The notes under the pieces are model-generated. The model did not search any database and was not told the origin of the DNA. It saw only the letters and a program-made list of their open reading frames with translations. A stretch of DNA of 64,000 bases, taken from the NCBI RefSeq assembly GCF_006539925.1, contig NZ_BJNY01000002.1:186001-250000 (forward strand). The letters run 5' to 3'. The stretch comes from Glutamicibacter uratoxydans (GTDB taxonomy: Bacteria > Actinomycetota > Actinomycetes > Actinomycetales > Micrococcaceae). A program made the translations under genes and the position numbers. Below are positions 1 to 64,000 of the stretch, piece after piece (within the stretch, counting starts at the first letter, position 1; the number at the start of each line of letters is the position of its first letter).

Positions 1-29
1 CCCTGCTTTGCGCCTGCCTGAAGGAAACC

Positions 30-878
30 ATGACTGATCAATCAACAGATTCGACCAAAATTCTCCATTGGCAATGCGCCGGCTGCGCCGTTGAATATCC
101 GCCAGGTCCCCAGCCCACCGGGCTGTGTCCTATCTGCGCTGATGAGCGGCAGTACATTCCCGGCGGCGTCCAGCGCTGGGTCAGCACCGAAGAGCTGGTC
201 GCTTCCGGTCTTCAGGTCGAGTTCACGCATCTAGAGCCCGGGCTGACCGCATTGACCTGCGATGGCGTGGGCATTGGGCAAAGCGCGCTGCTGATAGAAA
301 CTGCCAACGGCTGCCTGCTCTTCGATGTTCCCGGGCTAATCACGGAAGCCGCGGTGCAGTACATCCGGGCACGCGGCCCGCTGCTGGGGATCGTTGCCAG
401 CCACCCGCACATGTACGGAGTGCAGCAGCAATACAGCCAGGCATTCGACGATGCCCCGATCTACGTTGCCAGCAAGGACGCCGAATGGGTCCAATATTCT
501 TCGGAGGCCATCCGGCTGTGGGACGAGCCCTTTGAGGTAGCCACGGGCATCTGGCTGCATCAAGTCGGCGGTCACTTCATGGGCAGCACCGTCGCTGTGT
601 GGAGCGCGGGCGCCGAGGGCCGCGGCGTGCTGCTGGCAGGGGATGCGATCTTCCCTGTGGCGGATGGCAATGTCACCTTCCTGCGCAGCTATCCCAATCG
701 CATCCCGCTCTCGGCGGCGGTGGTTCGCCGGATCGCCGCCCAAGCGGGCGCCTTGGAGTTCGACCGCCTCTACAACAATTTCTCCGGCACTGTCCCCAGC
801 GACGCCCATCAGATTGTCCAGTACTCAGCCGAACGCTATGCACGCTGGGTCTCGGGCGAATACGACGCACTCACATAA
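30..878 (+). CDS. MBL-fold metallo-hydrolase with N-terminal Cys knuckle
   Basis: Predicted cytoplasmic metallo-beta-lactamase-fold protein of 282 residues; substrate unknown. Residues 16-36 hold two CxxC pairs (C16/C19, C33/C36), a rubredoxin-like zinc knuckle. The fold follows from about residue 60. The usual HxHxDH metal motif is degraded to SHPHMYG (H125, H127, then Tyr and Gly), while a later GGHF (H182) and GDAIF (D205) look like normal ligand positions. It may therefore bind only one metal or be non-catalytic. The start is supported by AAGGAAACC directly before the ATG. It converges on the MFS gene at 912. The family fold is clear; the function is not. Confidence 0.8.
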   Translation: MTDQSTDSTKILHWQCAGCAVEYPPGPQPTGLCPICADERQYIPGGVQRWVSTEELVASGLQVEFTHLEPGLTALTCDGVGIGQSALLIETANGCLLFDVPGLITEAAVQYIRARGPLLGIVASHPHMYGVQQQYSQAFDDAPIYVASKDAEWVQYSSEAIRLWDEPFEVATGIWLHQVGGHFMGSTVAVWSAGAEGRGVLLAGDAIFPVADGNVTFLRSYPNRIPLSAAVVRRIAAQAGALEFDRLYNNFSGTVPSDAHQIVQYSAERYARWVSGEYDALT

Positions 879-911
879 TATTCCTGCAACAGAATATAGT
901 GTTTGATCTAA

Positions 912-2102
912 TTATTTAACAGGTTTCTGGCTCAGGAACGAAGCTAGGATCAGGGCAATGACCTGCAGCCCTCCAACGCACAGGACCACCATGGCCCAGC
1001 CGCTGTTCATGAACGGGATGCCGATCATCCATCCCAGAAGCGAAGAACCGACATAGTAGAAGAGGTTGTACAAGCTGGCGGCCTGCGCCCGGGCTTCGGC
1101 CGCCAAGACCGGAACCCAGCCGCTGGCCACAGCATGGGCGGCAAAGAACCCTGCGGTGAAGACCAGCAAACCGCAGATGATCACGATGAAGTTGCTGCCC
1201 AGCGTTGCGAGCAGACCGAGGAAGCTGAGCAGGATGCTCAGCCGCAGCGTGTTCATGCGTCCGAGCTTGGCGACGAGCCTTCCGCTGGCCACCGACGTGT
1301 AGGTGCCCGAAAGATAGGCCAGAAACACTAGCGCGGCCCATGAGGTGGGAATCAAGAACGGCGGGGCCTCAAGCCTGAAGGCCAGGTAGTTGTACACGGC
1401 CACGAATCCGCCCATGAGCAAAAAGCCCTGGGCATAGACCAGCACGGTTTTGCCGCGGAATGCCTGCCCGAATTTTGCGACGACCTCACCGAGGCTCCGG
1501 CCCCGGATGGGCGCAAAGCCTTGCGGCTTGGGCGCCTTCAGCAGAAAGAAGAGGGCGGCGACGACTGCCATGATGCTCACCGCAGCAACACCCCAGCGCC
1601 AGCCTGCCGGCTCGCCGACGAAGCTGGCCAGCAATCGCCCGGCCAGCCCGCCCAGCGTGGTCCCGGAGATGTAGGTTCCGCTGGCCACTGCCACGGCGCG
1701 GGCGCTGACCTCGTCGGCGAGAAATGCCAGAGCGCTGCCCGGGACGCCTGCCAACGCGATCCCTTCGAGGAAGCGCAGCGCGACCAGCAGTTGGAAGTTC
1801 GGGGCAGCGGCGCAGAGCAGGCCTAGGAATACCGAAGAAACCAGCGCAATGCTGATGACCTTGCGCCGCCCGATGCCATCGGACACGATGGCCCACGGCG
1901 TCACCGCCAGCGCCAGGCCGAAGGTCGCTGCAGAGACTGTCAGGGCCGCGTCGGAGGAGGAGACCTGGAAGTTCTGCGCGATGACCGGCAGCAGCCCCTG
2001 CACCGCATAGAGCTGAGAAAAGGTGGCCACGCCGCCGGCGAACAGCGCCCACAGCATCCCCCGGTAGGCGGGGGTCTGCGGTTCGTGTCCGGTGAACGGC
2101 AT
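912..2102 (-). CDS. MFS transporter, YnfM-like
   Basis: Major facilitator superfamily membrane carrier of 396 residues with about 12 hydrophobic segments, probably an exporter of the YnfM/arabinose-efflux type. Evidence: the A-motif-like loop SDGIGRRKV after the second helix and a Gly-rich helix 5 typical of drug/proton antiporters (SGTTLGGLAGRLLAS). It begins only 3 bases past the stop of the CPBP protease gene (2106) on the same strand, and its ribosome site lies inside the end of that gene, so the two are probably co-transcribed. The substrate cannot be told from sequence. Confidence 0.85.
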   Translation of the reverse strand: MPFTGHEPQTPAYRGMLWALFAGGVATFSQLYAVQGLLPVIAQNFQVSSSDAALTVSAATFGLALAVTPWAIVSDGIGRRKVISIALVSSVFLGLLCAAAPNFQLLVALRFLEGIALAGVPGSALAFLADEVSARAVAVASGTYISGTTLGGLAGRLLASFVGEPAGWRWGVAAVSIMAVVAALFFLLKAPKPQGFAPIRGRSLGEVVAKFGQAFRGKTVLVYAQGFLLMGGFVAVYNYLAFRLEAPPFLIPTSWAALVFLAYLSGTYTSVASGRLVAKLGRMNTLRLSILLSFLGLLATLGSNFIVIICGLLVFTAGFFAAHAVASGWVPVLAAEARAQAASLYNLFYYVGSSLLGWMIGIPFMNSGWAMVVLCVGGLQVIALILASFLSQKPVK

Positions 2103-2105
2103 GGG

Positions 2106-2882
2106 CTAGATGCCCTGGGATGGAAGCAGCGGGTACACCAGGTAGACCATGAGCAGGGCCACGGTGTTGTTGATGACGTGCAGCATGTAGGAGTAGGCCA
2201 TGGACTTGCCCGAGAGGATGTAGGCCGCAGACATCATGACGCCGAGCATGACGTAGGGGACCACTTCGGTCCAGTTGCCGATGCCCGCTCCCACAAAGTG
2301 GATGCCCATGAACAGGACCACGGAGATCAGCGCGCAGACCCAGACGTTCAGCTTGCGCGAAAGCTTGCCGATCAGCAGGTGCCGGAAGAAGTATTCCTCA
2401 ACGAAAGGGCCGAACAAGGCGGTGACCGCAAGCATCACCGGCAGCGGCACCACCTGGGACATGCCTTCCAGCGCCTGCTGGTTCTCGCTGGTCTGCAGCT
2501 TGCCCAGCAGCGCCGAGATGATGCCGGTGGAGAGGATGGTGATCATCCAGCCGCCGGGAAGCATCAGCCACTTGGCCACCGGGTGGTAGCGCATGGTCTT
2601 GAAGGAGTCGAAGAACTGCGGCCCGCACTGGATCATCGCCAGGATGAAGAACGTGACGTAGAGGATCAGGTTGATCCCGAACAATGCCTGCTCCGAGGTG
2701 GCGAAGGCCTGCATGTATCCCGGAATCAGGGCGATCAGCGAAGCTCCGCCAAGGATGAAGAACAGGATGTAGGCGATGACCGTCAACAGGTCGCCGCGGG
2801 TGAACCTCCCGGCGTCGAAGACGCGCTGTCTGCGCCGCGGAACCGGCTGGTAGTAATTCGGGTATGGCGGCGGCTGGTGCAT
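2106..2882 (-). CDS. CPBP family intramembrane metalloprotease
   Basis: CPBP (CAAX protease and bacteriocin-processing) membrane protein of 258 residues with about seven or eight hydrophobic segments after a Pro/Tyr-rich cytoplasmic N-terminus. All three family motifs are visible: EEYFFR (the EExxxR glutamates), FMGIHF (FxxxH) and HVINN (HxxxN). The family includes Rce1-type prenyl-protein proteases and bacteriocin-immunity proteins; the substrate here is unknown. It is the first gene of a probable two-gene unit with the MFS gene downstream. Confidence 0.85.
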   Translation of the reverse strand: MHQPPPYPNYYQPVPRRRQRVFDAGRFTRGDLLTVIAYILFFILGGASLIALIPGYMQAFATSEQALFGINLILYVTFFILAMIQCGPQFFDSFKTMRYHPVAKWLMLPGGWMITILSTGIISALLGKLQTSENQQALEGMSQVVPLPVMLAVTALFGPFVEEYFFRHLLIGKLSRKLNVWVCALISVVLFMGIHFVGAGIGNWTEVVPYVMLGVMMSAAYILSGKSMAYSYMLHVINNTVALLMVYLVYPLLPSQGI

Positions 2883-2936
2883 GTTTCCAGCCTAGCTGGC
2901 TTGGCTGTTTGTTTCCCCAGTCCACGCTTAGCCCCG

Positions 2937-4313
2937 CTATTCTTCTTCCGGAGGCATCTGCCCGTCCCAATTATCCGGCTGCCCGTTCAGGTCCTTCCGT
3001 TCTTCAGGCGGGTCGATCCGCGTGGCGGTCAGGTCACGCGGCACCAGGTTGAATCCCTGCCAGTGCACTTCCATGGGCGACTGCTCTTCGTCGCGGGGAA
3101 CGTGGTGGTAGCCCACCGCCACCCATGACACGACGTCGTCGAGCTTCTGCCGCTTCTGGTCCTTCACATAGTCCAAGACTCCCCGCCCGCAGCCGCCGCG
3201 GTTATAGGTCGCATAGACCTGGCATTCGTCCGCGTTGGTGAAGGCGACGTCGTAGCCGATTTCTTCGGTTCCCGACCCGGCGCCTTGTTCCGACGGCTGA
3301 TGGTTGCGCGCATCGTCGACGAAGGTGAAGCTGTCGGTCTTTCCCATGTCGATCTCATAGGACATGACGTGGCCGTCCTCGTTCAGCAGCGAAGGTGCGG
3401 AGACCTTCCACCAGCGCGAATCTTTCCAGCGGCCCGTGGCAGGCGAAGCGATCTTCGTGTACTTTCCTTCGACGACCGGCGAATGCTTTCCTTCCTTTCC
3501 GGTGCTGCGGGTGTCATACTGCTCGATCTGCTGGCCGGCTTCACCGCCCAGCGCCCAGTCGATTTTCCATACGGCGTTATGCGAATGGCTGGAAGCGTGG
3601 TCCTGCTGCCCCTCGCCTACAGCGCTGCCGTGGTCCTTGTCGCTGTAGTCTGCTGGTGACAGGTCTCCGGTGGCGCCCAGGGAGGGCCGGATCGTGCCGT
3701 CGGCTCCGAAGGTGATCTGGTTGATGTATTCGTACCAGCCGACCTTCGAGATCGTCGACAGCTGCCAGTCGTCTTTGCGCTTGGCGAGCAGTTCGCCGAC
3801 TTCGCCCGAGCGGTAGGACAGCCCGGCATCAACCATGTCGCTGCACAGCACCGGCCGGTCGACGATCTTTCCGAACTTCTTGCCGTCGCCGATCGTGGGA
3901 ATCGGATGCTCCAGCAGATCACCTGCGCATTCAGTTTCGGTCAGCGAATGCATATTCGGCCCGCCGAACCCTGCGGTGGTGATGTCGGAAGTCATCCGGC
4001 CGCCGTCGTCATAAGGCACTTCCAGCTGGGCCAGGGACATCGAGCTGATCAGCTTGATCGGCTCGGCGCCGGGCGGTGCAAAGGCCACATCGCTGAGCAC
4101 CATCCCGAGCTTCGGGTCCACCGAAAAGCACAGTGACCAGGTGGCCCCGCTGCTCATCTTTTGGCTGAGCGGGCTCTGGCCCTCGGAGCAGTCGGCCGGC
4201 ACGGCTTGTTCCTGCTGTTTTCCTGCCGCGGCATCCTGCGCAGAAGCTGCGGTGGTACCCGCCTGGCATCCTGCAAGCAGCGCCGCCGACACTAGGCAGA
4301 GAGTCTTAACCAT
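2937..4313 (-). CDS. Lipoprotein related to copper amine oxidase catalytic domain, probably inactive
   Basis: Secreted lipoprotein: signal peptide followed by lipobox LLAGC, with the Cys codon at 4266-4268. An in-frame ATG at 4367 would add 18 residues; the start at 4313 gives the more compact signal peptide. The body aligns by eye with the C-terminal domain of copper/topaquinone amine oxidases: SLAQLEVPY, VGWYEYINQITFGADGTI, an HSH pair near 3585 like the HxH copper ligands, and HHVPRDEE near 3100 like the third histidine. The N-terminal N2/N3 domains of the enzymes are absent (about 460 residues against more than 630). The topaquinone consensus N-Y-D/E-Y reads W-Y-E-Y, and the YFDTGEY segment bearing the catalytic Asp is not conserved. 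Likely a non-catalytic or altered relative. Confidence 0.7.
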   Translation of the reverse strand: MVKTLCLVSAALLAGCQAGTTAASAQDAAAGKQQEQAVPADCSEGQSPLSQKMSSGATWSLCFSVDPKLGMVLSDVAFAPPGAEPIKLISSMSLAQLEVPYDDGGRMTSDITTAGFGGPNMHSLTETECAGDLLEHPIPTIGDGKKFGKIVDRPVLCSDMVDAGLSYRSGEVGELLAKRKDDWQLSTISKVGWYEYINQITFGADGTIRPSLGATGDLSPADYSDKDHGSAVGEGQQDHASSHSHNAVWKIDWALGGEAGQQIEQYDTRSTGKEGKHSPVVEGKYTKIASPATGRWKDSRWWKVSAPSLLNEDGHVMSYEIDMGKTDSFTFVDDARNHQPSEQGAGSGTEEIGYDVAFTNADECQVYATYNRGGCGRGVLDYVKDQKRQKLDDVVSWVAVGYHHVPRDEEQSPMEVHWQGFNLVPRDLTATRIDPPEERKDLNGQPDNWDGQMPPEEE

Positions 4314-4378
4314 TTTTACGAACACTTGGCCGTACACATCCTTGAAGCTTCGTAGCTGTACTGTCATTAACGCGCCAA

Positions 4379-4408
4379 GATGGGGAACCCCCTCAAGGGT
4401 CCCCCATC
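4379..4408 (-). terminator. Hairpin terminator of the surface-protein gene
   Basis: Arms at 4379-4390 and 4397-4408 pair with one bulge, 23 bases past the stop codon of the large surface-protein gene. GC-rich stem with little U-tract, as is common in actinobacteria. Confidence 0.6.
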
Positions 4409-4430
4409 TGGTGCTAATCAGCGCAGGGCG

Positions 4431-7400
4431 CTAGCCGCGCTGCGAGCGGCGGCGGGCCGCCACGCTCAGGACTACGCCGCCGGCGGCTGCCAGCAGGCCG
4501 AGCAGCGAGAAGCCGATGACATTTGCGCCGGTGCTGGCCAAATCGTCATTGTTCTGCTTGCCGTCGTTATCCTGGTTTCCATCATCGGTACCGTTGTTGT
4601 CGGTACCGTTGTTGTCGCCGTTGCCGTTGTTGTCGTCGGAGCCGACTACCTCGAACTTGCCGGAGTCGATCTTCTTGCCGTCTTCGTCATTGACGTCGAC
4701 GGTGTAGAAGCCTTCCTTGATGTCCTTTGGCAGCTGGATCTTGAACTCGAAACCGCAGCTTTCATCGATGGTGATCAGCTGGGCAGCGGCGCCCTTGCTG
4801 ATGGCAACCTCGATCTGCTTGCCGTCCTCTCCGGTCACGCTGACCGACACGGTCTGGCCCGGGGTGAAGCCCTGGCCCTTGACCGTCACAGTGTCGCCGG
4901 CCTTCACCTTTTCAGGCGATACGGCGATCGACTGCTCGGCCTCGCACATGTCAGCGGTCTTCTCGGTGATCCGCAGCGAACGGGTCTGCTCGACGCCCTG
5001 TGGATCCACGGTGGCGACGGTGTAGTCGCCTTCCTTGGCATCCTCAGGGATGGTGTAATCGGTGGTGAACTTGCCATCGTCGTCGGTGGTGACCTCGATG
5101 GAGTCTACGACCTTGCCATCCTTGTCGCGCAGCTCGATGGTGATCGTGGTGTTTGGAGCATAGCCCTCGCCCACGATCTTCACGCGTTCGCCCGGAGCAG
5201 CCTCGTCTGGGTTCACGGTGAACTCAGGGCTCGCCTGCTGCTCATCGATGACCAGGCCCGCATCCACCGAGGTGTTCGATGCGGCGTTGGCCGACAGCTG
5301 CACCGCCGCGGTGCGGCCGTTCTCGCCTGCATCCGAGTCGATGCTGCGGTCATTGCCCTGTGCCTGCTTGGTGAAGGCGGCGTTCTTCGGAGCCTTGAAC
5401 TCGACCACGTACTCGCCGTAGTTCAGGTTCTCGAAGCCGTACTTGCCGTCCTCGCCGGTGGTGGTGGAGACCGGGTTGCCGTCCTCGTCCACTACAGGGT
5501 TGCCATCGGCATCCAGCAGGTTCACTGCCACGTCCTTGACCCCGGCTTCGCCCTCGGTCTGCAGGCCGTCGGAGTTGGCGTCGTTCCAGACGAAGTCGCC
5601 CAGCGATGCGCCGTCGTTCCCGTTTCCGTTACCGTCAGGCGCTGTAACCTGCAGGGTGGTGGAATCGGTGTTGCCCTCGGCGTCCTCGGCGGTGACTGTG
5701 TACTCGCCCTCCACGGTGCCCTCAGGAACCGTGACGTCGGTGCTGAAGTGGCCGTTTTCATCCGTGGTGACCTTGATCGGGTCGCCCACAGGGTTGCCGT
5801 CCTTGTCCTTCAGGGTGATGGTGACTTCGCTGTTCGGGGCGTAGCCATCGCCAATGACGTTGGTTTCCTCGCCTGGCGCCACCTTGTCGGGGTTGACGGT
5901 GACGGTGGCTTCCTCAACTGCCGGAGCATCCACCACGCCGGCGTCCACACCGTTGTTCACCGGTGCCTGGCTGGTCAGGGTGACTGCCTCGGTGCGGCCG
6001 TTTTCGCCGGCATCCGAGTCAATGCCGCGGTCATCGCCCTGCTTGGCAGGGGCGAAGGATGCGCCTTCAGGAGCAACGAATTCAACGATGTACTGCTTGA
6101 TCTGCAGTCCGGCGAAGCTGTAGCTGCCGTTGTCGTCGGTCTTCGTGCTGACCTTGTTGCCTTCGGCGTCGTTGACCGGGTTGCCGTCGGCATCCAGCAG
6201 ATTGACGGTGACATCGGGCAGGCCCGATTCGCCCTCGTCCTGCAGGCCGTTGCCGTTGGCGTCACGCCAGACGCGGTCGCCCAGCTGGCCGTTGTTTCCG
6301 CCGTTGTTGCCATCCGGCTCGGTGACGGTCAGCTCGACGTCGTCCGAGTTGCCTTCGGCATCCTTGGCTTCAACGGTGTACTCGCCCGGAGCCGCGTCCT
6401 GCGGAACTTCCAGCTCGGTGCTGAAGCGCCCCTCGTCGTCCGTGGTGGTCTTGACCGGGTCGCCTACAGGCTTGCCGTCCTTGTCCACCAGCTGTACGGT
6501 GACTTCCGAGTTCGGGGCGTAGCCCTCGCCGTTGACGGTGGTCTTCTCGCCCGGGGCGACTTCGCCCGGGTTGACCGAGACCGTCGCCTCGTCGACGGCC
6601 GGGGCATCCACGATGCCCGCGTCGATGGTGCGGTCGACCGGAGCCGCAGAGGTCAGCGTGACCACGGTGCTGCGCCCGTTCTCCCCGGCGTTGGAATCCA
6701 GGGCGCGGTCTTCGCCAGCCTCGGCTGGGGAGAAGCCCGCACCTTGAGGAGCCGCGAATTCAACGATGTACTCGCCCAGGGCCAAGCCGGTGAAGGCGTA
6801 GTTGCCGTTGTCATCGGTGGTGGTGGTCACCGGGGTTCCCGAGGCGTCGGTGACTGCGTTGCCCTCGGCGTCCAGCAGGTTGACCACCGCGCCGGCCAGG
6901 CCGGATTCGCTGGAGTCCTGGATGCCGTCGCTGTTTGCATCGCGCCAAACGCGGTCGCCCAGTTCACCCTCGCCGCCCGGGTTCGGGTTGGGGTTGCCGT
7001 CGTCCTTCGGCGAGACCACCAGGGCGGTGGAGTCGCTGTTGCCCTGGTCGTCCTTGGCTTCAATGCCGTAGTCGCCCGGTTCAACATCCTCGCCGACTGG
7101 CAGCGGGGTGGTGAAGTGGCCGTTCTCGTCGGTGGTGACGGTGATCGGATCGCCGACCGGATTGCCGTCCTTGTCCACCAGTTGCACGGTGACTTCCGAG
7201 TTCGGTGCGTAGCCGTCGCCGGTCACCTGGGTTTCCTGGCCTGGCTTCACATCGCTTGGGTCTGCCGTCACCGTTGCCTCGGACGGCGCCGGGGCATCCA
7301 CGATGCCGGCGTCGATGGAGGTGTTGACAGGCACTACCGAGGTCAGCGCGACGACGTCGGTGCGGCCGTCCTCGCCGGCGTTGGAATCATTGGTGCGGTC

Positions 7401-10400
7401 CTCGCCTGCGTTGGCCGGCGAGAACTTGGCGCCTTCCGGTGCCACGAATTCGACGGTGTACTCGCCCAGCTCGAGGCCGGCGAAGGTGTAGTTGCCGTTC
7501 TCGTCGGTGGTGGCGGTGACAGGATTGCCGTCGGCGCCGTTGACCGGAGCGCCCGAGGCGTCGAGCAGGTTGACCTTGACGCCCTGAATGCCGGCTTCGC
7601 CGGAATCCTGGATGCCGTTGGCATCTGCATCGCGCCAGACCCGGTCGCCCAGTTCGCCGTTGCCGGCAGGAGGGTTATTGGAGTCGGTGACGTTGATTCC
7701 GGTGGTGGTCTCGTCTCCGTCCTTGTCGGTGGCGACCACGTCGTACTCGCCGGGCGCGGTGTCCTCAGGGACTGGGACCTGCTGGGTGAACTCTCCGTTC
7801 TCATCGGTGGTGACCTCGATGGGATCGCCGACCGGGTTTCCGTCCTTGTCCTTGATGACCACGGTGATGGTCTCGTTCGGCTCGAAGTCCTTGCCCTTGA
7901 CGGTGGTTTCTTCGCCCGGCTTCACGTCGGTCGGATCCGCGGTGATCGAAGGCTGCTGTGCCTGGTCTGCTGCGACAAGGCCTGCATCAACGGTGTTGTT
8001 GTTCGGCGCCTCGGTAGTCAGCACAACCGCAGGGGTGCGGCCGTTCTCAACATTGGCGTCCGAATCCTTGGCGTCGTCATCACCCTGGTCAGCAGCGGTG
8101 AAAGTCTTGCCTTCTGGAGCCTTGAACTCAACGACGTACTCACCGTTGGGCAGCTTGTCGAAGGTGTACTTGCCCGAATCATCGGTCGTCGCAGTACGCG
8201 GGGTTCCATCTTCACCGTTGACCGGGTTGCCATCGGCATCCAGCAGGTTCACGGTGACACCGGGAACGCCTGCTTCGCCATCTGACTGCAGGCCGTCCTT
8301 GTTGGCGTCATCGAAAACGGTGTCGCCAATGCTGCCGTTGCCCGGCTGCGGGGTGGTTCCATCGTCGTCAACGAGGCCCGCATCCACCTGGTCGGTGGTT
8401 GGAGCATCATCGGTCAGAGTCACCACCGGGGTAACACCCTCGGAGTTGGCGTCCGAATCCTTGGAATCGTCATCACCCTGGTCAGCAGCGGTGAAGGTCT
8501 TGCCTTCCGGTGCGACAAAGCCGACGGTGTAGTCGCCATTAGGCAGCTTGTCGAAGGTGTACTTGCCCGAATCATCGGTCGTCGCAGTACGCGGGGTTCC
8601 ATCTTCGCCATTGACCGGGTTGCCGTCGGCATCCAGCAGGTTCACGGTGACGCCAGGAACGCCTGCTTCGCCGTCAGACTGCAGGCCGTCCTTGTTGGCG
8701 TCATCGAAAACGGTGTCGCCAATGCTGCCGTTGCCCGGCTGCGGAGTGGTTCCATCGTCGTCAACGAGGCCAGCATCCACCTGGTCGGTGGTCGGAGTGT
8801 CGTCGCTGACGGTCACAACTGGAGTTACGCCCTCGGCGTTTGGATCCGAGTCGACTGCGCGATCGTCACCTTGCTGCGCTGGAGAGAAGGTCTTGCCTTC
8901 CGGTGCAACGAAGCCGATGGTGTAGTCGCCATTAGGCAGCTTGTCGAAGGTGTACTTGCCCGAATCATCGGTCGTCGCAGTACGCGGGGTTCCATCTTCG
9001 CCGTTGACCGGGTTGCCATCAGCATCCAGCAGGTTCACGGTGACGCCTGGAACGCCTGCTTCTCCGTCAGACTGCAGGCCGTCCTTGTTGGCGTCATCGA
9101 AAACGGTGTCGCCGATGCTGCCATTGCCCGGCTGCGGGGTGCCCGGCTCGGTCACAGTGACCTTGCCTTCAGCCGGAGTATCAGTGGTGACGTCGGTAGC
9201 GACAATCTTGTAGTCGCCAGGTGCAGCGTCATCCGGAACTGGCACAGCGGTGGAAGGAATCTTGCCCTCAGGATCAGCCTTGACGGTAATCGGATCACCG
9301 ACAGGCTTTCCGTCAGGATCAGTCAGCTGCAGGGTCACGTCTCCTTCAGGAGTGAAGCCTTCGCCAGTGACATTAGTTGGCTGGCCCGGCTCAACAGACC
9401 CCGGGTCGACGGTGATGGCAGGGTTGATCACCGCAGCATCGTCACATGCGCCGATGCGGACACCTGCAGTGCCCAGATTCAAACGACCTGCATCAGCTGC
9501 CTGAATCAGGCCGAGGCTCAAAGCTGAAACTTCGAGGCTCTCGGTCATTTCTCCATCAGGGCCTTCACAAGTCGTGGTGACCTGCCGGTTCAGTTGAAGC
9601 GAAACAACCTGGTTCAGGACCTTGAAGAATGGATCCAGCACCGCGCGAATCGGCATGGTCATGGCGCCGGTCTTGATATCGGTGATGGCCAATTCGTAGA
9701 GGTTTTGTCCGTCGTCGGACAGGATGTAGTCGCGGATCGGCACGATCGCAGTCTTGACCAGCGGTGCAACGATGGTATTGATAGTTGCCTTGAGCGGTTC
9801 GCAAACGAGTGCCGAGCCGTCGCACTCTACAGGCTTGACGTCGCCCATGAGGTTGACGCTCCACGAAGCGGTTGCTGGAGCGATTCCCGTCGTCTTGACG
9901 TTGAGATCCAGCGTGACGCTGTCGAGTGCGCCCTCGATGGAACCTACTGCGATGGATACAACTTCATTGATCAAGTCATGAACTGACTCACCAATGATCG
10001 GGTAAAGCTGGTCGTCGATCAGCTCAGTATTCGGAGCCTGGTTGTTAATACCGTCGGGAAGATCAACGCCCTCCGGACGTTCGCCTGAGTAGGCCTTGTC
10101 CAGGTCGACGTAGATAGTTCCCTTGGAGAAGTCGACGGTGAGAATTTCATTCTTCGTGGTAATCGGCTTATCAACGATTGCGGCAAAAATCTTCTCTTGC
10201 ATGTTTGACTTGACGTCAAAACTAACCTCAGCGCCAGCTGGAAGCGCCTTGGTAATGCCAGTAACCAGCGTGGTGAAGTCGCCAAGCTTGCCGACACTGT
10301 CTTCAACGATTCCGTCGATCTGTCCGACAGAATCGTAAATAGATTCTGCAAGGTCATCGACCAGAGGGGACTGCAGTTCGAGGTTTGCCTCGGCAACTCG

Positions 10401-11030
10401 GTACTGGCCTGGGCCTCCGACATTGTCCGGGTCCTGGAACTTGCCATCGACAGCCTTCACGTGGGCTCCGCCAACACCAGCGGTCAGCTCGGCCTTCGAC
10501 AAAATCGCGTCGGTGATTCCGTCAGCGCCGGAAGCTTTGAACAGCGAAAGCAGATCTAGCTTTGCCGTACCGAAGCCGCCTTCTTTGCCGTCGAGGCCAA
10601 TCGACCCGTCTGCGCCGGCAATACCGGTGATGGCCTCGCCGTTCTTGGCATCAGTTGCTGATGAGCGCGAAAGCATCGCGCCAAGTTCGCCATAGTCAAT
10701 TACCTGGTCTACCGGCAGTTCAACACCACCAAGATCGATAAGCTGGCTGCCAATCAGAGAGGCGTCAAGTGCGCCGTCATCCTCAGCTGGACCGCTCGGG
10801 AACAAAGCACGGCTTTGCCCGCCACCGGCCAATTCCTTGCCCAGCAGACTTAGGTCGATAATGCTGGAAGCTGATTCGGTCTTCTCATCTGGCTTGGTGT
10901 CAACATCAGCAAAAGCTGGAAGCCCAAATGTGGATACAGCCACGGATGAGACCATGCCTAGTGCCAGTGGTCGTCTCCACCATCCGGCGTGTACTGCAGG
11001 TGCGGTCTTACTGCGCTCGGTGCGTCGCAT
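4431..11030 (-). CDS. Giant sortase-anchored surface protein with SdrD B-like and Ig-like repeats
   Basis: Cell-wall protein of 2199 residues. An N-terminal signal (RRPLALGMVSSVAVSTFGLP) is followed by a choice-of-anchor-G-type region to about residue 540. Then come seven Ig-like domains (each opening with a version of PGEETTVKGKDF or GYAPNSEVT) interleaved with seven SdrD B-like domains (LGDRVWRDAN-type opening, Ca-binding-like DANxDGxQ). The first three SdrD units are consecutive; later ones alternate with Ig-like domains. The C-terminus has an Asn/Asp/Gly linker, the sorting signal LASTG at about residue 2164, a hydrophobic helix and an RRR tail. LAxTG is the class E sortase motif of actinobacteria. 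Probable role: adhesin or stalk. AAGGAGGGT lies 7 bases before the ATG. No sortase gene is visible in this window. Confidence 0.9.
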   Translation of the reverse strand: MRRTERSKTAPAVHAGWWRRPLALGMVSSVAVSTFGLPAFADVDTKPDEKTESASSIIDLSLLGKELAGGGQSRALFPSGPAEDDGALDASLIGSQLIDLGGVELPVDQVIDYGELGAMLSRSSATDAKNGEAITGIAGADGSIGLDGKEGGFGTAKLDLLSLFKASGADGITDAILSKAELTAGVGGAHVKAVDGKFQDPDNVGGPGQYRVAEANLELQSPLVDDLAESIYDSVGQIDGIVEDSVGKLGDFTTLVTGITKALPAGAEVSFDVKSNMQEKIFAAIVDKPITTKNEILTVDFSKGTIYVDLDKAYSGERPEGVDLPDGINNQAPNTELIDDQLYPIIGESVHDLINEVVSIAVGSIEGALDSVTLDLNVKTTGIAPATASWSVNLMGDVKPVECDGSALVCEPLKATINTIVAPLVKTAIVPIRDYILSDDGQNLYELAITDIKTGAMTMPIRAVLDPFFKVLNQVVSLQLNRQVTTTCEGPDGEMTESLEVSALSLGLIQAADAGRLNLGTAGVRIGACDDAAVINPAITVDPGSVEPGQPTNVTGEGFTPEGDVTLQLTDPDGKPVGDPITVKADPEGKIPSTAVPVPDDAAPGDYKIVATDVTTDTPAEGKVTVTEPGTPQPGNGSIGDTVFDDANKDGLQSDGEAGVPGVTVNLLDADGNPVNGEDGTPRTATTDDSGKYTFDKLPNGDYTIGFVAPEGKTFSPAQQGDDRAVDSDPNAEGVTPVVTVSDDTPTTDQVDAGLVDDDGTTPQPGNGSIGDTVFDDANKDGLQSDGEAGVPGVTVNLLDADGNPVNGEDGTPRTATTDDSGKYTFDKLPNGDYTVGFVAPEGKTFTAADQGDDDSKDSDANSEGVTPVVTLTDDAPTTDQVDAGLVDDDGTTPQPGNGSIGDTVFDDANKDGLQSDGEAGVPGVTVNLLDADGNPVNGEDGTPRTATTDDSGKYTFDKLPNGEYVVEFKAPEGKTFTAADQGDDDAKDSDANVENGRTPAVVLTTEAPNNNTVDAGLVAADQAQQPSITADPTDVKPGEETTVKGKDFEPNETITVVIKDKDGNPVGDPIEVTTDENGEFTQQVPVPEDTAPGEYDVVATDKDGDETTTGINVTDSNNPPAGNGELGDRVWRDADANGIQDSGEAGIQGVKVNLLDASGAPVNGADGNPVTATTDENGNYTFAGLELGEYTVEFVAPEGAKFSPANAGEDRTNDSNAGEDGRTDVVALTSVVPVNTSIDAGIVDAPAPSEATVTADPSDVKPGQETQVTGDGYAPNSEVTVQLVDKDGNPVGDPITVTTDENGHFTTPLPVGEDVEPGDYGIEAKDDQGNSDSTALVVSPKDDGNPNPNPGGEGELGDRVWRDANSDGIQDSSESGLAGAVVNLLDAEGNAVTDASGTPVTTTTDDNGNYAFTGLALGEYIVEFAAPQGAGFSPAEAGEDRALDSNAGENGRSTVVTLTSAAPVDRTIDAGIVDAPAVDEATVSVNPGEVAPGEKTTVNGEGYAPNSEVTVQLVDKDGKPVGDPVKTTTDDEGRFSTELEVPQDAAPGEYTVEAKDAEGNSDDVELTVTEPDGNNGGNNGQLGDRVWRDANGNGLQDEGESGLPDVTVNLLDADGNPVNDAEGNKVSTKTDDNGSYSFAGLQIKQYIVEFVAPEGASFAPAKQGDDRGIDSDAGENGRTEAVTLTSQAPVNNGVDAGVVDAPAVEEATVTVNPDKVAPGEETNVIGDGYAPNSEVTITLKDKDGNPVGDPIKVTTDENGHFSTDVTVPEGTVEGEYTVTAEDAEGNTDSTTLQVTAPDGNGNGNDGASLGDFVWNDANSDGLQTEGEAGVKDVAVNLLDADGNPVVDEDGNPVSTTTGEDGKYGFENLNYGEYVVEFKAPKNAAFTKQAQGNDRSIDSDAGENGRTAAVQLSANAASNTSVDAGLVIDEQQASPEFTVNPDEAAPGERVKIVGEGYAPNTTITIELRDKDGKVVDSIEVTTDDDGKFTTDYTIPEDAKEGDYTVATVDPQGVEQTRSLRITEKTADMCEAEQSIAVSPEKVKAGDTVTVKGQGFTPGQTVSVSVTGEDGKQIEVAISKGAAAQLITIDESCGFEFKIQLPKDIKEGFYTVDVNDEDGKKIDSGKFEVVGSDDNNGNGDNNGTDNNGTDDGNQDNDGKQNNDDLASTGANVIGFSLLGLLAAAGGVVLSVAARRRSQRG
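8020..9141 (-). repeat. Three near-identical tandem units (about 390 bp) inside the surface-protein gene
   Basis: Each unit encodes one SdrD B-like domain from GSIGDTVFDDANKDG to the TPQPGNG linker. Conspicuous matching stretches begin near 8150, 8543 and 8937, a period of 390-396 bp, and differ by only scattered third-position changes. The four other SdrD domains of the gene are much more diverged, so these three copies are recent or kept alike by recombination. Confidence 0.85.
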
Positions 11031-11925
11031 TCAGACACCCTCCTTGTTTTTTGTGCTTGTGATTGGCACCCCAAGGTTTCCCCAAGGTTTATCCAAGCTT
11101 GTTACAAGGGGAGAAATCAAGAGATTTCTCAAAGTTTCTTAAATTTAACGAGCTAGTTGTTTTAACTCTGACTTGCGCATATATAGAAAGACGAACGACT
11201 ATACAAGTTATTCAATCGACGTCGCAACTGCTGCAGAGGGGAAAATGGGCACACGACACCCAGGGAATGAGCCTTAGCGACTCAGAAAACAAGAACCGAC
11301 TCTACGGTTCGTTAAAGACAACCAGACAGCGCCGAGCAACTAAAAACGAATTACTCCAAGACTCGGATCGCGCAACGCTCCAGAAAGAGCCGCCGCAAAA
11401 GAACGCCCTTTGGTCACGAGCAATCGCAGCCAAGTGTTGCAATCTGACATTTGAAGCAGACAGAAGTGCTCATGCCTCACTACTGGGCAGGAGCAAAATC
11501 CTTCTGCGCAACCTCCGGCAAAAGGGCAAAACACACAAACATAAGTTTTCCTCAAACAAGTGATAACAATTGATGATGCGCGAGTTATTTAGAATCTAGC
11601 ACGGACAAAACATGCCGCACAATACCTTTACTTGAGCTTAACTTGAGCTTAAGTGAAGATTTGCTGAATAGTCGAACAGGCAAGAATCTTCCAGCAGGGC
11701 TGGCGTCACGTACCCTTTTGCCTTGCGAAGAATCTACTTCAATCATCAAAGTTACTGGTCAAATCCACATTCATAGCAATAGAATCTCGATAACAGCCAC
11801 GAAGGCGACGTCACTTAAACTCAAAATCCCGGCATGCGCTTCGAAAAGAACTTGAAGCGAGTACCGGGATTCGATAATCGAATAATTAACCTAATCCGAT
11901 TTTACGTACTAAAGATTGGCTTCGA
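11031..11925. other. AT-rich intergenic region upstream of the surface-protein gene
   Basis: About 900 bp clearly lower in GC than the flanks. It should contain the promoter and a long leader for the surface protein. Reading frames inside it are short, rich in Lys/Arg/Ser and lack a convincing ribosome site, so I call no gene. Two details: a perfect tandem repeat of ACTTGAGCTTA at 11630-11640 and 11641-11651, and a 15-base palindrome ATTCGATAATCGAAT at 11869-11883, 43 bases past the aquaporin stop. Confidence 0.6.
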
Positions 11926-12690
11926 CTAGTTCCTGTCGTAGCCTTCGCGTCCCTTGATCTGCAGATCAGGGAACATGAACTTGTAGGTCGCACCTGCAAT
12001 CGCTGCACCGATGATCGGAGCGACGATGAACAGCCAGACCTGGCCCAGTGCCTCGCCGCCGGCGAACCAAGCGACACCCAGAGAACGGGCAGGGTTGACC
12101 GAGGTGTTGGAAACCGGGATGGCCACCAAGTGGATCAAGGTCAGCGACAGTCCGATGGCAACGCCGGCAAAGCCCTTCGGGGCGCGGCGGTCCGTGGAAC
12201 CGATGATGACGTAGAGGAAGATCGCAGTCAGCACGATTTCGGCAACCAGTACAGAAAGCATGGAGTAGCCATCTGGCGAGCGGTCGCCGTAGCCGTTGGT
12301 GGCGAAGCCCGATTCAACAGCGTTGAATCCGTCCTTGCCGCTGGCAATCAGGAACAGCACGGCACCTGCGGCCGAGGCTGCGATGATCTGGGTGATGATG
12401 TAGGCAGGAACATCCTTCCAGGCGGTGCGGCCTGCAACTGCGGTGCCGACGGTGACTGCAGGGTTGAAGTGGCCGCCCGAGATGTGGCCGACCGCGTAAA
12501 CCATGACCAGCACCGTCAGGCCGAAGGCCAGGGCTACACCTAGGAAGCCGATGCCCATATTGATGGTTCCATCTGCGACAACCTTGGCGGAGAAGATCGC
12601 TGCGCCACAGCCTCCGAAGACCAGCACGAAGGTTCCTAGGAATTCTGCTGAGAGTTTGGCACCGAGTGTTGGTGCGGCATTGTCTGACAT
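11926..12690 (-). CDS. aqpZ: Aquaporin Z (MIP family water channel)
   Basis: Six-helix water channel of 254 residues in the cytoplasmic membrane. Both NPA boxes are present: HFNPAVTVG in the first half and SVNPARSLG in the second, the latter followed by the selectivity-filter Arg. The start MAEFLGTF-type helix is preserved as [18 protein letters not shown], typical of AqpZ rather than glycerol facilitators. A strong ribosome site, GAGGAAAGGAAAC, precedes the ATG. It is transcribed alone, with long intergenic regions on both sides. Confidence 0.92.
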
Positions 12691-12853
12691 GCTGCGTTTC
12701 CTTTCCTCAAGGGATTAAAGCGAGTGCACGTACATACTATTCTCTAGTCTTGATCCCATATGTCTACCCACAGATGAAAATCGAGTGAAACTCGTGACAA
12801 AAATTGGCAGTTCCTAACAATGGGGAGCAGCTTTTTCCGGTCAGACGTATCTA

Positions 12854-13927
12854 TCACCTGCCGACATATTCAAAATGCCATGCTTCAGCGTACGGATTCT
12901 TGCTTCCATCTGAACGGTACTGTTCGAGATTCTTCCGATGCACCCAGTTGTATTTGCTGGAGTTAGCTTTCAGCCATTTGTAGTATTTGCCGGAAAAGGA
13001 GTAGTTGTAGCTCTCAGGGAAGTCGATGGCCAAACCCCATCCGTGGTTTGAAGTTCCCGGCTTCGCCGCGATGTAGGGGCCGAGCTCGGAATAGAAGAAT
13101 TTCTGGGTATCCAGCGTGCGGTAGGCAAGATCGATGTCCAGATTCTTGCCGAACTTGTTCTTGAATGCAGTATTCAGCTTTGTCAGGTCAGCTACGGCTG
13201 GCGCTGCAAGCAAGGTCTTCTCCTTGTCCCACCCGGCGGCGGCCAGCATTGATGCTGGAATGTTCCCATTGCTCTGGCGGCGGACCGCAGCTGCGGTGAC
13301 TTTTGTCGTGTTCGAGGTCTTGGCGCTGCTGGTTCGCTTCAGTGCTGATGACTTCATCCATCCATCTGCGCCTTGGGTTCGCACGTAGAACCAGCCCGAA
13401 ACCTGACCCGCCTTCCTCTCCCAGGCAAGATCGCGGTAAACAATGGAGTTTGCAGGGATGTCGCCGATGCGCTTGGCGCCGTTCACCGACGCGTACAGAT
13501 CTGTTCCGGCCAATCGGGAGTAGTATCGATCGGTAAGCCCTGCCCTGTTCGTTGTGTACGGTCCGGCGTCGATTTCGCAGCCTTTGGAACAGGTCCTGAC
13601 GTAGCTGCCGGAGACCCAGCCAGTCTTTCCTTTGGTGGTGATCTTGTACCAGTCATTGGACGATTTGGCTGTGGCGTAGGCCGGCTGTCCTTTGTCGATC
13701 TTCGCAATGCTGGCGTATTTGGTCCCCGGACCGGTTCTGATGTTCAGCCGAGTGGTTGGCTTGACCCAGAGTTTGACCGCCGTGGAAGATACGACCGCCG
13801 GCGCGGCTACAACTGCTGCACCTTGCGCCGGGATTGGAGCCGCGGCGACAGGCTGCAGCGGAGCAATCAGCGCCACAGCCGCCAGCACCGTCATGACCCG
13901 TCGTACGCCGCGAATTCGGTGGTCCAT
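12854..13927 (-). CDS. Secreted SH3-domain M15 (VanY-type) D-Ala-D-Ala carboxypeptidase
   Basis: Exported cell-wall peptidase of 357 residues. The N-terminus holds Arg residues and a hydrophobic helix (VLAAVALIAPL) as signal peptide. Residues of about 50-115 form a bacterial SH3 domain (LNIRTGPGTKY, GWVSGSYV); a second, more divergent SH3-like unit follows (GWFYVRTQGADGWM). The C-terminal third is a peptidase M15 domain with the zinc motif SNHGWGLAID and the second site EAWHFEYVG. M15 enzymes trim the terminal D-Ala of peptidoglycan stems; the SH3 units probably bind the wall. It stands alone, and no resistance genes of the VanRS type are nearby. Confidence 0.88.
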   Translation of the reverse strand: MDHRIRGVRRVMTVLAAVALIAPLQPVAAAPIPAQGAAVVAAPAVVSSTAVKLWVKPTTRLNIRTGPGTKYASIAKIDKGQPAYATAKSSNDWYKITTKGKTGWVSGSYVRTCSKGCEIDAGPYTTNRAGLTDRYYSRLAGTDLYASVNGAKRIGDIPANSIVYRDLAWERKAGQVSGWFYVRTQGADGWMKSSALKRTSSAKTSNTTKVTAAAVRRQSNGNIPASMLAAAGWDKEKTLLAAPAVADLTKLNTAFKNKFGKNLDIDLAYRTLDTQKFFYSELGPYIAAKPGTSNHGWGLAIDFPESYNYSFSGKYYKWLKANSSKYNWVHRKNLEQYRSDGSKNPYAEAWHFEYVGR

Positions 13928-14060
13928 ACTTTGTGAGCCTCTTGTTCTTTTAGGGAAAAGCAGTAGTCAGAAGCTATCTGCGCACAACATGCTATGTGAG
14001 CTCATCACCGGGCGACAACACCGCACAGTTTCATGTCTGCCAATGGGGCAGACACCCAGA

Positions 14061-15137
14061 TCAGCCAACTGTGCCGCTGGCGTACTGCGTCCGCGGACGT
14101 CGGTCGAAGACCGCGGCGGCGGCGATTCCCACCACGACACCAAGGAGGTTCCCCATGGCGCAGTCCCACATCATCTGCGCGCCCACAGAAGGGTTTGCCA
14201 GCTGCAGCATCAAGATGACCAATGGCGTGAAGAAGCTCAACGCCAGGCCGTAGTTGCGCACCATATAGGCCTCGGTCGGGAACATCAGCAAGATGATGAG
14301 GCAGCCGAGGAACACTTCGCTGGGACCCAGGTAGTAGATCCCCAGCAGCACCCCAATGCCCGCCAGCGTCCCGGCAATCCGATGGGTGCCACGGCGCAGG
14401 CGTCCGCGCGCGTTGCCGGCGGCCAGCGGGACTGCCGCACCTGCCATGGTCCATTGCAAATGCTCTACCTGCAGCCCGATGCCGATGGCCCCGGCCAGGA
14501 AGACGACCACCAGGTAGGTCCCCGCCCGGCGCAGAACATTGGGCCAGGGAAAGGCAATGGTCTCAACACCGTGTTCTTTCGCGGGACCGAAGCGGGCAAG
14601 CTGGCCGAGCAGGATGCTGAACAGCGCCGTGGCGACGAAGGCCACCAGACCGTCGACGGCAGGGCGCTCCCCCACCGGCAGGGTGCCCAATGCGCCGAAG
14701 GCAAAGAGGGGGAAGAACGCGCCACCCGGCTTGAGCCCATAGCGGTCGGCAATCACGGAGCTGAAAGCTGCCCAGAACATGCCGCCAGCCAGCAGCGGCC
14801 AACCGTGCAGCCCGAAGGGGGCAAGCATGATTCCGCAGACCCCGGCGCAGAGCATCATGGCCGCGCCCAGCGCCTGGTTCTTGAGCCGCAGTAGCCGGTG
14901 CGGATTGCGGCCGTACATCCCCACCACCGAGCCGAAGACTGCGTAGGCCAGTAGTTCCGGCCGCCCGATCAGCAACAGCATGATGCCGGGCACGCTCAGG
15001 CCCAGGCCCACTCTCAGCGCTGGCCGGACTTCGGGGCTGTGTGAAGCAAGAAAGTGCTGCCAGCTGGCAAAGGCACGGAACCTCGTCTTGAACGATGTTC
15101 GGACCGATGCCGCCTGCGCCGCGTTTCCTGTTTCCAC
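14061..15137 (-). CDS. FUSC family membrane protein (aromatic acid exporter-like)
   Basis: Integral membrane protein of about 358 residues with two sets of hydrophobic segments, matching the FUSC/YccS-AaeB fold (LRRGTHRIAGTLAGIGV resembles the conserved R-x-x-G-T-x-x-G motif). Family members are linked to efflux of aromatic carboxylates such as p-hydroxybenzoate. I place the start at a GTG (15137) because GGGGGAGGAAAC lies just before it; an ATG at 15173 has no ribosome site. A LysR gene lies 113 bases upstream on the same strand, a frequent partner of such exporters. Confidence 0.8.
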   Translation of the reverse strand: METGNAAQAASVRTSFKTRFRAFASWQHFLASHSPEVRPALRVGLGLSVPGIMLLLIGRPELLAYAVFGSVVGMYGRNPHRLLRLKNQALGAAMMLCAGVCGIMLAPFGLHGWPLLAGGMFWAAFSSVIADRYGLKPGGAFFPLFAFGALGTLPVGERPAVDGLVAFVATALFSILLGQLARFGPAKEHGVETIAFPWPNVLRRAGTYLVVVFLAGAIGIGLQVEHLQWTMAGAAVPLAAGNARGRLRRGTHRIAGTLAGIGVLLGIYYLGPSEVFLGCLIILLMFPTEAYMVRNYGLALSFFTPLVILMLQLANPSVGAQMMWDCAMGNLLGVVVGIAAAAVFDRRPRTQYASGTVG

Positions 15138-15250
15138 GTTTCCTCCCCCACTTGCCTTGGCCCACCCGCTCATTGACGAGTGAAGGCCTGCTACTAGGGT
15201 TGACGAAAACGTTTGATTACGTCCAACAATTACTTTTGATAGCTCAACAA

Positions 15251-16171
15251 CTAATGCTTATCATGCCTACTGAGCGAAATTTCGGATCGTGGAAACGTCT
15301 CAAGAATAATTTTTGTTAATGCCTGTGACATGAGTGTTAACGGTTTGCTATCTTCCATGACAAGCGAGATTTGCGAAGTCACTTCCGGATCGTCCAGCTG
15401 CGTCAAGACGATTCCCGGGAGCTCTCCCAGAGGAGGCAGCCACTGGCGTGGAACGATGCTCGCCCAGTTCCCGGTGGACACGTGAGCCAGCAGCGTCACG
15501 ATGGAATCACATTCAATGCGCGGACTGACTCTCAACCCCGCTTCCTGCAGCTTCTGGTCAAGGACCTTGCGTCCACGCAGGGAAGAGTCCAACAGGCACA
15601 GCGGAAGGGCAAGTGCGGTGTCCCACGATGCCGGCACATCTTCTTGTAGCATTCCCGGCGCTGTGAGCAGCACATGCTGCTCGGCATACAGCCGATACAC
15701 CACCAACCCAGCAAGATCTTGCGGTTCGGCGTAGATCAGGCCGGCATCAAGTTCATAGTTTCGGATCTGGCGAATAATATCCACCGATCTCAGGCTCGCC
15801 TGCACGTTGACGTTCACCTCTGGATGGGTTCGTGCGAACTTGTCGGTGAGCGTTGCGATCGTCGAGGACGCGGCAGGGACTGTTCCCACCCGCAGCGTCC
15901 CGGTCAGCCCGCCTTGCAACGCCGCAATTTCCTGCTTGAGTGATTCCTGATCCTTCAGGAGTTTGCGCGCCCATTTCAGCACCGCTTCGCCTTCCACCGT
16001 CAGGCCCTGAAACGCGTGGCCTCGGCGGACCAGCGGAGTGCCAAGCTCTTTTTCAAGCTTGCGGATTCCTTCAGACAACGCAGGCTGAGAGACCATGCAT
16101 TCATCGGCGGCCCGGGCAAAATGCCGTTCATTGGCCAGCGCAACCAGGTACTCCAACTGTCTAAGAATCAT
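15251..16171 (-). CDS. LysR family transcriptional regulator
   Basis: LysR-type regulator of 306 residues. The N-terminal winged helix-turn-helix is typical (LEYLVALANERHFARAADEC, then SQPALSEGIRKLEKELG), followed by the periplasmic-binding-like effector domain. Same strand as the FUSC exporter downstream, so it may act on that gene or on its own promoter. It is divergent from the Fic gene at 16317, and the inverted repeats at 16231-16307 lie between the two. The effector is unknown; a link to aromatic acids is a guess from the FUSC neighbour. Confidence 0.88.
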   Translation of the reverse strand: MILRQLEYLVALANERHFARAADECMVSQPALSEGIRKLEKELGTPLVRRGHAFQGLTVEGEAVLKWARKLLKDQESLKQEIAALQGGLTGTLRVGTVPAASSTIATLTDKFARTHPEVNVNVQASLRSVDIIRQIRNYELDAGLIYAEPQDLAGLVVYRLYAEQHVLLTAPGMLQEDVPASWDTALALPLCLLDSSLRGRKVLDQKLQEAGLRVSPRIECDSIVTLLAHVSTGNWASIVPRQWLPPLGELPGIVLTQLDDPEVTSQISLVMEDSKPLTLMSQALTKIILETFPRSEISLSRHDKH

Positions 16172-16230
16172 GGGTCTATTGCATCATTGTCTGAATCCGC
16201 GAGCGTCATCGATGACCTTCAGTCGATCTG

Positions 16231-16307
16231 CTAAGTGATAGTAAGAATTTCCCTTACTATCACTTAGCGCTTAAGTGATAGTAAGGTGACAAGTAACTAT
16301 CGCTTAG
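16231..16307. promoter_or_regulatory. Two tandem inverted-repeat operators before fic
   Basis: Arms CTAAGTGATAGTAAG (16231-16245) and its exact reverse complement (16253-16267) flank a 7-bp spacer. A second pair follows: TTAAGTGATAGTAAG at 16271-16285 (14 of 15) and a 12-of-15 reverse arm at 16293-16307, again with a 7-bp spacer and exactly 40 bp downstream of the first. The last arm ends at the GGAG ribosome site of fic. This looks like a repressor binding array. Confidence 0.8.
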
Positions 16308-16316
16308 GAGCATTCG

Positions 16317-17558
16317 ATGACTGGAACTCACAATAGGCTGTTCGTTCCCGTTCCTAAACTAGGTACGGTGACACAATTCTGGTCGCCCCAACATCCGCAA
16401 ATATTCTCCAATGCCGAAGTGCGTAGACAGACCGGCAACTACGAGTCAGCTGTTACGGCGAAGCTGGCCATGTGGTCTGCCGAGATTGATGCTCAGCTGG
16501 CCGCAGAGCTTGAAGAAGCCACCAATTCCCTACGCAGCTTTGATACTTTTGCGTCTGCTTCCCTTGGAACTTCCAGCCCCGAACTGGGGCCCATGTCGAG
16601 TATTCTGCTTCGCACAGAAAGCGCTTCTAGCAGCCAGATTGAACAGCTATCAACCTCTGCAAAGCAACTGGCGCTATGGGAGATCAACGAGAGCCAGAAA
16701 TCCAACGCTCAAACCGTAATCGGCAACGTACGGGCCATGGAAGCAGCCTTGAAGCTCTCCGAAAATCTTTCAGTCGAGACGATCTTGGCAATGCATTCTG
16801 AACTCTTGTCACACCAGCTAGACATGGCCGAAGAAGCCGAGAAGCTCCGCCGAGAACTTGTCTGGATTGGAGGGAAAGACAATGCGGGCCCCCGCGGGGC
16901 GTCGTATGTCGCGCCCCAGCACGAGTTGATCCCCGAAGCCCTCGACGACTTGATGGATTTCATGAATCGAGATGATGTCCCTGCACTAGTACAGGTAGCA
17001 GTTGCTCATGCCCAGTTCGAGACGATCCACCCATTCGTCGATGGCAACGGGCGTACTGGGCGAGCCCTCGCACATGCGATGCTTCGCAAACGGAAAATTA
17101 CAGTCAACACCACGGCTCCGGTTTCTGCCGGCATTCTGCGAAACACGCAAGCCTATTTCGAAGCGCTCACCGAGTTCCGCAATGGCAACGCCTACCCAAT
17201 CATCAAAATATTCATTAACGCGAGCATCTACGCTGCAGCAACAGGCGAGCAATTAGTTTCCACCCTGGCCCAGATTATGCAGCAATCTCGAATGAAACTG
17301 TCCGGGATTCGCTCCAACTCTTCGGTCTTCAAAATTCTTCCACTGCTCATCGCACAGCCGATTGTCAACGCCAACTATCTCAAGAAGACCTTGGGTATCA
17401 ACGACGCCAGTGCCCAACGGTCCCTCGCTGTCCTTGCCGAGCGAGGAGTCTTGAAAGAAAAGACAGGGCAAAGCCGCAACAGGATCTGGCAACACGACCA
17501 GGTCCTGGCAGCACTGGATGAATACGCCAAAACGATCCGGCGAGATACCGTTCGATAG
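16317..17558 (+). CDS. Fic family protein with C-terminal winged helix
   Basis: Predicted AMP-transferase (or related nucleotidyl transferase) of 413 residues. The Fic motif HPFVDGNGRTGR starts at H238, with the catalytic His and the phosphate-binding GNGR intact. SSSQIEQ around S106-E109 matches the N-terminal inhibitory helix [ST]xxxE of class II Fic proteins, E109 being the likely inhibitory Glu. The last 90 residues look like a winged helix (NYLKKTLGINDASAQRSLAV), often found in Fic proteins that bind DNA. The start has TAGGAG 7 bases upstream. The operators immediately before it suggest autoregulation through that domain. No partner antitoxin gene is seen. Confidence 0.9.
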   Translation: MTGTHNRLFVPVPKLGTVTQFWSPQHPQIFSNAEVRRQTGNYESAVTAKLAMWSAEIDAQLAAELEEATNSLRSFDTFASASLGTSSPELGPMSSILLRTESASSSQIEQLSTSAKQLALWEINESQKSNAQTVIGNVRAMEAALKLSENLSVETILAMHSELLSHQLDMAEEAEKLRRELVWIGGKDNAGPRGASYVAPQHELIPEALDDLMDFMNRDDVPALVQVAVAHAQFETIHPFVDGNGRTGRALAHAMLRKRKITVNTTAPVSAGILRNTQAYFEALTEFRNGNAYPIIKIFINASIYAAATGEQLVSTLAQIMQQSRMKLSGIRSNSSVFKILPLLIAQPIVNANYLKKTLGINDASAQRSLAVLAERGVLKEKTGQSRNRIWQHDQVLAALDEYAKTIRRDTVR

Positions 17559-17564
17559 CTGCGC

Positions 17565-17609
17565 AAAGCCCCCCGTACCCGACAGATTCGTCAGGTACCG
17601 GGGGCTTTT
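17565..17609. terminator. Bidirectional terminator between fic and ABC exporter genes
   Basis: Stem of about 14 bp (AAAGCCCCC-type arm, 14-nt loop, matching arm) ending in TTTT on the plus strand and preceded by AAA for the minus strand. It lies between two convergent genes. Confidence 0.85.
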
Positions 17610-17619
17610 GAATGGGAGG

Positions 17620-19710
17620 CTACTCGCTCTCCTCCTGGGCATCCGGAGTCGGAGCCGCAGTCAGCGGAATTCCGCCGGTGGCAGCCGGGATGGCCGCCGT
17701 GGAAGGATTCGCATCAACGTCTTCGGCAGGGCCGGAGAACTGCGACTGGTACAGGCGGTAGTAGGCGCCCTGTACCTTCAGCAGCTCTTCGTGGTTGCCC
17801 TGCTCGACGATCTTGCCCGCCTCCATCACCAGGATGGTGTCGGCATCGCGGATGGTCGAGAGGCGGTGGGCGATCACGAAGCTGGTGCGATCGCTGCGCA
17901 GCGCGGCCATGGCCTGCTGCACCAGCAACTCGGTGCGGGTATCCACCGAAGAGGTCGCCTCGTCCAGGATCAGCAGCGACGGGTTCGCCACGAACGCGCG
18001 GGCGATGGTGATCAGCTGCTTTTCACCGGCAGAGACGTTCGTGCCCTCTTCGTCGATGACAGTGTCATAGCCGTCGGGAAGAGCGCGCACAAAGCGGTCC
18101 ACGAAGGTTGCCTTGGCCGCCGCGATGACTTCCTCATCGGTGGCGTCCAGGCGTCCGTAGCGGATGTTCTCCATGATGGTTCCGCCGAACAGCCAGGCGT
18201 CCTGCAGCACCATGCCCACCTTGGAGCGCAGGTCTGCGCGGGTGATCTTGGTGATGTCCACGTTGTCCAGCGTGATGCGTCCGGAGTTCAGCTCGTAGAA
18301 GCGCATTACGAGGTTCACCAGCGTGGTCTTGCCGGCGCCGGTGGGACCCACGATGGCCACGGTGTGGCCCGGATCCGCCTCGAAGGACAGGTTCTCGATC
18401 AGCGGCTTCTCCGGGGTGTAGGAGAAGGTCACATCTTCGAAGGTCACGTGTCCGTCGGTGCGCGCAGGAAGCTGCTCGCTGGATTCCTCCGGCTCCTGCT
18501 CCTCGGCATCCAGCAGCTCGAAGGTGCGCTCGGCCGAGGCGACGCCGGACTGCAACATGTTCGCCACGCCGGCAATCTGGCCCAGCGGCTGGGTGAACTC
18601 GCGCGAGTACTGGATGAACGCGGTCGCGTCGCCCAAGCTCATCGCGCCGGAGGCAACGCGCAGGCCGCCGACTACCGCGATGCCCACGTAGGCAAGGTAG
18701 GAGATGAAGTTCATGACGGGCATGATCATGCCCGAAACGAACTGGGCGCCGAAGCTTGCCTTGTACAGCTCCTCGTTGCGGTCGGTGAAGCGCTGGACCA
18801 TGTCCTCTTCGCGGCCGAAGACCTTCATCAACTCATGGCCGGAGAAGGATTCCTCGATCTGGCCGTTCAGCGCTCCGGTGTTCTTCCACTGGGCGGTGAA
18901 CAGCTTCTGCGCGCGCGAACCGATGATGCCCGCGGCGGCCGCTGACAGCGGCAGCGCAACCAGGGCGATCAGCGCCATCTGCCAGGACACCACGAACATC
19001 ATGATTACGATGCCGATGACCGTCATGATCGACTGCACCAGCTGGCTCAGCGCCTGCTGCAGGGCGTTCTGGATGTTGTCCACGTCGTTGGTCACGCGCG
19101 AGAGGAGGTCGCCGCGCTGGCGGGTGTCGAAGTAGTTCAGCGGCAGGCGGTTGAGCTTGTTCTCCACATCCTGGCGCAGCTTATAGACCACGCGCATCAC
19201 CAAGCGGTTCAGCAGCCAGCCCGAAGCCCAGGAGAACAGCGAGGCGATGAAGTACATGGACAGGACAATCAGGATGTACTGCGAAAGCAGGGTGAAGTTG
19301 ATGCCTTCGCCCGGCACGAAGTCCACCCGGGAGAGCATATCCGCCATGGTGCCCTGGCCGGAGCTGCGCAGCTGCTCGATGACTGCATCGGCAGGGGTTC
19401 CCGGAGGAACCTGCAGCTTGGATCCGACGAAGCCGGCGAAGATGACGTCCATCGCCTTGCCGAGGATCCGCGGGGCCACCACGGAGAGCACCACGTACAC
19501 GGTGATCAGCGCAAAGACCGCAACCATGCCCAGCTTGTACGGGGACATCAGCCCGATCAGGCGCTTGGCCGAAGGCCAGAAGTGCTGCGCCTTGCGCACG
19601 GGCGCGCCGCCGCTCCAGTCGTCGGCGCCTGCGGCGGTGTCGAACTCGTCGACGTCTGCCAGCTCGGCGTCAAGCTCCGGAGCTGTCGTCTTGTCAGTTT
19701 TCTTTGCCAC
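17620..19710 (-). CDS. ABC exporter half-transporter, catalytically competent subunit
   Basis: Fused membrane and ATPase protein of 696 residues: a long charged N-terminus, six membrane helices (about 75-390) and a nucleotide-binding domain with Walker A GPTGAGKT, signature NVSAGEKQ and Walker B LILDEATSSVD with the catalytic Glu. The signature is slightly unusual (VSAGE rather than LSGGQ). It follows the second ABC gene with no gap (19711/19710), as in heterodimeric exporters. Probable role: drug, lipid or peptide export. Confidence 0.9.
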   Translation of the reverse strand: MAKKTDKTTAPELDAELADVDEFDTAAGADDWSGGAPVRKAQHFWPSAKRLIGLMSPYKLGMVAVFALITVYVVLSVVAPRILGKAMDVIFAGFVGSKLQVPPGTPADAVIEQLRSSGQGTMADMLSRVDFVPGEGINFTLLSQYILIVLSMYFIASLFSWASGWLLNRLVMRVVYKLRQDVENKLNRLPLNYFDTRQRGDLLSRVTNDVDNIQNALQQALSQLVQSIMTVIGIVIMMFVVSWQMALIALVALPLSAAAAGIIGSRAQKLFTAQWKNTGALNGQIEESFSGHELMKVFGREEDMVQRFTDRNEELYKASFGAQFVSGMIMPVMNFISYLAYVGIAVVGGLRVASGAMSLGDATAFIQYSREFTQPLGQIAGVANMLQSGVASAERTFELLDAEEQEPEESSEQLPARTDGHVTFEDVTFSYTPEKPLIENLSFEADPGHTVAIVGPTGAGKTTLVNLVMRFYELNSGRITLDNVDITKITRADLRSKVGMVLQDAWLFGGTIMENIRYGRLDATDEEVIAAAKATFVDRFVRALPDGYDTVIDEEGTNVSAGEKQLITIARAFVANPSLLILDEATSSVDTRTELLVQQAMAALRSDRTSFVIAHRLSTIRDADTILVMEAGKIVEQGNHEELLKVQGAYYRLYQSQFSGPAEDVDANPSTAAIPAATGGIPLTAAPTPDAQEESE

Positions 19711-21444
19711 TTAGGCCACCTCCTCCGCGCTGAGCTGGGATGTCACAATTTCTTGGTAGGTTTCCGAGGTTTCGAGCAGCTGCTCGTGCGTACCCTGGGC
19801 GACGATTTCGCCGTGGTCCAAGACTAGGATCTGGTCCGCGTTGGTGATCGTGGAGACGCGCTGCGCCACGATGATCACCGCCGCGTCCTTGGTCGGCTCG
19901 GCCAAAGCGGCCCGCAGCTTCGCATCGGTGTTCACGTCCAGTGCTGAGAAAGAGTCGTCGAAGAGGTAGGTCTTCGGCTTGGCCGCCAGTGCACGGGCAA
20001 TGCACAAGCGCTGGCGCTGACCGCCGGAGACATTGGTGCCGCCCTGGGAGACCTTCGATTCAAGCTGACCCTCGCGCTCAATGACGAAGTCGGCCGCCTG
20101 GGCCACCTTCAGCGCTTCCCACAGCTCTTCCTCGCTGGCCTCCTGTGCGCCGAAGCGCAGGTTGCTGGCGATGGTTCCGGAGAACAGGTACGGGCGCTGC
20201 GGAACGGAGGAGATGTTCTGCGAAATAGTTTCGCGTCCCAGTTCGCGCAGCGGCGCGCCGCCGATCAGGATCTCACCCTCGGTCGCGTCGTAGAGCCGCG
20301 GAATCAGGTTCAGCAAGGTGGTCTTTCCCGAACCGGTGGAGCCGATGATCGCAGTGGTCTGCCCCGGCTTGGCGGTGAAGGAAATGTTGGAAAGCACCGG
20401 CGCCTCAGCGCCCGGGTAGCCGAAGGTGACGTTGCGGAACTCCACGATGCCCGGCTGCGGCAGCTGGATCTCGCGGTCGGCGGCATCCAGCATGCTCGGC
20501 TCGGTGTCCAGGACCTCGGAAATGCGATCCGCGGAGACCATAGCGCGCGGAACCATCATTGCCATGAAGGTGCCCATCATGACCGCCATGAGGATCTGCA
20601 GCAGGTACTGCAGGAAGGCGGTCAGCGCGCCGACCTCCACCTCGCCGTTGTCCACGCGGTGTCCACCGAACCACAGCACCGCCGCGGTGGACAGGTGCAG
20701 GATCATGGTGATCGCGGGGAACATCAGGACGAACAGGTTGCCGACCTTGATGCCCAGGATGGTGAGCTTTTCGTTAGCATCTGCATAGCGTTCGGTTTCG
20801 TGCTCTTCGCGCACGAAGGCGCGGACTACGCGGATGCCGGTGATCTGCTCGCGCAGCACGCCGTTGATGCCGTCGATGCGCACCTGCATGTCGCGGAACA
20901 GCGGCATCAGCTTCACGACGATCAGGCCGACGACGATCAGCACAACAGGCACGGAGACCCACACCAGCCAGGACAGGCCCGGGTCTTCGCGGATGGCCAT
21001 GATCACGCCGCCGATGGACATGATCGGCGCGTTGACCATGAAGTTCAGGGTCATCAGCGTGAGCATCTGGATCTGCTGCACGTCGTTGGTGCCGCGGGTG
21101 ATCAGGGTCGCGGCGCCGAACTTGTTGACGTCTTGGGCGGAGAAGGTGGAGACCTTCTCAAAGACCGACTGGCGCACGTCGCGGCCAACGCTCATCGCGG
21201 TCTTGGCGCCAAAGTAGACGGCGCCGACGGCAGTGATGACCTGGACCAGCGCCACCAGCAGCATCAGGCCGCCGGTGCGCCAGATATATCCAACATCGGC
21301 GTTCACTACGCCGACGTCAATGATTTTTGCGTTCAGGCTCGGCAGGTACAGCGTGGCCATGGTGGTGGCCAGCTGCAGGATGACCACGACAATAATCCAT
21401 GACGTATAGGGTTTTGAATGTTTAAGGATGAGCTTCAGAAGCAT
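19711..21444 (-). CDS. ABC exporter half-transporter with degenerate catalytic site
   Basis: ABC exporter subunit of 577 residues, starting at the ATG at 21444 with GAGGACTATC before it; in-frame ATG codons further up lack a good site. Six membrane helices, then Walker A GSTGSGKT, signature NVSGGQRQR and Walker B LFDDSFSALD. Asp replaces the catalytic Glu, the hallmark of the non-hydrolysing site of heterodimeric exporters such as TmrAB, TM287/288 and BmrCD. With the downstream subunit it should form one pump with one consensus and one degenerate ATP site. Confidence 0.9.
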   Translation of the reverse strand: MLLKLILKHSKPYTSWIIVVVILQLATTMATLYLPSLNAKIIDVGVVNADVGYIWRTGGLMLLVALVQVITAVGAVYFGAKTAMSVGRDVRQSVFEKVSTFSAQDVNKFGAATLITRGTNDVQQIQMLTLMTLNFMVNAPIMSIGGVIMAIREDPGLSWLVWVSVPVVLIVVGLIVVKLMPLFRDMQVRIDGINGVLREQITGIRVVRAFVREEHETERYADANEKLTILGIKVGNLFVLMFPAITMILHLSTAAVLWFGGHRVDNGEVEVGALTAFLQYLLQILMAVMMGTFMAMMVPRAMVSADRISEVLDTEPSMLDAADREIQLPQPGIVEFRNVTFGYPGAEAPVLSNISFTAKPGQTTAIIGSTGSGKTTLLNLIPRLYDATEGEILIGGAPLRELGRETISQNISSVPQRPYLFSGTIASNLRFGAQEASEEELWEALKVAQAADFVIEREGQLESKVSQGGTNVSGGQRQRLCIARALAAKPKTYLFDDSFSALDVNTDAKLRAALAEPTKDAAVIIVAQRVSTITNADQILVLDHGEIVAQGTHEQLLETSETYQEIVTSQLSAEEVA

Positions 21445-21662
21445 GTGGATAGTCCTCGCTAGCATCGGACTTGCAAACGCTGCAGACCCTCGTTTTAAAG
21501 GCACGGCGATGCAAGAGCGATAGCTAGTCTAACGTCATCCACCGACAAGAGAAGTCATCCTTGCGATTGATTTTTGCCAATCAGTGATTAAGGCCGCAGC
21601 TACCTGCCTGAGTTGGCAGGCAGCCACACTCCTGCACCGATGCTAACTAGCCATAGACGGCC

Positions 21663-22211
21663 TTAAACCTCGTCGCCGTAAATATGCCGCTGCAGCGCCG
21701 CACTCGGGCGATGAAATTGAAGCCTTCTCGGAAAATCAGCCCAGGCTTCCGGAACCAGTTGAACGATAAAGTCCGGATACTGCTCTTCGATAAGTCTCGG
21801 CTTTCCCGCAGCGTCCCTGTCAAAGCGGCTGTACTTCTTTCCCGCCCGAGGATTAGGAGAAAGAACCCCCAGCCAATGCATGCGCTCTTCCAGACGCAGA
21901 AGATCATCTGCATCCTTACAGCGCTTACGGGCCCACTCAGCAGCACTTCTAACTGACTGGCTGACCGCCAGATACAACTCTGGAGTGAATCCCGCTGCAA
22001 TCCATCGGCTGACGTATGACTGATGCTCGGCGCTCTCTTTGCCCAGGTGGCCCGCAGCAAAGCTCTGAGCCCGAGCGGCTTGCACAAATGCAGATTGGGC
22101 AATGCTCACACCCTCGTAATACGGGTAGTCCATCAGAACACTCTGCCACAGGCGTTCTAGCGGCGCCCCTTCTGGTTCGACTTCTGGGCAGTTAATGATC
22201 TCGTAGCTCAT
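21663..22211 (-). CDS. Hypothetical protein, unknown family
   Basis: Soluble protein of about 182 residues without signal or membrane helices, rich in Ala, Trp and charged residues. I recognise no family. I take MSYEIINC at 22211 as start; an in-frame ATG 18 bases upstream is also possible. A weak 7-bp hairpin, CTGCCTG/CAGGCAG (21604-21623), lies 40 bases past the stop. The gene opens an AT-richer block of orphan genes, and a duplicated 68-bp element lies upstream. Confidence 0.6.
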   Translation of the reverse strand: MSYEIINCPEVEPEGAPLERLWQSVLMDYPYYEGVSIAQSAFVQAARAQSFAAGHLGKESAEHQSYVSRWIAAGFTPELYLAVSQSVRSAAEWARKRCKDADDLLRLEERMHWLGVLSPNPRAGKKYSRFDRDAAGKPRLIEEQYPDFIVQLVPEAWADFPRRLQFHRPSAALQRHIYGDEV

Positions 22212-22286
22212 GCCGACTCCTGAATACATTCAGGGCGCACACCTTGGTGTGGCCATTGGTATTAGCTGCCCGAAGACAGCCCTGTT

Positions 22287-22558
22287 CTTCCCCTGGAGCA
22301 CCTTGCCCAATGGAGGCAGGTTGCTGCGCGGCCAGCCAGGTACTTAACGCCGCGACTCGGGAACTACGCCATCAACGATGGCGTATTCGCGCAGTATGAT
22401 TGCAAAAGATTCCCCTTCACTTGAGGGAATTCCGAACAGCATACGCCGTGGAATCCACCGACTTGCCCGAGGCTTTTGTTCGGGCCGACTCTTCCCCTGG
22501 GGCACCCCGCTCGATGAGGAGGGTTGCCACACGGCCAGCCAGGTACTTAGCGCCGTGA
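22287..22558. repeat. Imperfect 68-bp direct repeat, two copies
   Basis: Copies at 22287-22355 and 22491-22558, 204 bp apart, share CTTCCCCTGG at one end and GGCCAGCCAGGTACTTA near the other; roughly three quarters of positions match by eye. On the minus strand each copy carries a TAA ending a frame that closes with Ser-Arg-Arg. They may be the tails of two decayed duplicated genes. Nothing else is recognisable between 22230 and 22637. Confidence 0.65.
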
Positions 22559-22637
22559 TTCTATGAGCTTGTTGTCCAGACTAATCCCACGCTCCGACAA
22601 TTTAGCTCGTTCAATGACAGGCCATAGTTCCCGCCGC

Positions 22638-23297
22638 CTATTCAGGCCAGCGCCCGGCTTCGGTGCAGATGCAGAATCTGTTTCCCTGGCTGTCGGTGAT
22701 AACAGTGAAGGCGGGAGCATTGTCGGCCTGCGCGTTGACGCCCGAAGCTTCCAGAGCAGCCAGGATCGGCTGGCTCTCTGAGTCAGGGACCCAAACATCC
22801 AGGTGCAGGCGGTTGTCGTTGGGTGTATCAGTTCCTTGGAACCATATGGCCGGGCCTCGGCGGTTGGGATCTGCAAGGCTGCCGTCGGTGAGGAACTTGT
22901 ATCCGAGTCCCGCAGCCCACTGCGAGGCGATGGCCTCAGGATTGTCGGTGTCGATGCAAACCTCCACGACGCCGACAAGGTCTGTCCGCGCTGTGGCACC
23001 CAGGGCATTCGCCCGTTCGGAAATCTTGCTTGCCAAAGCAATGTCTCGCGCGGTGATCTGCCCACCGACATCATGCGAGGTTGTAGTGACAAAGATCAGG
23101 TTGTAACGCCAATCGACATCCGGGTGGTGGTTGTCCATTTCGGCGGCTCCTGCGATGTCGCTGAAGAGCTCGATGGCTTCCGCCGATCCCTTCGTTTCAT
23201 AAACCGCGGCAATAGCGCCTGGAACCTCCCGCCAGTCCGGCAGGTCTTTGAGGTAGACGTTCAGCGCTTCTTGTGTGATCACATCATTAGACGGCAT
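22638..23297 (-). CDS. Fusion of pterin carbinolamine dehydratase-like and glyoxalase/VOC-like domains
   Basis: Protein of 219 residues in two parts. Residues 1-95 match PCD/DCoH: EMDNHHPDVDWRYN contains the HHP motif and aromatic pocket, and SHDVGGQITARDIALA matches the second motif (Thr of THD replaced by Ser). PCD dehydrates 4a-hydroxytetrahydrobiopterin in the cycle that serves aromatic amino acid hydroxylases. Residues 105-215 resemble a VOC/glyoxalase-like domain (GVVEVCIDTDNPEAIASQWAAG, RLHLDVWV, NRFCI). No pterin-dependent hydroxylase is nearby. Start: AAAGGAGTCCACTC directly before the ATG. Confidence 0.82.
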   Translation of the reverse strand: MPSNDVITQEALNVYLKDLPDWREVPGAIAAVYETKGSAEAIELFSDIAGAAEMDNHHPDVDWRYNLIFVTTTSHDVGGQITARDIALASKISERANALGATARTDLVGVVEVCIDTDNPEAIASQWAAGLGYKFLTDGSLADPNRRGPAIWFQGTDTPNDNRLHLDVWVPDSESQPILAALEASGVNAQADNAPAFTVITDSQGNRFCICTEAGRWPE

Positions 23298-23648
23298 GAG
23301 TGGACTCCTTTCACCATCAGAGTCTCAGCATCAAGGGTTATCGTTCAACAGTTTAAAAGCAATTCGTAGGTTTCATATTTTGCAGTGCATCCGAGGTTGC
23401 GCCAATTTCCACAACTCCCCTAGCAAACCAATCGAATGGACGATTTATCAGCACGCAAGCTTTCCTCGAGAAATCACCTAAGGACAACGATTTTTCACAG
23501 ATTGCACAACAAGAACACCGCAAAATGGAATGTATAGCAATTCTTTGATCTCCGCAGAGCAGAGTCGTGAAACAACCAATTTGGTTTAGGTTATAGCTGT
23601 ACAACCGGGCGAAGCATCTCCGCTACCCAGCCCCGTTGCATTCGTCAG
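23298..23648. other. Intergenic, AT-rich, nothing recognised
   Basis: About 350 bp with lower GC than its flanks. It should hold the promoter of the PCD-VOC gene and the end of the ligase transcript. I see no gene, clear hairpin or repeat. Confidence 0.5.
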
Positions 23649-24737
23649 TTATCCTTCAAAAGCAAATCTCTTCGCCGACTCCTCTACAACACAAACTGCA
23701 CCTCCATTGTCCCAACTTAGACGTTGTCGTTGCGCACCGTTTCCCTGCCTCTGCCAGAAAGTAAGATATGTCTGCACAAAATCGAAATCACCGTAGAAAT
23801 CCAGTTTCGGGCCAGCAAATTGGAGCAGTGAAGAAACAATCTCCGCCGCGTCCAGCAGGCGTCCAGTCAAGCTGTCAAAGTGGGGCCCTGCAAGTCCGGA
23901 CTTCGCCGCCTGCCACAGGCTGAGGTTCAACAACTCCTCGTGTGGCACAAAAACCTGCTGGTGATTTTCCAAGATCGTATCGGCGATTGCTCTCACAAGA
24001 AGTGCAAAAGCTACTGATTCGCCAGCAGTCATTTGCGAATCAGCAACACGGACTTCAACAGTTGGATGATGTTCGGATAGCCGCACCGCCCATCCAATAT
24101 GCCCGCTGTCCAAGAGAGCCGCTGAAGCGAGAAGATCATGGCGATGAGTTCTGTAGTCGCCGACATTTGCAAAAAACGGAGGAATCCCGATAACCGACCA
24201 CCGACGATAATGCACCGTGCGCCATGATTCAAATCCTGACAACTGGCCGTCCCACAGTGGAGAATTGGCGGTTATTGCGGCCAACTTAGGCAACCATATC
24301 CTTAAACCATTCATCACCCTAATTCCAGCTAAATCATCAGGTATCCCTAGATGAATATGGAGCCCATTAATATAGTGTTCGCGGACTATTCCTGGAACAA
24401 AATGGTGGATCTGATCATACCTACCAGAATCGGTCACCGTTATCTGAGTTGGAAGCATTACTGGTGTCCCAACTGCAAGCAGCAGATAGCCGACCTTGCG
24501 ACAGACTGCATCGATTTTCTGCCGGCGTTCCACTAGTGCTTCAAGCGCATCACCCCGACGCAGAAACACGTCTGTGACCACTTCAAGTTGGCACTCCAAC
24601 AGTTCAGTTTGAACGCTCGTTCCAAGAACGTGCATCGCCGACAGTTCACGCCGAAGCGATGCAGGGATTGGCGTCGGAAGGTAGCTCTCCCTATCTACGA
24701 AAAAGTACTCTTCCTCAAGGCCGAACGTTCGCTCCAT
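23649..24737 (-). CDS. YbdK-type carboxylate-amine ligase (GCS2 family)
   Basis: Member of glutamate-cysteine ligase family 2, 362 residues, close to the usual YbdK length of about 370. Motifs: FGLEEEYFFVD at the N-terminus (LGxEEE metal/ATP Glu residues), INGLHIHLGI (the GxHxHxG motif) and EVRVADSQMTAGE (E-x-R). The family joins a carboxylate to an amine using ATP; YbdK itself has weak glutamate-cysteine ligase activity and the natural substrate is often unknown. It lies in an AT-richer block with a tiny FPASDPP protein just upstream on the same strand. Start: AAGGACTTCA precedes the ATG. Confidence 0.85.
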   Translation of the reverse strand: MERTFGLEEEYFFVDRESYLPTPIPASLRRELSAMHVLGTSVQTELLECQLEVVTDVFLRRGDALEALVERRQKIDAVCRKVGYLLLAVGTPVMLPTQITVTDSGRYDQIHHFVPGIVREHYINGLHIHLGIPDDLAGIRVMNGLRIWLPKLAAITANSPLWDGQLSGFESWRTVHYRRWSVIGIPPFFANVGDYRTHRHDLLASAALLDSGHIGWAVRLSEHHPTVEVRVADSQMTAGESVAFALLVRAIADTILENHQQVFVPHEELLNLSLWQAAKSGLAGPHFDSLTGRLLDAAEIVSSLLQFAGPKLDFYGDFDFVQTYLTFWQRQGNGAQRQRLSWDNGGAVCVVEESAKRFAFEG

Positions 24738-24859
24738 TGAAGTCCTTACAATTTGGCGCCCAATTATTTAGGCAGGGCTCAGTTGCTCTTGCATTTCAAC
24801 TCTCCAGACAGCAGCATCGATTGCCGCCGCTTAGTTCGACATCCCACAGATCTCAAGTG

Positions 24860-25021
24860 CTAGTAATTGGCCGGTGGATCCGAAGCTGGAAATGACTCCG
24901 CCTCTTGCTCGCGAAGAAGCTCTTCCTCGGTTAGGGGATTGTTGCTCGTGTTTGGCAAGTGACCCGTTGCCTCCCTAGCGGAGGATTGTTCGTTGATCTC
25001 TGGTGAAGGTTCTTTGCTCAT
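24860..25021 (-). CDS. Small hydrophilic protein with FPASDPP tail
   Basis: Protein of 53 residues (MSKEPSPEINEQSSAR to the end). The ATG is preceded by AAAGGAATGAGTCGTA. It is acidic, without membrane segments, and its C-terminal ESFPASDPPANY matches a short motif I know from many tiny uncharacterised bacterial proteins, often near stress genes. Function unknown. It lies 122 bases upstream of the YbdK-type ligase on the same strand and may share its transcript. Confidence 0.65.
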   Translation of the reverse strand: MSKEPSPEINEQSSAREATGHLPNTSNNPLTEEELLREQEAESFPASDPPANY

Positions 25022-25671
25022 TACGACTCATTCCTTTCGGGTTGTCTCCAACTCACAAGATTGACTCCAATTCAGTTCATGCGAAACGTGCCCGCAGACT
25101 CTGTTCAACCAGCTCCCTGGGCGAGCAGCGCGCTCTGCATGCCTTGGACGGTACAGATTCGAAATCAAGGACAAAACTGATTCTCATCGTTCTTCAAGCT
25201 TGGGCTTCCTAGAGCATGACAATGAGCCACATCCTTGCGAATACCGGAAGACAACTATCCAGAACAGCGAGAAAACATGAGCCCTGTTGCTTTGTACAAG
25301 AAACACCTAGAATGCCGGACGACACTGTCATGCGACCCGCATTATTTAAGACTCATTCGATAGCCTCGAGTAATACAATTTCGCTTTTGACATGCTCTCT
25401 CTTGTCGAAAGACGATGCTCAGACATTGAAGAGTAATTCTTGTGCATACCGAATTCTTCGGAATTTGGCCGACTGTGGAGCCTATAAACAGTTCCGAAAG
25501 GAAAGAGCGTGTGAGTTCCCTCAACGCTCTTCCCTTGCACTTCCCAGATTTCTAAGCTGATTGGACACTCTGCGGCCATGTCAATTCAGTGACGATTCTG
25601 GTTTTTCTGTCTTTGACATACCGTGGCTGAACGAAATTTTCCGAAGGTTGCGAACAAGTGGAGGTAGACCC
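25022..25671. other. Intergenic, AT-rich, no supported gene
   Basis: About 650 bp, lower in GC than average. Frames of 60-114 codons occur on both strands, but their composition is poor (many Cys, Ser, Arg) and no ribosome site supports them. It should contain the promoters of the small protein at 25021 and of the gene at 25672. Confidence 0.5.
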
Positions 25672-26112
25672 ATGCCCGGACGATACGCAAGAAGCAACAC
25701 AGCACAGAGGGTAGCCCAACTATTAGGAACACGCGAGGGTCGCGAGTACCTATGCCAATACAATTGGCGCCCCGGGATGCCCATTGTCATGGCTGCTGAA
25801 CATGAACTGCTCGACGATGTAATGGGTCTTGTTTCCTTGCATGGACAGCCGGTACTCGTTGCGATGCTGGAACAGCGATCCGGAAAGCTCATGTTCATAC
25901 ATGTGTCCGAGCCAAACGAGAATCTCTACTGCGTAGATTTGTTTGCCCCTGGCTATCGCATTGACGATTTCATCCGGGATGTAGCAGTAGGCGGCGGAAT
26001 GACTTTTCGCATCAAGTACTGGAAGCACAGTGCTGTCGCCCACTTCATTCCAGAGCTTCGTATCCCCGATGATCTTGTGCGTACGAGCTACCATCGAACA
26101 CTAGTCAACTAG
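25672..26112 (+). CDS. Hypothetical soluble protein
   Basis: Protein of 146 residues beginning MPGRYARSNTAQR. GGAGGTAGACCC before this ATG decides the start against longer in-frame options (a TTG at 25561). No signal peptide or membrane helix. The middle is a mixed alpha/beta pattern (QPVLVAMLEQRSGKLMFIHV). I do not recognise the family. Single-gene transcript closed by the hairpin at 26118. Confidence 0.65.
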   Translation: MPGRYARSNTAQRVAQLLGTREGREYLCQYNWRPGMPIVMAAEHELLDDVMGLVSLHGQPVLVAMLEQRSGKLMFIHVSEPNENLYCVDLFAPGYRIDDFIRDVAVGGGMTFRIKYWKHSAVAHFIPELRIPDDLVRTSYHRTLVN

Positions 26113-26117
26113 CAAGC

Positions 26118-26159
26118 GCTTCGTGGCGGATTCTGCGCCCCCAGACTCCGCCACGAAGC
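26118..26159 (+). terminator. Hairpin terminator
   Basis: Perfect 13-bp arms (26118-26130 and 26147-26159) with a 16-nt loop, starting 6 bases after the stop of the gene at 25672. The 250 bp from here to 26411 hold no gene I can support. Confidence 0.75.
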
Positions 26160-26411
26160 CTTCGTGTCGTGTGCCGTACGCACCGCACCATTACGCTGAT
26201 GCAGCAAGGCAAAGAGCGACCTACGCGAGTGAAACGGCAACCTCTGTCCCTATGGAAGATCAACGATGTCAGGACCTGTTGCTCACTTTGATTCTTTGCT
26301 CTCCGGGGTTGTCAACGGAAAGAGCACCCGAACTGTATCGGTGAGGTTCGGCCCGTCCTGCAAGCCCAGAAACCTCCAGACTCGCGTTCTAGCAAAGGCT
26401 AAGGAGATTCC

Positions 26412-26948
26412 ATGCGAACCATTTTCGATGCAGATGTTTCGAACTCCACGCTGAAAGACGTTATTTCAGAAGGGCAGAATAAAAAGCGTCGAATGATGAG
26501 CATGGTGACTCTTGCCTTCGTTGCCTGCTTGATCGTTGCAGCACTCTGCGGCCTTTTCGACCGCGAATCGACGAAAACGCATGGGATCTCCGGTCAAAGA
26601 GTCGAAGTTGACTATCAAAGCATTGCTAGAGCAGGTAATGAGGTTGAACTCGAAATTCGGGTCTCGTCCGAAAAGCCGCTTTCCAAAGAACTAACGGTGC
26701 AGCTGTCCGAAGAATACTTGAAGTTCTTCGAGGATCTTGCAGTCTTTCCCGACCCTGACTCACAGACCGCTAATGGTGACGGGGCATTGTCCTTCACTAT
26801 TTCGGTGCCAAATGATGCGACCAAGACGGTCGTTCGCGTAACTGGGCGAGCCTCCGACCAATGGGATATCTACACTCCAGGAACTCTCCAAGTTCAGTCA
26901 GGCTCGGCGAAACACAATATTTCAATCGCCACATGGAGGATCCCATAA
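26412..26948 (+). CDS. Single-helix membrane protein with extracytoplasmic domain, unknown
   Basis: Protein of 178 residues: a 27-residue cytoplasmic N-terminus, one membrane helix (MVTLAFVACLIVAALCGLF, about residues 31-49) and an extracytoplasmic beta-rich domain of 120 residues with an Ig/CARDB-like pattern (QRVEVDYQSIARAGNEVEL). I know no named family. AAGGAGATTCC precedes the ATG. Its stop overlaps the next start (TAATG at 26946-26950), so it is translationally coupled to the DUF421 protein and probably works with it. Confidence 0.72.
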   Translation: MRTIFDADVSNSTLKDVISEGQNKKRRMMSMVTLAFVACLIVAALCGLFDRESTKTHGISGQRVEVDYQSIARAGNEVELEIRVSSEKPLSKELTVQLSEEYLKFFEDLAVFPDPDSQTANGDGALSFTISVPNDATKTVVRVTGRASDQWDIYTPGTLQVQSGSAKHNISIATWRIP

Positions 26949-27403
26949 TGGAAATAGTCATCAGAGCAGCCATCGCTTTTGTTGTTCTCTGGCTAGTGAC
27001 ACGGGCCGCCGGACGGTCGACCCTCGGAGAACTCAGTTCCTTTGAGCTAGTGCTCTTCGTAGTCCTCGGTGATTTGGTGCAGCAGGGAATCACCATGGAG
27101 GATCGCTCTCTCACCGGAAATCTCCTGGCCGTACTCACCATGATTTCGATGGCAGTGCTTCTTGCCTACTTCAATGTATTGTGGCCAAAGCTCGGAAAGC
27201 TGACCCAGGGCCGCCCAATCGTCTTGATCAGAGACGGACAGCTTGATCGCAAAGCGCTGCATCACGAACGCATCGGCCTAGACGAGCTGAGCATGCTCGC
27301 CCGGCAAGCTGGAATTGAAGAATATAGCTCAATTCGCCTTGCAATTCTGGAAGCCAACGGCAAAGTATCATTTTTCACCCATGAAGCGGAAACAACATCA
27401 TGA
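26948..27403 (+). CDS. DUF421 (YetF-like) membrane protein
   Basis: Protein of 151 residues with three N-terminal membrane helices and a C-terminal cytosolic YetF-like domain. Typical sequence: TRAAGRSTLGELSSFELVLFV and GRPIVLIRDGQLDRKAL, then GLDELSMLARQAGI. Family members occur widely in spore-formers and actinobacteria; the function is unknown, though some are linked to spore or stress physiology. The start overlaps the stop of the gene before, and its own stop overlaps the APC permease start (ATGA at 27400), giving a tight three-gene operon. Confidence 0.85.
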   Translation: MEIVIRAAIAFVVLWLVTRAAGRSTLGELSSFELVLFVVLGDLVQQGITMEDRSLTGNLLAVLTMISMAVLLAYFNVLWPKLGKLTQGRPIVLIRDGQLDRKALHHERIGLDELSMLARQAGIEEYSSIRLAILEANGKVSFFTHEAETTS

Positions 27404-28722
27404 GTGTGGAACCCGAGGGAAAGCTCAAACGGAAAATCACCGGGCCGCTGCTGTATCTCTTCATCCTCGGCGATGTTTTGGGCGCCGGAATATACGCGTT
27501 GGTCGGCGAGATCGCAGCAGAATCCGGTGGGGCCATCTGGGCTCCCTTGTTCGTCGCCTTAGTGCTGTCGATGCTCACTGCGGCCTCCTACGCAGAACTC
27601 GTCAGTAAATATCCCAAGGCTGGCGGAACGGCAATTTTCGCAGAGCGCGCCTTCAGATCGCCGCTTGTCTCGTTCCTGGTTGGCTTCTGCATGCTTGCTG
27701 CTGGAGTTACCAGTGCGGCAGGTCTGAGCATTGCCTTCGCCGGTGATTATCTCTCCACGTTTTTCGATGCACCCACCATTGTGGTGGCGTTGGCCTTTTT
27801 AGCTTTGGTGGCGCTGCTCAATGCGCGCGGCATCAAGGAATCTGTACAGGCGAACGTGGCCATGACATCCGTAGAGCTCACCGGCCTGCTGCTGGTGATT
27901 GTCGCGGCGGCCCTGTTCGTGGGAACAGGCAACGGAGAGGTCTCGCGGCTGGGAGATTTTCCCGAAGATGCCACGCCGGCCTCTGCGATCCTGGCTGGAT
28001 CTCTGCTGGCCTACTACTCCTTCGTTGGTTTTGAAGTCTCGGCCAACGTTGCCGAAGAAGTGATTGATACTCCGCGGATTTATCCCCGGGCATTATTCGC
28101 CGCTTTGCTCACCGCTGGCATCATCTACCTTCTGCTCGGTGTCCTTTCATCCATTGCAATAGATACGAATGATCTTGCCGGCTCTTCCAGCCCGCTCCTT
28201 GATGTTGTCGCCGCAACGGGTTTTGCGGTGCCCGACTGGCTCTTCAGCCTTGTCGCTTTGATAGCAGTGGCCAACGGCGCGTTGTTGACGATGATCATGT
28301 CCAGCAGGCTGGCGTACGGAATGGCCGAACAGGGCCTGTTGCCTGCGGCGCTGGGAAGGGTGCTCCCCAAGCGGGGCACCCCGTGGGTTGCCATTCTCGC
28401 TACGACCCTTGTGGCCATGGCGCTGACGCTCACCGGAGATCTCGCAACGCTGGCAAAGACCGTGGTCCTGTTGCTGCTGTTTGTCTTCTTCAGCACCAAC
28501 CTCGCGGCGATAGTTTTACGCAGGGACAAGGTGAAGCACCAGCACTTCAAGGTGGCGCCGCCCATCCCCTATCTGGGGTTGGCTTCCTGTCTTCTGCTGA
28601 TGTCGCAGCAGGACGCGGGAATCTGGCTCCGTGCAGGCCTGCTCATCGTCATAGGCGTGCTTCTGTACGTTGGTACGCGCTTTTTCTCCACGGCGCGCCA
28701 CCGGCGGTCAATTATGCGATGA
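27400..28722 (+). CDS. APC superfamily amino acid/polyamine permease
   Basis: Membrane carrier of 440 residues with about 12 hydrophobic segments. The first helix has the APC substrate-backbone motif GDVLGAGIY, and YSFVGFEVSANVAEEVIDTPR matches the conserved helix 6 to loop region (GFE...EE...P). Probable import of an amino acid or amine; substrate not assignable. It overlaps the DUF421 gene by 4 bases and ends 45 bases before the convergent ThDP enzyme gene. Confidence 0.88.
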   Translation: MSVEPEGKLKRKITGPLLYLFILGDVLGAGIYALVGEIAAESGGAIWAPLFVALVLSMLTAASYAELVSKYPKAGGTAIFAERAFRSPLVSFLVGFCMLAAGVTSAAGLSIAFAGDYLSTFFDAPTIVVALAFLALVALLNARGIKESVQANVAMTSVELTGLLLVIVAAALFVGTGNGEVSRLGDFPEDATPASAILAGSLLAYYSFVGFEVSANVAEEVIDTPRIYPRALFAALLTAGIIYLLLGVLSSIAIDTNDLAGSSSPLLDVVAATGFAVPDWLFSLVALIAVANGALLTMIMSSRLAYGMAEQGLLPAALGRVLPKRGTPWVAILATTLVAMALTLTGDLATLAKTVVLLLLFVFFSTNLAAIVLRRDKVKHQHFKVAPPIPYLGLASCLLLMSQQDAGIWLRAGLLIVIGVLLYVGTRFFSTARHRRSIMR

Positions 28723-28766
28723 CCGGCTCGCAGCTGCTTCACGCGCAGGCCAGGCGAGGTGCTCAA

Positions 28767-30581
28767 CTACGCTCCTGCGATCCTGCGCTCCAGATCGACA
28801 TATTTCTGCAGGAGGTCCAGACCTTCGGCGTTGTCCTCTTCCCGCAGTCCTGACATCATCGATTCAAGCTGCTTATCGCTCGCTCGCGGAGGCAGCAACG
28901 GCGTATTCGGATCGGTATGCACCTCCAGCACCACCGGACGGCGTTCTGACAACGCTAAGCGCCATAAATCCTCCAGATCTTCGCCAGGCTGGACCTCAAT
29001 GCCGGCGAGGCCCAACATCTTTGCGTACTGGGCATATGAAAAGTGCGGCAGCTGCTGGCTCTGTTGAAAGCGCGGGTCCCCTTCGGTTTCACGTTGCTCC
29101 CAGCTCACCTCAGCAAGATCCTTGTTCGCCAACACGCAGACTACGAACCGAGGATCTTCCCACTGCCGCCATCGATCCGCCACGGTGATCAGCTCCGCAA
29201 TTCCAGACATCTGCATTCCGCCGTCGCCGGCCAAGACAATGGCCGGTCGATCCGGATGCAGCAGCTTGGCGGCCAGCCCATAGGGTACGCCGGCACCCAT
29301 GCTGGCTAAAGTGCTACACAGGTGCGCCGAAGCTTTGGGCGGCACCGACAGCTGCCGGGCATACCAATACACACAGCTGCCAACATCCAGGGCAATCTGC
29401 GCTTGTTCGGGCAATTGCGCTGACAATTCTGCAACCAGCGCCTCCGGGTTAACGCCGTTCATGGGCACCGCTGCCCGTTCTCGACGCAGCTGATGCCAGT
29501 TCGCCACGTGGTGCTGAACTTGTTCGCGCCAAGCCCTTCGATGCCCTGGTGCCCCAGCCAAATTTGCCCGCAGTTCCCGCAGGGTGGCAGCCGCTTCTCC
29601 TGCCAAACCGACCTCGATCGGATAGCGGTTTCCTAGGCGCGAGGCGGAAATATCGATCTGCACTGCCCGTGCCTGGCCCGGCGGCGGGTAAAACTCCGTC
29701 CATGGATCGTTCGAGCCGATGATCAGCAGGGCATCGCATTCGTTGAGCACTGCCGCGCTTGCCGTCGTCCCCAGATGGCCCATCACTCCGGCGGACATCG
29801 GCGATGATTCATCGATGTACGGCTTTCCCAGAAGGCTCGTCACCACTGCGGCATCCACATGGCGGGCCAGCCGTTCTACTTCTTCTTGCGCATGCCGTGC
29901 CCCCTGCCCGACAAGAAAGGCTATTCGCCTAGACGAGTCCAAGAGCGCGGCGGCTTCCTTGATCTCAGGGTCGGAAGGAATTGTACGCGGGGGCTGCCAC
30001 TGCGCGGCCGTCGGCATTTGGGCATGGGTTCCGTCGGGCTCATCCATGCCCATCTGCTGCACGTCATGCGGAACGATGACGACCGCCGGCCCAGACTTCG
30101 CCAAGGCGCTTCGGATGGCCCTGTCCATCACGGGGCGCAGTTGGACAGGTGTGGCAACTTCTTCCCGGTAACAGGCTACGTCAGCGAAGAGCGCTTCCAG
30201 ATCAATTTCCTGTTGGTAGTCGCTGCCCAGCGCAGGTCTGTTCTGTTGTCCAACAATTGCCAGTACAGGCACTGAATCCAGTTTTGCATCGTAGAGCGCA
30301 TTGAGCAGATGAACAGCTCCCGGTCCCTGGGTGCTGACCACGACGCCCAAGTCGGCGGCGGGCTTCCGGGCTTCCAAGCCAAACTGCCCCACGGAAAACT
30401 TGCTGTGGGCTACTGCCATGAAGCCTGCCGCTTCTTCATGACGTGCCTGGACAAAAGGAATACCGCCGCGTCTGACAGCCGAGAGAAAGGTGTTAATCCC
30501 ATCGCCGCTATAGCCGAATATCCGTGATACTCCCCAGTCTTTGAGGCGAGAGACCATGTGGTCGGAGACGAGCAACGCCAT
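28767..30581 (-). CDS. Thiamine diphosphate enzyme, pyruvate oxidase/dehydrogenase (quinone)-like
   Basis: Three-domain ThDP enzyme of 604 residues. The N-terminal Pyr domain has the catalytic Glu in ARHEEAAGFMA; the middle domain is Rossmann-like (IAFLVGQGARHA); the C-terminal PP domain has the ThDP/Mg motif GDGGMQMSGIAEL to LANKDLAEV. Overall it is closest to PoxB-type pyruvate:quinone oxidoreductase, which turns pyruvate into acetate and CO2, rather than to acetolactate synthase. No small acetolactate synthase subunit is nearby. It is the last gene of a minus-strand run of small stress-type proteins starting at 32019. GGAGCTTGAC precedes the ATG. Confidence 0.85.
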   Translation of the reverse strand: MALLVSDHMVSRLKDWGVSRIFGYSGDGINTFLSAVRRGGIPFVQARHEEAAGFMAVAHSKFSVGQFGLEARKPAADLGVVVSTQGPGAVHLLNALYDAKLDSVPVLAIVGQQNRPALGSDYQQEIDLEALFADVACYREEVATPVQLRPVMDRAIRSALAKSGPAVVIVPHDVQQMGMDEPDGTHAQMPTAAQWQPPRTIPSDPEIKEAAALLDSSRRIAFLVGQGARHAQEEVERLARHVDAAVVTSLLGKPYIDESSPMSAGVMGHLGTTASAAVLNECDALLIIGSNDPWTEFYPPPGQARAVQIDISASRLGNRYPIEVGLAGEAAATLRELRANLAGAPGHRRAWREQVQHHVANWHQLRRERAAVPMNGVNPEALVAELSAQLPEQAQIALDVGSCVYWYARQLSVPPKASAHLCSTLASMGAGVPYGLAAKLLHPDRPAIVLAGDGGMQMSGIAELITVADRWRQWEDPRFVVCVLANKDLAEVSWEQRETEGDPRFQQSQQLPHFSYAQYAKMLGLAGIEVQPGEDLEDLWRLALSERRPVVLEVHTDPNTPLLPPRASDKQLESMMSGLREEDNAEGLDLLQKYVDLERRIAGA

Positions 30582-30590
30582 GTCAAGCTC

Positions 30591-30914
30591 CTATTCTGTG
30601 TCCGGCGATTCACGGCGGTCGGGAGAACCGGCGCCGCGTTCAGCATCGATTCCCGGATCATCTTCCGAGTCGACGTCATAGATGCTGCGCTGTTCATCGA
30701 GCGGTTCCAATTGCAAGGTTTCGGGATTCAAGCCCAGCGGATCCCTGTCGTTCTCCTCAAGAACCGCTGAGCCGCCGCGCAATGGGTCATCTGTTTCAAG
30801 GGATCGCACGTCATCTGACGTGCCTTCGCCGGGCTGGCTGTCCCGGCCGTCCAATGGTTCGTCTTCATCCCTGTCGCGGCGGACATTCTCAAATTCTTCA
30901 TTGTTCAGGCTCAT
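30591..30914 (-). CDS. Small acidic disordered protein
   Basis: Protein of 107 residues (MSLNNEEFENVRRDRDEDE at the start), about a third Asp/Glu, with many Arg and Pro and no hydrophobic core, so probably intrinsically disordered. GGAGAGTCCAAG directly before the ATG decides the start against an in-frame ATG 39 bases upstream. It lies 9 bases upstream of the ThDP oxidase gene, so both are likely on one transcript. No family known to me. Confidence 0.7.
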   Translation of the reverse strand: MSLNNEEFENVRRDRDEDEPLDGRDSQPGEGTSDDVRSLETDDPLRGGSAVLEENDRDPLGLNPETLQLEPLDEQRSIYDVDSEDDPGIDAERGAGSPDRRESPDTE

Positions 30915-30949
30915 CTTGGACTCTCCTATTCGCTTCCCACTGCTCAGAT

Positions 30950-31546
30950 TCAATCGAGGACTTGGCCGTTTGCCGTGAATAGTTCTGCAACCACCTCCTT
31001 GGTCTTTCGCAGCTTTTGCCGGTACTGGCTTTCGAGAAATTTCAGCGTCACGTCCTCGAACTTTTCATCCTCTGAGGCCAATGCGTCGCAAGCCAGCACC
31101 ACTCTGAGATTGGCGGCGAAGGCATCCGTCGCGGTTGCAGAAACACATGTTTCCGATGAGACTCCGGCCAGAATCAGCGAGCTGACCCTGTGGCGCAGCA
31201 GCACGGTGAGCATTTCGGTGTTCCAGAAAGCGCTGTCTCGCCGCTTGACCACTTCGATGCTGCCTTCCAAGTCAAGCTCTTCCAGGTTCGCCGCCTGCTC
31301 GGTGTTTTCAAACAGGTACCCTTGGCCGTCTTCGAGCATTTTCAGCGTCCACGTGGACTTGTCCTTTTTATGCACCGTGCGCACATTGATGACAGGAATG
31401 GCTGTCGCGCGGGCGGCTCCGATCAGCCAGTTGCAATTGGCTACCAAGCGTTTTCGCTCCCGTGCCAGGGCTGGAGTTTCAAAGAATCCTTCCTGGAGGT
31501 CGATGAGCACCAACGCCGGAAAGCGCAGAAGACCCGGGTCAGGCAT
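30950..31546 (-). CDS. Isochorismatase-like cysteine hydrolase
   Basis: Cytoplasmic hydrolase of 198 residues from the isochorismatase/nicotinamidase superfamily. The triad is visible: Asp in LVLIDLQEG (D16), Lys in EVVKRRDSAF and Cys in GVSSETCVSATA. Members hydrolyse isochorismate, nicotinamide, N-carbamoyl amino acids and related amides; sequence alone does not tell which. It begins 3 bases after the stop of the small Cys-rich protein gene (31550), indicating one transcript. Confidence 0.85.
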   Translation of the reverse strand: MPDPGLLRFPALVLIDLQEGFFETPALARERKRLVANCNWLIGAARATAIPVINVRTVHKKDKSTWTLKMLEDGQGYLFENTEQAANLEELDLEGSIEVVKRRDSAFWNTEMLTVLLRHRVSSLILAGVSSETCVSATATDAFAANLRVVLACDALASEDEKFEDVTLKFLESQYRQKLRKTKEVVAELFTANGQVLD

Positions 31547-31549
31547 GAT

Positions 31550-31756
31550 TCAGCTGATCCCAGAACAGTGCTCGCAGCAGTAGGCAGCGCCGCCGGCATA
31601 GACCGGATGGCCGATGATCGTGCAATCGCAGTGGGCGCAGCGCTCTGCCAAGTCATGGATGGCGCATTCAAAACTGTCGTACTTTCCTGCACGCCCGTCA
31701 TAGGCCAATTCCAGTGGCCGCTCGGTTTCATTGCCACAGGTGCTACAGGTTGCCAT
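31550..31756 (-). CDS. Small Cys-rich zinc-ribbon-like protein
   Basis: Protein of 68 residues with nine Cys and several His: CSTC at 4-7, C31, CAHCDC at 40-45 and CCEHC at 60-64. The pattern fits a two-zinc treble clef or metallothionein-like fold (compare the YHS/MYND-like CxxC arrangements). AAAGGAGAACGACA precedes the ATG. Placed between a small acidic protein gene and the isochorismatase-like gene in one run. Metal storage, metal sensing and protein binding are all possible. Confidence 0.78.
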   Translation of the reverse strand: MATCSTCGNETERPLELAYDGRAGKYDSFECAIHDLAERCAHCDCTIIGHPVYAGGAAYCCEHCSGIS

Positions 31757-31794
31757 TGTCGTTCTCCTTTGCTCAGCGGTGGATCAATAGCAGG

Positions 31795-32019
31795 TCAGTC
31801 GTCTTCCTCGTCGTATTGGTCTTCAAGCGAGGCATCCAATTCAGGGTCGGCGTCTTGCACCGGCTTAGTGGTCGACGAATCCTCCTGCGCATATTTGGTG
31901 TCTCCGGGTTCTGGATCTTCACCCGCCGGCCATGTGTCTTCCACAATGGTTCCGTCAGGGTCCTTGATGCGCTCGGCCGCATTGCTGATGGCTTCTTTAG
32001 CTTTATCTAGAAAGCCCAT
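31795..32019 (-). CDS. Small acidic protein, CsbD-like composition
   Basis: Protein of 74 residues. MGFLDKAKEAISNAAERIKDPDG forms an amphipathic helix of the kind seen in antitoxin-like and stress proteins (Rv0909-type MGFxDKxK starts); the rest is acidic and probably disordered. The start at 32019 is set by GGAAGGA seven bases upstream; an ATG two codons earlier overlaps that site. First gene of the minus-strand run to 28767, divergent from the CBS protein. Confidence 0.72.
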   Translation of the reverse strand: MGFLDKAKEAISNAAERIKDPDGTIVEDTWPAGEDPEPGDTKYAQEDSSTTKPVQDADPELDASLEDQYDEEDD

Positions 32020-32227
32020 GATCATTCCTTCCGAAGAGTTCTGGTGAGTCGTTTCATCCTTCTTCTTCCACGTAACAGTGCTTTCTTTAAGACGTACACG
32101 GTTAAGAGCCAGCTTTAAGGTTTCCCGGCCTCAAGCCTTGAAGGAGGCTGGCAATCCTTGTTTCTTTTTGTCCCCTCGACCAGCGTGGAAATTGTCCCAA
32201 CCACAACAATTCGAAAGGAGCAGAACC

Positions 32228-32644
32228 ATGGCTACAGCACGTGAACTGATGACTTCACCAGCAAAATGCGTCAATGAGCAGGACTCGATCCAGCTCGCCG
32301 CACAGCTGATGAAGGACCTCGACGTTGGCATGTTGCCGATCTGCGGCAAGGACAACCGTCTGGCCGGAACCATCACCGACCGGGATATCGTGCTCAACTG
32401 CGTGGCTGACGGAGTGGTCACTTCAAGCACCAAGGTGGCTGACTACGCCCAAGGCAAGCCAGTGACCATCGGCGCCGACGATTCCATCGAAGAAGCCATC
32501 AGCACCATGCAACAGCACCAGGTGCGCCGGCTGCCTGTCATCGACGGGCACAAGCTCGTGGGGATGTTGGCCCAGGCCGATATTGCCAGGTACTCAGATG
32601 AGAACGACACTGGCCATCTGGTCTCCGGCGTATCTGAACCTTAG
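32228..32644 (+). CDS. Two-CBS-domain protein
   Basis: Protein of 138 residues made of two CBS motifs: residues 6-60 (ELMTSPAKCVNEQDSIQLAA to GTITDRDIVL) and 70-125 (KPVTIGADDSIEEAISTM to GMLAQADIARY). Paired CBS domains bind adenosyl ligands (AMP, ATP, SAM) and act as energy sensors; small stand-alone forms such as hypoxic response protein 1 of mycobacteria are typical of stress or dormancy regulons. GAAAGGAGCAGAACC precedes the ATG. It converges on the operon at 32757, with a shared hairpin between. Confidence 0.88.
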   Translation: MATARELMTSPAKCVNEQDSIQLAAQLMKDLDVGMLPICGKDNRLAGTITDRDIVLNCVADGVVTSSTKVADYAQGKPVTIGADDSIEEAISTMQQHQVRRLPVIDGHKLVGMLAQADIARYSDENDTGHLVSGVSEP

Positions 32645-32681
32645 GAGCCGGGATCCAGCACGATGCATAACTTCATAAAAA

Positions 32682-32719
32682 AACTTTGGCTGTCACCGGC
32701 AACGGTGACAGCCAAAGTT
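32682..32719. terminator. Bidirectional terminator
   Basis: Perfect 16-bp stem (32682-32697 with 32704-32719), 6-nt loop. On the minus strand it is followed by a T-run (ATAAAAAA on the plus strand), so it is strongest for the small-protein operon ending at 32757; it also ends the CBS gene. Confidence 0.9.
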
Positions 32720-32756
32720 CTTGATGCGCAGGCCGGAAACTTCCTTAGCAGCTGGT

Positions 32757-33002
32757 TCATCGGCCTCCGGCATCGGTACCGCCGCGGCGATGGTCCAAGC
32801 TGCTCCGTCCACGGATCATCCGGTACAGCCCAAAGAGGAAGACTAGTCCAGCCCAGCCGACGACAATCCAGAAGGGGCCTGCCGTACTCTCAGATGAGAT
32901 TGTCAACGCCAGGACAGCGAAAACGATCGCAACGACGGCACCGATGAGAACTAGCCACAAGCCCGGCCTCCTGCGCGGGGCCGGAGTGTTTTCGTAAGTC
33001 AT
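32757..33002 (-). CDS. Small two-helix membrane protein
   Basis: Protein of 81 residues with a Pro/Arg-rich N-terminus, two membrane helices (LWLVLIGAVVAIVFAVLAL and FWIVVGWAGLVFLFGLY) and a basic cytoplasmic tail. Function unknown. Last gene of a three-gene operon of very small proteins (33487 to 32757), each 16-34 bases from the next. Confidence 0.75.
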   Translation of the reverse strand: MTYENTPAPRRRPGLWLVLIGAVVAIVFAVLALTISSESTAGPFWIVVGWAGLVFLFGLYRMIRGRSSLDHRRGGTDAGGR

Positions 33003-33018
33003 GTTTTCCCTCGCTTAG

Positions 33019-33186
33019 TTATCCTGCGTCGAATCTCTCTTCGTCCTCATCGGGTACGTGGCCGCCATGGCGATCGTATTCTCCCTGCCGGGCTACGTCT
33101 TCGCCTTCGGCTTGTTCATGCGCAGCCTCGGACTGGTCAGGTTCCGTAGTCCGCGCCGTTTCGTCATGCTTCTTTCGATCGCCCAT
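33019..33186 (-). CDS. Very small hydrophilic protein
   Basis: Protein of 55 residues starting MGDRKKHDETARTTEP, full of Asp, Glu, His and Gln with no hydrophobic stretch; probably disordered. GAAAGGAGCCAGGACAAC before the ATG sets the start. Middle gene of the small operon between the Rho_N protein and the membrane protein. Unknown function. Confidence 0.65.
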   Translation of the reverse strand: MGDRKKHDETARTTEPDQSEAAHEQAEGEDVARQGEYDRHGGHVPDEDEERFDAG

Positions 33187-33220
33187 GTTGTCCTGGCTCC
33201 TTTCGTTTTCGGTACTGCGC

Positions 33221-33487
33221 CTATGAGTTGCGCAATGCGTCAATGAGCTCGTTCTTGTTCATTCTGGATCTTCCGTTGATTCCGATTTCTTTGGCCCGCT
33301 CCAAGAGCTCGTGCTTGCTCCAGTCTTCGTAGCTGCCGGCTTTGCCTCCGCGCTTTCCAACCTTGGATCGGCCGTCGCGCGCGGCGGCGTTGGCGATCCG
33401 GGCCGACTTCTGCTTGGAGTTGCCTTCTTCGCGAAGCTCCTCATAGAGTTCTTCGTCCTTGATGCGGTTGTCTGTCTTTTTGGCCAT
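33221..33487 (-). CDS. Small Rho_N (SAP-like) domain protein
   Basis: Basic protein of 88 residues starting MAKKTDNRIKDEELYEEL. The C-terminal YEDWSKHELLERAKEIGI to MNKNELIDALRNS matches the Rho transcription-termination-factor N-terminal helix-extended-loop-helix fold, which binds nucleic acids. The N-terminal half has KQKSARIANAAA, a pattern of DUF7218-type proteins. GGAGGCACC before the ATG sets the start. First gene of a three-gene operon. Probable DNA or RNA binding; role unknown. Confidence 0.8.
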   Translation of the reverse strand: MAKKTDNRIKDEELYEELREEGNSKQKSARIANAAARDGRSKVGKRGGKAGSYEDWSKHELLERAKEIGINGRSRMNKNELIDALRNS

Positions 33488-33550
33488 GGTGCCTCCTCCA
33501 CAACGATGTGCTGCTGGTTCGATGCCACCCACGGTAGCGAGAGCCGCTAC

Positions 33551-33574
33551 AGGTTGACAGCACACCGTCAACCT
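33551..33574. promoter_or_regulatory. 8-bp inverted repeat between divergent stress genes
   Basis: AGGTTGAC (33551-33558) and GTCAACCT (33567-33574), exact reverse complements with an 8-bp spacer, 64 bases upstream of the Rho_N gene and 209 bases before the SDR gene. Possible operator; also possibly chance. Confidence 0.4.
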
Positions 33575-33782
33575 TTGCGCGAAGACTCAGACTTCGGCGC
33601 TAGCACAACTTGCATCGAAGCTCCGGAAACTGGAATCCCACCGAACATTGACTGGAGGAAAGCTCGTGAACGTGGCCTCAGAGTGTTGATCTGCTCAGGA
33701 TCGTCGAAGACTGGCACCATCTTGCTTCCCCGCACTGTCTGTGCGGATTTTCAGCACCCCGCAGCGATATGGAAGGAATCCC

Positions 33783-34685
33783 ATGCTTGATCATCCAAAG
33801 AATGAATCGTCGTCCACCGATCGCGCTGGGAAGGAGCGCATCAGTCCTCCCAAGCAGCAGCAGCCCGAACCTGGCCTCGACGCGGAGATGACCCCCTTGG
33901 CAGACCACGGCGAAAGCAGCTACGAAGGGCGTGGAAGGCTGGAAGGCAAACGCGCGTTAATCACCGGAGGCGACTCGGGAATCGGCGCCGCCGTGGCAAT
34001 TGCCTTCGCCCGCGAAGGCGCCGACGTGGCCCTGGCGCATCTGCCTGTTGAGGACCGGGATGCGGAGAATATCGAATCGGTTCTCGAAAATGCGGGAGTC
34101 CAGGTTCATCGCTTCCCCGGTGATCTCCGCGATCGAGGGTACCGCGACGGGTTGGTCGATGAGGCCGCAGCTGCCCTAGGCGGACTGGATATCCTCGTCA
34201 ATAATGCGGGAAAGCAAATTTCCGTTGAGTCATTGGACGAACTTCCAGATTCACAGGTTGAAGCGACGTTCGACGTGAATATCTTTGCCATGTTTGCCCT
34301 GAGCCGTGCCGCGCTCAAGGTGATAGGCCAGGGCGGTTCGATCATCAACACGACGTCGATCCAGGCTTTCGAACCCTCGGCACACCTGATGGACTACGCA
34401 GCGACGAAAGCCGCCATCAGCAATTTCACCAAAGCCCTGGCTGAACAGGCTGCGCCCCGCGGTATCCGAGTCAACGCCGTGGCACCTGGGCCAATTTGGA
34501 CCCCGTTGCAGCCTTCTGAAGGACAGCCGATTGAAGCTCTGCCCAAATTCGGGCATGACACTTGGCTTGGACGGGCCGGGCAGCCTGTAGAAGTCGCCCC
34601 GGCGTACGTGTTCTTGGCCAGCGACGAAGCCAGCTACGTGGTCGGCTCTACTGTGCACGTCAATGGCGGCAAGAACCAGCCATAG
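33783..34685 (+). CDS. SDR oxidoreductase, general-stress type
   Basis: Short-chain dehydrogenase of 300 residues with a 50-residue polar N-terminal extension (Pro, Gln, Glu rich) typical of the YhdF/GspA39-like group. Rossmann motif TGGDSGIG, NNAG, catalytic Ser in TTSIQAF, and YAATK with Tyr and Lys; C-terminus SYVVGSTVHVNGGK. NADP use is likely from the family; the substrate is unknown. GGAAGGAATCCC precedes the ATG. Placed between small stress-type operons, consistent with a stress regulon. Confidence 0.87.
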   Translation: MLDHPKNESSSTDRAGKERISPPKQQQPEPGLDAEMTPLADHGESSYEGRGRLEGKRALITGGDSGIGAAVAIAFAREGADVALAHLPVEDRDAENIESVLENAGVQVHRFPGDLRDRGYRDGLVDEAAAALGGLDILVNNAGKQISVESLDELPDSQVEATFDVNIFAMFALSRAALKVIGQGGSIINTTSIQAFEPSAHLMDYAATKAAISNFTKALAEQAAPRGIRVNAVAPGPIWTPLQPSEGQPIEALPKFGHDTWLGRAGQPVEVAPAYVFLASDEASYVVGSTVHVNGGKNQP

Positions 34686-34697
34686 GCTGAAGGCCAG

Positions 34698-34739
34698 TGT
34701 TGCGGCGCCCGGTGTCTGCCTGCACCGAGTGCCGCAACA
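34698..34739 (+). terminator. Hairpin terminator after SDR
   Basis: Outer arms TGTTGCGGC (34698-34706) and GCCGCAACA (34731-34739) with a nested CGGTG/CACCG pair inside, between convergent genes. Probably works for both. Confidence 0.75.
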
Positions 34740-34759
34740 TCTTTGCGGCGCAGGTGCTG

Positions 34760-35836
34760 CTATTCGGCATCCTCATTCATGCGCAGATTCCGTCGTTCAA
34801 ATTCACGTTGGCTGAACGTTGCGCGCTGGACAAGTTCCACATCGTCGAAGCTTGAGCCAATGGCGCCGCCCAGCGTGCCCAGCGAGGCGGCAAGCCATGC
34901 AAGGTTGAGGTATTCTTGCATGCTCACTTCATGGCCCAGCTGCGTCGACAGATACTCCTGGTCAATGACCACCAGAGCCGCGGCAAACAGCGCAAGGAAC
35001 AAGAGAACATACATCGCTGTTGCCGCCAGAGCCACTGTCAACACGGTGGCAACGTTGTACACGACTTTTCGTTCACGCCGGCGGTACCCTTCAGGCTTCT
35101 CCCACAGCTGATTGTGGAAAAGCAGCCATAGGCTCAACATCGTGATGCTGCTGATGGTTATGAGGGTAAGGCGTGCATTCGAAAGGTAGTCGGCCATGGA
35201 CCAGATGCTTGTATAAAACACGCCGAAGGCGCCCGTGGCAGCGGCTCCGGCCATGGCGGAGGACAGCTGCGGCACGAGCTTCCAGGGACGGTTGCTTCGA
35301 ATCATTCCAATGATGAGCCATAGCCGCGCGCGCAGCCCCTCAATGCTATTGATCTTGGATGATTCGTCTCCGTCATTTTTCCTGCCGCGCATGCTGAAGG
35401 CCCGTTCAAAAGCACTGGACCGCGGCGGATCTCCCGTGGCAAGTTCACGCACGATTTCCACCAGCGCTTTTGCCACCGATCCTGGCGTTGCAATCCCCAG
35501 GCTGGGAATGCTCAGGGTAGCCGAGGTCTGTGCCTTGTTGATCACCGATCGCACTGGCTGGTTTTGTTCATAGTGGGGCCCGTCGGTGAGGTAGATGATG
35601 TAGTCCCATCCGTGCTTTGTACGGAGCCCTGGAATATGGTCGTCAAGGTTCACGCGCCCGGATTCATGCAACGGGAGCGTTAACGGGTCGGCGGTGACTT
35701 GCCATGAGTAGGCATACTCATCAAGTTTATTGAGCCTCTTCTCTAGATACCGGCAAACACTATCCGCGAAGGAATGTGCAAGACCTGGATCTGCGATGAG
35801 ACCCACGGTGCGGACTTCCGGTTCTTTATCGTCCAC
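34760..35836 (-). CDS. Conserved hypothetical membrane protein
   Basis: Protein of 358 residues. A soluble N-terminal half of about 190 residues with Rossmann-like strands (VRTVGLIADPG, GWDYIIYLTDGP, TATLSIPSLG by pattern) is followed by four membrane helices from about residue 195. Homologues in actinobacteria are often labelled methylene-tetrahydrofolate dehydrogenase, but no folate-enzyme motif is visible here and I do not accept that name. Transcribed alone on the minus strand between stress genes. Confidence 0.7.
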   Translation of the reverse strand: MDDKEPEVRTVGLIADPGLAHSFADSVCRYLEKRLNKLDEYAYSWQVTADPLTLPLHESGRVNLDDHIPGLRTKHGWDYIIYLTDGPHYEQNQPVRSVINKAQTSATLSIPSLGIATPGSVAKALVEIVRELATGDPPRSSAFERAFSMRGRKNDGDESSKINSIEGLRARLWLIIGMIRSNRPWKLVPQLSSAMAGAAATGAFGVFYTSIWSMADYLSNARLTLITISSITMLSLWLLFHNQLWEKPEGYRRRERKVVYNVATVLTVALAATAMYVLLFLALFAAALVVIDQEYLSTQLGHEVSMQEYLNLAWLAASLGTLGGAIGSSFDDVELVQRATFSQREFERRNLRMNEDAE

Positions 35837-35871
35837 TGCCCTACCTCGCCAACTACATTGATTCCCTGTCG

Positions 35872-36043
35872 TGCCAGCCTATGGCTGGCATCGGATTCGG
35901 GGGCCGAAGGCCCAGCGATTATTCAGGGTTGTGATGCAAACAAAGCCCAGATATCCGCGTGATTCCGGGGTTTAGGTCAAATGACAAAACGATGCCACTA
36001 AGGGGGTTGCTCCACGCTGCACAGCGTGCCACCCTCGGTGGCA
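35872..36043. other. Four short hairpins in one intergenic region
   Basis: Arms TGCCAGCC/GGCTGGCA (35872-35890), GGGCC/GGCCC (35901-35913), CACGCTG/CAGCGTG (36013-36028) and TGCCACC/GGTGGCA (36027-36043). The last two lie just before the small gene at 36083 and could form leader structure in its mRNA. Confidence 0.5.
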
Positions 36044-36082
36044 TCAGGCTTCGTGTTCATTGCAAGAGAAAAGAGGCAGGTC

Positions 36083-36310
36083 ATGGACTACTCAAAACAT
36101 GCCGAAGACAAACTGCAAACTCCCGTGGATCCCATGAAAGAGCCGGCAGATCCAGAGGTGGACCCGTCGCGGGTGCCTGACCCACGCAAGGTCAAGATCC
36201 CTGAAGAAGACCAGTTGGAGGACGAGAAGTCAGAACAGCAGATCAAAAAGGACAAGGCGAAAGCAAAAGATCCTGATAGCGAAGAAACTTCGCAGTTCAA
36301 TACGGACTGA
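36083..36310 (+). CDS. Small highly charged protein
   Basis: Protein of 75 residues starting MDYSKHAEDKLQTP, nearly half Asp, Glu, Lys and Pro, no hydrophobic segment, probably disordered. GAAAAGAGGCAGGTC before the ATG sets the start. Belongs by composition to the same class as the small proteins at 30591, 31795 and 33019. It converges on ku. Confidence 0.65.
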   Translation: MDYSKHAEDKLQTPVDPMKEPADPEVDPSRVPDPRKVKIPEEDQLEDEKSEQQIKKDKAKAKDPDSEETSQFNTD

Positions 36311-36347
36311 GCTCGTGGCACCGGCTGCTACGCAGTCCTAGTTAGGA

Positions 36348-37211
36348 TCAAGCGCTCTTCTTCTTAGGAGAGCGCTTTTTCGCGTTCCGCTTCTTCGTAT
36401 CCGCTGTTTGTTTCGACTTGCCTTGGCGGGTGCCGCGGTCTGCAATGCTGCGCTTCAGCGCATCCATCAGGTTCACGACCTCACCAGGCTCTTCCGTGCT
36501 CTCCTTGCCGAAGGTGGCTTCGGTATCAATGTCGTCCCCCTGCTCAATCTTCGCTTCGATGAGCTGGCGGAGCTGTTTCTGATAGTCGTCGTCAAAGTCT
36601 TCTGGGGTAAAGTCGCTGCTGTATTGCTCCACCAACGCGGCTGACATGGCCAGTTCTTGTTTGCTGATGCGCGCTGTTTTCTCCGGGGCGGCAAATGCTG
36701 CGTCCCTGAGCTCATCGGCCCACATCACGGCCTGAACCACCATGGTTTTGGAGCGTACCCGCAGCACCCCGAGCCGTGTTTTCTGGCGCAGGGCAAATCG
36801 GACTACCGCAACTTTTTCCGTTTGCTCCAAGGTCCTGCGCAGCAGTTCGTAAGCCTTGGGAGACTTGGAATCAGGTTGCAGGTAGTAGCTCTTCTCGAGC
36901 ATCAGCGGGTCGATCTGCTCTGCTGGGACGAACTGGAGGACTTCGATTTCGCGGCTCTTTTCGGCAGGCAGCGCATCCAGATCTGCACCCGTCAGCACAA
37001 TCGTGCGGTCGCCGTCCTGGTAGGCCTTGTCGATATTCTTATAGGCAATCTTTTTGCCACAGACCTCGCAGCGACGCTGGTATTTGATCCGTCCGCCGTC
37101 CTTGGCATGAACTTGGTGCAGCTCGATGTCGTGGTCCTCGGTAGCTCCATAGGCTTTCACCGGAACGTTCACAAGTCCAAAGGCAATTGATCCAGTCCAT
37201 ATAGCTCTCAT
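36348..37211 (-). CDS. ku: Ku, non-homologous end-joining protein
   Basis: Bacterial Ku homodimer subunit of 287 residues that rings DNA ends and recruits LigD. Start MRAIWTGSIAFGLVNVPVKAY is the usual Ku N-terminus; an in-frame ATG 36 bases upstream is less likely. The core beta-barrel (IELHQVHAKDGGRIKYQRRCEVCG) is followed by a Lys/Arg-rich C-terminal tail (KKRNAKKRSPKKKSA) of the type that binds DNA. Divergent from ligD, 161 bases apart, with an 18-bp palindrome between. Confidence 0.95.
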   Translation of the reverse strand: MRAIWTGSIAFGLVNVPVKAYGATEDHDIELHQVHAKDGGRIKYQRRCEVCGKKIAYKNIDKAYQDGDRTIVLTGADLDALPAEKSREIEVLQFVPAEQIDPLMLEKSYYLQPDSKSPKAYELLRRTLEQTEKVAVVRFALRQKTRLGVLRVRSKTMVVQAVMWADELRDAAFAAPEKTARISKQELAMSAALVEQYSSDFTPEDFDDDYQKQLRQLIEAKIEQGDDIDTEATFGKESTEEPGEVVNLMDALKRSIADRGTRQGKSKQTADTKKRNAKKRSPKKKSA

Positions 37212-37342
37212 GCCGACAGTGAAACACCAATTGTCGGTTGACGACATGATCTTTCGTTTCTTCCAGCGCCTGCCAAGGTCCCTGCTGGATTAATCGCAAA
37301 GCTCGCTAGGAACTGTAGCTTTCGGCAGGTGGCCAAGGAACA

Positions 37343-37360
37343 TTTGCCGTTAACGGCAAA
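37343..37360. promoter_or_regulatory. 18-bp palindrome upstream of ligD
   Basis: TTTGCCGTTAACGGCAAA is a perfect palindrome 12 bases before the ligD ATG, adjoining its GCGAGGATC ribosome site, in the ku-ligD divergent space. Candidate operator or leader hairpin. Confidence 0.6.
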
Positions 37361-37372
37361 GCGAGGATCCTC

Positions 37373-39808
37373 ATGGCAAAGAAAGAACAACAAGTTAACG
37401 TCGCCGGGCAGACGTTGAAGGTCAGCAACCTCGACAAGGTGATGTATCCGGAAACGGGAACCACCAAAGGAGAGGTGCTTGACTACCTCGTGCGCGCCGC
37501 TCCTGCACTGCTGCCTCATACAGCGTGGCGCCCGGCGACCCGAAAGCGGTGGGTCAATGGCGTAGGCACAGCAGAAAATCCGGGCCAGGTGTTTTTCCGC
37601 AAAGACCTTGAAGACTCGGCCCCAGACTGGCTCCCCCGCGCCAAGATCCAGCACCAAACGCATACCAATACCTATCCGCTGATCAACGACGAAGCAGCGC
37701 TGGCTTGGGCTGGCCAGATGGCGGCCTTGGAGCTCCACGTACCCCAATGGCGTTTCGATGCTTCGCTCAAGCAGCAGAATCCAGACCGGATGGTGTTGGA
37801 TCTCGACCCCGGACCCGGAGCCGAGCTCAAACACTGTGTGGAAGCAGCGTTCCTCTGCAGGGAGATCCTTCACGGCATGGGTCTGGAGGTTTACCCGGTG
37901 ACTTCCGGCTCCAAGGGGATCCACCTTTATGCGGCTCTTGATGGAACTTCTACCTCAGACGAGGTCAACGAGGTAGCCAAGGAACTTGCCCGATCTCTAG
38001 AACATGAACATCCCGACCTGATCGTGGCGAATATGAGGCGTTCGCTGCGCGAAGGAAAAGTGCTGGTCGACTGGAGCCAAAACAACGGCTCGAAAACAAC
38101 GGTTGCTCCATACTCGCTGCGCGGCAAGCTCCACCCGACGGTAGCCGCCCCACGGACGTGGAAAGAGCTGGAAGCTGAGGACCTGGCGCAGTTGGACTAT
38201 CGCGCGGTACTCGACCGCCTCGACGAGGGAATAGATCCGCTCGCAGACTTGGCGGCCAGCTACCGGCAAGAGCAGGACAAGCTGGCGCTCTATCGTGCCA
38301 AACGCGATGCCTCGGCGACCCCGGAACCTGTACCTAGTGAAGCCGTGTCGGGAAAAACTCCTAGGCGCTCAGTGAAGGAATCCAGCTTTGTCATCCAGGA
38401 GCATCATGCCCGGGCCCTGCATTGGGATTTCCGGTTGGAACATGACGGGGTGTTTGTCTCGTGGGCAGTCCCCAAAGGGCCTCCGCTGGATACAGGCGTC
38501 CAGCGCTTGGCTGTCATGACAGAGGATCATCCGCTGTCCTATGGCGGCTTCGAGGGAACGATCCCCAAGGGCCAGTATGGTGCTGGAGAAGTCAAGATCT
38601 GGGATTCGGGAACCTGCGTCATTGAAAAGTGGCGTGATGGCCAAGAAGTTATTGCGGTGCTGACCGGCGCACCCGATGGCGGGCTCGGGGGTGTGCCGCG
38701 GCGCTACGTCTTGGTTCACGCCCACGGCATGGGAGAAAAGAATAACTGGCTGCTTCAGCTGACCAAGGATCAGCCGCAGGGAGTTGCGGAAACGCGCCCC
38801 GCTCCGATCGCCGAGCCTCCGAAGCCGATGCTTGCCCAGCTCGGCACCCGCGAGGATCTGGCTGAAGAGGATGACTGGCAGTTTGAAATGAAGTGGGATG
38901 GATATCGTGCCATTGCGATGGTCCATGATGGGCAGGTTGTCTTGTACAGCCGCAACGGAAAACACCTGGAAAAGGACTTCCCGGAGCTTCAGGAACTAGC
39001 GGAGCTGGCCGGTGACGGGAGCATTCTTGATGGAGAAATCGTTGCTCTCGATGCCCAGGGGCGTCCCAGCTTTTCCCGCCTGCAGCAGCGGATCTCCCAT
39101 GAGCGGAAGAAGGCGCGCCGCGACGCGGAAAAGATTCCCCTCCGCCTGATGCTCTTCGACGCTCTCCAGGTGCTTGAAAAAGGCAAGAACGGGAAAGGGC
39201 ATCATGAAAACCTGATGGACCAGCCCTACCTCACGCGGCGGCGAAAGCTACGCGCGTCGGTTCGCGAAGGAAAACACATCAAAATTCCTGAGTCGTTTTC
39301 CGGTTCTCTCGATAAGGCACTGCAGCGCAGCCTCGAACTGGATTTAGAGGGCATCGTCGCGAAAACTACGGACAGCAATTATGAGGCGGGGCGGCGTTCT
39401 GAAAGCTGGATCAAGCTGAAGCACCACCTGCATCAAGAAGTCATCGTCATCGGCTGGCGCAAGGGGAATGGAGAACGCCGCCAAAGCATCGGGTCCTTGC
39501 TGCTCGCCGTTCCCCAGGAAGGCGAGCTGGAATTCGTTGGCCGTGTTGGGACCGGATTTTCAACCGCCGAGTTGTCGGAGATAAGGCATCGGTTGGAGAA
39601 GATCGAGAGGAAAACTCCACCGGTGCGCGGCATACCTCCGCGGTTCTTGAGAGATGTTCACTGGGTGACCCCGAAATATGTGGCCGAAGTCCAATATTCA
39701 GAACTTACCAGCGACCGGCACCTGCGCCATCCGGTGTGGCGTGGCTGGCGCGAAGACAAGGAACCAGCGGAAGTCCGCTGGGAACAACCATCAAAGGAGA
39801 ATCAATGA
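37373..39808 (+). CDS. ligD: LigD, multidomain ATP-dependent DNA ligase
   Basis: NHEJ ligase of 811 residues in the order polymerase - phosphoesterase - ligase, as in mycobacteria. Polymerase domain 1-300 with the metal motif MVLDLDPGPGA. Phosphoesterase domain from about 337 (VIQEHHARALHWDFRLEHDG, carrying the His, Arg and Asp of the 3'-end healing site). Ligase domain from about 490 with the adenylated Lys in FEMKWDGYR (near residue 505) and the later motif DLEGIVAK. All catalytic motifs look intact. Its stop overlaps the DUF4235 start by 4 bases. Confidence 0.96.
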   Translation: MAKKEQQVNVAGQTLKVSNLDKVMYPETGTTKGEVLDYLVRAAPALLPHTAWRPATRKRWVNGVGTAENPGQVFFRKDLEDSAPDWLPRAKIQHQTHTNTYPLINDEAALAWAGQMAALELHVPQWRFDASLKQQNPDRMVLDLDPGPGAELKHCVEAAFLCREILHGMGLEVYPVTSGSKGIHLYAALDGTSTSDEVNEVAKELARSLEHEHPDLIVANMRRSLREGKVLVDWSQNNGSKTTVAPYSLRGKLHPTVAAPRTWKELEAEDLAQLDYRAVLDRLDEGIDPLADLAASYRQEQDKLALYRAKRDASATPEPVPSEAVSGKTPRRSVKESSFVIQEHHARALHWDFRLEHDGVFVSWAVPKGPPLDTGVQRLAVMTEDHPLSYGGFEGTIPKGQYGAGEVKIWDSGTCVIEKWRDGQEVIAVLTGAPDGGLGGVPRRYVLVHAHGMGEKNNWLLQLTKDQPQGVAETRPAPIAEPPKPMLAQLGTREDLAEEDDWQFEMKWDGYRAIAMVHDGQVVLYSRNGKHLEKDFPELQELAELAGDGSILDGEIVALDAQGRPSFSRLQQRISHERKKARRDAEKIPLRLMLFDALQVLEKGKNGKGHHENLMDQPYLTRRRKLRASVREGKHIKIPESFSGSLDKALQRSLELDLEGIVAKTTDSNYEAGRRSESWIKLKHHLHQEVIVIGWRKGNGERRQSIGSLLLAVPQEGELEFVGRVGTGFSTAELSEIRHRLEKIERKTPPVRGIPPRFLRDVHWVTPKYVAEVQYSELTSDRHLRHPVWRGWREDKEPAEVRWEQPSKENQ

Positions 39809-40062
39809 AACTGCTCGTCAAAATTTTCAGCATGGCCCTATCCCTTGCCGCAGGCTGGGCGGGTGCGAAGCTGGTCAGCGGGATCTGGAAGAAGAGCACC
39901 GGTGATACTCCCCCGTCGCTCGGCAACCCCTCCGCTCAGAATGAAGAAGCGGTCGGCAAAGTGCTCGCTTTTGCGGTGATTTCCGGTGCGAGCGCATCAG
40001 TAATCCAGGCGCTGACGAAGCGTTGGACCAGAAAGCTCGAGGCGAAGGCGGCGTCTCGTTGA
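39805..40062 (+). CDS. DUF4235 small membrane protein
   Basis: Protein of 85 residues with two hydrophobic helices (LVKIFSMALSLAAGWAGAKLV and VLAFAVISGASASVIQAL) and a basic tail, matching DUF4235 of actinobacteria. Function unknown. ATGA overlap with ligD shows translational coupling; AAAGGAG lies inside the end of ligD. Confidence 0.82.
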   Translation: MKLLVKIFSMALSLAAGWAGAKLVSGIWKKSTGDTPPSLGNPSAQNEEAVGKVLAFAVISGASASVIQALTKRWTRKLEAKAASR

Positions 40063-40295
40063 GGCTCGCAGAACGTCCAAAACAATGCTGAGATCCTGTC
40101 CCACGGGACGCGTTTTTCTGTGCGCGGCACTGTAGCACAACGGTCTAGGATCTGTGCTTCCCTCAACAGCTCCTTACCTGAATCTTGCTCTTTGATCGTT
40201 CATTGCGGGGCCTCCTTGGAGCTCTGGAACCATGGCCGTAGCGTCGAAAGTGCATTCCCGGAGAGGCCGGGAGCAGTCAAGAAGGGAGCACGACC

Positions 40296-40496
40296 ATGGC
40301 AGATCAGAACAACCCGGGACAGTTTGGCAATCGCTCTGACACCGAGGAGCAAGCCCGCAAGGGCGGCGAGGCCAGCACCGGAAGTTTCGGTGAAGAAAAC
40401 AGCGCCGATCCCAGCAAGGCTGGCAAGAAGGGTGCCGAAGCGCAGCCTCACGAGGCCAAGGTGCGGGGCGGAGAGCACAGCCATCAAAATGACTGA
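40296..40496 (+). CDS. KGG-motif stress protein
   Basis: Hydrophilic protein of 66 residues with the stress-induced KGG motif (EEQARKGGEAS) and Gly/Glu/Lys-rich repeats, resembling YciG/GsiB-type general stress proteins. Probably disordered and protective during desiccation or osmotic stress. GGGAGCACGACC precedes the ATG. Single gene closed by a strong hairpin. Confidence 0.8.
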   Translation: MADQNNPGQFGNRSDTEEQARKGGEASTGSFGEENSADPSKAGKKGAEAQPHEAKVRGGEHSHQND

Positions 40497-40512
40497 TCAC
40501 CCGCATTCCATA

Positions 40513-40546
40513 GATGATGCTGGAGCCGCACGGCTCCAGCATCATC
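40513..40546 (+). terminator. Rho-independent terminator of KGG gene
   Basis: Arms GATGATGCTGGAGCC and its complement around a tiny loop, followed by TCGTTTTAATTCTT. Confidence 0.9.
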
Positions 40547-40662
40547 TCGTTTTAATTCTTCATCTCCCAACCGAGAATCGTCTTCTTTCTGCCCATCGCT
40601 AGCGAACACCATCAACTCGTTCTAGAATGAAAAGAAAATACCGCTATACGAAAGTTGACGAC

Positions 40663-41139
40663 ATGTCCGAGTACTCAACTCCATTGACCGTCGGCCAGGA
40701 AGCACCAGCTTTCTCGCTGAACACCGCTGACAACGAGACCGTTTCCCTGGGCGACTTCGCCGGCAAGAACGTCATCGTGTACTTCTACCCAAAGGCTGCA
40801 ACCCCAGGTTGCACCACTGAGGCATGCGACTTCCGCGACAACCTGAACTCGCTGCGCGGAGCAGGCTACTCGGTTCTGGGCATCTCCCCAGACAGCCCAG
40901 AAGAGATCGCAAAGTTCGCTGAGGACGAGTCGCTGAACTTCCCACTGCTTTCAGATCCGGAGAACCAGGTAGCCAAGGCCTACGGCTCCTTCGGCGAAAA
41001 GACCATTGGCGAGAAGACCATCGTGGGCACCCTGCGCTCCACCGCTGTCATCGACACCGAAGGCAAGATCAGCCACGTCGAGTACGGCGTCGACGCCAAG
41101 GGCCACGTTGCCCGCCTGCGCGAGACCCTGGGCGTCTAA
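40663..41139 (+). CDS. bcp: Bcp-type thiol peroxidase (peroxiredoxin)
   Basis: Thioredoxin-dependent peroxidase of 158 residues reducing hydroperoxides. YPKAATPGCTTEACDFRD holds the peroxidatic Cys and, five residues on, the second Cys of the CxxxxC form of Bcp/PrxQ. The start MSEYSTPLTVGQEAP is the family start; upstream in-frame ATGs lack a site. The codon bias is strong (CTG, AAG, ACC), suggesting high expression. Ended by a strong hairpin. Confidence 0.92.
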   Translation: MSEYSTPLTVGQEAPAFSLNTADNETVSLGDFAGKNVIVYFYPKAATPGCTTEACDFRDNLNSLRGAGYSVLGISPDSPEEIAKFAEDESLNFPLLSDPENQVAKAYGSFGEKTIGEKTIVGTLRSTAVIDTEGKISHVEYGVDAKGHVARLRETLGV

Positions 41140-41167
41140 TCTAGACCCAGCATTCTTTCCCTAAATC

Positions 41168-41211
41168 GTCCCCGGAGATTTCAGCTGATGCTGAAGCTCC
41201 GGGGACTTTTT
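41168..41211 (+). terminator. Rho-independent terminator of bcp
   Basis: GTCCCCGGAG (41168-41177) pairs with CTCCGGGGAC (41197-41206), with a second inner pair TTCAGC/GCTGAA, then CTTTTT. Confidence 0.92.
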
Positions 41212-41283
41212 GCATTCCACGGGCAGCCTCGCAGTGAGAGCTCCATACAAGTCCTTTTCACCGCCGGCATGACGCGCATTCCT

Positions 41284-41967
41284 TTAGGCTTCAGATAGCC
41301 TGCGCAGCCAAGCCGAGAGCATTGCCGTCTCCTCAAGTCCGAGTACTTCGGGCCGCGAGTTGGCATATTCCAGCACCTGATGAATAACCGACCTTTGCGA
41401 ATCAGCCGCAGAGGTTCCGGTGATCGCTGCGATCACGCCATCACGGGTCGCATTCGATAATTCCCAATCCTCTTGAGCAAGAATAATCATCCGCAGCGTC
41501 ACCCCGATGTTCGTCGCAAGGATGTGCGCGGCGGCCTGCTCCGAAGCGACCACCAAGCGGCCCTGCGCCTCAGCTTTGTCTGTCAAGCTTCGGAGGATTT
41601 CGCTAGGCCGCGACTGCGCAGCTGGTGAATATCCCGGACGGATCTTGCCGTACATCAGCGTGTAGAATCCCGGGTTTGCCACGCCGAAGGCAACATGGGC
41701 ATCCCACCCATCCCGAAGATCCTGGATCGGATCCCCGGAGCTTTCATGGGATTCCTTCTTGGCCAGATAAAGGTCGAACCCTCGCTCTACTACCGCTTCC
41801 AGCAGCCCCTGTTTGTTGCCGAAGAAGTGGTACAGGGTGGGCATTTTGACGCCGACTTCCGCGCAAATCGCGCGCAGCGACACATCCTCGCCGGGTTCCG
41901 CGGCAATCATCTGCGCCGCGACCTCCAAAATCCGAGTTCGTGTATCACCTCGACCATCTTCTGTCAT
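41284..41967 (-). CDS. TetR family regulator
   Basis: TetR-type repressor of 227 residues: helix-turn-helix RILEVAAQMIAAEPGEDVSLRAICAEVGV then PTLYHFFGNKQGLLEAV, and a C-terminal ligand domain. I take MTEDGRGDTRT at 41967; MGYYSS (41985) is an alternative, and a TATA-like element just before 41967 would fit a leaderless message. Divergent from the SDR gene at 42036 with a palindrome between, so it probably represses the SDR-NTF2 operon. Confidence 0.87.
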   Translation of the reverse strand: MTEDGRGDTRTRILEVAAQMIAAEPGEDVSLRAICAEVGVKMPTLYHFFGNKQGLLEAVVERGFDLYLAKKESHESSGDPIQDLRDGWDAHVAFGVANPGFYTLMYGKIRPGYSPAAQSRPSEILRSLTDKAEAQGRLVVASEQAAAHILATNIGVTLRMIILAQEDWELSNATRDGVIAAITGTSAADSQRSVIHQVLEYANSRPEVLGLEETAMLSAWLRRLSEA

Positions 41968-41987
41968 ACTGCTATAGTAGCCCATAT

Positions 41988-42013
41988 CACCGATACATAA
42001 CCTTGTATTGGTG
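41988..42013. promoter_or_regulatory. TetR operator candidate
   Basis: CACCGATACA (41988-41997) and TGTATTGGTG (42004-42013) form a 10-bp inverted repeat with one mismatch and a 6-bp spacer, between the divergent tetR and SDR starts. Confidence 0.7.
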
Positions 42014-42035
42014 TCATAGCGAGAAGGAGCAAGCA

Positions 42036-42791
42036 TTGAGCACCCACACCCTCAAAGGCAAGAATGTCCTCGTTGCAGCAGGAGCCAAGAACCTGGGCGG
42101 GCTGATCAGCCGCCAGGCCGCCGAGGCCGGAGCAAATGTCGCAATCCACTACAACTCCCAATCCACGCTCCCGCAGGCCGAAGAAACTTTGGCCGCGGTC
42201 CAAGCCGCAGGAGTCCGCGGAGTCATCCTCACCGGAGACCTGACCAAGCCCCAAGCAGTCGAGCAGCTCTTCGCAGACGCCGAAGCGGCGCTTGGCAAGA
42301 TTGACGTCGCGGTGAACACCGTCGGCAAGGTGCTGCGCAAGCCGATCGTCGAAACCTCGGAAGAGGAATACGACTCGATGTTCGACATCAACAGCAAGGC
42401 TGCGTACTTCTTCATCAAGGAAGCAGGCCTCCGCCTCAACGACGGCGGCAAGATCATCACCATCGTGACTTCCCTGCTCGCAGCCTTCACCGACGGCTAC
42501 TCGACCTATGCCGGAGGCAAGAGCCCTGTGGAGCACTTCACCCGCGCAGCCGCCAAGGAATTTGCAGGCCGCGGGATTTCGGTCACTGCCATCGCACCGG
42601 GCCCCATGGACACCCCGTTCTTCTACGGACAGGAAACCCCTGAGCGAGTTGCGTTCCACAAGTCCCAGGCACTGGGCGGCGAACTGACCAAGATCGAGGA
42701 CATCGCGCCGATCGTTTCATTCCTCGCCACCGACGGCTGGTGGATTACCGGCCAGACCATCTTTGCCAACGGCGGCTACACCACCCGATAG
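42036..42791 (+). CDS. SDR family oxidoreductase
   Basis: Short-chain dehydrogenase of 251 residues with TTG start (MSTHTLKGKNVLVAAG) preceded by GAGAAGGAGCAAGCA. The Rossmann Gly motif is unusual (AAGAKNLGG rather than TGxxxGIG); NTVG replaces NNAG; catalytic Ser in IVTSLLAA and Tyr in YSTYAGGKS (YxxxK form) are kept. C-terminus GWWITGQTIFANGGY is typical. The substrate is unknown. Followed 18 bases on by the NTF2-like gene, same transcript. Confidence 0.87.
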   Translation: MSTHTLKGKNVLVAAGAKNLGGLISRQAAEAGANVAIHYNSQSTLPQAEETLAAVQAAGVRGVILTGDLTKPQAVEQLFADAEAALGKIDVAVNTVGKVLRKPIVETSEEEYDSMFDINSKAAYFFIKEAGLRLNDGGKIITIVTSLLAAFTDGYSTYAGGKSPVEHFTRAAAKEFAGRGISVTAIAPGPMDTPFFYGQETPERVAFHKSQALGGELTKIEDIAPIVSFLATDGWWITGQTIFANGGYTTR

Positions 42792-42809
42792 AACCAAAGG
42801 AGAACAATC

Positions 42810-43139
42810 ATGAGCAGCATTTCCCTCCCCGAGCCGGTGGCTTCCTTCTGGGAAGCAGTCAACGCGCACGATGAACAGGGCTTCCTCGATGCCTTCACCG
42901 CCGAAGGAGCAGTGGACGACTGGGGCCGGACGTTCACCGGACGCAAGGAAATCAAGGCATGGAGTGACAGGGAATTCATCGGCGCCCGCGGAACGCTGGA
43001 GATCCATAGCGCCTCGGACGAGAACGGGCAGATCATCGTCGTCGGTGACTGGAAGTCCAATTACGCCAATGGACTATCCAAGTTCACTTTCGAGACCAGC
43101 GGCGGGAAACTCGACAAAATGACCATCCGCGAAGGCTGA
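42810..43139 (+). CDS. NTF2-like/SnoaL-like protein
   Basis: Protein of 109 residues with the cone-shaped NTF2-like fold: helix PVASFWEAVNAHDEQGFLDAF, then AEGAVDDWG and strands IIVVGDWKSN. Such proteins can be isomerases, dehydratases or carriers for small hydrophobic ligands. Second gene of the TetR-flanked operon after the SDR; AAAGGAGAACAATC precedes the ATG. Confidence 0.82.
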   Translation: MSSISLPEPVASFWEAVNAHDEQGFLDAFTAEGAVDDWGRTFTGRKEIKAWSDREFIGARGTLEIHSASDENGQIIVVGDWKSNYANGLSKFTFETSGGKLDKMTIREG

Positions 43140-43152
43140 CAATTTTCTCTTG

Positions 43153-43200
43153 CGGGCTGCGGCATCCGAATGCATATTGAATTCCGGATGCCGCAGCCCG
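43153..43200 (+). terminator. Hairpin terminator after SDR-NTF2 operon
   Basis: Perfect 16-bp arms at 43153-43168 and 43185-43200 with a 16-nt loop, 13 bases after the stop. Confidence 0.85.
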
Positions 43201-43245
43201 TTGGCCCGCTCCAACCGTTTCACATAGAAAAAGAAGGCTCCTGCC

Positions 43246-44421
43246 ATGAAGAACCCGCGAACCGGCTATCTCTCGCCGATGCGACCTCGAAATCCCGAAG
43301 AGCAGCACCGCGCCGCCAGCCCACTGGAACTGTTTTTCGACCTGGTCTTCGTCGTTGCAGTCTCCTTCTCCTCGGTTCAGTTTCACCACATGTCAGTCGA
43401 AGGCCATCTTGGCAGCGGGCTTCTGGGCTACCTCATGGTGTTCTTCGCGATCTGGTGGTCGTGGATGAACTTCACCTGGTTCGCAACATCTTTCGACACC
43501 GACGACTGGCTCTACAGAATCCTCACCTTCGTCCAGATGACCGGTGTCCTTGTCCTGGCTTCCGGAGCCGCCGCGGCCATGGAAGACCATGACTTCACGA
43601 TGATCACCATCGGATACGTCATCATGCGACTGGCGCTTGTCTCGCAGTGGATTCGCGCAGCCGCAAACAATCCCGAACTGCGCACCACCGCAATTCGCTA
43701 TGCGCTGGGAATCGCCATCGTCCAGGCGGCCTGGATAGCGCGGCTTTTCCTGCCCGAGACGGCAGGGTTCATCGGATTCTTCGTCCTGGTCATCGCAGAG
43801 ATCGCTGTGCCGGTCTGGGCCGAATCCCACCGTGCCACGCCCTGGAATACACACCACATCACCGAGCGCTATGGGCTGTTCACCCTGATCCTGTTGGGCG
43901 AATCGATCCTTGCCTCAGCGAACGCTGTAGTGGAAAGCCTGCACACCACCCAGAACATCAATCTCTTGCTGATGATTGCCGGCTCCGGGCTGGTGACTGC
44001 CGCCGGGATGTGGTGGATCTACTTCTCGCGCGAGCACCACACGCTGATTACCTCGCTGCGCACCTCGCTCACCTACGGCTACTTCCACTACCTCATCTTC
44101 GCCGCCGCCGGCGCCTTCTCGGTGGGAATCGAGGTGGCCATCGACCAGGCGGCAGGAGAATCAAAGACCACAGGGGCTCTTGCCGCAGCGACGCTCACCC
44201 TTCCCGTGGCAGTTTTCGTCATCGGCATTTGGCTGCTGGTTCTTCGAAGTGAACTCTCCCGTGCAGGGAACATCGGTTTCTTCACCGGCGTGTGCGTAAT
44301 TCTGCTGGGAATGCCCCTGGCGTCCATACTTCCGGTGGCGTTCACGGCGCTCGGAACTGTTATCTGCGTTGTGGTCCTGGAAATCGACAAGGCAAAACAC
44401 CTCAGCGCCGCACCGAATTAG
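43246..44421 (+). CDS. LtrA family membrane protein
   Basis: Membrane protein of 391 residues with about 11 hydrophobic segments, of the low temperature requirement A family. Family marks: SPLELFFDLVFVVAVS near the start and ITERYGLFTLILLGES in the middle. The function is not established; the name comes from a Listeria cold-growth mutant. Preceded by its own space after the terminator at 43200, so likely separately transcribed. Confidence 0.88.
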   Translation: MKNPRTGYLSPMRPRNPEEQHRAASPLELFFDLVFVVAVSFSSVQFHHMSVEGHLGSGLLGYLMVFFAIWWSWMNFTWFATSFDTDDWLYRILTFVQMTGVLVLASGAAAAMEDHDFTMITIGYVIMRLALVSQWIRAAANNPELRTTAIRYALGIAIVQAAWIARLFLPETAGFIGFFVLVIAEIAVPVWAESHRATPWNTHHITERYGLFTLILLGESILASANAVVESLHTTQNINLLLMIAGSGLVTAAGMWWIYFSREHHTLITSLRTSLTYGYFHYLIFAAAGAFSVGIEVAIDQAAGESKTTGALAAATLTLPVAVFVIGIWLLVLRSELSRAGNIGFFTGVCVILLGMPLASILPVAFTALGTVICVVVLEIDKAKHLSAAPN

Positions 44422-44434
44422 ACAGCAGCCCGAG

Positions 44435-44481
44435 TGCAGTGAAGCCGGACCTCGCACTAGGCAAGGGCCGGCTTCACTGCA
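44435..44481. terminator. Bidirectional terminator
   Basis: Perfect 14-bp arms (44435-44448 and 44468-44481), 19-nt loop, between the convergent ltrA-like and dehydrogenase genes. Confidence 0.82.
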
Positions 44482-44498
44482 GAACCGCAAAAGGACTG

Positions 44499-45560
44499 CT
44501 AGGCCCGCGGGTCCACGATGATCTTCACATGGTGCTCATTGTTGTTGATCAGCTGGTCGAAGCCCTGGGAAATCAGCTCGTCCAAACCAATGCGCCCGGT
44601 GATGAACTTGGACAAGTCGATCTTGCCGCTGCGCACCAGCTCGATGGTGTCCGGATGGTCGGAGGCGTAGCCGATAGTGCCGCGCAGGTCGATCTCCTTG
44701 AGCACCAGCTTTGGCATATCCACCTGCGGCTTGTGGCCCCAGATCGAGACGTTGACGATGGTTCCTGCAGGGCGCACCGCATCAAGCAGCATGTCCAGCA
44801 CTACCGGCACCGAGGAGCATTCGAAGCCGACGTCCGCGCCGCGTCCGCCGGTCAATTCTCGGACCTTATCAGCCACGTCGCCCTCGCGCGGGTCGAAGAC
44901 CTGGTCGGCCACTCCGGTTTCCCGGGCCTTGGCCTTGCGGGCCTCGGAAAGCTCGGAGATGTAGACGGTCAGGCCTTCAGCCTTGAGCACCGCCGCGGTC
45001 AGCAGCCCGATGGGGCCGGCGCCGCCGACGATGGCCACCTGTCCCGCCTTGGCTCCGGAGCGCACAAAAGCGTGGTGGCCCACCGACAGCGGCTCGATCA
45101 GCGCCGCCTCATCCAGCGGGATCTCGCCGATCGGGTGCACCCAGCGGCGCTGGACGACGATCTTCTCCGAAAGCCCGCCGCCGCGCCCGCCCAGGCCGAT
45201 GAAGTTCATGTCCTTTGACAGGTGGTAGGGCTGGCCCTGACTGGTGTCCACGTCGTCTGCGATGATGTAGGGCTCCACCACGACGTTCTCTCCAACCTCC
45301 AGGTCGGTGACGCCCTCGCCCAGGGCGGTGATGGTGCCGGAGAATTCATGGCCCAGGGTCACCGGCGCGCTCTCCCCGGAGATCGGGTGCGGATGGCCAG
45401 CCGGCGGGACGAAGATCGGCCCTTCGAGGTACTCGTGCAGGTCGGTTCCGCAGATGCCGCACCAGGCAACGTCGATGGCCCCGGTCCCCGGCTGCAGGAC
45501 CGGTTCGTCGATATCCTCGATGCGGATGTCTTTTTGGTCGTAAAAACGTGCTGCTCTCAT
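44499..45560 (-). CDS. Zinc-dependent medium-chain dehydrogenase, 2,3-butanediol dehydrogenase-like
   Basis: MDR enzyme of 353 residues. Catalytic zinc site: CGICGTDLHEY (Cys), GHEFSG (His-Glu) and the later IEPLSVGHHA. The Rossmann part has VGGAGPIGLL. The GPIFVP insertion is typical of (R,R)-butanediol/threonine-type dehydrogenases. The structural-zinc Cys cluster is missing, as in the butanediol group. It oxidises a secondary alcohol with NAD(H); the natural substrate here may belong to the catabolic region. GGAGCTTCC precedes the ATG. Last gene of the minus-strand run. Confidence 0.85.
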   Translation of the reverse strand: MRAARFYDQKDIRIEDIDEPVLQPGTGAIDVAWCGICGTDLHEYLEGPIFVPPAGHPHPISGESAPVTLGHEFSGTITALGEGVTDLEVGENVVVEPYIIADDVDTSQGQPYHLSKDMNFIGLGGRGGGLSEKIVVQRRWVHPIGEIPLDEAALIEPLSVGHHAFVRSGAKAGQVAIVGGAGPIGLLTAAVLKAEGLTVYISELSEARKAKARETGVADQVFDPREGDVADKVRELTGGRGADVGFECSSVPVVLDMLLDAVRPAGTIVNVSIWGHKPQVDMPKLVLKEIDLRGTIGYASDHPDTIELVRSGKIDLSKFITGRIGLDELISQGFDQLINNNEHHVKIIVDPRA

Positions 45561-45658
45561 GGAAGCTCCTGAACCAATCAACCTGACAGGTACGGCGGAT
45601 GCTCGTACACGATCCACGCTACCGGGATGCCTGGATGTTGAACACCCTCAGTTCGCGG

Positions 45659-46414
45659 CTAGTACACCGGTTTGGCTCCGGTCACCTCCAAGACAGTGCC
45701 GGTAATGTAGCGTGCTTGCGCGGAGGCAAGAAACAGCATGGCATCCACAATCTCGGCCGGTTTGGCGATGTGCCCCAGCGGCACCGTAGAGTCCAGCTCG
45801 CGCACGGCGTTTTCGGCATCCAACCCGCGGTGCTCGAAGCCGCTGCGCAGCATGGGGGTGTCGACCTCATTGGGGCACACCGCATTCACTCTGATGCCTT
45901 GCGCTGCATGGTCGCGGCCCATGCATTTAGTCATCGTGATCAGAGCGCCCTTGGCAGTGCAGTAGGCAAGATGCCCGGGCCCCGGGTATAGACCCCAGGC
46001 CGAAGCCGTATTCACGATGGCCCCGCCGCCGTTGTCGATCATTGGTTTAAGTACGGCGCGCGAAAGTCTGAAAGCGGCGCTAAGGTTGACCTCCAACGCT
46101 TCGTCCCACATCTGATCTGTGGTCTGCTCAGCGGTGCCGCGCGGGATGCTTCCGGCGTTGTTGAAGAGCAAGTCGACTCCGCCGAAATGACGTACCGCGT
46201 GATCCACTAGATCTTGGCAATACTCCGGAACGGTGATGTCCCCAGGCATCGCCTTCAGCTGTTGACCGAAGCGCTGTTCCAATTGGGCGCATTGGTCAGC
46301 ATTGCGGCCCGCCGCCACTACATTGGCTCCCGCAGTGATGAGGCGGCTGACCAGTTCCTTGCCAATTCCTCCGGTGGCTCCGGTGACAATGACGGTTTTC
46401 CCTTGAAAATTCAT
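45659..46414 (-). CDS. SDR family oxidoreductase
   Basis: Short-chain dehydrogenase of 251 residues with all classical motifs: TGATGGIG, NNAG, catalytic Ser in NTASAWG, YCTAKG (Tyr and Lys) and the C-terminal YITGTVLEVTGA. NAD or NADP dependent; substrate unknown. Its ribosome site AAAGGAG sits inside the 3' arm of the hairpin at 46416-46458, so translation may be controlled. It lies between iclR and the butanediol-type dehydrogenase. Confidence 0.88.
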   Translation of the reverse strand: MNFQGKTVIVTGATGGIGKELVSRLITAGANVVAAGRNADQCAQLEQRFGQQLKAMPGDITVPEYCQDLVDHAVRHFGGVDLLFNNAGSIPRGTAEQTTDQMWDEALEVNLSAAFRLSRAVLKPMIDNGGGAIVNTASAWGLYPGPGHLAYCTAKGALITMTKCMGRDHAAQGIRVNAVCPNEVDTPMLRSGFEHRGLDAENAVRELDSTVPLGHIAKPAEIVDAMLFLASAQARYITGTVLEVTGAKPVY

Positions 46415-46415
46415 T

Positions 46416-46458
46416 CTTTCTCCTTTGCGACCAACTGCGCCGGCCGCAAAGGAGAAAG
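46416..46458 (-). promoter_or_regulatory. Hairpin that hides the SDR ribosome-binding site
   Basis: On the minus strand a perfect 14-bp stem (arms 46445-46458 and 46416-46429, 15-nt loop) pairs CTTTCTCCTTTGCG with CGCAAAGGAGAAAG. The second arm is the SDR Shine-Dalgarno, 1 base from its ATG. The first arm starts 4 bases after the iclR stop. There is no U-run, so translational control is more likely than termination. Confidence 0.8.
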
Positions 46459-46462
46459 ACTC

Positions 46463-47275
46463 CTAGCGAGTGGCTGGCAGGGTGTCGGTCAATGACACAA
46501 TGCGCTGGCGAACGCGCTGGGCGCCTTCGAGCAGCTCATTGATTTTCTGCGTTTCAATTTTGTCCGTGCCGATTCGATGGCGCGGAGCGATATAGGCGAG
46601 GGAAGCTACCAGGTCTCCGCCAGCGCCGCGCAGCGGCACCGCAACCGAGATGATTCCTTCTTCCAACTCATCAACAGTGCTGGCCCACCCCTGTTCTCGC
46701 ACTGCTTGCAGCTCTGCGTCGAGACCCTTCCACGTGGTGATAGTGACAGGTGTCAACTTCTCCAACTTATTGCCGGTGGCCACCCGGATCTCGTCCCGGT
46801 CCAGTTCTGCCAGAAGCAACTTTCCGGTGGCGGAAGCATGCAACGGCCAGCGCATGCCCTTCATATCCGACATCGTCACACCAATGGAGCGCGGCGCAGC
46901 CTGCTGGACCAGGTCCAAATCGTACTTTCCTCGGCGCACACTCAAAGTCACCGTTTCATTCATCGCATCTGCGACTTCTTCCACGACATCGCTGACCCGG
47001 GATACCAGCCCCGCAGTCGGGTCGACGTCCTGGGCGATACGTGCCAGATCCCAGCCGAGGAAATACAAGGTGTCCTGGCGATCGACGAATCCCTCTTCCT
47101 CTAAAGTTAACAGCAGACGAAATACCGTGGCCCGTGGCAACTGTACGCGCTTGGCGATCTCTGTAACGGTCTGCCCGTTGCCTTTAGCCGCCAGTGCACG
47201 AAGCACCGCAATGGCTCTGGATACCGAGCGGTTTGCGGATATCCCGCCGGAAGTTTTTTCGGTCGTCTCGCCCAT
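46463..47275 (-). CDS. IclR family regulator (first)
   Basis: IclR-type regulator of 270 residues: winged helix SRAIAVLRALAAKGNGQTVTEIAKRVQLPRATVFRLLLTL (in parts), then the effector domain with the usual ISVAVPLRGAGGDLVASLA end. It is upstream of the SDR and butanediol-type dehydrogenase on the same strand and probably in their transcript. It carries no GTTCA-N5-TGAAC palindrome in front of it, unlike the second IclR at 54746, so it may have a different target. Confidence 0.88.
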   Translation of the reverse strand: MGETTEKTSGGISANRSVSRAIAVLRALAAKGNGQTVTEIAKRVQLPRATVFRLLLTLEEEGFVDRQDTLYFLGWDLARIAQDVDPTAGLVSRVSDVVEEVADAMNETVTLSVRRGKYDLDLVQQAAPRSIGVTMSDMKGMRWPLHASATGKLLLAELDRDEIRVATGNKLEKLTPVTITTWKGLDAELQAVREQGWASTVDELEEGIISVAVPLRGAGGDLVASLAYIAPRHRIGTDKIETQKINELLEGAQRVRQRIVSLTDTLPATR

Positions 47276-47344
47276 CGTGGGGTCACAGCCTTTCAGGTAG
47301 TTTGCTACCAGCCTAGCCGTTTGACCGCACAGCGAACACTTCGA

Positions 47345-47605
47345 TCAGCACTTTCGCTGGTTTTTGACGCGCGTGAATCCAGCAGCACCGTCGAGGGGAA
47401 GCACCCGAATCCCATCAAGATGATGGATCAGTTTGCGTTCGCTGCACCCCCGGCGTCGAATCCACAAAAATCGGCGTTCAGCATCGATCTCATCAAGTAC
47501 CGCGTGAAAGGAAACTCCCCTTGGGGTGCGCACCGAGACAAGGTCTCCCGCGCGCAGCCTGTCCCAGTGTTGCACCGGGGCATTTGCGAGGTCATTCATG
47601 GTCAT
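47345..47605 (-). CDS. Small hypothetical protein
   Basis: Protein of 86 residues without membrane helix. A small beta-barrel-like pattern is visible (DRLRAGDLVSVRTPRGVSFH, RRFLWIRRRGCSERKLI). Unknown family. It starts 18 bases after the aldolase stop, with AAGGAAAGTGG before the ATG, so it is the second gene of the aldolase transcript. Confidence 0.65.
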   Translation of the reverse strand: MTMNDLANAPVQHWDRLRAGDLVSVRTPRGVSFHAVLDEIDAERRFLWIRRRGCSERKLIHHLDGIRVLPLDGAAGFTRVKNQRKC

Positions 47606-47622
47606 TTGCAGCCACTTTCCTT

Positions 47623-48414
47623 TTAAACAGTCTGTGCAGAGTCCGTCGTTAGAAGTTGCCGGGCCGCCATAGAGATTAATGCGCTATCGGTGCTCACCGG
47701 CATGAATTTGAAGCCGAGCTCGACCATCCGCCGAGCCAAGCCAATCTCCCCCGCATACACCCCGGGGACAACTCCTGCGGCGGCGGCACGCTGCGCGATC
47801 TCTCGCAACACGTGCTGTTGATCTCCCAGGGTCAGTTGCTCTAGGGTCCACCCACAGCTCAAAGCCAAATCATAGGGACCTACAAAGATGGCATCCGGGC
47901 CGGCGGCAAGAATCTCGTCAATATTCTCCAGCCCTTTCGCCGTTTCAATCATGAGCGCCACCAGGGGATCGCTTTCAACTAACCCCGGTGTCTGCACCGG
48001 GTAACGGGGAATTAATCGCGTCGGCCCGTAACTGCGTTTTCCCCTCGGTGCAAACCTGCAAGTTTCAATAATTCCCAGGGCTTGCTGCGCGGTCTCCACG
48101 GTAGGAACAATGACAATACGTGCACCTGCATCGATCGCACGTCCAAGATGCCCTACCTCATTGCTCGGTACTCGCACTCCGGCCGGAATGCCATATACGT
48201 GCGCAGCTTCGAAAAGCGCGCGATAATCGGCTAATTCTGCATGTCCATGCTGTCCGTCAACGCAAACCCAGTCAAAGCCTTCTGCAGCACCCGTCTCGAC
48301 AACAGCCGCATCCCTATAGGTGATCCATAAGCCAAACTTCGCTCTTTCGTCACTCAAATTCAACGAAGGCTGCGTCTGATTGCTGGTTCGAGCACTCGTA
48401 CCGTAAATCTTCAT
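47623..48414 (-). CDS. HpcH/HpaI family class II aldolase
   Basis: Pyruvate-dependent aldolase of 263 residues, TIM barrel. Motifs: FGLWITYRDAAVVE, GFDWVCVDGQHG (His base), GVRVPSNEVGHLGRAID, IVPTVETAQQA, MIETAKGLENIDEI (metal Glu) and FVGPYDLALS. The family splits 4-hydroxy-2-oxo acids (2-dehydro-3-deoxyglucarate, 4-hydroxy-2-oxoheptanedioate and others) to pyruvate plus an aldehyde. An in-frame ATG at 48432 is an alternative start. Behind an IclR-type palindrome pair at 48484-48518. Confidence 0.88.
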   Translation of the reverse strand: MKIYGTSARTSNQTQPSLNLSDERAKFGLWITYRDAAVVETGAAEGFDWVCVDGQHGHAELADYRALFEAAHVYGIPAGVRVPSNEVGHLGRAIDAGARIVIVPTVETAQQALGIIETCRFAPRGKRSYGPTRLIPRYPVQTPGLVESDPLVALMIETAKGLENIDEILAAGPDAIFVGPYDLALSCGWTLEQLTLGDQQHVLREIAQRAAAAGVVPGVYAGEIGLARRMVELGFKFMPVSTDSALISMAARQLLTTDSAQTV

Positions 48415-48483
48415 CTTCCAAACCCCTTGCATTGCAGGACCGCTGAATTGTCGATTGGCTCACAACTGAAACTCTACTCTTAT

Positions 48484-48518
48484 GTTCATCCAGCAATCAA
48501 TCTATTCATTCAATGAAC
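48484..48518. promoter_or_regulatory. Operator pair of the GTTCA-N5-TGAAC regulon (aldolase)
   Basis: ATTCATTCAATGAAC at 48504-48518 (9 of 10 consensus bases) and GTTCATCCAGCAATC at 48484-48498 (7 of 10), starts 20 bp apart, 70-104 bases before the aldolase start. Confidence 0.7.
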
Positions 48519-48533
48519 ACTTATGTTAATCGG

Positions 48534-48580
48534 GGACAGCTATCCCGCAACACCACAAAGGGGCTGAGGGATAGCTGTCC
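48534..48580 (-). terminator. Terminator of MHS transporter 1
   Basis: Perfect 13-bp arms (48534-48546 and 48568-48580) 14 bases past the stop of the transporter, separating it from the aldolase promoter. Confidence 0.8.
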
Positions 48581-48594
48581 ACCGAGAATCCGAC

Positions 48595-50085
48595 TTAGCG
48601 GCGGGTTACCAACATCATCATGGAAGTATCCAGGTGTTCGTTGCTGTCCTGGCCGTTGGCCAGGGCTTCAGCCTCCTCCTTGCTTCGCACCACAGGCACG
48701 GATCCGAGCAGCGGCCGAGCGGCGGTTTCACGCAGCTTGAACGTGGCCACCAAGGCAACCACAGAGAAGAACATGATGTAGTAGGCCGGAGCGAAATGAT
48801 CACCGGTGACGTTCACCAAAATCTGGCTGACCAGCGGGGTGGTACCGCCAAAAATCGATATCGCCAGGTTATGGGTAACGCCAACTCCCCCGTACCGAGA
48901 GGCCGTGGGAAAGAGTTCGGACATTACAGAACCTGTCAATGCCAAGAAGAAGGCACTTGGCAGCATCACCAGCGCCAACGAAACATACAGCGACCACAGT
49001 TCGCCAACATGCATCAAAGCGAACGCTGGAACCAAAAGAACCAGATTGCCGATGGTGGCCATAACATAAATCGGACGGCGTCCTATCTTGTCAGACCAGA
49101 TGGCGATAATGGGAATAAGAATCGCCTGGACCACGAGCACCGCCACCGCCGCGACAGCCGTGTGCACGGCAGGGGAACCAATTTCCGCTTCCAGATATGT
49201 CGGCATGTAGCTGGTAAGCATGTAGGAGGACGTGCCATCTGCGGCAATCAAGGCACAGCCGATCAAGATCTGCGGCCAGTAATGACGCAGAATATTAGGC
49301 AAATTATGGCGAATGAAAATCGGGTTGACGTCGCCCTCTTCTGACAATTCCTGAGCGGCCTCAAAACTGGGCGACTCAGGAATACGATGGCGAAGCATGA
49401 TGGCAACGATGCCCAGGGGAAGAGCTACCAAGAATGGAATTCGCCAACCTCCATCAAGCATTGCGCTTTCACCCCATGCTGAAGTCGTGAGCATGGTTGT
49501 TGCCGCCACCACCGCGGCACCGGCGGCAAATCCCAGCATTGAACCGGAGTTCAGCAGCGCTGTCATGAATCCACGGCGGTTGTCCGGGGAAAATTCGGCT
49601 ACGTAAGTGGCAGCCCCTGAATACTCGCCTCCGGTAGAGAATCCCTGCATCATCTTCAGCAGATACAGGGGGATAATCACCCACAGCCCGACCTGTCCCG
49701 CCGTGGGAAGCAAACCAATCAACGTGGTCGCTGCAGCCATAAGGGCAATGGTAAAGAACATGACCTTTCGGCGTCCGATCTTATCCCCGATCGGTCCGAG
49801 AATCATGCCGCCCAAGGGGCGAACTACGAACGAAACCGCAAAGCCCAAGAGCGTCACCAGCAGTCCCATGGTTTGATCCATGCCTTCAGTGAAGACCGCC
49901 GTCATGGTCACCGCCAGGTAGCCGTAGACGCCGATGTCATACCACTCGATGAAATTGCCGATACCGGCCCCGAACTGTGCACGGCGCAGCTCTTCCTTGT
50001 CCACCACAATGCAATCGTCAGCTCGCAGCCGCCGAGTGGTTTTCGGCAGCGCGGGGCGCTGCAATTTCGATGATTCGCTCACCAT
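48595..50085 (-). CDS. MHS-type MFS transporter 1
   Basis: Metabolite:H+ symporter of 496 residues with 12 hydrophobic segments. Family marks: GIGNFIEWYDIGVYGYLA at helix 1, GDKIGRRKVMFFTI (A motif), LLKMMQGFSTGGEYSGAATYVAEF at helix 4 and the second-half repeat SDKIGRRPIYV. MHS carriers take up 2-oxoglutarate, proline, betaines or aromatic acids. Very similar to the carrier at 58864. The ATG at 50085 has GGAAAGAGAAT before it. Operator pair at 50175-50209. Confidence 0.9.
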   Translation of the reverse strand: MVSESSKLQRPALPKTTRRLRADDCIVVDKEELRRAQFGAGIGNFIEWYDIGVYGYLAVTMTAVFTEGMDQTMGLLVTLLGFAVSFVVRPLGGMILGPIGDKIGRRKVMFFTIALMAAATTLIGLLPTAGQVGLWVIIPLYLLKMMQGFSTGGEYSGAATYVAEFSPDNRRGFMTALLNSGSMLGFAAGAAVVAATTMLTTSAWGESAMLDGGWRIPFLVALPLGIVAIMLRHRIPESPSFEAAQELSEEGDVNPIFIRHNLPNILRHYWPQILIGCALIAADGTSSYMLTSYMPTYLEAEIGSPAVHTAVAAVAVLVVQAILIPIIAIWSDKIGRRPIYVMATIGNLVLLVPAFALMHVGELWSLYVSLALVMLPSAFFLALTGSVMSELFPTASRYGGVGVTHNLAISIFGGTTPLVSQILVNVTGDHFAPAYYIMFFSVVALVATFKLRETAARPLLGSVPVVRSKEEAEALANGQDSNEHLDTSMMMLVTRR

Positions 50086-50174
50086 ATTCTCTTTCCTGCC
50101 GGGAACAATGCGGGCATCAGACGCCCGGAGTGATGTACTGGCCCACACTAGGCCCCACAACATCGTTTTGAAGC

Positions 50175-50209
50175 GTTCAACTAATGATCACTTGATTTAT
50201 CTAGTGAAC
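50175..50209. promoter_or_regulatory. Operator pair of the GTTCA-N5-TGAAC regulon (MHS 1)
   Basis: GTTCAACTAATGATC at 50175-50189 (9 of 10) and ATTTATCTAGTGAAC at 50195-50209 (8 of 10), starts 20 bp apart, about 90 bases before the transporter start. Confidence 0.72.
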
Positions 50210-50429
50210 ATTAACCTGCGGTGATTTACAACACGTTTTCAAAAATTCCCGACGTACCCGAGCGCGGAAAAACTCGAAATGCACTGAGAACTTCAGCGTG
50301 ACGTGCAAGAAAGCGGATCTGGTCGAAACTGAAACTTTCTACTGTTCCAACCAAGGAAACTCGTCGAGTTTTCTCAGATTCCCTCTAGCGCTATGCGCAC
50401 GCTAACTGATAGCGTGACTGTAGTCCAGC

Positions 50430-50444
50430 GTTCATTCAATGAAC
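50430..50444. promoter_or_regulatory. Perfect GTTCA-N5-TGAAC palindrome, isolated
   Basis: GTTCATTCAATGAAC matches all ten consensus bases; the position 20 bp downstream matches only 5 of 10. It lies in the 700-bp space 50086-50785, 340 bases before the MFS gene at 50786. The rest of that space holds no clear gene; a 50-codon frame at 50501-50653 has GGAG before its ATG but poor composition. Confidence 0.72.
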
Positions 50445-50785
50445 TTTACGACCGCTGGATGCTCTTTTTCCTTCGCCTTTCTAATTCGCGGAGTTCCACC
50501 ATGAACTGTTTCAACTGCTGGGGTACCATGAGTCGTTATGCCATGACCACCGGCCAGACGGTCCCATTGGATGCCGTCACCGCGTCGCATAAAAGCAGTT
50601 TCACTTCCACGGCAGGCCGAACGCCCAGCACGCTGCTCTCACTTAAGCGATAGCAGCGGCTGCGTCCAGAACTGTCTTGCCCGAATTTCCCGGGCACTTC
50701 GATGCCCTAATTCTCAGGTCAGCGCATTATTTCGGCATGCTCAGATGCCTCTTCATAGTTACGCACCCTTAAATGAGAAGGTGAA

Positions 50786-52057
50786 GTGAACATCCCCCTG
50801 TTCCGTGGGCGCAAGCCCCTCAGCGCCAACCCGACCCTTAATCTCACCGGCGCTGGAATCGCCCTTATTGCCGTCTGTTACGGACTCGCCCGGTTTGGCT
50901 ACGGTTTCTTTACACCAATCTTTCGCACCGAATTCAGCCTCTCCCCTACGACCATCGGATTCTTTGCTTCAGCGTCCTACATCGCATACTGCGCAGCAAT
51001 CATTGCGGCCACGCTGCTGACAACTTCCTTGGGCGCCCGCAATCTTGTCATTGCTTCCGGCCTTTTGGCGGCCGGTTCAATGGCCGGGATCGCGTTGGCC
51101 CCCAATGCGTCCGCATTAGGGACCGCGGTCGCCGCTACGGGATTCTGCACGGGCTTGGTGTCCCCACCCTTGGCGACTGTGATCGCTGAGAATGTTGCAC
51201 AGAAATATCAGAGCCGAGTGCAGACAATGGTGAATTCCGGAGCTGGCGTAGGTGTGGTGATCAGCGTTCCCATCGCAATGACTGTTTCAAGTCACTGGCG
51301 ACTATCCTGGCTGCTGTTTGCGGCGCTGGCTCTTGCAGCCACCTTATGGATCACGCGCAGCGCCCCACGACCGCTCCCGCGTTTGTCGCCGGATATTCAG
51401 CTCGCCGATACAGGTCTAAGAATCCGCCTGCTCCCGCGCCCGGCCTTCCCGGTTGGAAGCATCCGTTTGATTTCCGCCTCCGCTCTGCTCGGCGCCAGTT
51501 CCACCGCAATGCTGACTTTCGGACGCGATTTCCTCATCGTCGTTGGCCAGCAATCAGCAGCAATCACGACCACCGCCTGGGTGATGCTCGGTGCCAGCGG
51601 ATTAGTTGGAGCAGCCGCTGGAAGTCTTAGTGCGCGTTTTGGCCTAGGGCTCTCGTGGTTCTTCGGCTGTGTGAGTATGAGCGTAGCGTCCTTGGTACTG
51701 ATCGTTTGGCCAAACAGCTCCTCACTCGGGCTGATCTCCATGACATTGTTCGGCGCCGCCTACACCACCTCTGCCGGATTCCTCTTAGTTTGGTGCATAC
51801 AGGTCTATTACCGCGCTCAATCGGTGGGCGTGGGCATGGCATTCCTCGTTATCGCGTTAGGGCAAGCCATAGCAACACCGCTATTTGGCTTCCTCATGGT
51901 TCAGTTTGGCGCGGCCATGCCGTTCTATGCAGCAGCCGCCTGTGGTCTTGCCGCCGGACTCATCATGCCCCGGATTTCTGTACTGCCGATTACGACGCTG
52001 ATGGAAATCATTCCCGTGGACCAAAATCCTGATCCTCAGATGCCTGCCCAAACGTGA
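50786..52057 (+). CDS. YbfB/YjiJ-type MFS transporter
   Basis: Membrane carrier of 423 residues, 12 hydrophobic segments, GTG start preceded by GAGAAGGTGAA. The first helix CYGLARFGYGFFTPIFRTEF is the signature of the YbfB/YjiJ subfamily. The substrate is unknown. Its position in the catabolic region and the palindrome upstream suggest a part in uptake or export of a pathway compound, but the 340-base distance leaves this open. Confidence 0.85.
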   Translation: MNIPLFRGRKPLSANPTLNLTGAGIALIAVCYGLARFGYGFFTPIFRTEFSLSPTTIGFFASASYIAYCAAIIAATLLTTSLGARNLVIASGLLAAGSMAGIALAPNASALGTAVAATGFCTGLVSPPLATVIAENVAQKYQSRVQTMVNSGAGVGVVISVPIAMTVSSHWRLSWLLFAALALAATLWITRSAPRPLPRLSPDIQLADTGLRIRLLPRPAFPVGSIRLISASALLGASSTAMLTFGRDFLIVVGQQSAAITTTAWVMLGASGLVGAAAGSLSARFGLGLSWFFGCVSMSVASLVLIVWPNSSSLGLISMTLFGAAYTTSAGFLLVWCIQVYYRAQSVGVGMAFLVIALGQAIATPLFGFLMVQFGAAMPFYAAAACGLAAGLIMPRISVLPITTLMEIIPVDQNPDPQMPAQT

Positions 52058-52192
52058 ATAGCATGCCGGATTAACTCAGCCGCTGTTTCCACCGGAGCAC
52101 TGCCATAAGCAGTCCGCTGTGGCTTGGCACCATCCACTGCACGAGAACCATGTTGTGTCCGTTCCAAGTGCTTGATGTTGCAGCCGTAGTCC

Positions 52193-52241
52193 ATGACAGA
52201 ACGCCGCTGGTTTATCTTGAAAACCAGCGGCGTTCTGTCAT
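52193..52241. terminator. Bidirectional terminator, 21-bp stem
   Basis: Perfect 21-bp arms (52193-52213, 52221-52241) around a 7-nt loop, between the convergent MFS and racemase genes. Confidence 0.88.
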
Positions 52242-52323
52242 CTTGGAGCAACGTCACTCATTCAAATATCGATGTTCCGGCTTCACATTTGCTGCGCAGC
52301 ACAAACCTTCTCACTCAGCATTC

Positions 52324-53373
52324 CTACCAAATATCGCCTATGGTGTATCCCTCTGGAAACGGATCGGTGGGGTCCAAGACGTATTTGCTGAATCCGGAAA
52401 TCCAACACTGTCCGCTGATGGTGGGAACGATGGCTTGCTGCCCATGCAGCATGGTTTCCTCGACTATCCGCCCGGTAAAACGAATCCCCAGCAGTCCCTC
52501 ATTCAGCAGACTGTCCCCCGGCATCAAGTTGCCCTTCGCGTATTCAACCGCCATGATGGCACATGTTCCCGTACCGCAACATCCACGATCCAGCGCTCCG
52601 GTCCAGGTTTCAGGTCGCTCGAAATCAACCTCACCAGACAACATCACGTTCGATGTGCGGATATCGACTCCCGGCGTAGGAGAAGGAGCACGCATTATGG
52701 AGAGGGTAATGCCGACTCCCGGATAGTCGGGGTGTTCCACCGGCAGCTGTTCCTAGGCTGCTTTCGTCACCAAAGCTGAAATTCTAATAATTTCTTTCCC
52801 CTGCTCTGGAATCAGCTCTAAATGCTGGAACTGCGTGGCATCAATGATGACGTAGAACATTCCGCCCCATGCCACATCGACGGTGACCGGCCCCAGATGC
52901 GGGACCTCTATCACCTTATCCATGTACACCGGAAACGACGGGACGTTTTGGAAAGTGACCTGTGTGGCCTTGCCGTCCTTGCATTCTGCTGTGATCGGGA
53001 TCAGTCCAGCCGGAGCCTCAAGATTGAAAGATGTCACCGGCTCCTGCATGCGCACCATCCCCGTCTCTAAAAGAGCCGCGGCCACTGCAAGGACGTTGCC
53101 GCCGCTCATCATAGGGTATTCGACTTGTTCCATGATGATGAACCCAGCATCGGCCCGTGGATCTTTTGCTGGAACGATGAGGTTGGCGCATAGCGCCGGC
53201 ACACCACGCGGCTCGCGCAGCATCAGCTTTCGCAGCTGATCATCGTTCTTTTCCATCCAACGCGCCATTTCATAGACAGAGTTGCCCGGGATGGTGGGCA
53301 CTCCGCTGGTTATTACCCTCAGTGGAGCCCCTTCGTGGACTTCAACCGCGTCAAACATTCTTTTAAACGCCAC
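52324..53373 (-). pseudogene. Proline racemase-family gene split by an in-frame TAG
   Basis: One 349-codon frame of the proline racemase/4-hydroxyproline epimerase/trans-3-hydroxyproline dehydratase family, broken by TAG at 52753-52755. N-terminal part 53373-52753 (206 residues, GTG start behind AGAAAGGCATAACT) holds MSGGN where the first catalytic residue of the family lies, here Ser in place of Cys. After the stop the same frame continues Glu-Gln-Leu-Pro-Val-Glu-His-Pro and contains DRGCCGTGTCA, the second active-site Cys motif. Both halves are needed for the pocket. A single CAG-to-TAG change would explain it. A GTG at 52740 could restart translation, but no ribosome site is seen. It follows the MDR gene by 44 bases. 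Confidence 0.85.
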
Positions 53374-53417
53374 AGTTATGCCTTTCTGAACTTATTTCTT
53401 TGCCGCGCAAGGCTTTA

Positions 53418-54512
53418 CTAATGAACTGCCGGTGGAACAAGAACGAGTTTGCCCATGTGTTTTTTCGACAAAAAGTCTTCTTGAGCGAGGGAAATCTGCT
53501 CCAGAGGGTAAACCTTGGCAACGTGCGGTCGAATTTCATTGCGTTCCACATAGCCGATCAAGTTCTCAAAGATGTGGTCGTCCTGGAATGTGCATCCCAG
53601 GACGCGCAGATCATTGAGGTAGATCGTGCGCAGGTCCACCTCAGTTATCGGGCCGCCGATCGCCCCGGCGATTGCATAGCGCCCGCCCTTGCGTAATGCG
53701 GACAGACGCTCATTCACGCCTTCTCCGCAGACCACGTCCAGCACCACATGAACCGGTTCATTCAGTTCCTTCGACAACTCCGCCGAACGATCCAAGACTT
53801 CGTCCGCGCCCTGCTGCAACACCGTCTGCACCTTTGACGCCCCGCTCAAGGCAATGACATAAGCGCCGCGCCGCTTAGCAAGCTGTACAGCGGCCAAGCC
53901 GACTCCACCGGATGCGCCGGTAACCAAGACGCGCTCGCCTGCTTCCACGCCGGCACGATCGAGCATTAGCTCTGCCGTCGAATAGGCACAGGGAACCGCA
54001 GCAAGCTCCTCATCGCTCCAGTCGCTGTCCACCTTGTAGGTTTCCCGCGAGGGTGCCACAGCATACTGAGCGAAGCCTCCGTTGCATTCGCTGCCAAAGG
54101 TCCAGCATTCCCACGGACGGTAATCCACATAGCTGCGCAGCATATTGCGCACCAGCACACGCTCGCCCAAACGGGATTCAGCTACGCCTTCTCCTACAGC
54201 AACGATCTCTCCACAAACATCCGCACCCTGGATCAACGGAAATTTCAACGAGGCTCCAGACCAGCTAGCGTCCTCTTCGTCCGTCTGTTCAAAACCCGTC
54301 GCGCCTCCCCGCTCCGTGGCCTCTGAAATTTGTTTTGAGTACCACCCGATACGGGTGTTGATATCCGTGTTATTTACTGCGGAAGCTTTGACGTTGATCA
54401 AGACTTCCCCGGGCCCGGGACTCGGAACTGCAACGTTTGTCCGATATTCAAGCTTTTCAATGCCGCCGTGCCCGGTTAGCACCACAGCCGCCATGGTTTT
54501 GTGTTCAGTCAT
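53418..54512 (-). CDS. Zinc-less MDR, quinone-oxidoreductase-like alcohol dehydrogenase
   Basis: Medium-chain reductase of 364 residues, start MTEHKTMAAVVLTGHG with AAAGGATTCTTTG before the ATG. GroES-like N-terminus (PGPGEVLINVKASAVNNTDINTR: Asn where zinc enzymes have Cys), GADVCGEIVAVGEG, then NAD(P) site GASGGVGLAAVQLA. No catalytic zinc ligands, as in quinone oxidoreductases and related enoyl reductases. An unusual insertion, EATERGGATGFEQTDEEDA, lies after residue 55. First gene of a transcript with the racemase-family gene, behind the tandem palindromes. Confidence 0.85.
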   Translation of the reverse strand: MTEHKTMAAVVLTGHGGIEKLEYRTNVAVPSPGPGEVLINVKASAVNNTDINTRIGWYSKQISEATERGGATGFEQTDEEDASWSGASLKFPLIQGADVCGEIVAVGEGVAESRLGERVLVRNMLRSYVDYRPWECWTFGSECNGGFAQYAVAPSRETYKVDSDWSDEELAAVPCAYSTAELMLDRAGVEAGERVLVTGASGGVGLAAVQLAKRRGAYVIALSGASKVQTVLQQGADEVLDRSAELSKELNEPVHVVLDVVCGEGVNERLSALRKGGRYAIAGAIGGPITEVDLRTIYLNDLRVLGCTFQDDHIFENLIGYVERNEIRPHVAKVYPLEQISLAQEDFLSKKHMGKLVLVPPAVH

Positions 54513-54591
54513 CAAAGAATCCTTTCGATCGAGGTTCCCTATATTTTTCTGCCCCGCAATGGACAACAGGAGGAACGGGAGAAGCTATAAC

Positions 54592-54627
54592 GTTCAAAAA
54601 TTGAACACTTACGTTCATAAATTGAAC
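54592..54627. promoter_or_regulatory. Two perfect GTTCA-N5-TGAAC operators between MDR and iclR
   Basis: GTTCAAAAATTGAAC at 54592-54606 and GTTCATAAATTGAAC at 54613-54627, starts 21 bp apart (two helical turns), in the space between the divergent MDR and second iclR genes. The strongest pair of the series, as expected for an autoregulated IclR gene. Confidence 0.85.
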
Positions 54628-54745
54628 GTACTCGAGTAACTTAGGATTCAAAGACCATAAAGGTCAAGAGTCTTGAGCCAACCGGCGGAAATGTTTCTTG
54701 ACGGACATTATGCAAAAATGGCGAAAACAGCAGGAGACATTTCAA

Positions 54746-55534
54746 ATGACGCACGAAGTGCCAGCGGGTGAACCCAGCAATCTGGCGAACAAGTCGGTAA
54801 TCAAGGCCCTGGGAATACTTTCGGCCTTAGGTAACTTCCCGAACGGAGCTACTGCCACCGACCTTGCAGAAGCGACCAAGACGTCCCGCCCAACCGTCTT
54901 TCGCATGTTGTTGAGCCTAGAAGCTGCGTCTTATGTTGAACGCAACGACTCGACCTACCACCTCGGATGGGAGCTGCTGCGCCTTAGCCGGCTACCGCAT
55001 CTAGACCGTGGGCTGGCGCTGAGGGTCGAGCCCATCTTGGACAGGTGCGCCAAAATGGTCAACGAAACCGTCAATTTCGCGCTCTCCGGTCCTGACGGCT
55101 ACTTCGACATCGTGGCAGAAGGATCCTCCCACCGCATTCTCACGACGGAGGAGCAGTTCATCGGCAAGCACTTCCCCCCTCACGCAAGCAGTTCAGGAAA
55201 GCTTCTACTTAGCGAGCTACCAAGCGCTCAGGTTGCGGCATTGCTGCCGGAAGCCCTGGAAAAATTCACGGAACGCACCATCACCTCCCGCGAAGCACTG
55301 CAGCACGAATTGGCGCAGATCAAGTCCCAAGGCTTTGCGGTGTTAGACGGTGAGCTAGAAGACGGGCTTTACTCGTTGAGTGTTCCGGTGCGCGCCGCAG
55401 AGGGCGAGCTCATTGGCGCCATCGCCGCCTATGGGCCATCCGAGCGAATGAAGCGGCAAGGGGCACAGCGCATCGCAAAGCAACTGCAAGCAGCAGCGAA
55501 AGAAGTCGCCCAGGCTCTGGTTTCAAGGAATTAA
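54746..55534 (+). CDS. IclR family regulator (second), likely regulon controller
   Basis: IclR-type regulator of 262 residues. Winged helix NLANKSVIKALGILSALG then ATDLAEATKTSRPTVFRMLL; effector domain with HASSSGKLLLSEL and GLYSLSVPVRAAEGELIGAIA. Start MTHEVPAG is set by AGGAGACATTTCAA; an upstream TTG (54698) would add 16 residues. Divergent from the MDR gene with both perfect operators between. Because the same palindrome precedes five other units in the region, this is my candidate for the protein that binds it. Confidence 0.9.
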   Translation: MTHEVPAGEPSNLANKSVIKALGILSALGNFPNGATATDLAEATKTSRPTVFRMLLSLEAASYVERNDSTYHLGWELLRLSRLPHLDRGLALRVEPILDRCAKMVNETVNFALSGPDGYFDIVAEGSSHRILTTEEQFIGKHFPPHASSSGKLLLSELPSAQVAALLPEALEKFTERTITSREALQHELAQIKSQGFAVLDGELEDGLYSLSVPVRAAEGELIGAIAAYGPSERMKRQGAQRIAKQLQAAAKEVAQALVSRN

Positions 55535-55568
55535 AACCAGGCCGGTTCAGCTGCCGGAAACATAATCG

Positions 55569-55596
55569 TGCCCAGTGGACCTAGGTCCACTGGGCA
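55569..55596. terminator. Perfect 28-bp palindrome, bidirectional terminator
   Basis: Arms TGCCCAGTGGACCT and its complement with almost no loop, between the convergent iclR and flavin oxidase genes. Confidence 0.75.
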
Positions 55597-55605
55597 GCGG
55601 TGATC

Positions 55606-56910
55606 TTAGTTTTCGTCGAGCGCTTGGGCAACTTCCCTGGACACACGCAGACCGCTTTCGATGGCCCCATCGAAGAATCCCGCCCACAGGTTGGCAATGT
55701 CGGCTCCCGCCAAGTGCAGATGACCCTCAGGCCGCTGCAACTCCGCTTGGCTTTGGGAATAGGCCCCGGGTCGGTGGATCAACCACGTTTCTTTAGCGTG
55801 CGGATCGGCGTTCCAGTCGTGTGCGGCAATTTCCAGCACTTCGAGGTCGTCGCGCCACACCTGCAACGCTTTAGATACTTCTTCGACACTGGTGACATCA
55901 ATGCGCGAGGCGTCCGCGCCGAAGGAAACAAGAACGGCGTCGTCTTCGCCTACGAATTCGGTACGCACGACCGACAACGGATGGTCCTTGGTGGAGTAGG
56001 CAAAGAATGGCTTGATAGGACCCTTCACGCGAATCCATAGCTTGACGCCCTGAGATGCGGTACCTGCCTGGCTCGCTTGACGCTTGGCTTCGGACAGCGG
56101 CGGGGTGATGTCCAGTTCGTGCAGGATGTTCAGCGGGGCAGTGAGGATGACCTTGCGGGCGCGAAGTGTTGAACCATTCTCCAGTGCAACGCTGACGCCT
56201 TGGTCATCGTGCTCAATAGCAGTCACCGGAGCATTGAGCCGGACTTCTCCTTTAATATCTGCGGCAATGGACTTTACCAGCTGATCATTGCCGTCCTTGA
56301 GGCGGTACACCGAGCTTGCTTCGTGCATGACCTTCCAAGCGCCGGATGTAGCGGCGGTCCAACGAATTGCAGCGCTGAAGCCGACCTGGTCCAACGGGCC
56401 GTTACAGTGCCCTACCCAAGCCGCCTCGTTGGCCTGGCGTTCGTCATCGCTTAAATCGAGTGCATCCAACGCCTGCTGCAAGGTCAGCTGGTCTGCGGCG
56501 GCGAAATCTTCGTCCGAAGCAATCAGGTCAGGACGCGGCAGCAGTTTGCCAGAGGCACCAACCAACGCTTCCATCCCCGGGTCGATCAAATCCATAAAGC
56601 CGGGAAGATCGCCCTTTTGCAGCTCCCCGTTGGCGAACCAATAGGTTTCTTCGGCCCTGGCAAGCCGATCAGCTTCTAGGCCATAACGGGTGACCTCGGA
56701 CCATACGTGGGGCTGGGTCCAATGCATCCAGTTGCCGCCGAGCTCAAGATACTTCCCAAAACGCTGTTCGGTATACAAGCGCCCGCCCAAGCGGTCCCGC
56801 GCCTCCAAAACTATTACTTTCTTGCCGCGTGCACTTAGTTCACGTGCGGCGGTCACTCCCGCCAGTCCTGCGCCAATGACAATGACATCGGCGTCATAGT
56901 TCGTGCTCAT
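55606..56910 (-). CDS. Flavin-containing amine oxidase
   Basis: FAD enzyme of 434 residues, flavin monoamine oxidase/putrescine oxidase superfamily (also that of 6-hydroxynicotine oxidase). Dinucleotide fold VIVIGAGLAGVTAARELSARG, then VLEARDRLGGRLYT and GGNWMHWTQPH; C-terminal FAD site HLAGADIANLWAGFFDGAIESG. It oxidises a primary or secondary amine to an imine with release of H2O2. FAD may be bound non-covalently (no obvious Cys at the usual MAO place). AGGAGAAGCATC precedes the ATG. Divergent from the PucR regulator; no palindrome of the IclR type is in front of it. Confidence 0.87.
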   Translation of the reverse strand: MSTNYDADVIVIGAGLAGVTAARELSARGKKVIVLEARDRLGGRLYTEQRFGKYLELGGNWMHWTQPHVWSEVTRYGLEADRLARAEETYWFANGELQKGDLPGFMDLIDPGMEALVGASGKLLPRPDLIASDEDFAAADQLTLQQALDALDLSDDERQANEAAWVGHCNGPLDQVGFSAAIRWTAATSGAWKVMHEASSVYRLKDGNDQLVKSIAADIKGEVRLNAPVTAIEHDDQGVSVALENGSTLRARKVILTAPLNILHELDITPPLSEAKRQASQAGTASQGVKLWIRVKGPIKPFFAYSTKDHPLSVVRTEFVGEDDAVLVSFGADASRIDVTSVEEVSKALQVWRDDLEVLEIAAHDWNADPHAKETWLIHRPGAYSQSQAELQRPEGHLHLAGADIANLWAGFFDGAIESGLRVSREVAQALDEN

Positions 56911-57033
56911 GATGCTTCTCCTAAGCTGTTGGTTCTCGTTCCTTCGAGCATAGGAAGCATCACTGCGCACTTCATTCATACAGAGCTATGATATTCAGAT
57001 AATTTTATGACCTATTGCTAAAGGATTTTTGTT

Positions 57034-58413
57034 GTGGCTTCGCTGCTCAGCATTGCAGATCTCATTGCCGATCCGACCTTGGACACCTCGGTGCTCGCCG
57101 GAGCCAGCGGTCTACACAGAACCGTCCGGTGGGCCCAGACCAGCGAATCCGCTGAACCGTGGCGTTGGCTCGGCGATGAGGAGCTGCTCATGACCTTGGG
57201 ACTGAACTTGCCCGTTCATCCCGAACAGCAGGCCGAGTTTATTCGCCATGCGCATCAGGCAGGAATCGCCGGAATGACTGTGGGTCAAGATGGTCTGGCC
57301 CCCGAGTTGAGTCCTGAGATGCTGGAGGAAGCTGATCGACTGGCTTTTCCGCTGTTGTCCACCGGACCGCAGACTCCCTTTGTCGTCATCGCCCGCACCG
57401 TCGCTGCGGTGACCACCAATGAACTCAACCGCGGGGTCCTCATTCTTTCGCGGCTATACCAAGAAGCAGGAAGCCGTTCATCCCAAGAAAAAAGGCGCGG
57501 GGATTGGCTGGAAAAGCTCTGCGGCGTCAAAGCAGCAGTTCAGGATACCGGCACCGAATGCATCGTGATCGGCGACGTTCCCAACACTGCCATCCGCCGG
57601 CACTCTCTGCCCACACTTCGGGCGACGCAACTGCTGCTTTCGGTTGAAGCAGAGCTGGATTCGCTAGTTCTGGTGCACCTCAAACAAATCCTCACCGTAG
57701 ACGCCAATGCGCTGCTGCAGGCAGCTGACAGCGCAATTGCCTCAGGAGATGCCACATTGCGCTTGGCGTTGGACGGCCGGGTAAGTGAAACGGAGATCCA
57801 GTCCGGGCGGTGGTTGCGGCCAAGTGAACCGTTTCGCGTATTATGCGGCAGTGAATCCGCCCTTGGCACTATCGCCATGTTCCTAACATTGCGCGAATTG
57901 ACGCCGCTAGCTACGGCATGGAAGCGGCGAACCTTAGCAGTCGTCAGGCAGCAGGATTTACCGGCGCTTGAGGCACTGATACAGAGCACCAGTATCAAGC
58001 TGGGAATGAGTGCTCCGTACTACCGCTTCGCCGATCTTCCCGGAGCAGCGGAAGAGGCGCATAGTGCCTTCGACTGCGCCACGGACCAGCTGCCATTGGC
58101 AGAATTCTCCGGACTGCAGGTTTCGCTGCTGGCCCGTTCGCGCAGTGAAGCCGAGCAGATATGCCGCAGCGTACTCGGCGGCTTGAGCGCAGATACCGCC
58201 TCGGTGAACACCTACAGGGAATCACTTTTTTCCCTGCTGGATCACGACCTGCAATGGCAGCATACGGCATCCGCTCTGGGCATTCACCGGCAGACTCTCG
58301 TCTACAGAATCAAGCAGGCTGAAGCACTATGCGGACGCAGTGTTCGCCGGGTAGCGGATCTTTCAGAACTTTATCTGGCCCACCGGGCATGGCAACTGCT
58401 CAAGAAGCAGTAA
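57034..58413 (+). CDS. PucR family transcriptional regulator
   Basis: Regulator of 459 residues, GTG start behind AAGGATTTTTGTT. N-terminal PucR-like domain (SIADLIADPTLDTSVLAGASGL to DEELLMTLGLNL), a middle GGDEF-like region and a C-terminal helix-turn-helix (HTASALGIHRQTLVYRIKQAE). PucR proteins control purine, polyamine and amino acid breakdown. Divergent from the flavin amine oxidase 123 bases away, which is its most likely target; amine-oxidase/PucR pairs are common in actinobacteria. Confidence 0.9.
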   Translation: MASLLSIADLIADPTLDTSVLAGASGLHRTVRWAQTSESAEPWRWLGDEELLMTLGLNLPVHPEQQAEFIRHAHQAGIAGMTVGQDGLAPELSPEMLEEADRLAFPLLSTGPQTPFVVIARTVAAVTTNELNRGVLILSRLYQEAGSRSSQEKRRGDWLEKLCGVKAAVQDTGTECIVIGDVPNTAIRRHSLPTLRATQLLLSVEAELDSLVLVHLKQILTVDANALLQAADSAIASGDATLRLALDGRVSETEIQSGRWLRPSEPFRVLCGSESALGTIAMFLTLRELTPLATAWKRRTLAVVRQQDLPALEALIQSTSIKLGMSAPYYRFADLPGAAEEAHSAFDCATDQLPLAEFSGLQVSLLARSRSEAEQICRSVLGGLSADTASVNTYRESLFSLLDHDLQWQHTASALGIHRQTLVYRIKQAEALCGRSVRRVADLSELYLAHRAWQLLKKQ

Positions 58414-58607
58414 TCCAGTACCACCAGAAAACGATTCGGCGTCGACGCCCGTCCCGCGGACCCCGTTTGTTCACATGGCCCTGATGTGGACACCCGCAGC
58501 TTCCCACGCTTGCCCTTAAGTGCGGGATTTCCGCGAAAGTACGCTTTCAAAAGTCCACCATGCGAAAAATACTGTTGACTGGATCACAGCAAGAAGCCTA
58601 TCCTTTC

Positions 58608-58642
58608 ATTCAGTAGATAATCATTACGTTCATTCAGTGAAC
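58608..58642. promoter_or_regulatory. Operator pair of the GTTCA-N5-TGAAC regulon (MHS 2)
   Basis: Perfect GTTCATTCAGTGAAC at 58628-58642 and ATTCAGTAGATAATC at 58608-58622 (7 of 10), starts 20 bp apart, 220 bases before the second MHS transporter. The rest of the 450-bp space 58414-58863 holds no gene I can support. Confidence 0.78.
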
Positions 58643-58863
58643 ATTAAACTTTGTGGGAGAACTTTATCAGCAGAGTTTCGGCGGTTCCTGCGGATTGGCC
58701 TCATCACCGGGCAAAGCAGGGCGGGGCTATGAGCAAGCCTGGACCGGCCGCAAATTCTCAAAGAAAGACAGGGACGTTACCGGCGGAACACTGATGCTTT
58801 CAAAAAAAGCGGCATCCGGTACAGGCAGCAATTTTGGCTGCCGGAGATTTATGAGGCGGGAAA

Positions 58864-60348
58864 ATGTCAGAGTCACAATCCAAGCGAAACCAGCTCACCG
58901 GCCCCTCACGCCGACTGCGGGCTGAGGATTGCATTATTGCCGATAAAAAGTCACTCCATCAGGCCCAGATCGGCGCTGGCGTGGGAAACTTCATTGAGTG
59001 GTACGACATCGGGGTTTACGGATACCTCGCGGTGTTAATGACAAGGGTCTTCACCGAGGGCATGGATCAGGCTTGGGGCTTGCTGGTCACACTCCTGGGT
59101 TTTGCCGTGTCATTTGTCGTTCGGCCGATCGGAGGCATGATTCTCGGTCCATTGGGCGATCGCATTGGACGACGCAAGGTCATGCTCTTCACCATCTTGC
59201 TTATGGCTGCAGCAACAACATTGATAGGACTGCTTCCCAGCGCCGGCCAAGTCGGCCTGTGGGTCATCATTCCGCTGTACCTGCTGAAGATGCTGCAAGG
59301 CTTCTCCACCGGCGGCGAGTATTCCGGCGCCGCCACCTACATTGCCGAGTTCTCTCCGGACGGCCGCCGCGCCTTTATGACCTCCCTGCTCAATGTCGGA
59401 TCGCAACTGGGTTTCGCCGCTGGCGCCGGAGTCGTGGCCCTCACCACCATCATCGCCGAAAACAACTTCGGTCCGGACGCCATGCTCAACGGCGGATGGC
59501 GCATCCCGTTCCTTTTGGCCCTCCCCCTAGGCATCGTTGCCGTGTCTTTGCGCAGCCGCCTTCCGGAATCCCCTGCTTTCGAGGTCGCCTCGGAAGTTCC
59601 GCTCGATCACGACCCTGATTCGATCTTCGTCCGCCACAGCCTTCCACGAGTGATCAAACTGTATTGGCCTCACATTCTGGTCGGCATGGCGCTGATCGCT
59701 GCGGACGGTACCAGCTCCTATACCTTGACGAGTTACATGCCCACCTACCTCGAAACCCAGGTCGGCATCCACGCTTCGCATACGGCACTGGCGGCCGTGG
59801 TGATCCTGGCCGTACAGGCAGCCATGATTCCTTTATTTGCCCTACTGGCAGACAAGGTAGGACGCAAGAAGGTATATATGATTGCCACCATCGGCAATTT
59901 GGTTCTCCTGCTTCCCGCCTTTGCCCTTATGCAAACCGGCACCATTGGATCGCTGTACCTGGCATTATTCCTGGTTTCAGTGCCAAGCTCGGCCTTCCTG
60001 GCATTGACCGCATGCGTAATGTCGGAACTATTTCCCACAGCTTCGCGCTATACCGGCGTCGGCATCACACACAACCTCGCCATTTCCATTTTCGGTGGCA
60101 CCACTCCACTAATTTCTCAAGCACTCGTGCAGTCCACCGGCAAATGGTACGTGCCGGCCATCTATGTCATGGCATTTTCGCTGATCGCACTCTTGGCGTT
60201 ATGCAAAATGCGCGAGACCGCCGGTCGTCCACTACTGGGTTCCTTCCCGGTTGTGGCCTCTAACGAGGATGCTGTGGAACTCGCTGGCGGTCAAGACACC
60301 GACCCGAGGATTGATACAACAACTTTCCCGCTCACAGCGGTCAAGTAA
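58864..60348 (+). CDS. MHS-type MFS transporter 2
   Basis: Metabolite:H+ symporter of 494 residues, paralogue of the carrier at 48595; long stretches such as GNFIEWYDIGVYGYLA, LVTLLGFAVSFVVRP and GFSTGGEYSGAATY are the same, and identity appears to be near 70 percent over the first half. GDRIGRRKVM is the A motif. Uptake of a small acid, imino acid or betaine is likely. Alone on its transcript, closed by the hairpin at 60379. Confidence 0.9.
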   Translation: MSESQSKRNQLTGPSRRLRAEDCIIADKKSLHQAQIGAGVGNFIEWYDIGVYGYLAVLMTRVFTEGMDQAWGLLVTLLGFAVSFVVRPIGGMILGPLGDRIGRRKVMLFTILLMAAATTLIGLLPSAGQVGLWVIIPLYLLKMLQGFSTGGEYSGAATYIAEFSPDGRRAFMTSLLNVGSQLGFAAGAGVVALTTIIAENNFGPDAMLNGGWRIPFLLALPLGIVAVSLRSRLPESPAFEVASEVPLDHDPDSIFVRHSLPRVIKLYWPHILVGMALIAADGTSSYTLTSYMPTYLETQVGIHASHTALAAVVILAVQAAMIPLFALLADKVGRKKVYMIATIGNLVLLLPAFALMQTGTIGSLYLALFLVSVPSSAFLALTACVMSELFPTASRYTGVGITHNLAISIFGGTTPLISQALVQSTGKWYVPAIYVMAFSLIALLALCKMRETAGRPLLGSFPVVASNEDAVELAGGQDTDPRIDTTTFPLTAVK

Positions 60349-60378
60349 CAAAAATATATTAGATTAGTCTCCTAATTT

Positions 60379-60411
60379 GCGGGGCGGGCTTAGAGGTCCG
60401 CCCCGCTCTTT
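60379..60411 (+). terminator. Rho-independent terminator of MHS 2
   Basis: GCGGGGCGG (60379-60387) and CCGCCCCGC (60398-60406), 10-nt loop, followed by TCTTTTT. Confidence 0.9.
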
Positions 60412-60446
60412 TTGCCCTTTACCCACAATGATCCGAAAACAAAATA

Positions 60447-60481
60447 ATTCATAGAATGAACACTATAGTCATGGAATGGAT
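60447..60481. promoter_or_regulatory. Operator pair of the GTTCA-N5-TGAAC regulon (quinone oxidoreductase)
   Basis: ATTCATAGAATGAAC at 60447-60461 (9 of 10) and AGTCATGGAATGGAT at 60467-60481 (6 of 10), starts 20 bp apart, some 220 bases before the quinone oxidoreductase start. Confidence 0.68.
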
Positions 60482-60697
60482 GTTTTGTTATCCTAGAACT
60501 GCGGGGCCTTTGACGAGAGACACCGCAAATCGAGGCAGACACGGTGAAATTTCAGACCCTTGTCCTGGCGGCGCCGTTATGCGGCACATCGACCTGTCGT
60601 CCAGGAGCAAGCAGGTCTGCTTGAGTTCCGGAGCGGCGCATCGCCCGACTCTCCCATACTTCACTGTGTCTGCCTCGCCGTGTATCAGCGAAAGGTT

Positions 60698-61669
60698 ATG
60701 ATCATCAAAGCTATTCAAATCACCGAGTTCGGCGGCCCCGAGGTTTTACGTTTGGCAGACGTTCCGGTGCCAGGCATTTCGCCGACAGATATTTTGGTGC
60801 GCACCGAAGCTATCGGTGTCAATTTCATCGACACCTACTACCGCGAAGGCGTCTATCCAACCGATCTGCCCTTCATCCCGGGCGATGAGGCGTCCGGCGT
60901 GGTGGTGGAAGTCGGCACGGCTGTTTCCGATATTAAGGTCGGCGATCGGGTCGCCTGGACCTCGCCGCACGGCTCCTATGCCGAATTCGTTGCAGTACCG
61001 GCTGCAGCGGCGGTCATCATCCCAGAGGGGCTTAGCCCGGATCTTGCCGCTTCCTGTCTGGCACAGGGAATGACAGCGCACTACCTCGCACACTCAACCT
61101 ACGAGATTCAACCTTCGGATCACGTGCTCATTCACGCCGGTGCCGGTGGTGTAGGCCTGTTGCTGACCCAGATGGCGGCCGCTCGGGGAGCCACGGTCAT
61201 CACCACCGTCTCCAGCCCCGAGAAAGCCAAACTCTCCACCTCCGCCGGTGCCGCGCATGTCTTGGATTACGGCCCCCAACTGGCACAGCAAGTTCGCGAG
61301 CTGACCGACGGACAAGGCGTTGCAGCGAGCTATGACGGCGTCGGAGCGGCAACGTTCCGCGCCTCACTTGATGCCACGAGGGCTCGCGGCACTGTGGTGC
61401 TTTTCGGCGCCGCCAGCGGTCCGGTACCGCCCCTGGATCCCCAAGAGCTGAATAAGGCCGGCTCCCTGTTCCTCACGCGCCCAACTATCAGCGATTACAC
61501 CCGTGACCGGGCAGAACTGCTCTGGCGTGCGGAATCGGTGCTTCGCGGCATACAGGAAGAAAAGCTCTCGGTGACCATTGGAGGCCGTTACGCCTTAGCA
61601 GATGCAGCCCAGGCGCACCGCGACCTTCAGGAGCGGCGAAGCTCCGGTGCCCTGGTGCTCATCCCCTAA
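60698..61669 (+). CDS. NADPH:quinone oxidoreductase (MDR family)
   Basis: Zinc-less medium-chain reductase of 323 residues, the usual QOR length. Start MIIKAIQITEFGGPEVL is the family start (upstream in-frame ATGs give an unrelated extension). VNFIDTYYREGVYP is the QOR substrate-site motif, and HAGAGGVGLLLTQMA the NADPH site. It reduces quinones or enones with NADPH. A second MDR at 53418 is a distant paralogue. Behind an operator pair at 60447 and closed by a 25-bp hairpin. Confidence 0.9.
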   Translation: MIIKAIQITEFGGPEVLRLADVPVPGISPTDILVRTEAIGVNFIDTYYREGVYPTDLPFIPGDEASGVVVEVGTAVSDIKVGDRVAWTSPHGSYAEFVAVPAAAAVIIPEGLSPDLAASCLAQGMTAHYLAHSTYEIQPSDHVLIHAGAGGVGLLLTQMAAARGATVITTVSSPEKAKLSTSAGAAHVLDYGPQLAQQVRELTDGQGVAASYDGVGAATFRASLDATRARGTVVLFGAASGPVPPLDPQELNKAGSLFLTRPTISDYTRDRAELLWRAESVLRGIQEEKLSVTIGGRYALADAAQAHRDLQERRSSGALVLIP

Positions 61670-61684
61670 CCTGAGAACAGTCGA

Positions 61685-61738
61685 AAAACATAGTGAAGGA
61701 AGGCGAGGCAGCCGCCTCGCCTTCCTTCACTATGTTTT
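61685..61738. terminator. 25-bp perfect hairpin, bidirectional terminator
   Basis: Arms 61685-61709 and 61714-61738 pair without mismatch around a 4-nt loop, with A and T runs at the ends. It closes the quinone oxidoreductase and, on the other strand, begins at the stop codon of the small gene at 61737. Confidence 0.92.
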
Positions 61739-61922
61739 AGCTCTTTGCCGCAAGATACACGATGCAGCGGCGCGCCAGACTTTTGCTGATTCCCGCCTTT
61801 TGCGCCACGCGTTTTGCATCTGGACGACTCTGCGCTGAAGCTTCTTGACGCTGCATCACCGTGGCTACCCGCTGCACCGCCCAATTGGGAGGCGCGGCAG
61901 GTTCCGCCACCTGCAGGCTCAC
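61737..61922 (-). CDS. Small basic protein coupled to riboflavin kinase
   Basis: Protein of 61 residues, GTG start overlapping the riboflavin kinase stop (GTGA, 61919-61922), and ending exactly at the terminator hairpin, two points that favour a real gene. The C-terminal half AKRVAQKAGISKSLARRC looks helical and could be a helix-turn-helix; it is not a family I know. It would be the second gene of the IclR-controlled riboflavin kinase transcript. Confidence 0.5.
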   Translation of the reverse strand: MSLQVAEPAAPPNWAVQRVATVMQRQEASAQSRPDAKRVAQKAGISKSLARRCIVYLAAKS

Positions 61923-62308
61923 GCCGGCACCGCCATCGGGTAGTGCGACCGCTCACGAGTTTGAGCCACGTCTACATGCAACTGCCGAATCAGCGAGTCG
62001 ACGTCATCGTATTCGTATTGCGGGCGCTGGAAATCAGTAAGAACCACCCTAAGCTTCTGCCCATACAGATCCTCGCTGAAATCAAGCAGATGGGCTTCAA
62101 GCAGCACTTCTCCGCCTTCACGGTAAAACGTTGCCCGTCGCCCCACCGATACGGTAGCCACTACCCGACGCCCCTCGGGCAGCACGACGTAGGCGCCCCA
62201 TACGCCATCCAGCTCATCGTTCTGGGGCATGGTGATGTTTGCGGTGCGAAATCCCAATTCCCTGCCGCGGGCATCCCCGTGCTCCACAATTCCCTCGATT
62301 ACATGCAT
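61919..62308 (-). CDS. Stand-alone riboflavin kinase domain protein
   Basis: Protein of 129 residues matching only the C-terminal kinase domain of RibF: GIVEHGDARGRELGFRTANI (the GxxxGRxxGFPTANx motif with Arg in place of Pro), VWGAYVVLPEGRRVVATVSVG, EAHLLDFSEDLYGQKLRV. It should phosphorylate riboflavin to FMN; the FAD-synthetase domain is absent. The Pro-to-Arg change and some other replacements leave room for a changed role. An operator pair lies directly upstream, so it is probably induced with the catabolic genes and could supply flavin to the oxidases. Confidence 0.8.
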   Translation of the reverse strand: MHVIEGIVEHGDARGRELGFRTANITMPQNDELDGVWGAYVVLPEGRRVVATVSVGRRATFYREGGEVLLEAHLLDFSEDLYGQKLRVVLTDFQRPQYEYDDVDSLIRQLHVDVAQTRERSHYPMAVPA

Positions 62309-62350
62309 GGTGCGCTCCTTTCCATCCCAGCTGCGTCACTCAAACTCTAT

Positions 62351-62385
62351 GTTCACCCAATGAACAAAGTGATTATCTAATGACT
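62351..62385. promoter_or_regulatory. Operator pair of the GTTCA-N5-TGAAC regulon (riboflavin kinase)
   Basis: Perfect GTTCACCCAATGAAC at 62351-62365 and GATTATCTAATGACT at 62371-62385 (6 of 10), starts 20 bp apart, 43-77 bases before the riboflavin kinase start. Confidence 0.78.
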
Positions 62386-62448
62386 ATTATTCTATGGTGT
62401 CCTAGGCCACATGGTCAATTCCCCGCGAAATTTTTCTGCAGCAACCAA

Positions 62449-62486
62449 CTAGGTCCTGTCGACGCGTCCGCGTCGACAGGACCTAG
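62449..62486 (-). terminator. Terminator of the aldehyde dehydrogenase-cupin transcript
   Basis: Perfect 18-bp arms (62449-62466, 62469-62486) with a 2-nt loop, 18 bases past the cupin stop. It separates this transcript from the riboflavin kinase promoter. Confidence 0.85.
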
Positions 62487-62503
62487 CCTGTTGTTATATA
62501 GGG

Positions 62504-62881
62504 TTAAACTGCGACCGTGACATAGTGTTTTTTGAAGTGCTCGTGAATCTCCCAGAATCCGGACCAGCCATCAGGAATCAAAACGAGATCACCCACCGAG
62601 TGGTCTACTCGTTCGCCCTGGTCAGAAACCAAGGTTCCCGAGCCCTGTAGCACCAGGATGATTTCGTTAACTCCCGTACGCGCGGTTTTGAATACCCCCG
62701 GGGAGCAGGCCCAAAAACCAAGGTCGATCTTGCTTGCGTCCATAGTCGCCACGTTGTCCACGGCATCCGAAGGCTCGGTGCCGTTCACCGCCGTCGGCTT
62801 GAGCACCAGCTGTGCCAATGAAGCATTCTCGACATTGCGCAGCACCCTGGCTTGCGGCGCAGTCGTCGTCATCTGAGTCAT
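62504..62881 (-). CDS. Cupin domain protein (DUF861-type)
   Basis: Single-cupin protein of 125 residues: GVFKTARTGVNEIILVLQGSG and GDLVLIPDGWSGFWEIHEHFKK match the DUF861 group that includes the EutQ C-terminus and ureidoglycine aminohydrolase relatives. The metal-ligand His residues of motif 1 are not conserved (Asn-Glu kept, His missing). Such cupins often sit beside aldehyde dehydrogenases and flavin oxidases of amine catabolism. AGGAAGA precedes the ATG; 31 bases after the dehydrogenase stop. Confidence 0.82.
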   Translation of the reverse strand: MTQMTTTAPQARVLRNVENASLAQLVLKPTAVNGTEPSDAVDNVATMDASKIDLGFWACSPGVFKTARTGVNEIILVLQGSGTLVSDQGERVDHSVGDLVLIPDGWSGFWEIHEHFKKHYVTVAV

Positions 62882-62912
62882 TCTTCCTCTATTCCGTAAC
62901 CAAGCGCCGTGT

Positions 62913-64000
62913 TTAGCAAATCGACTTGCCGTCGACCAGGCGCGGCACCGAATTCGGGTTTGCTTCCTGCAGCTCAGCTGGCAGTAGATGCTGCGGGAAA
63001 TTCTGGAAGGCTACCGGGCGCTGGAAGCGCTCAATGGCTGCGGTGCCCACCGAGGTGGAACCCGCTGCCGTGGTGGCCGGGTATGGGCCGCCGTGCTGCT
63101 GCGCATAAGTCACCGAAACACCGGTCGGCCACTGGTTCCACAACACGCGTCCGGCCTTTTGCGCCAGTACGGCAACCAGCACAGCCACCTCGTCGTCGTC
63201 TTCGCCCTGGATCGTTGCGGTGAGCTGCCCCTCAAAGGTCTTGGCCGCCTGTACCAACTGCTGCTCGGAGTCATACTCGACAACCAGCGCGCTCGGGCCG
63301 AAGCATTCGGTCTGCAGCACGTGGGGGTCGCGCAAGAGGTCCTCGATGCCGGTCACCAAAAGGGTTGGCGCAGGTCCCTGGCCCAGCGGCTCCTGCCCCT
63401 TGGCCAATACCGAGACACGCTCGTGCCCGGCAAGCTCTTCAAAGACCTGGGCAAATCCCTCCTGGATGCGCTCGTTGAGCATCGGAGCCCCGGCTGGCAT
63501 CTGCTGATCGGCCAACTGTTCGCGCAACCCTGATCCCCGTGGGATAAACAGTGTTCCCGGCTTAGTGCAGAACTGCCCGGCATTCAACGAAAAGGATCCG
63601 GTGAATTCCGCGGCAATCTGTGCACCGCGCTCACGGGCGGCCTGTTCGGTGACGAACACCGGATTGTTGCTGCCCAGTTCGCCGTAGAACGGAATCGGCT
63701 CGGATCGGGAGACCGCCAAGTCCATCAGTGCACGTCCGCCGGGGATCGAGCCGGTGAACCCGGCGGCTTTCACGCGTGGATCCAACAGGACGCTGCGCCC
63801 GGCTTCGGTACCGAATACCACGTGGAACAGGCCTTCGGGAGCGCCGGCCGCCGTCAAGGCAGCGGCAACGACCTCGCCGGTCAGGCGTGAAAGTTCAAGG
63901 TGCCCTGAGTGCGCCTTGACGATCACCGGGTTGCCGGCTGCCAGTGCGGATGCGGTGTCTCCCCCGGCGGTGGAGAATGCAAACGGGAAGTTGCTGGCCG
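62913..64000 (-). CDS. Aldehyde dehydrogenase, 2,5-dioxovalerate (2-oxoglutarate semialdehyde) type, 5' end outside window
   Basis: C-terminal 362 residues of an ALDH; the frame is open to the window edge, so the start lies beyond it (the first in-window Met is internal). Motifs: ASNFPFAFSTAGGDTASALA, AAGFTGSIPGGRAL (NADP site), ELGSNNPVFV with the general-base Glu, GQFCTKPG with the catalytic Cys, and ECFGPSALVVEY. ELGSNNP and the FCTKPG form are typical of alpha-ketoglutaric semialdehyde dehydrogenase, last step of hydroxyproline and of sugar-acid/pentose breakdown, yielding 2-oxoglutarate. Co-transcribed with the cupin. Confidence 0.88.
   Translation of the reverse strand, partial: ASNFPFAFSTAGGDTASALAAGNPVIVKAHSGHLELSRLTGEVVAAALTAAGAPEGLFHVVFGTEAGRSVLLDPRVKAAGFTGSIPGGRALMDLAVSRSEPIPFYGELGSNNPVFVTEQAARERGAQIAAEFTGSFSLNAGQFCTKPGTLFIPRGSGLREQLADQQMPAGAPMLNERIQEGFAQVFEELAGHERVSVLAKGQEPLGQGPAPTLLVTGIEDLLRDPHVLQTECFGPSALVVEYDSEQQLVQAAKTFEGQLTATIQGEDDDEVAVLVAVLAQKAGRVLWNQWPTGVSVTYAQQHGGPYPATTAAGSTSVGTAAIERFQRPVAFQNFPQHLLPAELQEANPNSVPRLVDGKSIC

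Follow-up and report, generated by a model that had tools for sequence, protein, structure and literature searches.

A core operator likely shared by two IclR-family repressors of a catabolic gene set that includes a riboflavin kinase in Glutamicibacter uratoxydans

Genes and candidate operators at the locus

The window analysed here, a stretch of 64,000 nucleotides of Glutamicibacter uratoxydans, carries a catabolic gene cluster with two genes for IclR-family regulators, designated IclR1 (46463-47275, minus strand) and IclR2 (54746-55534, plus strand). Between them lie, all on the minus strand, an HpcH/HpaI-type aldolase (47623-48432), the ProP-like metabolite/H+ symporter MHS1 (48595-50163), a gene of the proline racemase/trans-3-hydroxyproline dehydratase family (52324-53373), which is present as two ORFs (52324-52740 and 52753-53373) and is a single ORF in the related genome G004, and an MDR-family oxidoreductase (53418-54566) divergent to iclR2. 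Beyond iclR2 follow an FAD amine oxidase family protein (55606-56979, minus), a PucR/PmfR-like regulator (57034-58413, plus), a second ProP-like metabolite/H+ symporter, MHS2 (58864-60348, plus), a quinone oxidoreductase (QOR) family protein (60560-61669, plus), a stand-alone riboflavin kinase (RFK) comprising a Flavokinase domain only (61919-62308, minus), a cupin (62504-62881, minus), and an aldehyde dehydrogenase (62913-64000, minus) that extends past the window end. Outside the window, the latter is followed by a hydratase, a SnoaL protein, a flavin reductase, and an FMN monooxygenase of the NtaA/DmoA family (LLM).

The palindrome GTTCA-N5-TGAAC recurs between these genes, and its copies are given here without strand. 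Before the aldolase lies the candidate operator ATTCATTCAATGAAC (48504-48518; one mismatch), with a partner, GTTCATCCAGCAATC, at 48484-48498 (7/10 matches), and MHS1 is preceded by GTTCAACTAATGATC (50175-50189; one mismatch), whose partner at 50195-50209 has 8/10 matches at 20 bp. The perfect palindrome at 50430-50444, with MHS1 on one side and an MFS gene on the other, is unpaired, its best partner at 20-21 bp having only 5/10 matches; it lies more than 250 bp from both flanking genes, and its role is uncertain. The iclR2/MDR pair is served by two perfect candidate operators, the left one at 54592-54606, with an AAAAT centre that is not of the Y6/R10 type discussed below, and the right one at 54613-54627, 21 bp away. 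MHS2 is preceded by a perfect site (58628-58642; partner 58608-58622, 7/10, 20 bp), QOR by ATTCATAGAATGAAC (60447-60461; one mismatch; partner 60467-60481, 6/10), and RFK by another perfect site (62351-62365; partner 62371-62385, 6/10, 20 bp). The second site 20 or 21 bp off that a sequence-only reading of this DNA had described at six of seven places was reproduced, with partners of 6-10 matches out of 10; the exception is 50430. A further perfect palindrome, with a partner at 20 bp, lies 3.7 kb past the window end at C2:253675, upstream of the LLM gene.

Abundance of the palindrome

Five perfect copies in 64,000 nucleotides compare with 0.06 expected in dinucleotide shuffles, none of 100 shuffles reaching five; the coordinates and the expectation put forward in the sequence-only reading both hold. 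Copies with one mismatch also number five, namely the three that it had named (48504, 50175, and 60447) and two more at 9969 and 39656, the last within an ORF. When two mismatches are allowed, the window count of 31 is not enriched over the 24.2 expected, and the signal is therefore confined to sites with no or one mismatch.

A genome-wide pattern scan found the palindrome enriched, with 16 perfect copies in the whole genome versus 2 for a reversed control pattern, and 137 versus 53 when up to one mismatch is allowed; eight of the 16 look scattered, and at least two are inside ORFs. The two genomes of the genus that possess both IclR1 and IclR2 contain 16 and 13 perfect palindromes, against 2-10 (mean 4.5; reversed control mean 1.8) in the remaining 16, so that the refuting case of a palindrome equally common at unrelated promoters does not apply. 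The palindrome observation is confirmed as real.

Conservation in related loci

A contig scan with an LLM alignment gathered 53 LLM loci, of which five at 36% identity or less were dropped, leaving 48 named loci; removal of L147, which lacks upstream DNA, and of four near-duplicates gave 43 upstream regions. Among all 5-mers with spacers of 0-12, GTTCA-N5-TGAAC is the commonest inverted repeat in these regions. Perfect copies are present in 22/43 and copies with up to one mismatch in 32/43; the corresponding averages over 59 permuted half-sites are 0.03 and 0.42. In the full set, a site with up to one mismatch is found within 300 bp of LLM in 35/48 loci and in that range is missing from 13, including L147, whose site is too near the contig end to count. 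The motif is conserved across genera, Pseudomonadota loci included, and an IclR homolog is present in 39/48 named loci, these homologs falling mainly into three supported clades. The scan of genome contigs with IclR2 as single query confirmed no relative; order-level searches extended the IclR2 set by one genome from beyond the family (E<=1e-60) and the IclR1 set by none (E<=1e-65).

G004 encodes an IclR2 with 67% identity and retains most cluster genes in a different order. Paired sites occur there before RFK, LLM, MHS2/aldolase, and iclR2/MDR; the last pair is also spaced by 21 bp, with one mismatch in the counterpart of 54613. In the joined G004 stretch, the matches at 22061 and 25951, each with one mismatch, are inside ORFs and were excluded from operator counts. 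Several related MHS genes are preceded by paired sites, while aldolase sites were found in one of ten aldolase rows (that of G004) and sites upstream of QOR in none of nine rows from seven genomes, G004 included. Retention of the motif goes with retention of the cluster, as in G004 and the LLM loci; loss of the motif where the iclR2 cluster is conserved, which had been named as a refutation, is not what is seen.

Partner spacing and promoter geometry

At LLM promoters of both regulator types, partners match best at an offset of 20 bp, with a mean of 7.0 of 10 matches against 2.5 for the IclR1 type (8 sites, omitting L107, which has no site, and the near-duplicate L118) and 5.9 against 2.5 for the IclR2 type (17 sites, omitting L141, which has no site). 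Since IclR2-type promoters also use 20 bp, a spacing of 20 versus 21 bp was rejected as a discriminator between the paralogs.

A promoter is predicted for MHS2 at 58575-58604 (plus strand; -35 TTGACT, -10 TATCCT), with the -10 starting 29 bp before the main operator, and for RFK at 62389-62418 (minus strand; -35 TTGACC, -10 TAGAAT), immediately upstream of the operator pair. Promoters were inspected initially at 14 of the 48 named LLM loci and the inspection was then repeated on all 48. In 14/19 near-type LLM genes, the predicted -10 starts 27-29 bp ahead of the main site (5.5% in shuffles), and the same phase holds in 6/6 cases for LLM, RFK, and MHS2 of the source genome and G004. At these three genes the partner starts 2-3 bp past the predicted -10 and covers the expected start, which is predicted rather than mapped. 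The phase differs between the LLM types (-28 versus -15), and in 11/16 LLM2 promoters the predicted -10 overlaps the partner site. Since most sites lie across a predicted -10 or immediately after it, repression is likely. A CRP-like element was also seen in the promoter spacer.

Two regulators and the centre of the site

IclR1 and IclR2 both score above the Pfam cut-offs for HTH_IclR and IclR_C. Their residues are identical at the main predicted contact positions, and the recognition helix contains invariant R, T, F, and R residues common to both clades.

The centre of the site differs between loci. A Y6/R10 centre, with Y at position 6 and R at position 10 of the palindrome, is found in 14/15 sites at IclR1 loci versus 8/31 at IclR2-type loci, the latter set including L138 and L144, which have no IclR gene on the stretch and were placed there by LLM type. 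With these excluded, the count at loci with a local IclR2 is 8/27 (p=8e-5), or 6/23 after dereplication, with p values from 5e-5 to 8e-5 across these counts, and a single nearest site per dereplicated locus gives 9/9 versus 4/13 (p 0.002). Within near-type LLM loci, of which only four have IclR2, the centre occurs in 2/6 sites of the latter (p 0.01). Of the catabolic sites, 6/7 in the window (all but 50175) and 9/10 in window, flank, and G004 together have the IclR1-like centre; at the iclR2/MDR sites of window and G004 it is found in 0/4. The RFK site of the IclR2-linked locus L076/L143 follows Y6/R10 as well, and the rule is a statistical one, with this site and 50175 as exceptions.

Genomes with IclR1 and no IclR2 at E<=1e-60 bear on the same division. 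G012 and three Rothia/Curtobacterium genomes of this kind carry operators before LLM and MHS genes; Rothia santali (L107) has none before LLM, with sites before one MHS gene and elsewhere. Sites upstream of the iclR genes themselves (the minus-strand upstream stretch being approximated) were found for 1/12 genes of the IclR1 clade, 8/30 of the IclR2 clade, and 10/13 of a third clade, and from the first two counts autoregulation is not general for IclR1 or IclR2. Other IclR proteins of the genome (contig C9) may use the same core.

Alternative explanations

The sequence-only reading had proposed an IclR-type regulon with tandem operators on one face of the helix, controlled by the 54746 protein, IclR2. 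Phylogenetic footprinting and the catalogue of published IclR motifs lend strong support to the regulon and its operators; IclR2 as sole regulator of all sites finds no such support, and we regard it as rather unlikely. The perfect pair 54592/54613 does adjoin iclR2, genes of its clade go together with the motif in many loci that have no IclR1 of their own, and IclR2 may accept any centre and so could bind all sites; however, genomes with IclR1 and no IclR2 still carry operators before LLM and MHS genes, and the catabolic centres are those of IclR1 loci, unlike the iclR2/MDR sites. A different protein of the cluster, above all the PucR/PmfR-like regulator at 57034, could be the binder, its gene lying within the cluster in the source genome, G004, and G012. 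PucR was rejected in this role, as a relative is found in only one of the 48 named LLM loci (L106, of the G012 genome), against 39 that contain an IclR homolog and 35 that have a site differing at no more than one position; motif and spacing, moreover, match the IclR catalogue in its available parts (PMC8222616), and such a binder is highly implausible.

Activator rather than repressor sites are quite improbable, even though the IclR family is described in the available parts of that catalogue as including activators and dual regulators (PMC8222616): activator sites are expected upstream of -35, whereas the partner covers the expected start at LLM, RFK, and MHS2 and overlaps the predicted -10 at most LLM2 promoters. 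Chance or base composition might be invoked for a palindrome that is not enriched at two mismatches and half of whose perfect genome copies look scattered, but the enrichment of perfect sites, the fixed 20-bp partner, the conservation across genera and into Pseudomonadota, and the permuted half-site control upstream of LLM render this practically negligible.

Proposed mechanism and significance

GTTCA-N5-TGAAC is probably the operator of group-1 (PcaR-like) IclR-family repressors over a catabolic regulon, two paralogs sharing the core. At most catabolic promoters, a strong site and, 20 bp from it, a weaker one would form an operator for two dimers over the predicted transcription start. RNA polymerase would be blocked until an inducer, probably the substrate or a compound formed early in its breakdown, releases the repressor. 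The putative regulon comprises a two-component FMN monooxygenase with its flavin reductase, a SnoaL protein, a 2-oxo-acid hydratase, an aldehyde dehydrogenase, the aldolase, the MHS importers, and the riboflavin kinase, the last plausibly a dedicated source of FMN for the monooxygenase. IclR1 is the best candidate for the catabolic operators and most likely controls those promoters; IclR2, the best candidate for the 54592/54613 pair, most likely controls its own promoter and MDR.

More tentatively, and with rather less than even confidence, the two paralogous repressors may be told apart by the centre of their common core operator, with Y6/R10 marking IclR1 and IclR2 showing no preference. Two catabolic modules, separate in relatives, would then have been fused and partly cross-wired here, and the dedicated riboflavin kinase would be co-controlled such that FMN supply is induced with the monooxygenase.

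The cluster, whose core recurs in a large number of Actinomycetota and in a handful of Pseudomonadota, gains testable candidate operators and two candidate repressors. Genomes that have just IclR1, just IclR2, or the two together offer a natural test of how a single operator is shared out between duplicated repressors, and the co-regulated riboflavin kinase suggests an inducible supply of cofactor to a two-component flavin monooxygenase.

Comparison with known systems

This gene set with two similar IclR regulators was not found described in the open-access literature; the type of switch is already known. RcaE, the riboflavin monooxygenase of Microbacterium maritypicum (PMC12746152 and PMC12934955, in their available parts), is an FMN-dependent monooxygenase like LLM, and the PDB relatives of LLM include a riboflavin lyase. 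Riboflavin as substrate, suggested by this kinship and by RFK, was not adopted, the dimethyl-sulfide and alkane monooxygenases being closer PDB relatives. Pyrrole-2-carboxylate and trigonelline, considered as candidate substrates, were also set aside, the gene set being unmatched among the literature matches listed.

Against TIGR02431 (PcaR/PcaU/PobR), IclR1 and IclR2 score 160.9 and 143.2 bits, below the curated cut-off of 284.75; by these scores both appear related to that subfamily without being members. PcaU/PobR operators, as the available parts of PMC8222616 present them, consist of a palindrome with an external direct half-site. An extra box beside the palindrome is common to both systems, and IclR2-type LLM promoters resemble them in that the partner is conserved chiefly in its right half (TGAAC); in the window, by contrast, the partner 20 bp off is a complete, if degenerate, site, and its position suggests repression.

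A close likeness is to the group-1 systems catalogued by Suvorova and Gelfand (2021, PMC8222616, in its available parts). There, the group-1 motif is GKTYCRYW3-4RYGRAMC, exemplified by PcaR of C. glutamicum (GTTCGC-N3-GCGAAC) and NpdR of R. opacus (GTTCMRYATMRTGAWS), tandem sites, their centres separated by 18-22 nt, are reported for 94 ortholog groups, albeit not in all, and certain IclR proteins activate, or activate and repress. GTTCA-N5-TGAAC fits the odd-length group-1 core GTYCR...YGRAC, the outer T/A of the TGT-11-ACA subgroup not being fixed here; the partner spacing falls within 18-22 nt both in the window and in relatives, and an IclR gene is linked at most LLM loci. The present system differs from those available parts in its GTTCA/TGAAC half-site, in having two paralogous regulators in one cluster, with Y6/R10 tied to one of them, and in a gene set that is absent from them. 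It agrees with them in the 15-bp 5-5-5 palindrome, the GTTCR half-site, and the tandem or three-box sites spaced 18-22 nt centre to centre, in a group whose targets frequently belong to aromatic catabolism.

Gene content of the cluster

The cluster encodes the regulators IclR1 (46463-47275, minus strand) and IclR2 (54746-55534, plus strand) and one PucR/PmfR-like regulator, together with two ProP-like MHS transporters (MHS1 and MHS2), an HpaI-type aldolase, an MDR oxidoreductase, an FAD amine oxidase, a quinone oxidoreductase (QOR), a cupin, and a stand-alone riboflavin kinase (RFK). In the related genome G004, the gene of the proline racemase/trans-3-hydroxyproline dehydratase family is one continuous ORF of 349 aa; here (52324-53373) it is divided between two ORFs. 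Past the window end lie the remainder of an aldehyde dehydrogenase gene and genes for a 2-oxopent-4-enoate-type hydratase, a SnoaL protein, a flavin reductase, and an NtaA/DmoA-family FMN monooxygenase (LLM). Judging by these gene families, the candidate substrate class is small acids, either N-heterocyclic or aromatic, which the cluster would break down. The riboflavin kinase gene (61919-62308) is also found in the catabolic cluster of relatives (e.g., loci L101-L104, L106, L117, and L143). Elsewhere in the window, divergent genes at 36351-39805 resemble, by eye, Ku and a multidomain ATP-dependent DNA ligase of end-joining repair.

Distribution of the palindrome

The perfect palindrome GTTCA-N5-TGAAC occurs five times in the window against an expectation of 0.06, and the window scan recovered the three one-mismatch copies that the sequence-only reading had placed at 48504, 50175, and 60447. 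Two further one-mismatch matches lie away from these, one of them inside an ORF; at up to two mismatches, the window holds 31 matches versus 24.2 expected, which is no enrichment. Of the seven places in the window, six have a partner site 20 or 21 bp from the main one, as had been claimed; the site at 50430 stands alone.

The whole genome (3.79 Mb) contains 16 perfect sites versus two for a reversed control, and 137 versus 53 when one mismatch is allowed. The window accounts for five of the 16, a sixth follows 3.7 kb past its end, and contig C9 carries two; the other eight are scattered and include at least two inside ORFs. The C9 pair, spaced 19 bp apart, lies between what appear by eye to be thiolase and MFS transporter genes, with other IclR genes nearby; the core may serve a further IclR protein there. 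The C9 stretch L024 (9595-9717) carries four sites, two perfect and two with one mismatch, arranged as two pairs 19 bp apart. Within the genus, perfect sites number 16 and 13 in the two genomes where IclR1 and IclR2 occur together, and 2 to 10 in the remaining 16 genomes; because the latter average 4.5 versus 1.8 for the reversed control, the core likely has users besides IclR1 and IclR2.

Footprinting in relatives

G004, from the same genus, possesses most of the cluster genes in a different order, with paired sites upstream of RFK, LLM, MHS2/aldolase, and iclR2/MDR. Among 395 family genomes (E<=1e-60, own genome included), 18 have IclR2 homologs and nine have IclR1 homologs. The 22 stretches fetched around IclR homologs contain an LLM relative in 18 cases and a site with at most one mismatch in 20; L079 and L082 have neither.

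An LLM-alignment scan of named genomes returned 53 loci, including some in Paraburkholderia, Bartonella, Paucimonas, and Ventosimonas, and 48 were used. When all 5-mers with spacers of 0-12 were counted in 43 dereplicated LLM upstream regions, GTTCA-N5-TGAAC was the commonest inverted repeat, being perfect in 22 regions and within one mismatch in 32 (59 permuted half-sites average 0.03 and 0.42, respectively). Next came CGTTC with a spacer of 7 (15 loci), which is a shifted register of the main palindrome, and TGAAC-N5-GTTCA (14 loci), the reverse arrangement, formed where partner and main site adjoin. The top partner offset is 20 bp at both IclR1-type (eight sites) and IclR2-type (17 sites) promoters. 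No site with at most one mismatch was found within 300 bp at 13 of the 48 loci, L147 being among these solely through missing upstream DNA.

The Paraburkholderia, Bartonella, Ventosimonas, and Paucimonas loci (L114, L115, L119, and L121) encode LLMs 66-69% identical to our own and retain the operator, perfect in the former two and with one mismatch in the latter two. Genes and operator were likely transferred horizontally together.

Promoter geometry

The best sigma-70-like promoter was scored at each LLM locus. Among near-type LLMs (58% identity or more), 14 of 19 have a -10 element that starts 27-29 bp ahead of the main operator (versus 5.5% in shuffles); for the more distant type, it starts 15 bp ahead in 11 of 16 and at 27-29 bp in none of the 16. 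The LLM, RFK, and MHS2 promoters of our genome and G004 show the -28/-29 geometry in 6/6; no convincing promoter was predicted for MHS1, QOR, or the aldolase in that comparison. The operator mostly overlaps the predicted -10 or directly follows it, and these predicted promoters therefore argue for repression by steric block.

Ten of 20 chosen promoters carry a TGTGR-N6-NCAC-like element, which we take to be CRP/GlxR-like, at a constant position between the -35 and -10 elements (e.g., 62396-62411, and the LLM promoter near 253730 on contig C2). At more distant LLM promoters (e.g., L135, L137, and L142), a second site recurs approximately 130 bp further upstream than the main one, for which a divergent promoter or looping are candidate readings.

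Probable division of promoters between IclR1 and IclR2

Tree analysis resolved supported clades for IclR1 (19 rows), IclR2 (39 rows), and a third actinobacterial set (13 rows). IclR1 and IclR2 members have R, T, F, and R in common at the predicted recognition-helix contact positions, which would explain their common operator core. The sites differ at the first and last bases of the 5-bp centre (positions 6 and 10): upstream of LLM, a pyrimidine at 6 with a purine at 10 is found in 14/15 sites at IclR1 loci versus 8/31 at IclR2-type loci (Fisher p 1.8e-5), a set that includes two loci without an IclR gene on their stretch. Leaving these two out gives 8/27 (p 7.5e-5), dereplication 6/23 (p 5e-5), and the single nearest site per locus 9/9 for IclR1 versus 4/13 for IclR2 (p 0.002). 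In genome G012, which has IclR1 and yielded no IclR2 at E<=1e-60, LLM and MHS1 each have paired operators. From these base counts and the G012 operators, the catabolic promoters are most likely under IclR1, and IclR2 most likely acts on its own promoter and that of MDR; the two sets may overlap.

The IclR-type regulon of the sequence-only reading is supported as to its operator, which has group-1 IclR features, but IclR2 as its sole regulator is not supported: across the window, its flank, and G004, 9/10 catabolic sites follow the IclR1 pattern and 0/4 iclR2/MDR sites do. Upstream sites are present at 1/12 IclR genes of the IclR1 clade, 8/30 of the IclR2 clade, and 10/13 of the third; their rarity before IclR1- and IclR2-clade genes, together with single sites that break the rule, speaks against a simple picture.

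Comparison with known IclR operators

The open-access literature searched yielded no description of this gene set or its motif. Suvorova and Gelfand (2021; PMC8222616) give group-1 IclR motifs as GKTYCRYW3-4RYGRAMC, record tandem sites 18-22 nt apart for 94 ortholog groups, and name aromatic metabolism as the main target; the present operator shares these features. IclR1 and IclR2 score below the curated PcaR/PcaU/PobR subfamily cut-off. The operator type is already known.
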